From: Burkholderiaceae bacterium
GTDB lineage: Bacteria; Pseudomonadota; Gammaproteobacteria; Burkholderiales; Burkholderiaceae_C
Direction of reading: 5' to 3'
Assembly: GCA_030654805.1 (NCBI GenBank)
Contig: JAURWR010000083.1
Span: 1 to 38,121 of the forward strand
DNA: 38,121 nucleotides
Shown here: one piece after another, positions 1 through 38,121 of the stretch
Layout: every line of letters starts with the position of its first letter
Numbering within the stretch: position 1 is the first letter of the stretch
Position numbers and translations under genes: made by a program
Notes under the pieces: generated by a model
Databases searched by the model: none
Told to the model about the DNA's origin: nothing
What the model saw: the letters and a program-made list of their open reading frames with translations, nothing else

Positions 1-25
1 CAGCGCCACTCGCGCCAAAAAAAGT

Positions 26-63
26 GTTACCCATGTCCTCGCACACCCGTTACCCAGCTCTCC
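26..63. repeat. Short imperfect direct repeat, possible IS-end remnant
   Basis: Two 15-base units beginning GTTACCCA (26-40 and 49-63) lie 23 bases apart in the gene-free left edge. Tandem GTTACC-type units resemble the terminal sequences of some insertion elements, but I see no transposase and the window starts here, so this is only a suggestion. The rest of 1-182 shows no gene, only a weak leader to lolC. Confidence 0.25.
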
Positions 64-182
64 GGTCTAAACATGCCAGCAGAAGAAAGTGAGACGCCCG
101 CCGGGGCGGAATCCCGGCGCGGTCTATCGAAAGGCAACCCCGCCGGTCGGCGCAAGATCACGCCGTGTAGCATCCGCCCGCA

Positions 183-1431
183 ATGAATTGGCCCTACGAA
201 CTCCAGATCGGCTGGCGCTACACCCGAGCCGGTCGTAGCGGGCGGCGCAACGGGTTCATCTCGTTCATCTCCGGCGTGTCGATGCTCGGCATCGCGCTCG
301 GCGTGGCGGCGCTGATCATCGTGCTGTCGGTGATGAACGGCTTCCAGAAGGAAGTCCGCGACCGCATGCTGTCGGTGATCTCTCACGTCGAGATCTACCA
401 GTCGCAGGGCGAGGCGCTACCCGACTGGCAGGCCACTGCCGCGCAGGCCCGACTCAATCCGCAGGTTGTCGGTGCGGCGCCCTTCATCGCGGCGCAGGCG
501 CTGATCGCGCGCGGTGACGACATGCGCGGCGCCATCGTGCGTGGCATCTCGCCGATGGAAGAAGCCACGGTCACCGATCTGGCCGCCAAGCTGCGCGACA
601 CCACGCTCGCGAAGCTGGTGCCGGGCGGCTGGGGCATCGTGCTCGGCGGCGAACTGGCGCGCGGGCTGGGGGTCCGGGTGGGCGACAAGGTGACCATCGT
701 CGCGCCCGGCGGGCAGGTGACGCCGGCCGGGGTCGTGCCGCGCCTGAAGCAGCTGACGCTGGTCGGCACCTTCGATGCAGGTCACTACGAATACGACAAC
801 GGACTGGCGCTGATCCACGTCGAGGACGCGGCGCGGCTGTTCCGCGTCGAAGGCCCGACCGGCGTGCAACTGCGGCTGAAGGACGCGCAGGAGGCCCGCG
901 CCGTGGCCGACGAATTGCAAGTGCGGCTGGGGCCGACAGTGCGGCTCAGCGACTGGACGCGCACCAACCGCAACTGGTTCCAGGCGGTGCAGATCGAGAA
1001 GCGATTGATGTTCATCATCCTGACGCTGATCGTCGCGGTCGCGGCCTTCAATCTGGTGTCGACGCTGGTGATGACGGTGACCGACAAGCAGGCCGACATC
1101 GCGATCCTGCGCACGCTGGGCGCCAGCCCGCGTTCGATCATGGGGATCTTCATGGTGCAGGGAGCCGCCTCGGGCGTGATCGGCACGCTGGCCGGCATGG
1201 TGCTCGGGCTGGCGGTGGCGTTCAACATCGGCGTCATCGTGCCGGCGATCGAGCGCGCGTTGCACATGAGTTTCCTGCCGAGCAGCATCTACCTGATCAG
1301 CCGCATGCCGAGCGATCCGCAAAGCGGCGACATCGTGCCGATCGTCCTGATCTCGCTGGCGCTGGCCTTTATTGCGACGATCTACCCGAGCTGGCGCGCG
1401 AGCCGCGTGCAGCCGGCCGAGGCGCTGCGCT

Positions 1432-1439
<8 letters not shown>
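183..1439 (+). CDS. lolC: Lipoprotein-releasing ABC transporter permease (LolC/LolE type)
   Basis: This 418-residue inner-membrane permease belongs to the FtsX/MacB superfamily. It takes mature lipoproteins from the inner membrane and passes them to LolA in the periplasm. The sequence shows one membrane segment at about residues 24-50, a periplasmic domain of about 220 residues, and three more segments near 277-305, 320-355 and 385-405. The C-terminal FtsX motif around RTLGASP and the ending [15 protein letters not shown] are typical. Length is normal for the family. Only one permease gene is next to lolD, so the transporter may be of the single-permease (LolF) kind in which one protein replaces both LolC and LolE; a second permease elsewhere cannot be excluded. 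The ATG at 183 follows a gene-free leader and has no strong Shine-Dalgarno. The stop overlaps the lolD start by 8 bases, indicating translational coupling. Confidence 0.95.
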
Positions 1440-2130
<691 letters not shown>

Positions 2131-2167
2131 ATATGTGTGCCACGCAACTCCGATGGAGACACGACAC

Positions 2168-3664
2168 ATGCTGACTGAAACTGCTCATCGGGCGGGCCGG
2201 GCTTTCACCGCGACCCTTTCGCGAGATGAACAGCGTGATCTTGGCCAGTTCATGACGCCGCCGGCCATCGCTGCTTTCATGGCCCGCCGCTTGATTGCCA
2301 ATGTTTCCGACGATCATGTTCGTGTGCTTGAGCCTGCGGCGGGTGCAGGCGTGCTGGCTGCTGCAGTCATTGAAGAATTGCTGGCGCGCACGCACAAACC
2401 GAGTCACATCGATTTACTGCTCTATGAGATCGACGAACGACTCGCGCCTCATTTGCGATCGCTGTGTCAGCAGATGACCGAGGCGTGTTCAAAGCAAGGC
2501 GTTCGCCTCGACTGGAACGTGACCGTTGGTGACTTTCTTCTGTCTGACCTTGCGCTCGATGGGCGGCCGATTGAAGGCTTGGTCGTCATCTCGAACCCAC
2601 CGTTCTTCAAGCTTGCAGGGAACGACCCACGCGCCGTGGCGCACCGATACGCAGTCTGGGGCCAGCCGAACATCTACTCATTGTTCATGGCCGCTTGCGC
2701 TCGCATCACACCACCGGGCGGGCGTTTCTGCTTCATCACGCCACGCTCCTGGATGAGCGGTGCCTACTTCCAGGCGGCGCGTCAATCGATGCTGCGCGAT
2801 CTGACCATCGATGCGATGCATGCGTTCGAAAGCCGAACCGACAGCTTCGAAGCAGATGCCGTATTGCAAGAAACGATGATCACCTGGGCCGTGGGCCGCA
2901 TGACCAGTGAGCCCGGCCTTCCAGTCTTGCTGACTCGAAGTCAGGGCGTGTCAGACATCGAAGACGCTGTGGTGCAAACGGTTCCGACGGAACGTATCAT
3001 CAGCCATGACAGGTCTTCCATGCTGTCTCTGCCTGGTGTGGGCGGCGATTCGTTTGAAGGCTGGACCTCGACGCTCGGCAGCCATGGACTCAAGGTATCG
3101 ACAGGGCCTGTGGTGGCCTTCCGTGCGTCGCGCCACCTGCATGAAGCCGGAGCAGGTGGCACTGTGCCATTGCTGTGGATGCAGCACGTCGGCCAGCAGG
3201 CCATTCGATGGCCGTTAGGCAAGAAACGCGAGCACATCGCAGCGACGGCCGATAGCGCATGGATGCTGTTGCCCAATGTGCCGATGGTATTGATGCGCCG
3301 CTTCAGCCCCAAGGAAGCCCCGCGCCGAGTCGTGTGCGCGTCGTATGAAGGCGCGCTGCCAGGACCGGTCATCGGCCTCGAAAATCATCTGAACTACATC
3401 TATCGCCCGGCGGGCAAGATGAGCGTGCACGAGACGAGAGGGCTGTCCGCCTATCTGTCCAGCAGGATCGTGGACCGCCATCTGCGCGCATTCGCCGGAA
3501 CCACGCAAGTCAACGCGGTTGAGTTGCGCGAGTTGCCACTGCCTTCGCTGGAGCGACTGATCGCCATCGGCATGAGCCTCGGCTCCGATCCCACGTTGGA
3601 CGAAACCGATCGAGCTGTCGAAGTTGCCCTCGGCATGAGCGCGGTCGAGGAGTGCGCGGCGTGA
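2168..3664 (+). CDS. N6-adenine DNA methyltransferase, PstI/BsuBI-like
   Basis: This is the modification half of a type II restriction-modification pair. The 498-residue protein has the gamma-class order of motifs: motif X LGQFMTP at residues 25-31, the AdoMet-binding motif I VLEPAAGAG at about 53-61, and the catalytic motif IV NPPF at 143-146, followed by a long C-terminal part that would hold the target-recognition domain. Length is close to that of M.PstI and M.BsuBI (about 500 residues). Alternative starts exist at GTG 2135 and ATG 2153. I chose ATG 2168 because GGAGAC at 2155-2160 lies at proper spacing. Together with the next gene it predicts methylation of an adenine in CTGCAG, but the recognition sequence is inferred from family only. 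The gene looks less GC-rich than its neighbours, a sign of horizontal transfer. Confidence 0.9.
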   Translation: MLTETAHRAGRAFTATLSRDEQRDLGQFMTPPAIAAFMARRLIANVSDDHVRVLEPAAGAGVLAAAVIEELLARTHKPSHIDLLLYEIDERLAPHLRSLCQQMTEACSKQGVRLDWNVTVGDFLLSDLALDGRPIEGLVVISNPPFFKLAGNDPRAVAHRYAVWGQPNIYSLFMAACARITPPGGRFCFITPRSWMSGAYFQAARQSMLRDLTIDAMHAFESRTDSFEADAVLQETMITWAVGRMTSEPGLPVLLTRSQGVSDIEDAVVQTVPTERIISHDRSSMLSLPGVGGDSFEGWTSTLGSHGLKVSTGPVVAFRASRHLHEAGAGGTVPLLWMQHVGQQAIRWPLGKKREHIAATADSAWMLLPNVPMVLMRRFSPKEAPRRVVCASYEGALPGPVIGLENHLNYIYRPAGKMSVHETRGLSAYLSSRIVDRHLRAFAGTTQVNAVELRELPLPSLERLIAIGMSLGSDPTLDETDRAVEVALGMSAVEECAA

Positions 3665-4752
3665 CATTGCCGTCACTGCTGCCGATCCACGAGATTCGCA
3701 AGCGGCTGGAAATCATCTTCCCCGAGGGGCTTGTCAGCCGCTCCAAGCTCGTGAGCGAGATGGCGGCGCGGGTCTGCTATGTGTTTCTCTATGGCGGCAT
3801 GCTCGAAGGCGCTGGGCGGTTACTGCGACCGTCGCATGTCTACTTCTTCACTGCTGAGCAATCATCCAAAGTGGACGCTGTAAGCCGAGAGCATTGGTTC
3901 ATACACGCCACGAAGCCAAAATTCCGTCCCTCAGGATCGCGGTGGTACGCAGACACCACGCGCGAAGCTATCCGTGATGACACCATTCGATTGGGCTTGC
4001 GCGAGATAGGTGCAGTTGGCGCAATCCCTGGTTTTGCAGTCACAACGCCGAGCCCCGTCTATTTTTTGGAAGCTGACTTCGCTGCGTTGCTGCATCCCTC
4101 GTTGACGGATGACGCCTTCGAAGCCGCTGCGTCTGCATGGCGTGAACGGCATTTGACCCCGGCGGCCAAGGTTCGCGCGAAGCTGCTTGCAGGTGGCAAA
4201 GTCAAAAAGTCGGATGCAGTGCTTGTGACCTGCCCGGACGGCTCGGTGGCGACGCTTTCAGCGGGACCATCATCCGTGATTGCCAAGGCCGTCGTCGAGC
4301 AATTTGCCTGCGAGTTCTTGCCGAACCCAGCGCTGTTGTGGCTGTCGGAAAGTGGAAGCAAAGTTCGGCATCAGGATCAGGCCGCTGCCTCTGACTTGGG
4401 ATTGAAGATCGACGCAGCGAAGGTTTTGCCCGACATCATCCTGGTCAACGTCGGTCAGTCCGGGAAAGACACGGCGCTGGTGTTCGTCGAAGTCGTCGCG
4501 TCGGATGGCGCGATGACCGAATCCCGCAGACAAGCGCTGCTCAACTACGTGCACGAGTCGGGCTTCCCGGCGGATCAGTGTTTTTTTGTCACCGCCTTTG
4601 AAGACCGCGCTGATGGTGCGTTCAGGAAATGTCTGCCGCAATTGGCGTGGGGAACCTTTGCGTGGTTTCGCACCGAACCACAGTGTCTGATCTGGCTGGC
4701 GGCAGAACCATTCGATGTCACCAGACGGGCAAGCGATGCCCGCTCGCCATAA
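3661..4752 (+). CDS. BsuBI/PstI-family type II restriction endonuclease
   Basis: This is the restriction half of the pair; it would cut unmodified DNA, with CTGCAG as the family's usual site. The 363-residue protein has an N-terminal winged-helix-like half and a C-terminal nuclease half. The putative catalytic core is PD at residues 257-258 and E277 in FVEVVASDG, the position where BsuBI/PstI proteins carry an E-A/V-x-x-S-x-G motif rather than a classical ExK. It is somewhat longer than R.PstI (326 residues). The GTG at 3661 overlaps the methylase stop as GTGA and has GAGGAG at 3647-3652; GTG 3652 is an alternative. R and M are in tandem here, whereas in PstI itself they are divergent. Translation coupling would make methylase first and nuclease second. 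Confidence 0.85.
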   Translation: MTLPSLLPIHEIRKRLEIIFPEGLVSRSKLVSEMAARVCYVFLYGGMLEGAGRLLRPSHVYFFTAEQSSKVDAVSREHWFIHATKPKFRPSGSRWYADTTREAIRDDTIRLGLREIGAVGAIPGFAVTTPSPVYFLEADFAALLHPSLTDDAFEAAASAWRERHLTPAAKVRAKLLAGGKVKKSDAVLVTCPDGSVATLSAGPSSVIAKAVVEQFACEFLPNPALLWLSESGSKVRHQDQAAASDLGLKIDAAKVLPDIILVNVGQSGKDTALVFVEVVASDGAMTESRRQALLNYVHESGFPADQCFFVTAFEDRADGAFRKCLPQLAWGTFAWFRTEPQCLIWLAAEPFDVTRRASDARSP

Positions 4753-4783
4753 CCGAACTTGAAGCCGGGCTTTCATATGTCGT

Positions 4784-5419
4784 TCAACCTTGCGACAGCG
4801 CCAGCCAGCGTTGCACCGACGGGCGCTGCCACTGCCGGTGCGCATAGCGCGCCAGCGATTCGGGCACCGCGTCGCCGTTGATCACCAGACGGTTGAGCAT
4901 CAGCGCGAGGTCGGTGTCGGCGATCGACCAGGCGCCGAACAGTTGCTCGGCTTCGTGGCCCAGCCACTCTGTCGCGGCGACGCACAGGCGATCGGCTGCG
5001 GCGCGTGCGGCGGGAGACAGGGGCGTGTCGATCGGCTGATCGAAGATGACGGTGGTCGGCCGCTCCTCGCGCAGTGGCATCAGGTCGCTGCGCAGCCAGG
5101 CCTGGATCTGGCGGGCCCGGGCGCGGTCGGCCATGTGCTCCGGGTAGACCGCGACGTGGCCGGGCGCCGGAAACAGCTCATCGAGGTACTCGGAAATGGC
5201 CGACGATTCGGACAGATCGAAGTCGCCGTGCGACAGCATCGGGATGCGGCCGGTGAACGAGCGTGTCTGGTAATCGTTCTCGCGGTGCCGGCCCGCCGAC
5301 AGGTCGAGCTCTGCGAGCTCGAAGTCGATTCCCTTTTCGACCAACGTCACGAAAGCAGACATCGCGTACGGGCTCATGTAGCGGTGGTCGACGTGGAGGA
5401 CGAAGGTGTTGAGTGCCAT
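4784..5419 (-). CDS. yfcF: Glutathione S-transferase, YfcF type
   Basis: This cytosolic glutathione transferase has 211 residues. The N-terminal thioredoxin-like domain includes the cis-proline motif GRIPML and the glutathione-contact motif SESSAISEYL. The helical C-terminal domain contains RARARQIQAWLRSDLMPLRE and the capping-box segment IADTDLALMLNRLV. These blocks closely match E. coli YfcF, a GST with glutathione-dependent peroxidase activity linked to peroxide tolerance. The frame extends upstream to 5530, but ATG 5419 gives the family N-terminus and has AGGACA about 12 bases before it. It is convergent with the restriction gene, leaving 31 bases between them. The 278 bases upstream (5420-5697) hold no gene I can support. 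Confidence 0.9.
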   Translation of the reverse strand: MALNTFVLHVDHRYMSPYAMSAFVTLVEKGIDFELAELDLSAGRHRENDYQTRSFTGRIPMLSHGDFDLSESSAISEYLDELFPAPGHVAVYPEHMADRARARQIQAWLRSDLMPLREERPTTVIFDQPIDTPLSPAARAAADRLCVAATEWLGHEAEQLFGAWSIADTDLALMLNRLVINGDAVPESLARYAHRQWQRPSVQRWLALSQG

Positions 5420-5697
5420 GCTGTGTCGTGTCCTGAAGTGGGAGAGATTGTTGCGGCCAGGTGCGAAGGCTCTCAGGCGACGCAGCCGAACCACGCCACA
5501 GTCCGCTCCCCCCGCAGGCAGCACCATCAAGCAGTGCGGCCGCGCTGGCGAACAGTCAGCTGACCCCGGTCGTGCGCTGGGCGTCGGTGAGCCGGGTGAT
5601 GGTGGTCGAGCCGATCACCTTGGAGAGGAGAACCGTATCACGGGCCATTGCGGGGCGCACGGCGTGCAGATGAAGCCCGCCGAGGCATCATCGACGC

Positions 5698-6519
5698 ATG
5701 CGCTGGATCGACACGCACTGCCACCTGGATGCCGCCGAATTCGGCGGCGATGCTCGTGCCGTGGTGGCGCGGGCGCGTGCTGCGGGCGTGGTGCAGATCG
5801 TCCTTCCCGCAGTCGAGGTCGCCAACCTCGACAAGGTGCGACTGCTGGCACACGCGCACGATCTGGCCTATGCGCTGGGCATTCATCCCTTGTACGTCGG
5901 CCGGGCCGAAGAGGGTGATGTCGAGCGACTTGCGCACTTCCTCGACGCACATCGCGGAGACCCTCGGCTGGTGGCAGTTGGTGAGATCGGCCTCGACCAT
6001 TTCGTTCCAGATGCCGATCGACCTCGCCAGGAACGTTTCTATGCCCAGCAACTGCGCCTCGCGCGCAAATTCGACCTGCCTGTGATCCTGCATGTGCGGC
6101 GCTCTGCCGACACCTTGCTGAAACACTTGCGTCGCACGCCGGTGCGCGGCGGCATCGCGCATGCGTTCAACGGCAGCGAGCAGCAGGCACTGGCCTTCGT
6201 CGCGCTGGGCTTCAAGTTGGGATTCGGCGGCGCGATGACCTTCGAGCGCGCGCTGCAACTGCGGCGGCTAGCGCAGTGTTTGCCGCTGGATGCGATCGTG
6301 CTGGAGACCGACGCGCCCGACATCCCGCCGCAGTGGCTGTATCGCAGCGCTGCCGAGCGCATCACCTCGCCCGGCGATGTGGCGCCCAACGAACCGGCGC
6401 AGTTGCCACGCATTGCGGAAACGCTGGCAACGCTGCGTGGCCTGAGCCTGGCCGAAGTCGCTGCAGCCACATCGGCCAACGCCTGCGCGGCGCTGCCGAA
6501 CCTGAAGGGGCTGGTATGA
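5698..6519 (+). CDS. yjjV: TatD-family metal-dependent hydrolase, YjjV-like
   Basis: This cytoplasmic TIM-barrel hydrolase of the amidohydrolase superfamily is a presumed metal-dependent 3'-5' DNase like TatD. It has 273 residues. Metal ligands and catalytic residues are visible: DTHCHLD at residues 4-10, GIHP, the bridging glutamate in GEIGLD, H in VILHVRR, and ETDAP near the C-terminus. Overall pattern is closer to YjjV than to YcfH or TatD. The stop overlaps the start of the following glycosylase gene as ATGA, so the two are translated together, which suits a shared role in DNA maintenance. Confidence 0.92.
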   Translation: MRWIDTHCHLDAAEFGGDARAVVARARAAGVVQIVLPAVEVANLDKVRLLAHAHDLAYALGIHPLYVGRAEEGDVERLAHFLDAHRGDPRLVAVGEIGLDHFVPDADRPRQERFYAQQLRLARKFDLPVILHVRRSADTLLKHLRRTPVRGGIAHAFNGSEQQALAFVALGFKLGFGGAMTFERALQLRRLAQCLPLDAIVLETDAPDIPPQWLYRSAAERITSPGDVAPNEPAQLPRIAETLATLRGLSLAEVAAATSANACAALPNLKGLV

Positions 6520-7046
6520 CGCAGCCGTCGGTCGTCGATCCGCTGGGCGATGCGGACGTTCTCAGCAGCCTGCCGCCGGTTCTGGCTCCGCATACCCGAC
6601 TGGTGGTGCTCGGCAGTTTTCCCGGTGTCGCGTCGCTGCGTGCGCAGCAGTACTACGCGCATCCGCGCAACCAGTTCTGGCCGCTGCTGTCGGCGATGTG
6701 GGGCATCGATCTGGTCAGCCTGCCCTATGCGCAGCGCCTCGTCGAGGCGAGCGCACGCGGGTTGGGTTTGTGGGATGTTTACGCGAGCTGTCGCCGAGCC
6801 GGCAGCCTCGACAGTGCGATCCGCGACGCTGTGTTCAACGACCTGGCCAGTCTGAATCAACGCGCGCCGCAGTTGCAGGCTGTGGCGCACAACGGCGGCG
6901 AGTCGGCGCGGGCGATGCGTCACACGCAGGTGCTGGGCGTGGCGGTGATTCGCCTGCCGTCAACCAGCCCGGCCAACGCCAGCTGGAGCTTCGATCGCAA
7001 GCTGGTGGCCTGGCGGGCAGTGTTTTCCGACTGCGGCCTGGTTTGA
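6516..7046 (+). CDS. DNA-deoxyinosine (hypoxanthine-DNA) glycosylase, UDG family 6
   Basis: This 176-residue enzyme of the uracil-DNA glycosylase superfamily is predicted to excise hypoxanthine formed by adenine deamination. Diagnostic blocks are LGSFPGVASL near the N-terminus, QQYYAHPRNQFWP, a GLWDVYASCRR segment, and the C-terminal LPSTSPANAS, the counterpart of the DNA-intercalating loop of other UDGs. Motif order and length fit the HDG/TIGR04274 type better than Mug or SMUG1. ATG 6516 overlaps the upstream stop by four bases. The 226 bases after it contain a perfect palindrome (see 7206-7222). Confidence 0.88.
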   Translation: MTQPSVVDPLGDADVLSSLPPVLAPHTRLVVLGSFPGVASLRAQQYYAHPRNQFWPLLSAMWGIDLVSLPYAQRLVEASARGLGLWDVYASCRRAGSLDSAIRDAVFNDLASLNQRAPQLQAVAHNGGESARAMRHTQVLGVAVIRLPSTSPANASWSFDRKLVAWRAVFSDCGLV

Positions 7047-7205
7047 GCTGCAGCGAATGAGATCGGTGTAAACCCGTGACCTGAGCAGGCATCCCGCTTT
7101 TGCGCAGAGAGAAAGCGTGTTCGCGCATCCAAAGGACGAGGTTCTTCGTAACATGGAGTCTGGAGCCGTGTCATTTTTTTGACTGGGAACAGACTTACTT
7201 CCATC

Positions 7206-7222
7206 GCATGCCCATGGCATGC
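7206..7222. promoter_or_regulatory. Palindrome upstream of small secreted protein gene
   Basis: GCATGCC-CAT-GGCATGC is a perfect inverted repeat with 7-base arms, 51 bases before the start at 7273. A TTGACT hexamer lies at 7179-7184, but no convincing -10 element follows at the right distance. The dyad could be a repressor or activator site; no family can be assigned. Confidence 0.3.
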
Positions 7223-7272
7223 CGGTGATTTCAACTGTCAAGACAACCATCACTTCATAAGGAACCGCCGTG

Positions 7273-7710
7273 ATGACAAAACTCGCAATGGCAGCCGTAG
7301 CCGCCGGTGCTATGGCCGGGCAACCCGCTGACGCGGCCAAGATGGTCAAGAAGGACGATGCGGCCTTGTCAGCCATGATCGTCGGCACGTGGGTCAACCC
7401 ACCGGACAGTGCCGACTACGAGGGTATCCCGAGCGCCGAAGTGTTCAACGCCGACGGAACCTACTCGTACATCGAGTACGAGGACAAGGAGTGCCAGAAG
7501 GTCTCGGGCGCGGTCCACTCGAAGTGGTACGTCTGGGACGGCACGATCGTCAATGAAGTCGGTGAAGGCAAGACCTTGAAGGACGAAATCGTCAACATGG
7601 CGCCGAAGAAGATGGTGCTGCGATCGCTCGAAGACAGCCTGACTTATCACCGCGTCCGGTCGACGGTCAAGACCAGGATATGCGCGGGGATTCCACAGCC
7701 GTCGAAGTAG
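7273..7710 (+). CDS. Small secreted protein of unknown function
   Basis: I do not recognise the family. The 145-residue product begins with a likely signal peptide (MTKLAMAAVAAGAMAG followed by QPADA, cleavage near residue 21), so it is probably periplasmic. The mature part begins with charged residues, then IVGTWVNPP, and alternates short strand-like segments (TYSYIEYED, SKWYVWDG) with turns. This is reminiscent of lipocalin-like beta-barrel domains that start with a GxW motif, but the resemblance is weak. It has two cysteines, one near the middle and one close to the C-terminus. ATG 7273 is preferred over GTG 7270 because AAGGAA at 7259-7264 is better spaced. The gene is monocistronic and convergent with acoR. 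Confidence 0.7.
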   Translation: MTKLAMAAVAAGAMAGQPADAAKMVKKDDAALSAMIVGTWVNPPDSADYEGIPSAEVFNADGTYSYIEYEDKECQKVSGAVHSKWYVWDGTIVNEVGEGKTLKDEIVNMAPKKMVLRSLEDSLTYHRVRSTVKTRICAGIPQPSK

Positions 7711-7716
7711 GCTGCG

Positions 7717-7784
7717 GCCCGCTTTCGCGGGTCGAGCACATCATCCCTGTGCTGCTGGCCGGTGCCCATGCATCGGCCAGCAGC
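7717..7784. terminator. Paired hairpins between convergent genes
   Basis: Two hairpins fill the gap between the secreted-protein gene and acoR. The first is CCCGC/GCGGG with a TTTC loop (7718-7731). The second is an 11-bp stem GCTGCTGGCCG (7751-7761) with CGGCCAGCAGC (7774-7784). Neither has a strong U tract, so bidirectional termination is likely but not proven. Confidence 0.5.
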
Positions 7785-7789
7785 GCGTG

Positions 7790-9814
7790 TCAAAGGTGGT
7801 TCGGCGGGGTGATCCCGAATCGCTTCATCTGTCGATAGATCGTTGCCCGGCACAGGGCCAGTTCGTCGGCGGCCCGCGTCACGTTCCATTTGTGACGCTT
7901 CAGGGCATTCAGCAACCGTGCGGACGAGTCCTCGTTCGTATCCAGCGCGAGCGATGCGGGGCTGTCCACGAAGACCGTTCTGGGCTGGATCACTGGCCGC
8001 ACACGATCGGCCTGCTGTGCGCCGCAGAGTTCGTCGGGAAGATCGGCCAGTGTCACCGGTGCATCGTCGCTCAGCGCGATGGCGAAACGCAAGGTGCTGC
8101 GCAGTTCCCTCACGTTGCCAGGCCAGTGGTGGGCCGTCAACCGGTCGACGATCTCCGCAGACATCGTCGAGCGCGAATGTGATCGTCGAGCCTCGTCCTG
8201 GAAGATTGTCTCGATCAGGTAGCGTTGATCCGCGCGGTCTCGCAGCGCCGGCAGGCTGAGCGTGGCCCCACACAAGCGGTAATACAGGTCTTCCCGGAAG
8301 GTGCCGGCTTCCACCTGGTCGCGCAGGTCGCGGTGGGTGGCGGCGATGACGGTGCAGTTGACCGGGATTGGATGGTCGGCACCCAGCGGCAGCACCTCGT
8401 TTTCTGACAGCACGCGCAGGAAGCGTGTCTGCAGCTGCAAGGGCATGTCGCCGATTTCGTCGAGAAACAGCGATCCGCCTTCGGACTGCAGGATCAAGCC
8501 CTTCATCCCCTTGCTGCGGCCACCGGTGAAGCTGCCGGGCATGTAGCCGAAGAGTTCGCTCTCGATCAGCGATTCAGGTATCGATGCGCAGTTGACCGCC
8601 ACGAAAGGCTTGCGCGCGCGCTTGCTGTAGCCGTGCAGCGCTTTGGCGAACACCTCCTTGCCCGACCCGGTTTCGCCCTGGATCAGGATGTTCACCTTGC
8701 GATCGACCAGGCGCTTGGCCTGCCGGATCAGGTTCTGCATCGTCGGGTCGCTGCCGGCGAGTCGGTCGAGCGCCAGTGGCTCGTCGCGGCCTTCGCTCGT
8801 CGCTGGCAAGGCGGCAGGGGTTCGCGCTTCCGCCTGTGCCGGGAGCGTCGTTCTGACCACTGCGAGGTTCCGGGGCGGAATGACAGTCGCATACTGGCGG
8901 TCTTGCAGGTGAGCGCCGATGCCCGACAGCTCCATCGTGGTGCCACCCTTGGCCAGGCGCGACAACTCGTCCTGTGACGTTTCAAGCAGATCCATGACCG
9001 TCTGGCCGACCAGGTTGTTGCTGGCCCACTGCGGTACGCCCGGGGCTGCGAACTTCTTGCGTGCCCCGGTGTTCGCGCCGACGATGCAGCCGTCCTCGTT
9101 GAAGGCAAGCATGATGTTGCCGGACACCTCGACCAGCCCGCAGACTTGCCCGAGCCTCAGGATCCAGTGCTTGTCGAAGTGACGCAGGAAATTGGCGTCC
9201 TCGATCATCTGCCCGTAGATCGACGTGAGGTGAAGCACCAGGTGCTGGCTCTCCTTCGCTTCGGGCGAATGCAGGGCCGACACGTCGAGCACGGCCAGCA
9301 ACTGGCCGTCCGGCGTGAACAGGGGAGCCGAGGTGCAGGTCAGCCCGATGTGCGTGGCGTCGAAGTGTTCGGCCTGATGGCAGGTGATGATTTCCCGCTC
9401 GACAAGGCAGGTGCCCACCCCGCAGGTGCCGGCATGCGCTTCGTTCCAGTCGGCCCCGAGGTACAGCCCAGCCGCCTTGAGCTGCTTCTCGGTGGCCGGG
9501 TTGCCGATGTAGTCGACGGTGATGCCGTCGCTGTCGGTCAGCAGCATCATGTATCCGAGGTCGGCGACACGGCGGTACATGTCTTCCATGCCGGCGCGAG
9601 CGACGCGAATGAAACCCTCCAGCCGTTGCTGGTGCTCGCGTACACGCTCGAACGGCAGGATGTTTGCCGCCTTGGGCTTGGACGGGTCCAGCCCGTGCTG
9701 CTTGATGCAGCGGGTCCACGACTTGTGGATCAGGGCATCAGCACCCCGGGCGTGAGCGAAATTCGATCCAACGTTGATGACGTTGTCGATGTGCTCTATT
9801 TGCGCGTTGCTCAT
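7790..9814 (-). CDS. acoR: Sigma-54-dependent activator, AcoR family
   Basis: This enhancer-binding protein activates sigma-54 promoters, classically those of acetoin catabolism. It has 674 residues: an N-terminal GAF-type sensor region (about 60-230), a linker, an AAA+ domain with Walker A GETGSGKE at 380-387 and Walker B LFLDEIGD, and a C-terminal Fis-type helix-turn-helix (NVTRAADELALCRATIYRQM). The sigma-54-contacting loop reads GSFTGG (427-432) instead of the canonical GAFTGA. ATG 9814 has GGAG nine bases upstream. It is divergent from the aco cluster, whose regulatory region holds a -24/-12 promoter and two GCGACA-N2-TGTCGC dyads that this protein probably binds. Confidence 0.93.
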   Translation of the reverse strand: MSNAQIEHIDNVINVGSNFAHARGADALIHKSWTRCIKQHGLDPSKPKAANILPFERVREHQQRLEGFIRVARAGMEDMYRRVADLGYMMLLTDSDGITVDYIGNPATEKQLKAAGLYLGADWNEAHAGTCGVGTCLVEREIITCHQAEHFDATHIGLTCTSAPLFTPDGQLLAVLDVSALHSPEAKESQHLVLHLTSIYGQMIEDANFLRHFDKHWILRLGQVCGLVEVSGNIMLAFNEDGCIVGANTGARKKFAAPGVPQWASNNLVGQTVMDLLETSQDELSRLAKGGTTMELSGIGAHLQDRQYATVIPPRNLAVVRTTLPAQAEARTPAALPATSEGRDEPLALDRLAGSDPTMQNLIRQAKRLVDRKVNILIQGETGSGKEVFAKALHGYSKRARKPFVAVNCASIPESLIESELFGYMPGSFTGGRSKGMKGLILQSEGGSLFLDEIGDMPLQLQTRFLRVLSENEVLPLGADHPIPVNCTVIAATHRDLRDQVEAGTFREDLYYRLCGATLSLPALRDRADQRYLIETIFQDEARRSHSRSTMSAEIVDRLTAHHWPGNVRELRSTLRFAIALSDDAPVTLADLPDELCGAQQADRVRPVIQPRTVFVDSPASLALDTNEDSSARLLNALKRHKWNVTRAADELALCRATIYRQMKRFGITPPNHL

Positions 9815-10090
9815 CGGTCGTCTCCTGAAGTCGATCGCTCTGCTGGCGATCTGACGCGTTTAGCGGCCAGTGATGGTGAGTCCGTCTTCGCAGCGTCGCA
9901 AGGGGGCATTTCCCCGTGCTGTAGCGGCAGGATGAGGGTGGCAATCCGGACCTCATTTTTGCAAGCCGCAGATAAAGCGATTCGCGTGCCAAAGCATTGA
10001 TTTCCAGCAACGTGAACCTCGTTGCCTGGTGCGCTCGTGGGATGAGCGCTGTGCAGCCGTGTTTCGCCGCCGCCGAAGGCTGATTTGCAT

Positions 10091-10104
10091 GCGACAACTG
10101 TCGC
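10091..10104. promoter_or_regulatory. Putative AcoR operator 1 (aco)
   Basis: GCGACAACTGTCGC has perfect 6-base arms (GCGACA / TGTCGC) around a 2-base centre, 140 bases upstream of the -24 element. This is a normal upstream-activator distance. The same dyad occurs at 18977-18990. Confidence 0.65.
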
Positions 10105-10124
10105 TTTGAGGACTGTTGAATTTC

Positions 10125-10138
10125 GCGACACCTGTTGC
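10125..10138. promoter_or_regulatory. Putative AcoR operator 2 (aco)
   Basis: GCGACACCTGTTGC matches the dyad GCGACA-N2-TGTCGC with one mismatch. Its centre is 34 bases from that of operator 1 (about three helical turns), which would put both sites on the same DNA face. Confidence 0.6.
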
Positions 10139-10243
10139 GCGCAACAGCGTCCGAGCAGGAGCCACAGCACGCTGAGAGCCAGCTGCCGCTGCCGGTCTGC
10201 TGTGCGGTGGTTTTGGCAGCGTGCGAGCGTGGCATCCCGGTGA

Positions 10244-10258
10244 TGGCACGGTGATTGC
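10244..10258 (+). promoter_or_regulatory. Sigma-54 (-24/-12) promoter of the aco cluster
   Basis: TGGCACGGTGATTGC is a full match to the consensus TGGCAC-N5-TTGC, with invariant GG and GC exactly ten bases apart. Transcription would begin near 10270, leaving about 75 bases of leader to the GTG at 10344. It lies downstream of the two operator dyads. Confidence 0.8.
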
Positions 10259-10343
10259 GCTTTCGATGGGCCTGCGAACAGACAGGAGCGACCCGCGCGA
10301 CACCTCGGGCCAGCGGCAGCCGCCATCAACCTGGAGACAACTC

Positions 10344-10826
10344 GTGAATGCATTGAACGCGATATCGCTCAGCGTCGGCCTGTGGGTCGGCATCTGGTGC
10401 TTCGCCACGCTGGGCTTCCTGGAGCCCCAGGTCATGACCTGGATCACCTTCCTGACCTGGGCCTCGTTTTTTGCGGCCGGTGGCGGCAAGGTCGGCTTGA
10501 CGAAGTCGATCGCCAGCGCGTTTGCCGGCACGTTGATCTCGGCGGCGGTCGTCTGGCTGAACGGCTACCTCGGCGGTGGCGTGCAGGGCTTCGGGCTGCT
10601 GATTTTCAGCGCGCTGCTGGCGCTGCTTGGCTGGTCGTTGTGCCAGCTGTCGAAGATCGATCTGTTCAGCTTCATTCCCGGCGCCTTCATCGGTGCCGCC
10701 TCGTTCTTCGGTGCCGGCGCGCCGCTCGACGCCAAGCTCGGGTGGGTGCTGGTGTCGATCATCTGCGGTGCGGTTATGGGGCTGGTCTCCGAGCGCGTCG
10801 GGCAGTCGATCACCGCCAAGGCCTGA
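10344..10826 (+). CDS. DUF1097 membrane protein
   Basis: This 160-residue integral membrane protein matches the DUF1097 family (E. coli YcdZ type): its N-terminus VNALNAISLSVGLWVG and the repeated hydrophobic segments give about four to five helices. Small residues are abundant (FGAGAP, GGGVQGF), as is common for channels and small transporters. Function is unknown; its position as first gene behind the sigma-54 promoter suggests a role in handling the substrate or product of the aco pathway, which is inference. The frame is open to 10221, but GTG 10344 is preceded by GGAGACAA at 10333-10340 and gives the family N-terminus. Confidence 0.82.
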   Translation: MNALNAISLSVGLWVGIWCFATLGFLEPQVMTWITFLTWASFFAAGGGKVGLTKSIASAFAGTLISAAVVWLNGYLGGGVQGFGLLIFSALLALLGWSLCQLSKIDLFSFIPGAFIGAASFFGAGAPLDAKLGWVLVSIICGAVMGLVSERVGQSITAKA

Positions 10827-10849
10827 AGCGACCGATCGAGAGCTGCACC

Positions 10850-11416
10850 GTGACCCGATTGACGCTCAACGGCATCGCCACCTACACCGAAGGAACGTTG
10901 CCGAGGCCGGGGCAGGAAGCGCCGAAATTCCTGTTGACCACCTCTGCTTTCGAGGACGTCGGGCTCGATCACTTTCCGGGCCGGTGCAAGGTGCTCAACA
11001 TCGTGCCCAGCATCGAACTCCCGAGCTGCCGGCTGTCGTCGCGTCGTCTCGAAGAGGGGCTGCGGTGCATGCCGAACGTGGCGCTGCTGACGATCTCGCG
11101 GGATCTGCCTTTCATCGTGGATTTCGGGCGAGACGACGGCGGTGCGCGGTCACGCAGCGTCACGCTCTCGACGTTTCGCTGTCCATTATTTGCGCGCAGC
11201 TACGGTGTCGACATCGTCAGCGGACCGCTGCGCGGACTGATGGCGCGGGCGGTTCTTGTGCTCGATGCTCGAAACAGGGTGCTGCATGCCGAGCTCGTGC
11301 GCGAACTCAGCGAGGACCCCGATTGTCTCGCCGCGCTGTCCGCAGCCCGCCTGGCGGTCGAGCTCGGCAGTGCGACGGCTGTGTCATCGGCAGATGAAAC
11401 AGCTGTCGCGGTGTGA
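10850..11416 (+). CDS. Tpx-like peroxiredoxin lacking the resolving cysteine
   Basis: This 188-residue protein aligns along its whole length with thiol peroxidase Tpx: an N-terminal hairpin, GRCKVLNIVPSIELPSC, ISRDLPF, VTLSTFRCPLFARSYGV and GPLRGLMARAVLVLD. The peroxidatic cysteine is kept at C60 (C61 in E. coli) and so is the arginine of the LxARAV block. Two hallmark residues are not: the Thr of TxxC is Leu57, and the position of resolving Cys95 is Arg94. Other cysteines (C46, C73, and one in the TFRC segment) might resolve the sulfenate. A poorly conserved tail ends in VSSADETAVAV. It starts at GTG 10850, 23 bases after the DUF1097 gene. It could be a 1-Cys enzyme, a sensor or a non-catalytic relative. 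Confidence 0.8.
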   Translation: MTRLTLNGIATYTEGTLPRPGQEAPKFLLTTSAFEDVGLDHFPGRCKVLNIVPSIELPSCRLSSRRLEEGLRCMPNVALLTISRDLPFIVDFGRDDGGARSRSVTLSTFRCPLFARSYGVDIVSGPLRGLMARAVLVLDARNRVLHAELVRELSEDPDCLAALSAARLAVELGSATAVSSADETAVAV

Positions 11417-11519
11417 CACCTGACAGCACCTGCATTCACGACGACGTGGATGCCACAAACGAAGGTTCAGCGCGGTGATCCGGGCCGTCGACATCGCCCT
11501 GCGCCCACGTCGAATGGCG

Positions 11520-11534
11520 TGGCATGCGGCTTGC
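11520..11534 (+). promoter_or_regulatory. Second sigma-54 (-24/-12) promoter, upstream of acoX
   Basis: TGGCATGCGGCTTGC has GG-N10-GC spacing and an exact TTGC. Initiation would be near 11546, 24 bases before acoX. The 153-base gap before it holds no perfect GCGACA dyad, only a loose TGTCGC...GTGACA pair at 11404-11418, partly inside the Tpx-like gene. Confidence 0.6.
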
Positions 11535-11569
11535 GCCCATGGACGCCAAAGCAACGCAGGAGACAGTGA

Positions 11570-12631
11570 ATGAGTTCAGCCGGGACCGGTGCACAGGATT
11601 GCATCGGCATCATCGCCAACCCGGTGTCGGCACGCGACGTCCGGCGCGTCATCGCGAATGCCAGCGGGCTGCAGATCTCGGAGCGCGTGAACATCGTTCT
11701 GCGGGTTCTCAGCACCGTTCGCAGTCTGGGCATCAAGCGCGTGCTGATGATGCCCGACCGGGGCGGCATCCGGTCGATGCTGCTGCGGCACCTGAAGCGC
11801 GAACACAACCTGCATCACGCGTTTCCGGAGGTCGAGTTCCTCGACATCAACGCGACCTCGACCGTCGACGACACGATCCTCGCCGCGAAGATGATGGGCG
11901 AGGCGGGCGTCCGCGCGATCGTCGTGCTGGGTGGCGATGGCACGCACCGCGCCGTCATCAAGGGCTGCACCTCGGTGCCCATCGCCGGACTGTCGACGGG
12001 CACCAACAACGCCTTCCCCGAGATGCGCGAATCGACGGTCGCTGCGATGGCCGTGGCGCTGTACGCCACAGGCCGGATCGGCGCATCGGAAGCCCTCGCC
12101 GGCAACAAGGTGCTGCATGTCTCGATCAACGACGGCGAGCGGGAGGACATCGCGCTGGTCGATGCGGTGATCTCCACCGACCGCTACGTCGGCTCGCGTG
12201 CGCTGTGGAAGACCGACCACCTCCGCGCCGCGTACCTGACCTTCGCCGACCCGCAGGCGATCGGCTTGTCGGCTCTGGGTGGCTTGCTGCAACCTGTCGG
12301 GCGACGCGAGTCCGGCGGCCTGGTGGTTCACCTCAGCGACGACCCGGCCACCCGAAAAATCGGGCTGCGCGTCCCGATCGCCCCCGGGATGATTCGAGAG
12401 GCCGGCATCGCGGGCTGGGAGCCGATGCCCGCCGGTCGACCGTTCGACGTTGCACTGAGCGCCGGCATCGTCGCGCTCGACGGCGAACGCGAGATGCCTT
12501 TCGGCCCCAACGACCGTGTTCGCATCACCTTGCGCAACAACGTTTTTTCGACCGTGGACGTCGCCCGCTGCATGCAGATCGCTGCACGCGAAGGCTTGTT
12601 CCGCTTCACTTCCCAGACCGACCAGACCTAA
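11570..12631 (+). CDS. acoX: Acetoin catabolism protein AcoX (NAD-kinase fold)
   Basis: This 353-residue cytoplasmic protein is the AcoX found next to acetoin dehydrogenase genes in Cupriavidus and relatives. Its N-terminal part has the ATP-NAD-kinase/diacylglycerol-kinase fold: GIIANPVSARD near the N-terminus, and the nucleotide loop VVLGGDGTHRAV followed by GLSTGTNNAFPE. AcoX is dispensable for the dehydrogenase reaction itself and its substrate is unknown. ATG 11570 has AGGAGAC nine bases upstream. It is separated from acoA by 14 bases, so the two are surely co-transcribed. Confidence 0.93.
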   Translation: MSSAGTGAQDCIGIIANPVSARDVRRVIANASGLQISERVNIVLRVLSTVRSLGIKRVLMMPDRGGIRSMLLRHLKREHNLHHAFPEVEFLDINATSTVDDTILAAKMMGEAGVRAIVVLGGDGTHRAVIKGCTSVPIAGLSTGTNNAFPEMRESTVAAMAVALYATGRIGASEALAGNKVLHVSINDGEREDIALVDAVISTDRYVGSRALWKTDHLRAAYLTFADPQAIGLSALGGLLQPVGRRESGGLVVHLSDDPATRKIGLRVPIAPGMIREAGIAGWEPMPAGRPFDVALSAGIVALDGEREMPFGPNDRVRITLRNNVFSTVDVARCMQIAAREGLFRFTSQTDQT

Positions 12632-12645
12632 AAGGAGACAACGCC

Positions 12646-13632
12646 ATGCCCGCCACCAACCCATTCCCCCTCAGCAGGGACGCCCTGCTCGATTGCTACC
12701 GGATGATGCGCACGATCCGGGATTTCGAGGAGCGCCTGCACGTCGACTTCGCCCGCGGTGACATCCCCGGCTTCGTCCACCTGTACGCCGGCGAAGAGGC
12801 CACTGCGGTCGGCATCATGAGCCACCTCGGCGACGGCGACCGCATCGCCAGCACGCACCGCGGCCACGGGCACTGCATCGCCAAGGGCGTCGACCCCGTC
12901 GCGATGATGAAGGAGATCTACGGCAAGAAGGGCGGCTGTGGCAACGGCAAGGGTGGCTCGATGCACATCGCCGATCTGTCCAAGGGCATGATGGGCGCGA
13001 ACGGCATCCTCGGCGCGGGCGCACCGCTGGTCTGTGGTGCTGCGCTGGCCGCCAAGTTCCGCAAGAAGAACGAGGTCGCGATCAACTTCGTCGGCGATGG
13101 CGCGTCCAACCAGGGCACCTTCCTCGAAAGCCTGAACCTCGCGGCCGTGTGGAATCTGCCCGCGCTGTTCGTCATCGAGAACAACGGCTACGCCGAAGCG
13201 ACCTCGCGTGACTACGCCACCGCAGTGGACAGCTACGTCGACCGTGCTGCCGGCTTCGGCATGCCCGGCATCACCGTCGACGGCACCGATTTCTTCGCCG
13301 TCTACGAAGCCGCCGGCGAAATCATCCGCCGCGCCCGCGAAGGCGGTGGTCCGTCGCTGCTCGAATGCAAGATGGTCCGCTTTTACGGCCACTTCGAGGG
13401 CGATGCGCAGACCTACCGCGCCGCCGGTGAGCTCGACGACATCCGTGCCAACCACGACTGCCTGAAGATTTTCGGCGCCACCGTGACCGGTGCCGGCGTC
13501 ATCGCCGAGTCCGAACTGCGCTCGATCGACGACCAGGTGCTCTCGCTGATCGAGGACGCTGTCAAGCAGGCCAAGGCCGCACCGCTGCCGCCGCCTTCCG
13601 ACCTGCTCACCGACGTCTACGTGTCGTACTGA
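12646..13632 (+). CDS. acoA: Acetoin dehydrogenase E1 component, alpha subunit
   Basis: This is the thiamine-diphosphate-binding alpha chain of the 2-oxo-acid-dehydrogenase-like complex that cleaves acetoin to acetaldehyde and acetyl-CoA. It has 328 residues, the normal AcoA length. The ThDP motif begins GDG (150-152) and runs to ENNGYAEAT. HLYAGEEATAVG and the phosphorylation-loop-like RGHGHCIAKG segment are also typical. ATG 12646 follows AAAGGAGAC at 12631-12639. The partner beta chain is the next gene. Confidence 0.95.
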   Translation: MPATNPFPLSRDALLDCYRMMRTIRDFEERLHVDFARGDIPGFVHLYAGEEATAVGIMSHLGDGDRIASTHRGHGHCIAKGVDPVAMMKEIYGKKGGCGNGKGGSMHIADLSKGMMGANGILGAGAPLVCGAALAAKFRKKNEVAINFVGDGASNQGTFLESLNLAAVWNLPALFVIENNGYAEATSRDYATAVDSYVDRAAGFGMPGITVDGTDFFAVYEAAGEIIRRAREGGGPSLLECKMVRFYGHFEGDAQTYRAAGELDDIRANHDCLKIFGATVTGAGVIAESELRSIDDQVLSLIEDAVKQAKAAPLPPPSDLLTDVYVSY

Positions 13633-13666
13633 ACGCGCGCCCCCGCAAACCTCTAGGAGACTTTCC

Positions 13667-14680
13667 ATGGCCAGAAGAATCAGCCTGAAACAGGCAGTGA
13701 ACGAAGCAATCGATCAGGAGATGACACGCGACCCGATGGTCATCATGTTGGGCGAGGACATCGTCGGCGGCACCGGTGCCGACGGCGAGATGGACGCCTG
13801 GGGCGGCGTACTCGGCGTCACCAAGGGTCTGTACGCCAAGCACGGCGACCGCCTGATGGACACCCCGCTGTCCGAAAGCGCCTACGTCGGCGCCGCCATC
13901 GGCGCAGCCGCCTGCGGCATGCGGCCCATCGCCGAGTTGATGTTCATCGACTTCATGGGCGTGTGCTTCGACCAGATCTTCAACCAGGCGGCGAAGTTCA
14001 AGTACATGTTCGGCGGCAAGGCCGAGACGCCGGTGGTGATCCGTGCGATGGTCGGTGCGGGCTTCCGCGCGGCCGCCCAGCACAGCCAGATGCTGACGCC
14101 GATCTTCACGCACATCCCCGGACTGAAGGTGGTGTGCCCGAGCAATCCGTACGACACCAAGGGCCTGCTGATCCAGTCGATCCGCGACAACGACCCGGTG
14201 ATCTTCTGCGAGCACAAGAACCTCTACGCCATCGAAGGCGAGGTGCCCGAGGGCTCGTACACGATCCCGTTTGGTGAAGCGAACATCGTTCGCGAAGGCA
14301 AGCACTGCACGATCGTGACCTACGGCCTGATGGTGCACCGTTCGCTCGATGCGGCCCTCACGCTTGCCAAGGAAGGCATCGATGTCGAGATCGTCGATCT
14401 GCGCACGCTGTCGCCGCTGGACATCGACACCGTGCTGGAGAGCGTCACCAAGACCGGTCGCCTGGTCTGCGTCGACGAAGCCAGCCCACGCTGCAACATC
14501 GCAACAGACATCTCGGCGCAAGTCGCGATGCACGCCTTCAGCGCGTTGAAGGCGCAGATCGAGATGGTGGCTCCGCCGCATGTGCCGGTGCCGTTCTCGC
14601 CGTCGCTCGAAGACCTCTACATTCCGGGCGCTCCGGCCATTGCCGAAGCCGTTCGCCGCACGATCAAGGGGAAGCACTGA
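13667..14680 (+). CDS. acoB: Acetoin dehydrogenase E1 component, beta subunit
   Basis: This is the beta chain of E1, forming the heterotetramer with AcoA. It has 337 residues. Visible transketolase-type blocks are VIMLGEDIVGGTGADG, DTPLSESAYVGAAIGAA, PIAELMFIDFMG, and the C-terminal domain with EIVDLRTLSPLD. ATG 13667 has AGGAG upstream (13655-13659). The stop TGA shares its last base with the acoC ATG, a tight coupling. The specificity (acetoin rather than pyruvate or a branched-chain 2-oxo acid) is inferred from acoX, acoC architecture and acoR. Confidence 0.95.
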   Translation: MARRISLKQAVNEAIDQEMTRDPMVIMLGEDIVGGTGADGEMDAWGGVLGVTKGLYAKHGDRLMDTPLSESAYVGAAIGAAACGMRPIAELMFIDFMGVCFDQIFNQAAKFKYMFGGKAETPVVIRAMVGAGFRAAAQHSQMLTPIFTHIPGLKVVCPSNPYDTKGLLIQSIRDNDPVIFCEHKNLYAIEGEVPEGSYTIPFGEANIVREGKHCTIVTYGLMVHRSLDAALTLAKEGIDVEIVDLRTLSPLDIDTVLESVTKTGRLVCVDEASPRCNIATDISAQVAMHAFSALKAQIEMVAPPHVPVPFSPSLEDLYIPGAPAIAEAVRRTIKGKH

Positions 14681-15795
14681 TGGCTGGCATCACGCCCATC
14701 GTCATGCCTAAATGGGGCCTGTCGATGAAGGAAGGCACCGTCATGGCATGGCTCGTCGAAGAGGGCACCGAGATCACCGTCGGCATGCCGATCCTGGATG
14801 TCGAGACCGACAAGATCGCCAACGCGGTCGAGGCGGCCGACCCGGGTCTGCTGCGCCGCAAGATCGCCAATGAAGGCGAACTGCTGCCGGTCAAGGCGCT
14901 GCTCGGCGTGATGGGCGGCGACGATGTCAGCGATGCCGATATCGACGCCTACGTGGCGGCCTACGTCATGCCGGTCGTGGGTGACGGCGACGACGAGGAC
15001 ACCGGTCCGAAGACGCAGTGGGCCGATGTCGATGGCCTGCGCATCCGCTACGCGAAGCGCGGTGCGGAGTCCGGCACACCGGTGCTCTTCATCCACGGGT
15101 TCGGTGGGGACCTCGACAACTGGCTGTTCAACATCGATGCCGTCGGCGAGCACTCGCCGGTGGTGGCGCTCGATCTGCCCGGCCACGGCCAATCGACCGC
15201 CAAGCTGCCGGGCACCAGCATCACCGCGCTGGCGGAATTCGTCGACCATTTCATGGCCGCGATCGATCTGCCGAAGGCCCACATCGTCGGTCACTCGATG
15301 GGTGGCGCGGTGGCGTCGCAACTCGCACTGGCGCATCCCGACCGGGTCGCCTCGCTGACGCTGATCGCCAGCGCCGGTCTCGGTGATGAGATCAACGTCG
15401 GTTACACGGGTGGTTTTGCTGCTGCGGGCTCGCGGCGGGATCTGAAGCCGCTGCTCGAACAGCTGTTCAACGACGGATCGCTGGTCAGTCGTCAGATGAT
15501 CGATGACGTGCTGAAGTACAAGCGGCTCGATGGCGTCGACGCGCTGCTGACCGAGCTCAACGCCGGCCTGTTCGACGGTGGCCGCCAGTCCGAGCAACCG
15601 GGTCTGAAGCTCGAATCGACCGGCAAGCCGGTGCTGGTGGTGTGGGGCCGCGAGGACCGCATCGTGCCGGCCAGCCACGCGGGCAATGCGCCAGTCGGGG
15701 CCACCGTCGAGGTTTACGACGGTGCCGGACACATGGTTCAACTTGAGCGCGCAAGCGACGTCAATGCCCTGATCAAGCGGCATGTGGGTGTCTGA
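14680..15795 (+). CDS. acoC: Acetoin dehydrogenase E2: lipoyl domain plus alpha/beta hydrolase
   Basis: This 371-residue protein has the two-part design known from Pseudomonas AcoC. An N-terminal lipoyl domain (residues 1-80) carries the lipoylated lysine K45 in DVETDKIAN. After a short linker rich in Asp and Gly comes an alpha/beta-hydrolase fold (from about 110) with the nucleophile elbow GHSMGG, oxyanion segment HGFGGD and a late catalytic histidine in GAGHMVQLE. There is no peripheral-subunit-binding domain and no classical E2 catalytic domain, so acyl transfer is thought to run on the hydrolase fold. It overlaps acoB by one base. A lipoate-ligase-like gene follows immediately. Confidence 0.95.
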   Translation: MAGITPIVMPKWGLSMKEGTVMAWLVEEGTEITVGMPILDVETDKIANAVEAADPGLLRRKIANEGELLPVKALLGVMGGDDVSDADIDAYVAAYVMPVVGDGDDEDTGPKTQWADVDGLRIRYAKRGAESGTPVLFIHGFGGDLDNWLFNIDAVGEHSPVVALDLPGHGQSTAKLPGTSITALAEFVDHFMAAIDLPKAHIVGHSMGGAVASQLALAHPDRVASLTLIASAGLGDEINVGYTGGFAAAGSRRDLKPLLEQLFNDGSLVSRQMIDDVLKYKRLDGVDALLTELNAGLFDGGRQSEQPGLKLESTGKPVLVVWGREDRIVPASHAGNAPVGATVEVYDGAGHMVQLERASDVNALIKRHVGV

Positions 15796-16531
15796 AAGAC
15801 CGCGCTACGCTCCGATGGCGATCCCATCGGAGCCGCCTCGGCTCGCCTTGCTGATTCATCGCAGTGCGGGGGCGCAACCCCTCGCGATCGAGCAGAACCT
15901 GCTCGACAGTGCGGCGCTGGGCGAGCCGGTGGCGTGCGTGTGGGAGCCGGGTCCATCGCTGGTGGTGCCCAGCACCTACCAGCGCTACGAGCGCTTCCCG
16001 ATGTTGTGCGAACGCTTTGAGCAGAGCGGCTGGCCCGTCTCGGTGCGACGCTCGGGCGGGGGCCTGGTCCCGCAGGATCGCGGGGTGGTGAATATCAGTC
16101 TGGCCTGGCGCACGGAGGCCGACATGGCGACCGGCATGACGCAGGTCTACGAAGCGCTGTGTGGTCTGTTGCAGGACGCCGTCGAGCCGTTCGACATCGA
16201 CCTGAACCCGCAGGCCGTCCATGGGTCTTTCTGCGATGGGCGGTTCAATCTGGCGATGAACGGTCGCAAGGTCGCCGGCACGGCGCAGTACTGGCAGCGA
16301 CTCAGCAAGACCGAGCATGTCGTGCTGGCGCATGCCTGCCTGATGGTTTGTGCCGATCTCCAGTTGCTGACGCAATGCGCCAACGAGTTCGAAGGTCAGC
16401 TCGGCAGCGACAAGACCTACGACCAGGACGTCATCGCCAATCTTCTGGGCGATGCACCCACCGCGTTCACGACGACGTCGGTGCTGCTGTCGCTGCGCGA
16501 CACGGTGCGCGAACGCGCAGTGCTCTGCTGA
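15782..16531 (+). CDS. Lipoate-protein ligase A family protein
   Basis: This 249-residue protein belongs to the biotin/lipoate A/B ligase fold. The lipoate-binding block RRSGGGLVPQDRGVVNISL and the catalytic-lysine block NGRKVAGTAQYWQR are both present. It lacks an obvious C-terminal accessory domain. It overlaps acoC by 14 bases if ATG 15782 is used; ATG 15815 would give a shorter N-terminus that fits the family equally well, and neither has a strong Shine-Dalgarno. Its place directly behind the E2 gene suggests it attaches lipoate or octanoate to AcoC lysine 45. It could instead be an amidotransferase or a relative with altered acyl specificity. Confidence 0.85.
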   Translation: MWVSERPRYAPMAIPSEPPRLALLIHRSAGAQPLAIEQNLLDSAALGEPVACVWEPGPSLVVPSTYQRYERFPMLCERFEQSGWPVSVRRSGGGLVPQDRGVVNISLAWRTEADMATGMTQVYEALCGLLQDAVEPFDIDLNPQAVHGSFCDGRFNLAMNGRKVAGTAQYWQRLSKTEHVVLAHACLMVCADLQLLTQCANEFEGQLGSDKTYDQDVIANLLGDAPTAFTTTSVLLSLRDTVRERAVLC

Positions 16532-16574
16532 AACCGCAGCGCCAGATTCGACGCCAGCGCGGTTGCGGCTCTCG

Positions 16575-17009
16575 TCAGGGTGCGGGTGGCTGGGTCGACA
16601 AGAACTGGATGTAAGCCACCAGTTCCCAGATCTCCTCGGGTTTGAAACCCTTGCCCCAGGCGGGCATCACGTCGGCGGCGCGCCGACCTTCGGTGATGAC
16701 CTGGAAGGTTCCTTGCACACTGAAATCCTTGTTGCCCTTGAACGGCGGCGTCTTGCCGCCCGACCCTTCGGCCCCGTGACAGTAGGCGGCACAGTTGGCA
16801 TTGAACCGCTTCTTGCCGGCCGCGATCCGCTCCGGATCTGTGAGATCAAAGGGAGCGCCATCCTTGCTGGCAGACGCAGCCCCGGCTGCGGGAGGTGGCG
16901 CTGGCTCGGACGGAGTCGCCGACGCCGGTGTGAGCACTGCGCTCGATCCGATCAAGAGCACGAGCAGTACCGACGGCAGGGCGTGACTTGAGCGAGACGG
17001 AATCTTCAT
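16575..17009 (-). CDS. Periplasmic c-type cytochrome with CX3CH haem motif
   Basis: This 144-residue exported cytochrome starts with a signal peptide (residues 1 to about 37, ending ASA) and an Ala/Pro-rich linker. The haem site reads CAAYCHG, so three residues lie between the cysteines instead of two. A likely axial methionine is in DVMPAWGKG, and the C-terminal helix is IWELVAYIQFLS. This layout is that of small class I cytochromes serving PQQ alcohol dehydrogenases. It lies downstream of a PQQ dehydrogenase on the same strand but behind a strong terminator, so it is at least partly separately expressed. The start at 17009 gives the signal peptide; the frame is open to 17102. No clear Shine-Dalgarno is seen. 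Confidence 0.85.
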   Translation of the reverse strand: MKIPSRSSHALPSVLLVLLIGSSAVLTPASATPSEPAPPPAAGAASASKDGAPFDLTDPERIAAGKKRFNANCAAYCHGAEGSGGKTPPFKGNKDFSVQGTFQVITEGRRAADVMPAWGKGFKPEEIWELVAYIQFLSTQPPAP

Positions 17010-17043
17010 CGAACGGAACTCATGAAAGCAAAAAATTAAAAAA

Positions 17044-17068
17044 GGGAGGCCGAACGAATCGGCCTCCC
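17044..17068 (-). terminator. Rho-independent terminator of PQQ dehydrogenase 1
   Basis: A perfect 10-bp stem (GGGAGGCCGA / TCGGCCTCCC) with a 5-base loop is followed on the minus strand by a T-rich run (17028-17043). It lies 56 bases beyond the stop of the dehydrogenase gene and before the cytochrome gene. Confidence 0.85.
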
Positions 17069-17123
17069 CAAATGTACGACCCTCACGTCGCACAGATGAC
17101 AAACCAGATGAATGGAGAAAGGA

Positions 17124-18806
17124 TCAGTCCAGCGTGAACACCATCAAGGCTGCGCCGCCCGGCAGGGTCCGAATGTCGGGGAACGCGCCGGTCAGGAAGC
17201 CCGGTGCGTGCGAGCCGAGACCCGTCGGGATCGCGATGTACTGCTTGCCCTTGACCGAGTAGCTGATCGGGCCGCCGCGTGCGCCCGAACCGGCGTTGAA
17301 TTTCCACAGCTCCTTGCCGTTGTCGGCGTCGAAGGCGTACAGATTGCCGCGCATGTCGCCGGTGACGACCAGGCCGCCTGCGGTGGCGAGCACCGAGCTC
17401 AGTGGTGGCAGATCGAAGCGAACCTTCCAGGCTTCCTTCCCGGTGAGCGGGTCGAACGCCGCGAGCCAGCCATCGGCCTTCTTGCCCGGAGGATTGACCA
17501 GCGTGATCTCCGACAGACCCAGCGACAGGCCGCCGACGCCCGGCACCGGACCCTGCTTGGCGCTGGTCACGGTGTTGCAGACCTCCATGCCATGCGAGTA
17601 CCAGAGCTTGGTGGTCGGGTTGTAGGCGCCGTGGTTCCAGCTGCGTCCACCCAGCAGGTTGGGGCAGTGCAGCTTTTGCTTGTCGGTCTCGGGGAAGACC
17701 GGATCAATCGGCAGACCGGTCTTCGGGTCGACGCCCTTGGCCCAGTTCATGTTCTCGGTCATCTGCCAGGCGTTCTTCATCGCCCCGTTGTCCTTGTCCA
17801 TGACGTAGACGAAGCCGTTCTTGTTCAGGTGAACGAGAGCCAGCTTGCCCTTGCCATCGGGGACCTGCAGCGCTTCGTACGAAGCGTCGAAGTCCCACGA
17901 GTCGTTTGGTACTTCCTGGCGGTGCCATTTGACGGCGCCGGTCTTCGGATCAAGCGCCAGCAGGGTGGCCGTGTACAGGTTGTCACCCATGCGCGACTCG
18001 CGGTTGAAGTCGGGGGCCGCGTTGCTGGTGCCGATGTAGATGGTGTCGGTGGTCGGGTCGTAGGTGCCGGGCAACCACGCCGATCCGCCGCCAACCTTGC
18101 GGCTGTCGCCGGGCCAGCTCTTCTGGTCGTCGCGTGGCACTTCGAAGGTCCAGGTGCGCGCGCCGGTGTCGGCGTTCACCGCGAAGATCTTGCCGATGAT
18201 CGGCTGGTCACCGCCGGTGGTGCCGCCGAACAGCGTGTCGCCGGCCAGTTGAGGCGGCGACGAGAACGTCGCGCCGTACTCGGCCTTCTGGTCGGTCAAC
18301 TGGGTGGACCACAGTTCCTTGCCGGTCTTCTGGTCGAGGGCGACCATGCGGCCGTCCAGCGTGCCCAGGTACACCTTGCCACGGCCCACGGTCACGCCGC
18401 GGCTGGCCGATTGGTAGAACATTTCCTTGACGATCGGATCGAGCTTGGCGGTGTAGCGCCACAGCGTCTTGCCGGTCGCGGCGTCGAGCGCGAACACGTT
18501 GTTGTCGGCCGCGATCGTGTACATCACGCCGTCGATCACGATGGGGGTGGCCTGCAGGCCGTGCGTGATGACGCCCGGCTGGTGGATCCAGGCCACGTGC
18601 ATGTTCTTCACGTTGGTCTTGTTGATCTGGGCCAGCGGGCTGTAGCGCCAGGCGTTGTAGCTGCGGTGGTACTGCGGCCAGTTGTTCGGATCGTCATAGC
18701 CCGGGCCCGTGCCAGCGGCACGCGTGGTGCCGACTGAACCCAGGCTCAGTACCGCACAGGTGATCAACGTGAGCAGGGGAAGTCTGCAGTACGTCGTTTG
18801 ATTCAT
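17124..18806 (-). CDS. PQQ-dependent alcohol dehydrogenase 1, no vicinal cysteine pair
   Basis: This 560-residue periplasmic quinoprotein has the eight-bladed propeller of methanol/ethanol dehydrogenases. It has a signal peptide ending near RAA (residue 31), the blade repeats of the LDAATGKTLW type, and GGRSWNHGAYNP. The predicted catalytic base is D305 in SWDFD; D307 two residues later is the position that binds a lanthanide in XoxF and PedH and is Ala or Ser in calcium enzymes. Where most relatives have adjacent cysteines followed by D-x-V-N-R-G, this one reads FYQSASRG (130-137), so the vicinal disulfide is absent. ATG 18806 has GGAGAC upstream. A minus-strand -24/-12 promoter sits 70-84 bases before it. 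Likely substrates are alcohols or diols feeding the aco pathway; this is inference. Confidence 0.93.
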   Translation of the reverse strand: MNQTTYCRLPLLTLITCAVLSLGSVGTTRAAGTGPGYDDPNNWPQYHRSYNAWRYSPLAQINKTNVKNMHVAWIHQPGVITHGLQATPIVIDGVMYTIAADNNVFALDAATGKTLWRYTAKLDPIVKEMFYQSASRGVTVGRGKVYLGTLDGRMVALDQKTGKELWSTQLTDQKAEYGATFSSPPQLAGDTLFGGTTGGDQPIIGKIFAVNADTGARTWTFEVPRDDQKSWPGDSRKVGGGSAWLPGTYDPTTDTIYIGTSNAAPDFNRESRMGDNLYTATLLALDPKTGAVKWHRQEVPNDSWDFDASYEALQVPDGKGKLALVHLNKNGFVYVMDKDNGAMKNAWQMTENMNWAKGVDPKTGLPIDPVFPETDKQKLHCPNLLGGRSWNHGAYNPTTKLWYSHGMEVCNTVTSAKQGPVPGVGGLSLGLSEITLVNPPGKKADGWLAAFDPLTGKEAWKVRFDLPPLSSVLATAGGLVVTGDMRGNLYAFDADNGKELWKFNAGSGARGGPISYSVKGKQYIAIPTGLGSHAPGFLTGAFPDIRTLPGGAALMVFTLD

Positions 18807-18875
18807 TGCCGTCTCCTTCAGGTTGTTTTGTCGCGGACGCGCACAGCGTGTGGTCGGTCCCGCATCGCCTCTAGC

Positions 18876-18890
18876 GCAGCATTCATGCCA
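18876..18890 (-). promoter_or_regulatory. Sigma-54 promoter of PQQ dehydrogenase 1
   Basis: Read on the minus strand the site is TGGCATGAATGCTGC, with GG-N10-GC spacing and one deviation (CTGC for TTGC). Transcription would start near 18864, about 58 bases before the ATG at 18806. Confidence 0.6.
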
Positions 18891-18952
18891 TCGGTTAATG
18901 CGCCTCAGACCCCCGAAATCACAGGGGTTACCACGGGTGAAGCGGTTTCATT

Positions 18953-18990
18953 TGTCGCCCGCGACACATCAGTCGCGCGACAGGTGTCGC
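18953..18990. promoter_or_regulatory. Putative AcoR operator cluster between dehydrogenase and porin
   Basis: The core 18977-18990 is GCGACAGGTGTCGC, the same 6+2+6 dyad as at 10091-10104. Two further half-sites, TGTCGC (18953-18958) and GCGACA (18961-18966), and a GTCGC at 18972-18976 lie just to its left. The cluster is equidistant from the two divergent -24/-12 promoters. Confidence 0.62.
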
Positions 18991-19069
18991 ATCGACTGAC
19001 GCATTTTCTGCGACCCGATCGAGGGGCCCACGCAGGGCGCGCTTCGCTTGAATCGCTCTTTCAGTCGCA

Positions 19070-19084
19070 TGGCATGGATGGTGC
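19070..19084 (+). promoter_or_regulatory. Sigma-54 promoter of the porin gene
   Basis: TGGCATGGATGGTGC shows GG-N10-GC spacing with GTGC in place of TTGC. Initiation would be near 19096, about 90 bases before the porin ATG. Confidence 0.55.
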
Positions 19085-19187
19085 GGACAGGTGCCGCCGA
19101 GATCACTCGAAAACGGGTGTCTTGGCTATGGCGAACACCGCCCGGGTGTTGCGCACAACAAATTCAACCCAATGAGAAGGAGACAAC

Positions 19188-20330
19188 ATGGGTCACCCAT
19201 TCTTCAACCGCACGCCAGCGGCCGCCGGTCGGCTACTCGTGCTTGCAGGGTTCATGGCAAGCGCCGGTCTGGCCTCTGCGCAATCCAGCGTGCAGGTGTT
19301 CGGCATCATCGACGTCGGCGTCTTGGGGCAGAACAACACTGCCGGCAGTAAAAAGGGCAACACACGCCTCGAAACCAGCGGGTTGCGCCAGAGCGTCTGG
19401 GGCCTGAAGGGCACCGAAGATCTGGGTGGCGGCCTGAAGGCGTTCTTCAACCTCGAGTCGCACTTCGACACCGACAACGGCAAGCTCCACGGCACGGGTG
19501 ACGCAGACCAGAGCGGCACGCGCCTCTTCCGACGGCAAGCCAACGTCGGCCTGGCCGGCGACTGGGGCACGGTGATCCTGGGTCGCCAGTACGGCCCGGC
19601 GCTGCTGGCGCACATCGGCACCGAGCCGCGCGCCTTCAAGGAGCAGTTCTCGAACCTGTACGCCTGGGCCTACAACCAGCTGGACGCCTTCGCTGGCGGG
19701 GGTGCCGCGGGTTCCACCAACGACGTGGGCATCTTCATGAGCAACGCGGTCCAGTACCGCAACACCTTCGGTCCGGTGACCCTCGGCGTGCTGTACGCGT
19801 TCGGCGAGGAGTCCAAGAAGATCTCGCACGGCAACACCTTCGCGGTCGGTGCCACCTACAACGGTCCGGTCACGCTCTCGGGCTCGTACCAGGTCATGAA
19901 GGACAAGGCCACCGGCGAAGACATCATCGAGCACTACGGCCTGGGCGCCGCAGTTCCTTTTGGTGACTTCACCTTCAAGCTCAGCTGGCTGCGCGGCGAG
20001 AACTCCGGCGCCGATGGCGTCGAAACGTCCAAGGTCGACGGCATCAGCGGCGGTGTGGACTGGAAGTGGAGTCCGTCGAACAGCGCCACCCTGGCCTATT
20101 ACGACAACAAGGACAAGAACCACAGCAGCAACCACACGAAGAACATCATCATCAGCAACGACCTGTTCCTGTCGAAGCGCACGACGCTCTACACGCAGGT
20201 GGCTTTTGTTGACGCAGGCAAGGGTGCCACGGGTATCGCTGCGTACAAGACCAGCATCGTTGCCGATGCGAGCTTCCTGGCGAACAAGACGACCACCTTC
20301 CTGAACATCGGTATCAACCACACGTTCTGA
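19188..20330 (+). CDS. Outer-membrane porin, Burkholderiales type
   Basis: This 380-residue beta-barrel porin has a signal peptide ending ASAQ (about residue 32), the N-terminal strand SSVQVFGIIDVGV, the GLRQSVWGLKGTEDLGGGLKAFFNLE block typical of Gram-negative general porins of this order, and a C-terminal strand ending in phenylalanine (NIGINHTF), needed for Bam-dependent assembly. Strands alternate with Gly/Asp-rich loops throughout. ATG 19188 follows AAGGAGACAAC. The gene lies between the two PQQ dehydrogenases and is closed by a terminator, so it appears to be a separate unit co-regulated with dehydrogenase 1. It probably admits the small polar substrate. Confidence 0.93.
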   Translation: MGHPFFNRTPAAAGRLLVLAGFMASAGLASAQSSVQVFGIIDVGVLGQNNTAGSKKGNTRLETSGLRQSVWGLKGTEDLGGGLKAFFNLESHFDTDNGKLHGTGDADQSGTRLFRRQANVGLAGDWGTVILGRQYGPALLAHIGTEPRAFKEQFSNLYAWAYNQLDAFAGGGAAGSTNDVGIFMSNAVQYRNTFGPVTLGVLYAFGEESKKISHGNTFAVGATYNGPVTLSGSYQVMKDKATGEDIIEHYGLGAAVPFGDFTFKLSWLRGENSGADGVETSKVDGISGGVDWKWSPSNSATLAYYDNKDKNHSSNHTKNIIISNDLFLSKRTTLYTQVAFVDAGKGATGIAAYKTSIVADASFLANKTTTFLNIGINHTF

Positions 20331-20385
20331 CCCGTTCTCCAGACGCTCTATCCGTTCTCCACACGCCACCCCCGAGGTGGATTGA

Positions 20386-20430
20386 CGCCCTCCAGCTTCC
20401 GTCAAAGCAACTGGAGGGCGTTCTTTTCTT
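20386..20430 (+). terminator. Rho-independent terminator after porin
   Basis: CGCCCTCCAG (20386-20395) pairs with CTGGAGGGCG (20411-20420) over ten bases, followed by a T-rich run TTCTTTTCTT. It closes the porin unit 56 bases after its stop. Confidence 0.88.
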
Positions 20431-20485
20431 CGCCCATGTCGTTTGCGAGCGCGCGGCGATGTGGCTTCCATGAAGGAGACACACC

Positions 20486-22240
20486 ATGATTTCAATTCAT
20501 CGCCCCGCCGCCTTGCGGCTGCGTCCGCTCGTGGCCTGCATCGGACTCGGCCTGATGCTCACCTCGGTCTGTCGGGCTGAAGACCCGGAGCCACCACTCG
20601 GCGTCAACGTGCTCGAGAACACCTTCAAGTGGCGTCCGAACTACGTCAGCGACGACATGCTGCTGCACGCAGACAAGGACGCCAACAACTGGCTGCACTA
20701 CGGCAAGGATTACCAGAACACCCGCTTCAGCGCGCTCACGCAGATCACCACCGACAACGTGCGCAAGCTCGTGCCGAAGTGGAACCTGTCGTTCGGCGTC
20801 AACGAGGCGCAGGACAGCCAGACCACGGTGATCAATGGCCGCGTGTTCGTGACGGCCAGCCAGAACAAGGTGTTCGCGCTGGACGGCGTCACCGGCAAGA
20901 TGCTGTGGAAGTACGAGCGCTCGCTGCCGGGCGACCTCGGCCCCAAGCTGTGCTGCGATGCGGTGAACCGCGGTGTCGCGCTCTACAAGGACATGGTCTT
21001 CATGGCCACCCTCGACACCCATGTCGTCGCGCTGAACAGCTCGACCGGCGCGGTGGTGTGGGAAAAGAAGATGGGCGACTACAAGTCGGGCGAGATCTAC
21101 ACCTCGATGCCACTGGTCGCCAAGGGCATGGTCATCGTCGGCAACTCCGGTGGTGACGTCGGCGGCAACGTCGGGCGCATCACCGCGCTGAACCCGGCGA
21201 ACGGCGAAGTGATCTGGGAAACCAAGACGCGGCCGACCAGCGCCGACCATCCGCAGGCCAAGACCTGGGCGAACGATTCGTGGAAGACCGGTGGATCGTC
21301 GGCGTGGCTGACCGGCACCTACGACGCGAAGACCGACACCGTGCTGTGGGGCGTGGGGAACCCGACGCCCGACTTCGACCCGAGCGTGCGCAAGGGCGAC
21401 AACCTGTACAGCAACTCGACGCTCGCGCTCGATGCCAGCACCGGCAAGATCAAGTACCACTTCCAGTACACACCGAACGATTCGTGGGACTACGACGGCA
21501 ACAACGAAGTCATCCTGGTCGACGACGAAAAGGGTCGCAAGGTCTGGGTGCACGGTGACCGCAACGGCCACCTGTATTCGATCGACCGGACCAATGGCAA
21601 GTGCAACTGGGTGGTGCCGATCGCCCGCGTCAACTGGGTCACCGGCTTCGGCGACAACTGCCGTCCGATCGTCAACCCGGACAAGGTGCCGCGCTACGAC
21701 AAGATCGTGACCGACATCGCGCCGATTCTGGACGGTGGCAAGGAATGGCACCCGGCTGCCTACAGCCCGCGGACCAAGCTGGTCTACATCCCGTTCATCG
21801 ACAGCTCGATGGACGTCCAGGCCAAGAAGACCGAGTGGAAGCATGGCGAGTGGTTCCTGTCGTCGCGCGTGCTGAAGGCCAATCCGTACACCGGTGGCGT
21901 GAAGGCCTTCAATGCGACCACCGGCGAGCAGGTGTGGACGCGTCCGCAGAGCACGCCAGCGACCAGCGGCTTGCTGGCGACCGCCGGCAAGCTGGTGTTC
22001 TCGGGCGATGCCGAGGGCTGGTTCAGCGCGATGAAGGACGACACCGGCGAAGAGATGTGGCGCTTCAACGTCGGCTCCGGCATCCACGGCAACCCGACGA
22101 CCTTCACGGCCGACGGCAAGCAGTACGTGGCGATCGTCTACGGCCCGGGCGGCGGCAGCCTGTTGCCGCTGATCTACGACGAACTGTTCAAGCGCAACAA
22201 CCGGGGTGGCGGCATGATGGTGTTCGGTCTGTCTGACTGA
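20486..22240 (+). CDS. PQQ-dependent alcohol dehydrogenase 2, predicted lanthanide type
   Basis: This 584-residue periplasmic quinoprotein of the methanol/ethanol family has a signal peptide ending near CRAE, blade repeats such as LDGVTGKMLWKYE and LNPANGEVIWETK, and the vicinal disulfide cysteines C156-C157 in KLCCDAVNRG. The predicted catalytic base is D335 in SWDYDG; D337 is the extra aspartate that marks lanthanide-dependent enzymes (XoxF, PedH). Length and sequence are nearer to ethanol-type enzymes than to methanol dehydrogenase. It starts with AAGGAGAC upstream and is followed by a binding protein, a cytochrome c and a GlcG/HbpS-like gene, an arrangement like xoxF-J-G. I see no sigma-54 site or GCGACA dyad in front of it, so its control may differ from that of enzyme 1. 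Confidence 0.94.
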   Translation: MISIHRPAALRLRPLVACIGLGLMLTSVCRAEDPEPPLGVNVLENTFKWRPNYVSDDMLLHADKDANNWLHYGKDYQNTRFSALTQITTDNVRKLVPKWNLSFGVNEAQDSQTTVINGRVFVTASQNKVFALDGVTGKMLWKYERSLPGDLGPKLCCDAVNRGVALYKDMVFMATLDTHVVALNSSTGAVVWEKKMGDYKSGEIYTSMPLVAKGMVIVGNSGGDVGGNVGRITALNPANGEVIWETKTRPTSADHPQAKTWANDSWKTGGSSAWLTGTYDAKTDTVLWGVGNPTPDFDPSVRKGDNLYSNSTLALDASTGKIKYHFQYTPNDSWDYDGNNEVILVDDEKGRKVWVHGDRNGHLYSIDRTNGKCNWVVPIARVNWVTGFGDNCRPIVNPDKVPRYDKIVTDIAPILDGGKEWHPAAYSPRTKLVYIPFIDSSMDVQAKKTEWKHGEWFLSSRVLKANPYTGGVKAFNATTGEQVWTRPQSTPATSGLLATAGKLVFSGDAEGWFSAMKDDTGEEMWRFNVGSGIHGNPTTFTADGKQYVAIVYGPGGGSLLPLIYDELFKRNNRGGGMMVFGLSD

Positions 22241-22257
22241 TGACCTGATGCATGGAC

Positions 22258-22285
22258 AAGGGGCACGGCGCAGGCTGTGCCCCTT
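22258..22285 (+). terminator. Intergenic hairpin after PQQ dehydrogenase 2
   Basis: AAGGGGCAC (22258-22266) pairs perfectly with GTGCCCCTT (22277-22285) around a 10-base loop. No long T run follows, so it is more likely a partial terminator or mRNA-stabilising stem that lowers expression of the downstream binding-protein and cytochrome genes. Confidence 0.5.
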
Positions 22286-22301
22286 CCACACACGGATTCC
22301 C

Positions 22302-23090
22302 ATGAAACCATTTCACAGATTCGCTCTCGCCGCCGCGCTGCTGGCGGTCGCTGCCGGGCTGCATGCCGCAGAGGCCGATGCGCCGGCTTACGTCAGTGTG
22401 TGCGTGGACGACGACAACGCGCCGTTCTCGTCCGAAGCCCGACCGGAACGCGGCATCGATGTCGAGGTTGCGCAGGCCATCGCCGGCCAGCTCGGTCGCC
22501 CGCTGAAGCTGGTGTGGGCGCAGGTACCCAACCGCGGCGGCATCGGCAAGGCGCTGCGGCAGACGCTGTCCGCCGGCAAGTGCGACGCCTACCTCGGCAT
22601 CCCGCAGGATCCCGACCTGGCCAAGGATCTGGCCGAGCGCAAGCTCACCACGTCCGCGCCGTATCTCGTCCTCGGCTATGTGCTGGTCGCCGCACCCGGC
22701 AAGCCGGCGCCGACTGTCGCCGCGCTGCGTGGCGCGCGTCGCATCGGCGCCGTCACGGCAACACCCGCCGATCTCTATCTGTATCGCAAGCAGCTCGGTC
22801 GTGTCCCTTACCCGGGCAGTGCCGCGCTGATCGAGGCATTGAAGGCCGGCGAGATCGATCTGGCGCTGGTGTGGTCATCGGCACTGGCTGGGGACGCCGG
22901 CAAGAGCGTGGTGGCGGCCACCGAGGCGGTGGACGACGCCGACCTGTACACCGGCATGACCGTGGCGACTCGCAGTGCCGACACGGCGCTGGCGAAAGAC
23001 CTCGCGACTGCCATTGAAGCCCTGCGCAGCGATGGCCGCATCAACGCGATCATGCAGCGCCACGGCCTGCCACGCATCGCACGACCTTGA
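22302..23090 (+). CDS. Quinoprotein-associated periplasmic binding protein (MxaJ/XoxJ-like)
   Basis: This 262-residue periplasmic protein has the type II solute-binding fold of amino-acid ABC receptors. After a signal peptide (MKPFHRFALAAALLAVAAG, cut near HAAEA) comes the first lobe with VCVDDDNAPFSSEARPERGIDVEVAQAIA. The motif GKCDAYLGIPQDPDLAKDL is typical of the subfamily found beside PQQ dehydrogenases. No ABC permease or ATPase is present, so it does not import a solute here; XoxJ/MxaJ are thought to help activate the dehydrogenase. ATG 22302 is chosen over ATG 22248 because only it begins with a signal peptide. Confidence 0.88.
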   Translation: MKPFHRFALAAALLAVAAGLHAAEADAPAYVSVCVDDDNAPFSSEARPERGIDVEVAQAIAGQLGRPLKLVWAQVPNRGGIGKALRQTLSAGKCDAYLGIPQDPDLAKDLAERKLTTSAPYLVLGYVLVAAPGKPAPTVAALRGARRIGAVTATPADLYLYRKQLGRVPYPGSAALIEALKAGEIDLALVWSSALAGDAGKSVVAATEAVDDADLYTGMTVATRSADTALAKDLATAIEALRSDGRINAIMQRHGLPRIARP

Positions 23091-23113
23091 CAACCTGTTC
23101 CCATCGATTCGAC

Positions 23114-23593
23114 ATGAAGTGTCTTCCCATTCACCTGCTTCGCCAGCTCGCTGCGGTGCTGTTCACCGCGACCCTGTCCACAGCTGCGCTGGCCTTCGGC
23201 CCTGCGCCGACCGTCACATCGGCCCCCCATACCGTCACTGTGGCCCAGACCACCGAGCCTGCCGCTGCACCTGCTCCCGCTGCTCCCGCCGACCTGGAAC
23301 GCCAAGGCGAGGAGCTGTTCGGACGCAACTGCCAGCTGTGTCACAACTCGCGTGGCAAGGGCGGCAAAGGCCCGCAGTTGATCAAGGGCGCCTGGGGCCC
23401 CGGCGGCGCCAACAGTGACGAGTTCATGTTCAACACCATCAAGAACGGTCGCCCCAACACGCAGATGGGTGGTTTCATCGGCTCGCTCACCGATGCGGAG
23501 ATCCGGGTCGTCGTGGCTTTTCTGCGTTCCGAATCGGTGCGCGTGAAGGCGGCCGACCGCAAGACGGTGAGTACCGACTACGAGCCCTGGTGA
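23114..23593 (+). CDS. Periplasmic cytochrome c of PQQ dehydrogenase cluster (XoxG-like)
   Basis: This 159-residue class I cytochrome has a signal peptide (residues 1 to about 27), an Ala/Pro linker, and one canonical haem site CQLCH. Beyond it are a GKGGKGPQL segment, the likely axial methionine in NTQMGGF, and a C-terminal helix IRVVVAFLRSE. It probably receives electrons from dehydrogenase 2. The frame is open upstream to TTG 23087, which would overlap the preceding gene, but ATG 23114 begins the signal peptide. A hairpin terminator follows directly. Confidence 0.88.
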   Translation: MKCLPIHLLRQLAAVLFTATLSTAALAFGPAPTVTSAPHTVTVAQTTEPAAAPAPAAPADLERQGEELFGRNCQLCHNSRGKGGKGPQLIKGAWGPGGANSDEFMFNTIKNGRPNTQMGGFIGSLTDAEIRVVVAFLRSESVRVKAADRKTVSTDYEPW

Positions 23594-23594
23594 G

Positions 23595-23616
23595 TTCGGC
23601 GCTGACGCCGAATTTT
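23595..23616 (+). terminator. Rho-independent terminator after cytochrome c
   Basis: TTCGGCG-CTGA-CGCCGAA forms a 7-bp stem with a tetraloop and is followed by TTTT. It begins two bases after the stop codon. Confidence 0.7.
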
Positions 23617-23713
23617 CCACAGGATTTACCGTGCTGCGCGGGCCCGAGGCCTCTGCCTGTCGCGGCCTCCTTCGCACGCGAACCCCATTTTTCTCGCCAT
23701 TGAAAGGTTATTG

Positions 23714-24214
23714 ATGTCCAAGTCATCTGCCGGCTGCCTCGCGGCTGCTTCACTGTTGCTGTGCACGGCTGCTGCCCATGCGCTGGATCGCATGCCGGTC
23801 CTGTCACTCGATACCGCTCAAACCATGTCCCGCACCTGCGAGACCCTGGCGAAGGCGAAGGGCTGGCGCATGAACATCGCGGTGGTCGATGCGGGCACCA
23901 ACCTGATCGTCTTCAGCCGCATGGATCAGGCGTTCCTCGGCAGCAGCGACATCGCGATCCGCAAGGCCAAGTTCTCCGGCAGTTTTCCGTTCTCGACGCG
24001 CTATGCCGGTGAACTGACGTTCGGCAAGGATGGCAAGCCGGGTCCGGTCCCCGGCCTCGCGGACATCCCGGGGGTGGTGACTTTTGCCGGCGGCCTGCCC
24101 ATCCTGGTGGCAGGCGTCCAGGTGGGCGGCATCGGTGTCAGCGGTGGGTCGCCCGATGAAGACGAGCAGTGCGCGGCAGCGGCGATCGATGCCGTCAAGG
24201 ACGCGCTGAAGTGA
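23714..24214 (+). CDS. Exported GlcG/HbpS-like haem-binding family protein
   Basis: This 166-residue protein has a signal peptide ending AHA (about residue 23) and a GlcG/HbpS (DUF336) domain: NIAVVDAGTNLIVFSRMDQAFLGSSDIAIRKAKFS, then a GVVTFAGGLPILVAGVQVGGIGVSGGSPDEDEQCA block that is the family signature. Members form octamers and some bind haem or cobalamin; exported forms are often beside PQQ dehydrogenase genes, where their role is unknown. ATG 23714 has AAAGG upstream at good spacing; TTG 23711 is unlikely. It lies after a terminator and so may have its own promoter in 23617-23713, where I see no clear match. Confidence 0.87.
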   Translation: MSKSSAGCLAAASLLLCTAAAHALDRMPVLSLDTAQTMSRTCETLAKAKGWRMNIAVVDAGTNLIVFSRMDQAFLGSSDIAIRKAKFSGSFPFSTRYAGELTFGKDGKPGPVPGLADIPGVVTFAGGLPILVAGVQVGGIGVSGGSPDEDEQCAAAAIDAVKDALK

Positions 24215-24224
24215 TCTGAGGCCG

Positions 24225-24282
24225 GCTCGGGCCTGCCGCACGCTGCGACAGGCCGAGCGTGGCGGGCCCTCCCGGGCCCGCC
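24225..24282. terminator. Bidirectional hairpins between convergent genes
   Basis: Two hairpins occupy the gap. GCTCGGGCCTG (24225-24235) pairs with CAGGCCGAGC (24249-24258) with one bulge. GGCGGGCCC-TCCC-GGGCCCGCC (24261-24282) is a perfect 9-bp stem. There is no clear T run on either side. Confidence 0.55.
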
Positions 24283-24288
24283 GTGCGA

Positions 24289-25296
24289 TCAGTCGATGCT
24301 GATCACGACCTTGCCGAAGTGCGATGCGCCTTCGAGGTGGGTCAGCGCCGCACGGGCTTCCGCGAACGGGAACACCCGATCGATCACCGGCTTGATCTGA
24401 CGCGCGCTGAGCAGTCGGTTCATGGACTCGAACATGTCGCGCGAACCGACGAACACACCGCGCAGCAGCGTGGTGTTGAACAGGATCGCCAGCGGGTCGA
24501 TCTGACCACCGGTCAGCACGCCGATCAGGTGCACCGCGCCGCCGTGGCGGGCTGCTGCGATCGAGCGCTGGAGGGTGCCTGGGCCACCGACCTCGACCAC
24601 GTGGTCGACGCCGCGGCCACCGGTGACTTCACGCACGCTCTTTTCCCAGTCCGGGTGCGTCTTGTAGTTGATCAGGTGATCGGCGCCCAGTGCCTTGGCC
24701 TTGGCCAGCTTGGTGTCGCTCGACGAGGTGGCGATGACCGTGGCGCCCGAGGCCTTGGCGAACTGCAGGGCAAACATCGAGACGCCACCGGTGCCGAGCA
24801 CCAGCACGGTGTCGCCCGGCACGAGTTGTCGGCCCTCGTACAGCGCGTTCCATGCGGTCAACGCCGCGCAGGGGAGGGTGGCGGCCTCCGCGTCGCTGAG
24901 GTGGGCCGGCGTGGCGACCAGCGCCTCTTCGGGGAACACGCGGTATTCGGTCAGCACGCCGGGTACCGATCCGCCGAGCGCGTTGTCGTAGTGCTTGGGC
25001 GTCATCGGGCCGCCGAGCCAGGTCTCGAAGAAGCAGCCGGTCACGCGGTCGCCGCTGGCGAAGCGCTTGACACCGGGGCCCACCTCGGCCACCACTCCGG
25101 CGCCGTCCGACGCAGGCACCAGCCCTTCGGACTTCATGCCGGGATAGCGCCCTGTGATGATCAGCAGATCGCGGTAGTTGAGCGAGGCTGCCTTCATGCG
25201 GACCAGCACCTGCCCGGGACCCGGACGGGGGGTCTCGCGCTCTTGAAGCGTCAGGCTGTCGGCGTCGTTTTCTTTGAGATAGGTATAGCAGCGCAT
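24289..25296 (-). CDS. NAD(P)-dependent MDR-family alcohol dehydrogenase / quinone oxidoreductase
   Basis: This 335-residue cytoplasmic oxidoreductase has the GroES-like N-terminal domain (ETPRPGPGQVLVRMKAASLNYRDL, PASDGAGVVAEVGPGVKRFASGDRV) and a Rossmann domain with the nucleotide motif VLVLGTGGVSMFALQFAK. The structural zinc lobe with four cysteines is absent. The catalytic-zinc position equivalent to Cys in true ADHs is NYRDL here, so it may be zinc-independent. ATG 25296 follows GGAGAC. It is next to the PQQ region and could act on an aldehyde or ketone from it, but it is oppositely oriented and nothing directly links them. Confidence 0.88.
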   Translation of the reverse strand: MRCYTYLKENDADSLTLQERETPRPGPGQVLVRMKAASLNYRDLLIITGRYPGMKSEGLVPASDGAGVVAEVGPGVKRFASGDRVTGCFFETWLGGPMTPKHYDNALGGSVPGVLTEYRVFPEEALVATPAHLSDAEAATLPCAALTAWNALYEGRQLVPGDTVLVLGTGGVSMFALQFAKASGATVIATSSSDTKLAKAKALGADHLINYKTHPDWEKSVREVTGGRGVDHVVEVGGPGTLQRSIAAARHGGAVHLIGVLTGGQIDPLAILFNTTLLRGVFVGSRDMFESMNRLLSARQIKPVIDRVFPFAEARAALTHLEGASHFGKVVISID

Positions 25297-25419
25297 GTCT
25301 TGTCTCCGGTGGGAAGGAACGAATCAGCGTAACCGTGGCCGAAGCCCGTTTTCGATGATGCCATGCAGTAGCAAAACGCGCACCGCGCGTCCTCGGCACT
25401 CGATGGCAACATTCGTCGC

Positions 25420-26205
25420 ATGATGAAAAAGAAAAGACCGGCACTCGAATTGGCGCCCGCCACGATCTCCGAGGCCGATGGCGTGCGCTACCTGCACCTC
25501 GGAACGCCCTGGGTTCAAGGCGCCATGTGCATCCGCAAGCCGCTGGCGATCGATCTGGAGTACGTGCAGCGCATGATGGTCTGGATGCTGCTGCGACCGA
25601 GCAGCGACTGGCCCGAAGGCCATGCGGTGCAGCTCGGACTGGGCGCCGGAGCGATCACGCGCTATTGCCACGGTGTGCTGCGCATGCGGTGTACGGCGGT
25701 CGAGCTGAACGACACGGTGATCGGCGTGTGCCGGGCGTACTTCCATGTCGAGTCCGGCAAGCGACTGAAGGTGATCGAAGCGGATGCCGGCGTCTACGCC
25801 GCCGACCCCGAACACGCCGGCAGCGCCGATGTTCTGTGCGTCGATCTCTACGACCACGACGCGGCGAGTCCGGTGCTCGACAGCGATGCGTTCTACGCCG
25901 ACTGCCACCGTCTGCTCGCCCCGGGCGGCGCCATGACGGTCAACCTGTTCGGGCGCGATGCCAGCTTCGAGCGCAGTGCGCGGCGCATCGCCAAGGCGTT
26001 TGGAGAGGCCCAGGTGCTGAGTCTGCGCCCGACGCGCGAGGGCAACACCATCGTCGTCGCGCTGAAGGACGCGGCATGGCCGGCTGCCGACGTGCTCGCC
26101 GCGCGTGCCGACGACATTCAGCAGCACGGCGGACTGCCCGCGCGAAAATGGCTGAAGATGCTGCGTGCGCTGCCTCAGGCGGTCCCGGCCGTTCCCCCGG
26201 CTTGA
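25420..26205 (+). CDS. Spermidine-synthase-like AdoMet-fold protein
   Basis: This 261-residue cytoplasmic protein has the spermidine synthase/polyamine aminopropyltransferase Rossmann fold: MQRM-like entry MMVWMLL, the AdoMet loop VQLGLGAGAITRYC, CTAVELNDTVIGVCRAYF, and SADVLCVDLYDHDAASP. It lacks the N-terminal beta-sheet domain of true SpeE, so the reaction is uncertain; many such stand-alone forms are annotated as spermine/spermidine synthase domain proteins. ATG 25420 is followed by a second in-frame ATG at 25423. Its stop lies 46 bases before gspE. Confidence 0.75.
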   Translation: MMKKKRPALELAPATISEADGVRYLHLGTPWVQGAMCIRKPLAIDLEYVQRMMVWMLLRPSSDWPEGHAVQLGLGAGAITRYCHGVLRMRCTAVELNDTVIGVCRAYFHVESGKRLKVIEADAGVYAADPEHAGSADVLCVDLYDHDAASPVLDSDAFYADCHRLLAPGGAMTVNLFGRDASFERSARRIAKAFGEAQVLSLRPTREGNTIVVALKDAAWPAADVLAARADDIQQHGGLPARKWLKMLRALPQAVPAVPPA

Positions 26206-26251
26206 CGCCTGCTCGCGGCCGTATTCACCCGACCTCGCAAGGACGCTCTCC

Positions 26252-28044
<1,793 letters not shown>

Positions 28045-28048
<4 letters not shown>

Positions 28049-28962
28049 GCGAGCCCGCGCCGGCGGCGCCGCCGCCCGCCGCCTCGTCCGCGCTGTGGCC
28101 CGGCCTGCTGCTGGCCACGTTGGGCGCGATCGCGTTCTCGGGCAAGGCCATCATCGCCAAACTGGCCTACCGCCACGGCGTCGATGCGATCACGCTGGTC
28201 ATGTATCGCATGCTGTTTGCGCTGCCGCGGTTCGTGATGCTCAGCGTGTGGGCGAGCCGCGGCAGGCCGGCCCTGCACCGTCGCGACTGGGGGGTGATCG
28301 CAGGCCTCGGCTTCACCGGCTACTACCTGGCGAGTACGCTCGATTTCCTGGGCCTGCAATACGTCAGCGCCAGCCTGGAGCGGCTGATCCTGTACCTGAA
28401 CCCGACGCTGGTGCTGGCGCTCGGCGTGGTGCTGTTCGAGCGGCGCGTGTCGAGTCGGCAGCTGATGGCGCTGGCCGTCAGCTACGGCGGGGTGCTGCTG
28501 GTCTTCGGTCAGGAGCTGACGCACGTCGGGCCGCATGCGGTGCTCGGCGCGGCGCTGGTGTTCGGCAGCGCGACCAGCTATGCGGTCTACCTGGTGCTCA
28601 GTGGCGAGGAGGTGCGGCGCATCGGCGCGTTGCGCCTGACCGGCCTGGCGAGCACGGTGGCCTGCGTGCTGTGCATCGCCCAGTTCCTGCTGCTGCGCCC
28701 GCTGGCCGCGATGGCAGTGGCGCCCGAGGTCATCTGGCTCTCGCTGCTGAACGCACTGGTGTGCACTTTCGCGCCGGTGCTGATGGTGATGATGGCAATC
28801 GAGCGCATCGGTGCAACGCTGGTCGCGCAGACCGGCATGATCGGTCCGATGTCGACCCTGCTGATGGGCGTGCTGCTGCTCGGCGAGCCCTTCACCGCCG
28901 GCATTGCAGCCGGCACGGTGCTGGTGATCGCCGGCATCTGGCTGCTGGCGAAGTGGCGTTGA
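28045..28962 (+). CDS. EamA-family (DMT superfamily) permease
   Basis: This is an inner-membrane exporter of the drug/metabolite transporter superfamily with ten predicted helices in two EamA repeats. It has about 305 residues. The first repeat opens with GLLLATLGAIAFSGKAIIAKLAY and YRMLFALPRFV; the second repeat begins near GAALVFGSATSYAVYLVLSG and ends in GTVLVIAGIWLLAKW. Substrate is unknown. The start is uncertain: GTG 28045 overlaps the gspE stop as GTGA, and GTG 28039 is an alternative. Confidence 0.87.
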
Positions 28963-28968
28963 CTGGGG

Positions 28969-29463
28969 TCAGTCGGCGTTCTTCGGGCGCCCCGGCTTCA
29001 GCGGCGTGATGCGCTCCAGCGCTGCTTGCAGTTGTGCATGCGGCAACGCTGCCAGCACCTGGAGGCCCGCGCGCAGCAACTCGCTCTTCTTGGCCGAGTG
29101 ACGGAAGTCCAGCGCGCGCTGCTTCAGCATGTCGATCAGGTCGAAATCGGTCTGCGGCATCGTGAAGCTGTCGCGTATCAGCTTGGCCTTGACCTTCGGC
29201 GCCTTGTCGTCGACGAGGGCCTTGGGCTTGGCTGGACGTTTGACGACGGCCTTGGGTGCCTTGCGAGCGACGGGCACTGCAACCTTCGGAGCTTTTGATT
29301 TCTTGGCCGCAGGTTGGCTCGTGACGCGTGCCTTCGACGGGGACGCTGCCTTGACGGCCGGAGCTGGCTTGCGTTTCTTGGCCGGTGCGTCGTGCGTCGT
29401 CGTGGTGGTGCCTGCCGGAGCGTCGGTGGTGTCGGTCTGGGCGGGGAGGCTGGTCATGTTCAT
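28969..29463 (-). CDS. Protein with histone-like Ala/Pro/Lys tail and predicted ribbon-helix-helix domain
   Basis: This 164-residue protein falls into two parts. Residues 1 to about 95 are an unstructured, basic, Ala/Pro/Lys-rich tail with repeated KAPK, AKP and KKRK-type units, like bacterial H1-type tails. Residues about 97-150 have a strand (LIRDSFTMP), a helix (TDFDLIDMLKQRAL) and a second helix (KKSELLRAGLQVLAAL), the pattern of a ribbon-helix-helix DNA-binding fold. Known Burkholderiales proteins share this C-terminal pattern but have no assigned role. I infer a DNA-binding or nucleoid-associated function. ATG 29463 has GAGGAA eight bases upstream. Its promoter lies in an AT-rich spacer. 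Confidence 0.72.
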   Translation of the reverse strand: MNMTSLPAQTDTTDAPAGTTTTTHDAPAKKRKPAPAVKAASPSKARVTSQPAAKKSKAPKVAVPVARKAPKAVVKRPAKPKALVDDKAPKVKAKLIRDSFTMPQTDFDLIDMLKQRALDFRHSAKKSELLRAGLQVLAALPHAQLQAALERITPLKPGRPKNAD

Positions 29464-29495
29464 GATGGCAATTCCTCAAAATTATAGATAAATAG

Positions 29496-29523
29496 TTTAT
29501 ACGATATGTTTGTTTGATTGCAA
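29496..29523 (-). promoter_or_regulatory. Sigma-70 promoter for the RHH-type protein gene
   Basis: On the minus strand TTGCAA (29518-29523), a 16-base spacer and TATAAA (29496-29501) stand about 33 bases before the start codon, in the most AT-rich stretch of the window. The rest of 29464-29648 must also contain the arsA-fusion promoter, which I could not place. Confidence 0.55.
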
Positions 29524-29648
29524 GTTGGGCCTCGCCGAGGCTGCCGATTGACCCAGGTCACGACCGGGGCGGTCTCCAAGGCATCCAATCGAGGCCAGGT
29601 TGCTTTCGGCAGTCGTGCCGGCACGAGTTCAGTCACGAGGGGTTCGAC

Positions 29649-31670
29649 ATGGAAGTCAAGGTTCTGGGGACGGGGTGCAGCAAGTGCCGCAGCACCGTCG
29701 CGATGATCGAGCGGGTCGCCCTGGCGGCGGGGATCGAGGTCGACATCCTGAAGATCGAGAACCCGGACAGCATCCGGCGCTTCGGCGTCAGCCACACGCC
29801 CGCCGTCGTGATCGGCGACCAGGTCGTGCACAGCGGGGGGATTCCGTCCCATGCGGAAGTGCTGAGCTGGCTGCGCCCGGATACGCCAGGATTCCTGAAC
29901 CGGCCGACGCGACACCTGTTCTTCACCGGCAAGGGTGGCGTCGGCAAGACATCGCTGTCGACGGCTGCCGCACTGTCCTTGGCGGACGCGGGCAAGAAGG
30001 TGCTGCTGGTCAGCACCGATGCGGCTTCGAACCTCGATGAGATGCTGGGCATCGAGCTGCGCAACACGCCGACGCCGGTGCCGGGTGCGCCCGGGCTGTC
30101 GGTGCTGAACATCGACCCCGACACGGCGGCCGAGTCGTATCGCCAGCGTGTCATCGCGCAAATGAGCGCCGACTCCAGTGACAGCGATCGGGCGACCGTG
30201 CGCGAACAGTTGTCTGGCGCCTGCACCACCGAGATCGCGTCGTTCGACGAGTTCGCGTCGCTGCTGTCGGGCGATGCCGAACACTTCGATCACATCGTCT
30301 TCGACACCGCGCCGACGGGTCACACCTTGCGTTTGCTGAGCCTGCCGAAGGCCTGGAGCGGCTTTCTCAGTGGAAACGATCGCGGCGCGTCGTGCCTCGG
30401 CCCGCACTCCGGTCTGAAGATGCAGGAAGTTCGCTTCCAGGCTGCGCTCGATGCCTTGAGCGATTCGGCGCTGACCACGGTCGTCCTGGTGACAAGGCCG
30501 GACGCCGGCGCCGTGGCCGAGGCGGCGCGCACCTCCGAGGAACTGTGCGCACTCGGCTTGAACAATCAGCGGCTGGTCATCAACGGCGTGTTCCACGCCC
30601 GCGATCGCACCGACGCCGTGGCTTGTGCCATCGAGGCCCTGGGGCTGCAGGCGCTGGCGGACATGGCGCCGTCGCTGCGCGCGCTGCCTCAGGACCGCGT
30701 TCCGTTGCGGTCTTTCGATACCGTCGGCCTGCCCGCGTTGCGTGCGTTGCTCGGTGCGCAGACCGACGTCATCGAGCCTACCGGGGTGTCGCCCGTCGCA
30801 CCGACCGAGCCCGGTGAGCACTTCCCCGGCCTCGATGCGCTGGCCGATGAACTGGCCACGGCCGAACACGGTCTGATCATGGTCATGGGCAAGGGCGGTG
30901 TCGGCAAAACGACGGTGGCGGCGGCGTTGGCACTCGGCCTCGTCCAGCGCGGCAAGACGGTGCACCTGAGCACCACCGATCCGGCGGCCCACGTGGTCGG
31001 GACGCTGGCCGGTGAGGTCCCGGGCCTGCACGTCAGCCGCATTGACCCGAAGGCCGAGACGCAGCACTACATCGACAAGATCATGGCGGCCAAGTCACCC
31101 GGTCTCGATGTGCAGGAACAGTCGCTGCTGCTCGAGGACCTGCGTTCGCCGTGTACCGAGGAGGTGGCCGTCTTCCATGCGTTCTCGCGCATCGTCAGCG
31201 AAGGTCGCAGCGCCTTCGTCGTGCTGGACACCGCGCCCACCGGGCATTCACTGCTGCTGATGGATGCGACCGGCGCCTACCACCGGCAGATGATGCGGGA
31301 GTTCGAGGGGCGCAGCACCGCGCGCGTCGTCACGCCGCTGATGCGGCTGCAGGACGCGGCGTACACGAAGATCATCCTGGTGACGCTGCCCGAGGTGACG
31401 CCGGTGTCGCAGGCTGCGGCGCTTCAGGACGATCTGCGCCGCGCCCGCATCGAGCCGCACGCCTGGGTGCTCAACAAGAGCATCGTCGCCGCAGGAACGC
31501 ACGACCCGTTGCTGTCTGCGCGGCTGGCCGGCGAACGCAAGCAGATGGCGCGTCTGCACGCCGGGCTGGCGAAGCGCCTGTACGTGCTGCCGTGGCTGTC
31601 TCGTCCGCCGATCGGATTGGCCGAGCTGTCGAAACTGGTCAGCCCGCCCGACACGCACAAACCCGGGTGA
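29649..31670 (+). CDS. arsA: Thioredoxin-like domain fused to ArsA arsenite-transporting ATPase
   Basis: This 673-residue cytoplasmic protein joins two families. Residues 1-78 are a small thioredoxin-fold domain with CxxC at C10-C13 (GCSKC) and the cis-proline segment SHTPAVVIGD, as in the small redox-active disulfide proteins. From about residue 88 comes a complete two-half ArsA: P-loops GKGGVGKTS (94-102) and a second beginning at residue 414, and the three metalloid-binding cysteines C192 (SGACTTE), C249 (ASCLGP) and C502 (RSPCTEE), equivalent to C113, C172 and C422 of E. coli ArsA. ATG 29649 has GAGGGG upstream. It would energise arsenite export, here presumably through Acr3. It runs convergent to the ars operon, and no arsD is present. 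Confidence 0.93.
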   Translation: MEVKVLGTGCSKCRSTVAMIERVALAAGIEVDILKIENPDSIRRFGVSHTPAVVIGDQVVHSGGIPSHAEVLSWLRPDTPGFLNRPTRHLFFTGKGGVGKTSLSTAAALSLADAGKKVLLVSTDAASNLDEMLGIELRNTPTPVPGAPGLSVLNIDPDTAAESYRQRVIAQMSADSSDSDRATVREQLSGACTTEIASFDEFASLLSGDAEHFDHIVFDTAPTGHTLRLLSLPKAWSGFLSGNDRGASCLGPHSGLKMQEVRFQAALDALSDSALTTVVLVTRPDAGAVAEAARTSEELCALGLNNQRLVINGVFHARDRTDAVACAIEALGLQALADMAPSLRALPQDRVPLRSFDTVGLPALRALLGAQTDVIEPTGVSPVAPTEPGEHFPGLDALADELATAEHGLIMVMGKGGVGKTTVAAALALGLVQRGKTVHLSTTDPAAHVVGTLAGEVPGLHVSRIDPKAETQHYIDKIMAAKSPGLDVQEQSLLLEDLRSPCTEEVAVFHAFSRIVSEGRSAFVVLDTAPTGHSLLLMDATGAYHRQMMREFEGRSTARVVTPLMRLQDAAYTKIILVTLPEVTPVSQAAALQDDLRRARIEPHAWVLNKSIVAAGTHDPLLSARLAGERKQMARLHAGLAKRLYVLPWLSRPPIGLAELSKLVSPPDTHKPG

Positions 31671-31692
31671 GCGGATCGGTCGATCCGACGTC

Positions 31693-32415
31693 TCAGATGC
31701 TTCGCTGGTTCACCCGCTGCGACAGCGCCTCGGCGCTTTCCTTGCGCTCGCTGTAGCGGTCGACCAGGTACGGCGCGGCGTCGCGCGTCAGCAGCGTGAA
31801 CTTCATCAGCTCTTCCATGACGTCGACCACGCGGTCGTAGTAGGCCGACGGCTTCATCCGGCCGGCATCGTCAAATTCGAGGAACGCCTTCGCGACGGAC
31901 GACTGGTTCGGGATCGTCAGCATGCGCATCCAGCGGCCCAGCACGCGCAGCTGGTTGACCGCGTTGAACGACTGCGAGCCGCCCGAGACCTGCATCACCG
32001 CGAGCGTCTTGCCCTGCGTCGGTCGCACGGCGCCGAGGGCCAGCGGAATCCAGTCGATCTGCGCCTTCAGGATGCCGCTCATCGCGCCGTGCCGTTCGGG
32101 CGATGACCACACCATGCCTTCGCACCAGTCGGCCAGCTCGCGCAGCTCGACGACCTTGGGGTGTGAATCGGGCGCGCCGTCGGGCAGCGGCAATCCGGTG
32201 GGGTCGAACAGACGCGTCTCGCCGCCCATCGCTTCGAGCAGCCGCGCCGCTTCCTGTGCCAGCAGGCGGCTGTAGGAGCGCTCGCGCAGCGAACCGTAAA
32301 GCAGCAGGAAGCGTGGCGCGTGTCGCGATGGTGTAGCGGCCTGCAACTGCGCGACCGTGGGAACCGAGAACAGCGCCGCATCGACATTCGGAAGTTCAAG
32401 CAGTGATTCAGGCAC
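31693..32415 (-). CDS. arsH: ArsH, NADPH-dependent FMN reductase
   Basis: This 240-residue flavodoxin-like protein oxidises organic trivalent arsenicals and reduces FMN/quinones. The phosphate-binding loop is [12 protein letters not shown], and conserved blocks [26 protein letters not shown] (here beginning GMVWSSPE) and [20 protein letters not shown] are diagnostic for ArsH. The frame is open to GTG 32439; I prefer GTG 32415, which overlaps the acr3 stop by 8 bases. It is the last gene of the arsR-arsC-acr3-arsH operon. Confidence 0.93.
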
Positions 32416-33496
32416 GTTGTCCGCTCTTGTTGATCCCACGCTCGTACCAGCCCTTGCTGTCGTTGACCCACTTGACCACCAGCAGCATCACCGGCACCTC
32501 GATCAGCACGCCGACCACCGTCGCCAGCGCGGCACCCGACTCGAAGCCGAACAGGCTGATCGCGGCGGCCACGGCCAGCTCGAAGAAGTTGCTCGCTCCG
32601 ATCAGCGCCGACGGGCAGGCCACGCTGTGCGATTCGCCCAGACGGCGATTCAGCCAGTAAGCGAGCCCCGAGTTGAAGAACACCTGGATCAGGATGGGCA
32701 CCGCCAGCATCGCGATGACCAGCGGCTGGTCGATGATGGCGCGGCCCTGGAAGGCGAACAGCAGCACCAGCGTGGCCAGCAGGGCGGTGATCGACCACGG
32801 TCCGATCTTCTCCAGCAGCGCATCGAAAAACGCTTGCCCGCGCCGCAGCAAGGCGCGGCGCCATAACTGCGCCAGCACGACCGGGATCACGATGTACAGC
32901 ACGACCGAGGTGATCAGCGTGTCCCACGGAACCACGATGGCCGACAGGCCGAGCAGCAGCGCGACGATCGGCGCAAACGCGAACACCATGATCGTGTCGT
33001 TGAGCGCCACCTGCGACAGCGTGAACAGCGGGTTGCCGCCGGTGAGTCGGCTCCACACGAAGACCATCGCGGTGCACGGCGCGGCGGCCAGCAGGATCAG
33101 CCCGGCGACGTAGCTGTCGGCCTGATCGGCCGGCAGGTACGGTGCAAAGACGTGGCGGATGAAGATCCAGCCCAGCAATGCCATCGAGAACGGCTTGACC
33201 GCCCAGTTGACGAACAGCGTGACGCCGATGCCGCGCCAGTGCTGCTTCACCTGCGACAGCGACGCGAAGTCGACCTTCAGCAGCATCGGGATGATCATCA
33301 CCCAGATCAGCAGCCCGACCGGCAGGTTGACCCGGGCGAATTCCATGCGGCCGATGGCCTGGAACGGGCCGGGGAACAGCTGGCCGAGGGCGATGCCGAC
33401 GACGATGCACAGGAAGACCCAGACGGTCAGGTAGCGCTCGAAGACGCTCATGGGCGCGGGTGCGGCGATGGGTGCAGGCAAGGTGGTGGTGTTCAT
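32408..33496 (-). CDS. acr3: Arsenite efflux permease Acr3
   Basis: This 362-residue inner-membrane carrier with ten predicted helices exports arsenite. Diagnostic blocks are [39 protein letters not shown] and the functional cysteine of the fourth helix in [15 protein letters not shown]. It belongs to the bile/arsenite/riboflavin transporter superfamily, not to ArsB. It starts at ATG 33496, 16 bases after arsC. It overlaps arsH. Acr3 can work alone using the proton gradient; the nearby ArsA fusion may add ATP drive. Confidence 0.95.
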
Positions 33497-33512
33497 GGTC
33501 GGGTCGGGCGGG

Positions 33513-34007
33513 TCAGGCGTTGCCGATCTGCTTCAACTCATGGTGGATCGCCATGTGGTCGAGGCTTTCGATCGGCAGCGACAACATCAGCTCGATGCGC
33601 CGCTTCAGCGTCACCGCGGTGGCCATGAAGGCTCGTGCCTTCTCTTCATCCGTGCCTTCGACCGCCGCCGGGTCGGGCACGCCCCAGTGCGCGGTCATCG
33701 GCTGACCGGGCCACACGGGGCACATCTCGCCGGCCGCGTTGTCGCACACGGTGAAGACGAAATCGAGCGCGGGCGCGCCGGGCAGCGAGAACTCGTCCCA
33801 GTTCTTGCTGCGATAGCCTTCTGTCGGGATGCCCAGTGCGCGCAAGGTCGACAGCGCGAACGGGTTCACGACGCCGTTCGGATGGCTGCCGGCCGAGTGC
33901 GCGATGTAGCGACCCTTGCCCAGTTCGTTGAGCAGTCCCTCGGCCAGGATCGAGCGGGCCGAGTTGCCGGTGCAGACGAACAGAACGTGTTTCGGGGTGT
34001 CGGACAT
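33513..34007 (-). CDS. arsC: Arsenate reductase, low-molecular-weight phosphatase type
   Basis: This 164-residue cytoplasmic enzyme reduces arsenate to arsenite. It has the LMW tyrosine-phosphatase P-loop CTGNSARS near residue 12 and the later cysteine pair in VCDNAAGEMCPVWPG. The C-terminus is extended by a helical segment (IELMLSLPIESLDHMAIHHELKQ-type). ATG 34007 has AGGAG six bases upstream; the frame is open to 34106 but lacks signals there. The electron donor (thioredoxin or glutaredoxin/mycothiol type) cannot be told from sequence alone. Confidence 0.93.
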   Translation of the reverse strand: MSDTPKHVLFVCTGNSARSILAEGLLNELGKGRYIAHSAGSHPNGVVNPFALSTLRALGIPTEGYRSKNWDEFSLPGAPALDFVFTVCDNAAGEMCPVWPGQPMTAHWGVPDPAAVEGTDEEKARAFMATAVTLKRRIELMLSLPIESLDHMAIHHELKQIGNA

Positions 34008-34066
34008 GGGAACTCCTGGGATGAGATGAAGAACGGAAAGCGAGGCGGTGCGTTCGCGGCGGACGC

Positions 34067-34393
34067 TCAGCAGGTCGTGCAGGCGGGCGCTGCCGCGGCG
34101 ATGCAACTTTCACCCTGACAACAGTTCGCGCTCAGGTAGCCCATCAGATCGTTCATCCGATCGAACGCCGCGCGGTAGATCAGGCTGCGGCCGTCGCGCT
34201 GCTGCGAGATCAATCCGGCGTGCATCAGTTCCTTGAGGTGGAAGGACAGCGTCGATGCTGGCACCACCAGTGTTTCGGCCAGACCGCTGGGCGTCATGCC
34301 CTGCGGTCCGGCAACGACCAATGCCCGGAACACCCGCAGGCGGGCCGCTTGAGCCAGGGCGGCGAGTGCGACGACGACTTCTGTCTCTTCCAT
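34067..34393 (-). CDS. arsR: ArsR arsenite-responsive repressor
   Basis: This 108-residue winged-helix repressor of the ArsR/SmtB family controls the operon. The helix-turn-helix is LAETLVVPASTLSFHLKEL with a beta-wing SQQRDGRSLIYR. The As(III) site is not the classical alpha-3 CxC; instead the C-terminus has C91, C92, C97 plus C105 and C108 (NCCQGESC and CTTC), as in the Acidithiobacillus ferrooxidans ArsR. The ATG at 34393 lies inside the operator dyad (34392-34415), so there is no room for an ordinary ribosome binding site and the message may be leaderless or start unusually. Confidence 0.93.
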   Translation of the reverse strand: MEETEVVVALAALAQAARLRVFRALVVAGPQGMTPSGLAETLVVPASTLSFHLKELMHAGLISQQRDGRSLIYRAAFDRMNDLMGYLSANCCQGESCIAAAAPACTTC

Positions 34394-34415
34394 ATTTCCA
34401 TTTTTATGGAAATAT
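34392..34415. promoter_or_regulatory. ArsR operator overlapping the arsR start
   Basis: A perfect inverted repeat has 10-base arms ATATTTCCAT (34392-34401) and ATGGAAATAT (34406-34415) around TTTT. It covers the first bases of arsR. A TTGCAG hexamer on the minus strand just upstream may be the -35 element, placing the -10 inside the dyad. Confidence 0.75.
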
Positions 34416-34537
34416 TGATTTGCTGCAAGCCCACCGCTTCCGATCCCTGTTTGTCTTGTGGACCGGGTGTCTCAATAAATCGCACGATTGATCGCATGAT
34501 TTAGAATGCGCTGATCGGGCTATTGAATGTCAACGCC

Positions 34538-34909
34538 ATGTCCCACCTCACCGCCAATGACCTGAAGACCCGCGGCATCGCCGCCATCGAAGCGTCGCTG
34601 GCCGAAGGGCAGACCGAGGCCGTCGTTTCCGTGCGTGGCACCGACCGCTACGTGGTGATGGAACTCGCCCATTACCAACATCTGCGCGAGTGCGAACTCG
34701 AGGCTGCATTGGCCGAGAGCCGGGCCGAGATCGCCGCAGGCCGCTTCGTGGTCGAGTCGCCTGCGCAGCATGTGGCCCGCCTGCAATCCATGATCGCCAG
34801 CCAAGCTGCGGCCGGCAGCGTGATTGCGCCTGCCTCTGCAAACAAGACCAAAACGCGCCAACGACCGACCAGCACGCCGAGCAAGAGCGTCGGACGCGCG
34901 CCTCGCTGA
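34538..34909 (+). CDS. Phd/YefM-family antitoxin
   Basis: This 123-residue antitoxin has the N-terminal Phd/YefM DNA-binding part (NDLKTRGIAAIEASLAEG, VVSVRGTDRYVVMELAHYQHL) followed by a helix that would cover the toxin. The final 35 residues form a Lys/Arg/Ser/Pro-rich tail (KTKTRQRPTSTPSKS), unusual for the family. ATG 34538 is chosen; TTG 34523 is possible. A TAGAAT hexamer at 34502-34507 may be its -10 element. It would neutralise the toxin encoded 32 bases downstream and repress the pair. Confidence 0.8.
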   Translation: MSHLTANDLKTRGIAAIEASLAEGQTEAVVSVRGTDRYVVMELAHYQHLRECELEAALAESRAEIAAGRFVVESPAQHVARLQSMIASQAAAGSVIAPASANKTKTRQRPTSTPSKSVGRAPR

Positions 34910-34941
34910 TCGGGTCTCGGCACATCCGGCGCGGCTCGGGC

Positions 34942-35217
34942 ATGGTCTACAGAATCATTTACACCGAGCGCTACACGCGCATCGCGGTGCGCTTTTTGCA
35001 GCGCCATCCGGAGATGGCCCGCGCCTACGAAAAAACGCTGGCGCTGCTGGAGCTGAATCCGCATCACCCCACACTGCGCCTGCATGCACTGAGCGGACGG
35101 CTGACTGGGGTGCATTCGGTCTCGATCAACCTGTCGTACCGGATCACGCTGCATCTGCTGATCAGCGAGCAGGAGATCGTTCCGATCAACGTGGGCGATC
35201 ACGACGCGGTGTATTGA
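34942..35217 (+). CDS. RelE/ParE-superfamily toxin
   Basis: This 91-residue basic protein has the RelE/YafQ mRNA-interferase fold: YRIIYTERYTRIAVRFLQRHP, a helix-turn LLELNPHHPTLRLHALSG, and the C-terminal strands SINLSYRITLHLLI and INVGDHDAVY. The terminal HDAVY agrees with the catalytic-histidine region of the family. ATG 34942 follows the antitoxin by 32 bases, the normal antitoxin-first order. Target (mRNA on the ribosome or gyrase) is not decidable here. Confidence 0.83.
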   Translation: MVYRIIYTERYTRIAVRFLQRHPEMARAYEKTLALLELNPHHPTLRLHALSGRLTGVHSVSINLSYRITLHLLISEQEIVPINVGDHDAVY

Positions 35218-35232
35218 TCCCGCAGACGAGCT

Positions 35233-35535
35233 TTACGGCATCGCCGCGCCGCAGTTCCAGCACTGCTCGAACGGGCCGTCGATCATTTCGCGGCAGGCGG
35301 GGCACATCCAGTGCCGCGACACCGGATGCTGCAGTTCGACGAGCAGGCGTTCGGCGCGCTCGAAGTTGTCGGCGTCGGTCAGCCACAACTCTGGCAGCGT
35401 CTGGTCGGGTGGCACCTGCCCCGCGAGGCTGCTGTTGTAGGCGCGCTGGACCGTCGTCGGCACGCCCGCGTGGCACAGCAGGTCGGCCCACAACGTGGCG
35501 ATGGCGAGGTTGGGGGCGGTGGTGAGCTTTTTCAT
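35233..35535 (-). CDS. DUF2007-type protein with zinc ribbon
   Basis: This 100-residue cytoplasmic protein has an N-terminal DUF2007-like half (putative signal-transducing domain, ATLWADLLCHAGVPTTVQR, LPELWLTDADNFERAERLL) and a C-terminal zinc ribbon with CPAC and CWNCG. Function is unknown. The start at 35535 lies in the 85-base gap shared with the divergent oxidoreductase gene. It is convergent with the toxin gene, 15 bases away. Confidence 0.75.
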   Translation of the reverse strand: MKKLTTAPNLAIATLWADLLCHAGVPTTVQRAYNSSLAGQVPPDQTLPELWLTDADNFERAERLLVELQHPVSRHWMCPACREMIDGPFEQCWNCGAAMP

Positions 35536-35620
35536 GGCCAGGCTTCTCGATCGACCCCCGGCGTGTGCGCGTTTCGGGCTTCGGGCACGATAGTCCATCG
35601 TTTCATCGAGGAGCCCCTGC

Positions 35621-36625
35621 ATGTCAGCCACCCGCCAATTCACCACCCGAGCGATCCGCATCGACCAACCCGGTGGGCCCGAGGCCATGCATCTGGTCGA
35701 GGTGCCGATCGGCGAGCCCGGGCCGGGCGAGATCCGCATCCGCCACCACGCCTGCGGCATCAACTTCATCGACGTCTACCACCGCACCGGGCTCTACCCG
35801 CTGCCGCTGCCCGCGTCGCTGGGAATGGAAGCAGCCGGTGTCGTCGAGGCGGTCGGTGACGGCGTGACCCACCTGCGCGCCGGCGACCGCGCGGCCTACG
35901 CCAGCGCCCCGCCGGGCAGCTACTGCGAGGCCCGCGTGATGCCGGCGAAATGCGTCGTCCAGTTGCCTGACGCCATCGATTTCGAGACCGGCGCCGCGAT
36001 GATGCTCAAGGGCCTGACTGCGCAGTACCTGCTGAAGAAGACGCTGCCGCAGGGCGGCTTGCAGGGGGGCGACTTCATCCTGTTCCACGCCGCGGCCGGC
36101 GGCGTTGGGCTGATCGCGTGCCAGTGGGCGCGCGCACTGGGTCTGAATCTGATCGGCACGGCCGGCAGCGACGAGAAATGCGCGCTGGCGCTGCGGCACG
36201 GCGCCGCGCACGCCATCAACTACCGACGCGAGGATTTCGTCGCGCGGGTCAAGGAGATCACCGGCGGCCGCGGCGTCAAGGTGGTCTACGACTCGGTCGG
36301 GCTCGACACCTTCGAGAAGTCGTTCGATGTGCTGCAGCCCTTCGGGCTGCTGGCGAACTTCGGCAATGCATCAGGCAAGGCGCCGCCCGTGGATCTGGGC
36401 GTGCTGGCGGCCAAGGGATCGCTGTACGTCACGCGCCCGACGCTGTTCGCTCACATCGCCACGCGCGAGGCCACGCAGGCGATGGCCGACGACCTGTTCG
36501 CCGTCGTCGCCAGCGGCGCGGTGCGCATCCCGGTCGAACGCCGCTACGCGCTGGCCGATGCGGCGCAGGCGCACCGCGATCTGGAAGCGCGGCTGACGAC
36601 CGGTTGCAGCGTGCTGCTGCCTTGA
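35621..36625 (+). CDS. qorA: NADPH:quinone oxidoreductase
   Basis: This 334-residue cytoplasmic enzyme of the zeta-crystallin MDR branch reduces quinones with NADPH. Motifs are HHACGINFIDVYHRTGLYPLPLP, ASLGMEAAGVVEAVGDGV, LLKKTLPQ and the NADPH loop HAAAGGVGLIACQWA followed by GSDEKCALA. There are no zinc ligands. These blocks match E. coli QorA closely. It starts at ATG 35621 with GAGGAG at 35608-35613. Confidence 0.92.
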   Translation: MSATRQFTTRAIRIDQPGGPEAMHLVEVPIGEPGPGEIRIRHHACGINFIDVYHRTGLYPLPLPASLGMEAAGVVEAVGDGVTHLRAGDRAAYASAPPGSYCEARVMPAKCVVQLPDAIDFETGAAMMLKGLTAQYLLKKTLPQGGLQGGDFILFHAAAGGVGLIACQWARALGLNLIGTAGSDEKCALALRHGAAHAINYRREDFVARVKEITGGRGVKVVYDSVGLDTFEKSFDVLQPFGLLANFGNASGKAPPVDLGVLAAKGSLYVTRPTLFAHIATREATQAMADDLFAVVASGAVRIPVERRYALADAAQAHRDLEARLTTGCSVLLP

Positions 36626-36638
36626 ACGTCCGACGGCG

Positions 36639-37439
36639 TCAGCGCGGAACGGCCGCCCGGTAGGCGTGCCACGAGGCGTGGCCGATCACCGGCCCGGCGA
36701 TCAGCAGGCCGAAGAACCCGGGCAGCATCGCCAGCACTACGATCAGCGTCACCACAGCACCCCACAGCAGCATCACGCCGGGTTGGGTGAGGCACAGCCG
36801 CAGGCTGGTCAGGCCCGCCGTGATGGCGTCGGTCTGCCGGTCCAGGATCATCGGCATCGAGACCACGCTGATCGTGAAGATCAGCCCCGCGAACAGGGCG
36901 CCCACGATCAGATAGGTGACGATGAACCCGAGGTTGGCGGGGTTCAGCAGCGCCAGCAACGAACCCTTGAAGTCGGGCATGCCGTTGAAGCTGAGGGCGA
37001 ACACGATCAGCGACGAGCGCGCCCAGAGCATCTCCAAGATCAGCAGCACGCCGCCGAAGATGCCCATGGTGCTCGCGCGTGTGCTCCAGGCGGTCAGCGA
37101 TGAAACGAAACCGGGCTTGTCACCGGCTTCGAGCTTGCGGCTCACGTCGTACAGCCCCAGGCACAGGAACGGGCCCACCAGCAGGAAGCCCGCGCTCAAC
37201 GCGAGCGTGTAGGCCGCAGCGTGCTCGAACACATACAGCAGCAGCCAGCCCATGCCCGTGAAGCAGCCACCGTAGAACAGGCCGAGGAGGGGAGTGCGTG
37301 CGAAATCATGCCAACCCAGCCTCAACCATTGAAAAGGCGCATGCCAGGGCAAGGTGCTGAGCGGCAGGTCGAACACCGTGTTCGTGGCATTCGCCCGCAC
37401 CCGCTCGCCGTTGTTTTCGATCTCGGACTGTGCGTTCAT
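36639..37439 (-). CDS. DUF2189 integral membrane protein
   Basis: This 266-residue inner-membrane protein has about six helices. DUF2189 blocks include LPWHAPFQWLRLGWHDFARTP, YGGCFTGMGWLLLY and GLYDVSRKLEAGDKPGF near the N-terminal half, and FGLLIAGPVIGHASWHAYRA at the end. Function is unknown. The start could also be upstream at 37475, but ATG 37439 fits family length. It is 74 bases downstream of lspA on the same strand. Confidence 0.82.
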   Translation of the reverse strand: MNAQSEIENNGERVRANATNTVFDLPLSTLPWHAPFQWLRLGWHDFARTPLLGLFYGGCFTGMGWLLLYVFEHAAAYTLALSAGFLLVGPFLCLGLYDVSRKLEAGDKPGFVSSLTAWSTRASTMGIFGGVLLILEMLWARSSLIVFALSFNGMPDFKGSLLALLNPANLGFIVTYLIVGALFAGLIFTISVVSMPMILDRQTDAITAGLTSLRLCLTQPGVMLLWGAVVTLIVVLAMLPGFFGLLIAGPVIGHASWHAYRAAVPR

Positions 37440-37513
37440 GACGTTCAGTGTGCCGGTGCAATCCGTCCATTGCACCCCGCACTTACGTCAATGCGCCAGC
37501 CCGGCGTCGGTGT

Positions 37514-38029
37514 TCAGCGGGTCTTGCGCACCCGCAGCAACTCGTCGAGGATCAGCAAGGTCGCACCGACGGTGATGGCGCTGTCGGCGATGTTGAAGCT
37601 GGGGAAATAGCCGCCCGCGAACATCGGCGACAGGAAGCCCCAGTGGAATTGCAGGAAGTCGATCACATGCCCGTGCAGCAGGCGGTCGATCACGTTGCCC
37701 AGCGCGCCGCCGAGCACCAGCGACAGCGCCAGGCTGAACAGCCGCTGCCCGGCGTGCTGCTTCAGTATCCAGACGATGAACACGGTCGCCGCCAGCCCGA
37801 GCGCGACGAAGAACCAGCGCTGCCAGCCCGACGCGCCCGCCAGGAAACTGAACGCAGCGCCCGCGTTGTGCACCCGCACGATGTTGAAGAACGAGGTGAC
37901 GGTGTGGCTGTCGCCGAGCTGGAAGCGGCCGAGGATCAGCGTCTTGGTCAGCTGATCGGCCACGATGATCAGCAGCGCGAGACCGAGCCAGGGGAGCAGG
38001 CTGGAGCCGGCGGTCTTGGTGCCGGCCAT
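37514..38029 (-). CDS. lspA: Lipoprotein signal peptidase II
   Basis: This 171-residue inner-membrane aspartyl protease removes signal peptides from diacylglyceryl-prolipoproteins, so it works upstream of the LolCD exporter at the other end of the window. It has four helices. The catalytic aspartates lie in GNVIDRL and FNIADSAI, and the N-terminal VADQLTK and [10 protein letters not shown] blocks are diagnostic. The start at 38029 gives the family N-terminus. The last 92 bases of the window (38030-38121) show no recognisable ileS end or other gene. Confidence 0.96.
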
Positions 38030-38121
38030 CTCAGTGGCTCCACCGCGCGTCGCGCGACCCACGACCCATGAAACGGGCGTGTGATGAGGGCGCGCGTGCC
38101 GGAGACACTGGGTACCTCCCT

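Follow-up and report, generated by a model that had tools for sequence, protein, structure and literature searches.

The locus raises the question of whether one short palindrome, and the activator encoded beside it, could place periplasmic alcohol oxidation and cytoplasmic acetoin cleavage under common control. In the 38,121-nucleotide stretch that was analyzed (the window), the dyad GCGACA-N2-TGTCGC lies between an AcoR-type activator gene and the acetoin dehydrogenase (aco) cluster, and again between two divergent units that encode PQQ alcohol dehydrogenases. The genes concerned are listed below; pqqA and pqqB are our own labels, and pqqA is here not the PQQ-biosynthesis gene.

7790–9814, minus strand: acoR, AcoR-type sigma-54 activator, 674 aa (Pfam Sigma54_activat, AAA lid, HTH_8)
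10344–10826, plus strand: DUF1097 protein (Pfam PF06496)
10856–11416, plus strand: thiol-peroxidase/redoxin-like protein (from the start of the NCBIfam match)
11524–13632, plus strand: acoXA, AcoX-like part and acetoin dehydrogenase E1 alpha in one frame (E1_dh, 394–691)
13667–14680, plus strand: acoB, E1 beta (profile match)
14680–15795, plus strand: acoC, lipoyl domain and alpha/beta hydrolase (profile match)
15782–16531, plus strand: lipoate ligase/transferase-like protein (profile match)
17124–18806, minus strand: pqqA, PQQ alcohol dehydrogenase-like, 560 aa (Pfam PQQ; TIGR03075 at 463.8 bits, slightly below the cut-off of 480.05)
19188–20330, plus strand: porin (Pfam Porin_4)
20486–22240, plus strand: pqqB, PQQ alcohol dehydrogenase, 584 aa (TIGR03075 above cut-off)
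22248–23090, plus strand: substrate-binding protein (best match quinoprotein-associated and MoxJ-like, below that model's cut-off)
23087–23593, plus strand: cytochrome c (profile match)

The acoR product has a sigma-54 AAA+ domain and a C-terminal Fis-type helix-turn-helix (PF00158, 2.4e-63; PF25601, 1.1e-15; PF02954, 1.9e-7), and its gene adjoins acoXA, acoB and acoC past a divergent promoter. Such activators contact sigma-54 through the GAFTGA loop; at this position all 14 members of the AcoR clade have G[ST]FTGG, the window's version being GSFTGG, with the FTG core kept. The N-terminal part of acoXA is presumably AcoX, and the true start of this gene is probably inside the listed frame. The thiol-peroxidase-like frame is open from 10382, and 10856 is not an assigned gene start. 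Both PQQ enzymes have the extra Asp that is typical of lanthanide-type enzymes, and a PqqE match above its cut-off is found in the genome.

Two intergenic regions contain the dyads, each surrounded by divergent sigma-54-like promoters (acoR and DUF1097-aco; pqqA and porin-pqqB); the related genome G008 serves here for comparison.

9976–9991, minus strand: sigma-54-like promoter TGGCACGCGAATCGCT, toward acoR; identical in G008
10091–10104, unstranded: D1, GCGACAACTGTCGC, perfect dyad; GCGACAGCTGTCGC at the same position in G008
10125–10138, unstranded: D2, GCGACACCTGTTGC, predicted operator with one mismatch, centre 34 bp from that of D1; the aligned GCAACACATGTCGC of G008 has one mismatch, in the other arm
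10244–10259, plus strand: sigma-54-like promoter TGGCACGGTGATTGCG, toward DUF1097 and aco; TGGCATGGCGATTGCA in G008
18875–18890, minus strand: sigma-54-like promoter TGGCATGAATGCTGCG, toward pqqA; identical in G008
18977–18990, unstranded: D3, GCGACAGGTGTCGC, perfect dyad, within a stretch of 29 or more bases that is unchanged in G008
19070–19085, plus strand: sigma-54-like promoter TGGCATGGATGGTGCG, toward porin and pqqB; TGGCATAGATGGTGCG in G008 and TGGCACAAATGGTGCG in G004

The first-pass annotation had reported these three dyads as intergenic, upstream of -24/-12 promoters and the only complete copies in sight. Its coordinates and mismatch counts are exact, the flanking gene starts bear out the placement of all three, and a scan of the window returns no further copy, whether perfect or with one mismatch. 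Sigma-54-like sites are indeed found, at edge-to-edge gaps of 79–139 bp; by our own ad hoc score against a sigma-54 consensus, the DUF1097-aco promoter ranks first in the window, the acoR promoter second (tied), the pqqA promoter fourth and the porin promoter, the weakest of the four (0.87), sixth. In the manner of upstream activating sites, the dyads are conserved together with these elements, and conserved footprints appear within both intergenic regions in the alignment with G008. Since each region has promoters facing both ways, acoR itself and pqqA are to be counted among the candidate targets, a point that had been missed. Inverted half-sites, TGTCGC-N2-GCGACA, also occur near D3 (18953–18966); they are partly kept in G008 and have a different geometry.

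A third, degenerate region, likewise missed earlier, precedes acoXA, where the thiol-peroxidase-like gene ends, and is recognisable in five genomes.

11372–11385, unstranded: degenerate dyad GCGACGGCTGTGTC, three mismatches
11396–11409, unstranded: degenerate dyad GAAACAGCTGTCGC, two mismatches, the two centres being 24 bp apart
11520–11535, plus strand: sigma-54-like promoter TGGCATGCGGCTTGCG, overlapping the listed start of acoXA

Both degenerate dyads are kept in G008 and have three-mismatch forms in G004, while in G074 and G185 one has one mismatch and the other three; the promoter is the same, or nearly so, in these four genomes. The regulon probably includes a separate acoXA promoter as well as acoR itself.

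The number of dyads is in itself uninformative, and the case rests on placement and conservation. The perfect form occurs twice in the 3.87-Mb genome, where 0.45 (independent bases) to 1.73 (first-order Markov) copies are expected and the reversed control pattern occurs just as often, so that the copy number is unremarkable; the genome scan proposed in the first-pass annotation nevertheless confirms that the dyad is not common. Mismatch-tolerant counting stays at chance level in the window (seven matches with up to two mismatches vs. 6.28 expected). Genome-wide, one-mismatch places number 18, including D2, which is below the reversed control (38 places at up to one mismatch), and an outward sigma-54-like site at 40–200 bp accompanies one of the 12 that were examined among the 17 outside the window. 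Enrichment by count was dropped as evidence because the target does not exceed the reversed control. Similarly, the probability of two sites falling in the two intergenic regions (2.7e-8) was not used as a test, since it was calculated after the sites were known. What is unusual is that both perfect copies are in the window, where 0.004–0.017 are expected, that they are intergenic and 8.9 kb apart, and that they are conserved in relatives.

The comparison with relatives had also been proposed, and in it the dyad proves to be conserved where the same genes occur. Of the 14 clade members, window included, 13 have a perfect copy in the 600 bp that precede acoR, vs. only one of 71 other AcoR upstream regions examined. 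All nine genomes seen to have both a clade AcoR and pqqA have perfect acoR-upstream dyads, even G004, in which the alignment of this region ends after about 70 bases. Eight of them (G000, G008, G066, G074, G181, G185, G258, and G325) also have a perfect dyad before pqqA, and the ninth, G004, has a one-mismatch dyad and a promoter there. The dyad before pqqA recurs in three genera, and the same site precedes the aco and the PQQ dehydrogenase units in genomes other than this one. The genes co-occur as well: pqqA orthologues were detected in eight of 398 family genomes, seven of which are clade-AcoR genomes, and AcoR and pqqB occur, at the cut-offs used, in the same three of 15 congeneric genomes. 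In a 200-genome sample of the family, the perfect dyad was found in seven of eight clade genomes vs. 32 of 192 others. An early apparent refutation came from distant relatives: among 31 distant AcoR loci (of 80), four have a two-mismatch match in the roughly 800 bp upstream of AcoR, and none comes closer to the dyad than that. It was set aside because closer relatives carry the dyad, and the absence fits the distance of these loci (AcoR identity at most 54%).

The association with promoters, which the first-pass annotation had proposed to check, holds in the clade genomes. An outward sigma-54-like site at 40–200 bp accompanies 29 of 34 perfect clade dyads; the corresponding figures are 10 of 40 for dyads in other genomes of the family and 9.9% for 3000 positions drawn at random (ad hoc scoring; the rows compared are related, so that p values overstate the difference). 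Twenty-eight of the 34 adjoin acoR/aco, PQQ dehydrogenase, lipoyl-synthase/E3 or alcohol dehydrogenase genes. The remaining six lie beside other gene types: three precede a flavin-monooxygenase-like gene within one genus, two are near glutamate-cysteine-ligase/YchF-type genes in nearly identical DNA, and one is unexplained. The YchF-side dyad in G074 and G185 says little, since these stretches share 91.6% identity over 12.4 kb. By the same scoring, a good adjacent sigma-54-like site is missing from the dyads upstream of acoR in G329, G386, and G188 and from the one that precedes the pqqB-like gene in G198. The clade member G135 has no perfect dyad in its genome, and its AcoR has an altered recognition helix; the fork that separates it from the 13 dyad-bearing AcoRs is weakly supported (81/30). 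No perfect dyad was found in G385 either, whose AcoR falls outside the clade and has a similar helix. Finally, a perfect dyad also occurs in the congener G006, in which no AcoR passes the cut-off used; the sigma-54-like site beside this dyad is weak (0.84), and its 7.4-kb contig has no aco or PQQ gene match.

These observations bear differently on the explanations that can be offered. That the palindromes match by chance is very improbable: perfect copies do equal the reversed control in this genome and the mismatch-tolerant counts show no enrichment, but the position is conserved across several genera while the flanks diverge, and perfect dyads number 34, in 13 of the 15 genomes searched, vs. 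seven for the reversed pattern. It is also unlikely, if less so, that the dyads are bound by another sigma-54 activator, such as an unlinked regulator or the AcoR-like paralogue at C93:50833-52794. The earlier reference to a single acoR gene is correct within the window, although the genome contains another AcoR-like match of nearly full length (37% identity), and altogether 17 stretches match the AcoR query, mostly over the AAA+ part; moreover, 32 of the 192 family genomes that lack a clade AcoR contain perfect dyads. Nevertheless, the dyad tracks the AcoR clade and its recognition helix, whereas the paralogue shares only 26% identity in its DNA-binding part and has no dyad core within 600 bp upstream (L097). 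Promoter-like sites are less frequent at the non-clade dyads, and at least four of the ten that exist lie upstream of aco-like or acoR-like genes.

A third possibility, which deserves more weight though we would not put it first, is that AcoR binds both regions within a general alcohol/ketone response of which acetoin cleavage is one output. It is compatible with the explanation preferred here and differs on the signal, which would be an alcohol or its carbonyl product. Dyads after acoR and before SDR and zinc alcohol dehydrogenase genes, perfect in G329 and G386 and with one mismatch in G188, point this way, as do the apparent lack of aco genes within the roughly 20-kb loci of these three genomes and an unlinked perfect dyad before their flavin-monooxygenase-like gene. 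However, AcoR is near aco genes in 10 of 14 clade loci, the exceptions being these three and G135.

Overall, we consider it likely that AcoR binds the predicted sites and co-activates acoR, aco, pqqA, and porin-pqqB; this control is what we infer from sequence, and the regulon proposed in the first-pass annotation is in this respect supported, as the dyad follows the AcoR clade and returns before pqqA. The dyads would be upstream activating sites of the AcoR encoded at 7790–9814, which may sense acetoin or a related C4 compound and act from D1/D2 and D3, and probably also from the degenerate pair. Oligomerisation of AcoR and DNA looping would then allow sigma-54 polymerase to be opened at the divergent promoters on either side. 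The predicted outputs are acoR, the DUF1097-peroxidase-acoXABC-lipoyl genes, pqqA, and a putative unit of porin, pqqB, substrate-binding protein, and cytochrome c. Physiologically, alcohols such as 2,3-butanediol might enter via the porin and be oxidised by the PQQ dehydrogenases to acetoin in the periplasm; cytoplasmic cleavage of the acetoin would then yield acetyl-CoA and acetaldehyde.

More broadly, and tentatively, this AcoR clade may carry a movable regulon in which a 14–16 bp operator joins periplasmic quinoprotein oxidation, acetoin cleavage, and lipoyl supply. Operator letters shift symmetrically near other AcoRs (GTGACAGGTGTCAC, GAGACACCTGTCTC, and GTTACA-N2-TGTAAC), which suggests, with the same reserve, that activator and site co-evolve and that such regulons can be read from sequence. 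In G146, an aco-pqqA cassette is accompanied by a diverged AcoR (44%) and by the symmetric variant GTGACAGGTGTCAC before acoXA, with no sigma-54-like site near it and no comparable variant before pqqA.

Among known systems, AcoR of Cupriavidus necator (Alcaligenes eutrophus) H16 (reportedly Kruger and Steinbuchel, 1992) is likewise an activator of acetoin catabolism genes, but no link to PQQ dehydrogenase genes appears for it among the matches listed. In the available passages on Bacillus subtilis, AcoR is an acetoin-responsive activator whose target is likewise preceded by a palindromic operator region, of around 30 bp, and no quinoprotein is described (PMC10018347). The reconstructed AcoR regulon of Clostridiales similarly combines sigma-54 with its own upstream motif, but the passages concerned list acoABCL alone as target (PMC6615313). 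In Pseudomonas putida KT2440, PedE and PedH oxidise (2S,3S)-2,3-butanediol to acetoin, which passes to acetoin dehydrogenase; however, ped (PP2674, PP2679) is far by locus number from aco (PP0552-0557) and under a lanthanide switch, and in the passages available AcoR is suggested for the aco operon only (PMC8427195). In P. aeruginosa, acetoin and 2,3-butanediol raise the signal of an acoR reporter, which matches the autoactivation predicted here, and the corresponding passages describe no quinoprotein target (PMC9249247). The AcoR targets named in these literature passages are acetoin and butanediol genes, and neither this dyad nor an AcoR-PQQ regulon is named in the titles and abstract openings among the matches listed. 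What the present locus adds is sequence evidence linking such an activator also to PQQ alcohol dehydrogenases, a porin, and a cytochrome, as a predicted single switch for the use of 2,3-butanediol or related alcohols. Its operator is short and clear enough for target prediction genome by genome and for sensor building, and the symmetric variants near other AcoRs form a natural series in which joint changes of sigma-54 activators and their sites could be followed.

A pattern scan bore out the three places given by the first-pass annotation for the dyad GCGACA-N2-TGTCGC, here D1 to D3, and its claim that no further complete copy exists: no other in the window has fewer than two mismatches. Looser matching is uninformative, since seven matches at up to two mismatches were found in the window versus 6.28 expected. 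Genes were called from Pfam and NCBIfam domain matches, and sigma-54-like sites were scored with our own weighting of the -24/-12 consensus. The labels pqqA and pqqB denote two PQQ alcohol dehydrogenase genes; the acoX/A/B/C names, from domains, gene order and common nomenclature, are presumptive.

Genes, dyads and sigma-54-like sites of the window
2135-4752: N6-methylase and BsuBI/PstI-type restriction endonuclease pair
7790-9814, - strand: acoR
9976, - strand: sigma-54-like site, 0.93
10091-10104: D1, perfect
10125-10138: D2, one mismatch
10244, + strand: sigma-54-like site, 0.96, top of the window
10344-10826, + strand: DUF1097 gene
11372-11385: degenerate dyad, three mismatches
11396-11409: degenerate dyad, two mismatches
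end at 11416: thiol-peroxidase-like gene
11520, + strand: sigma-54-like site, 0.93
11524-13632: acoXA open reading frame, then acoB, acoC and a lipoyl-transfer protein gene
16702-16717, + strand: sigma-54-like site, 0.89, no evident target; flanked by the lipoyl-transfer gene and pqqA
17124-18806, - strand: pqqA, PQQ dehydrogenase
18875, - strand: sigma-54-like site, 0.91
18977-18990: D3, perfect
19070, + strand: sigma-54-like site toward the porin, 0.87, below the other three dyad-flanking promoters
19188, + strand: start of porin gene
20486-22240: pqqB, PQQ dehydrogenase
listed after pqqB: MoxJ-like binding protein, cytochrome c and HbpS-like protein genes

The six sigma-54-like sites are the best-scoring in the window, and their positions place D1/D2 and D3 each between divergent predicted promoters, in agreement with the claim that the dyads lie upstream of -24/-12 elements. 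D1/D2 separate acoR from DUF1097-aco, and D3 separates pqqA from porin-pqqB, with dyad-promoter gaps of 79-139 bp in the two regions and 34 bp from D1 to D2, centre to centre. A near-palindrome, TGTTGC-GC-ACAACA (19147-19160), lies just 5' of the porin start and is partly retained in the congener G008.

The whole-genome scan proposed earlier (3,870,726 bases, 131 contigs) found two perfect dyads, both inside the window, and 18 further places with one mismatch. The reversed control pattern matched 38 places when one mismatch was allowed and had two perfect matches, and composition predicts 0.45 to 1.73 perfect dyads per genome. The dyad count does not exceed the control and is therefore ordinary; the placement is not. 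Among 12 one-mismatch dyads examined of the 17 outside the window, one has an outward sigma-54-like site beside it.

Within the genus, AcoR (E 1e-180 or better) and pqqB (E 1e-100 or better) occur in the same three of 15 genomes: that of the window, G004 (AcoR 93%) and G008 (84%). As anticipated for relatives with the same genes, G008 keeps all three dyads. In its acoR-aco region D1, D2 and both promoters are kept while neighbouring bases differ, and D2 has one mismatch in both genomes, but in opposite arms; in its pqqA-porin region both promoters are kept and D3 falls within an identical run of at least 29 bases. In G004, the alignment upstream of acoR ends after about 70 bases, yet a perfect dyad is present there; pqqA is preceded by a one-mismatch dyad and a promoter-like site, and the porin by one- and two-mismatch dyads and TGGCACAAATGGTGCG. 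Among the 12 congeners without AcoR at this cut-off, a single one, G006, carries a perfect dyad; the sigma-54-like site near it is weak (0.84), and the 7.4-kb contig on which it lies has no aco or PQQ gene match.

A third control region probably precedes acoXA. The site at 11520-11535 is also kept in G004, G008 and two further genomes, G074 and G185, and the two degenerate dyads lie about 110 bp 5' of it. G008 retains both. Their form varies in G004, G074 and G185, and the latter two genomes each have one of them with a single mismatch. Because the dyads are so mismatched, it is conservation and position that carry the argument. Since the promoter element overlaps the listed start at 11524, acoXA probably begins further downstream. 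The AcoX-like and E1-alpha parts of acoXA share one open frame, which matches as a single stretch in G008 and G004 and as two in G074 and G185.

Across the family, AcoR was found in 46 of 399 genomes (E 1e-160 or better), and a tree of 46 AcoR proteins contains one supported clade (100/100) of 14, with a perfect dyad upstream of acoR in 13. The exception, G135 (locus L157), has the recognition helix SRATAYRHM versus CRAT[IV]YRQM in the other 13, and the fork that parts it from them is weakly supported (81/30). A distant AcoR (G207, 39%) also has a perfect upstream dyad, so the tree needs two dyad-label changes. The AcoR sigma-54 contact loop reads GSFTGG in the window, not GAFTGA; every one of the 14 clade members has G[ST]FTGG there. 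The core GACA-N2-TGTC lies within 600 bp upstream in 17 of 84 AcoR regions (13 clade members, L020, L026, L052 and L197), against a background over those loci of 0.018 per 600 bp. Symmetric variants include GTTACA-N2-TGTAAC in three marine relatives (L018, L019, L020), TGAGACACCTGTCTCA in Zoogloea and GTGACAGGTGTCAC in G146. Orthologues of pqqA occur in eight of 398 genomes (E 1e-250 or better), seven of them genomes with a clade AcoR; in the remaining one, G146, the cassette is accompanied by a diverged AcoR. AcoR paralogues of about 50% identity at L159-L162 neighbour a PQQ dehydrogenase-like gene; they have a sigma-54-like site of their own but lack the GCGACA dyad, and are perhaps a sister regulon.

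Perfect dyads were searched in the 14 clade genomes and G385; 34 were found in 13 of the 15 (reversed pattern, 7), and none anywhere in G135 or G385.

Perfect dyads of the clade by adjoining genes
15 of 34: upstream of acoR/aco
2 of 34: after acoR, before SDR/zinc-ADH genes (G329, G386)
9 of 34: before pqqA
1 of 34: before a pqqB-like gene (L183)
1 of 34: between lipoyl-synthase-like and E3-like genes (L185)
3 of 34: before a SnoaL/flavin-monooxygenase-like gene (L187-L189; one genus, unlinked)
2 of 34: near glutamate-cysteine-ligase/YchF-like genes (L180:6161, L181:6180)
1 of 34: without explanation

Six of the 34, those of the last three rows, adjoin other kinds of gene. The L187-L189 dyads have a sigma-54-like site of 0.86 (label from a Pfam scan of two loci, the third being 92% identical), and those of L180 and L181, loci with 91.6% identical DNA of which one was domain-scanned, a weak one of 0.84. 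The SDR/zinc-ADH genes found in G329 and G386 have one-mismatch dyads in front of them in G188. The L185:5232-12499 dyads also have pqqB, a porin and a fragmentary acoR-like stretch nearby.

The association with promoters held in the clade: an outward sigma-54-like site (score at least 0.82, 40-200 bp from the dyad) stands beside 29 of 34 dyads, compared with 10 of 40 perfect dyads in non-clade genomes of the family and 9.9% of 3000 randomly chosen positions; raising the threshold to 0.90 gives 18 of 34, 6 of 40 and 1.8%. Fisher values are only a guide, since the rows are related, and the comparison leaves out two sites of G186, of which the first scores 1.00 and the second lies 30 bp short of the end of its contig. 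Of the ten promoter-positive dyads outside the clade, at least four precede genes resembling aco or acoR (two at L192, one each at L193 and L197), and five of the 34 clade dyads have no good adjacent promoter-like site, including those upstream of acoR in L154, L155 and L156 (one genus). In a 200-genome family sample, 39 genomes have a perfect dyad: seven of eight clade genomes and 32 of 192 others. G186 is counted with the others: a contig end truncates its AcoR, which was left out of the tree.

In both dehydrogenases the residue taken to be the catalytic Asp is followed two positions on by a second Asp (SWDFD, SWDYD); such an extra Asp is a mark of lanthanide-type enzymes. A vicinal Cys pair is present in pqqB and the aligned structures 1kv9 and 6zcv and absent from pqqA. 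PQQ supply in the host is plausible, because its genome has a PqqE match above cut-off.

From the observed sites, promoter-like elements, conservation and co-occurrence, we propose that AcoR would bind the dyads, activate acoR, aco, pqqA and porin-pqqB, and respond to acetoin or a related compound. Such a joint regulon makes physiological sense because PQQ dehydrogenases of P. putida convert (2S,3S)-2,3-butanediol to acetoin (PMC8427195) and acetoin and 2,3-butanediol raise the activity of a P. aeruginosa acoR reporter (PMC9249247). Several results speak against the proposal: a dyad count in this genome no higher than the control, the six clade dyads next to other genes and the five with no good promoter-like site beside them, the lack of a dyad in clade member G135, the weaker porin promoter and the stray dyad of G006. 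Among the literature matches listed, which cover few subscription papers, none describes this operator or an AcoR reach to PQQ dehydrogenases; sigma-54 activators that use dyad operators are in themselves a known kind.
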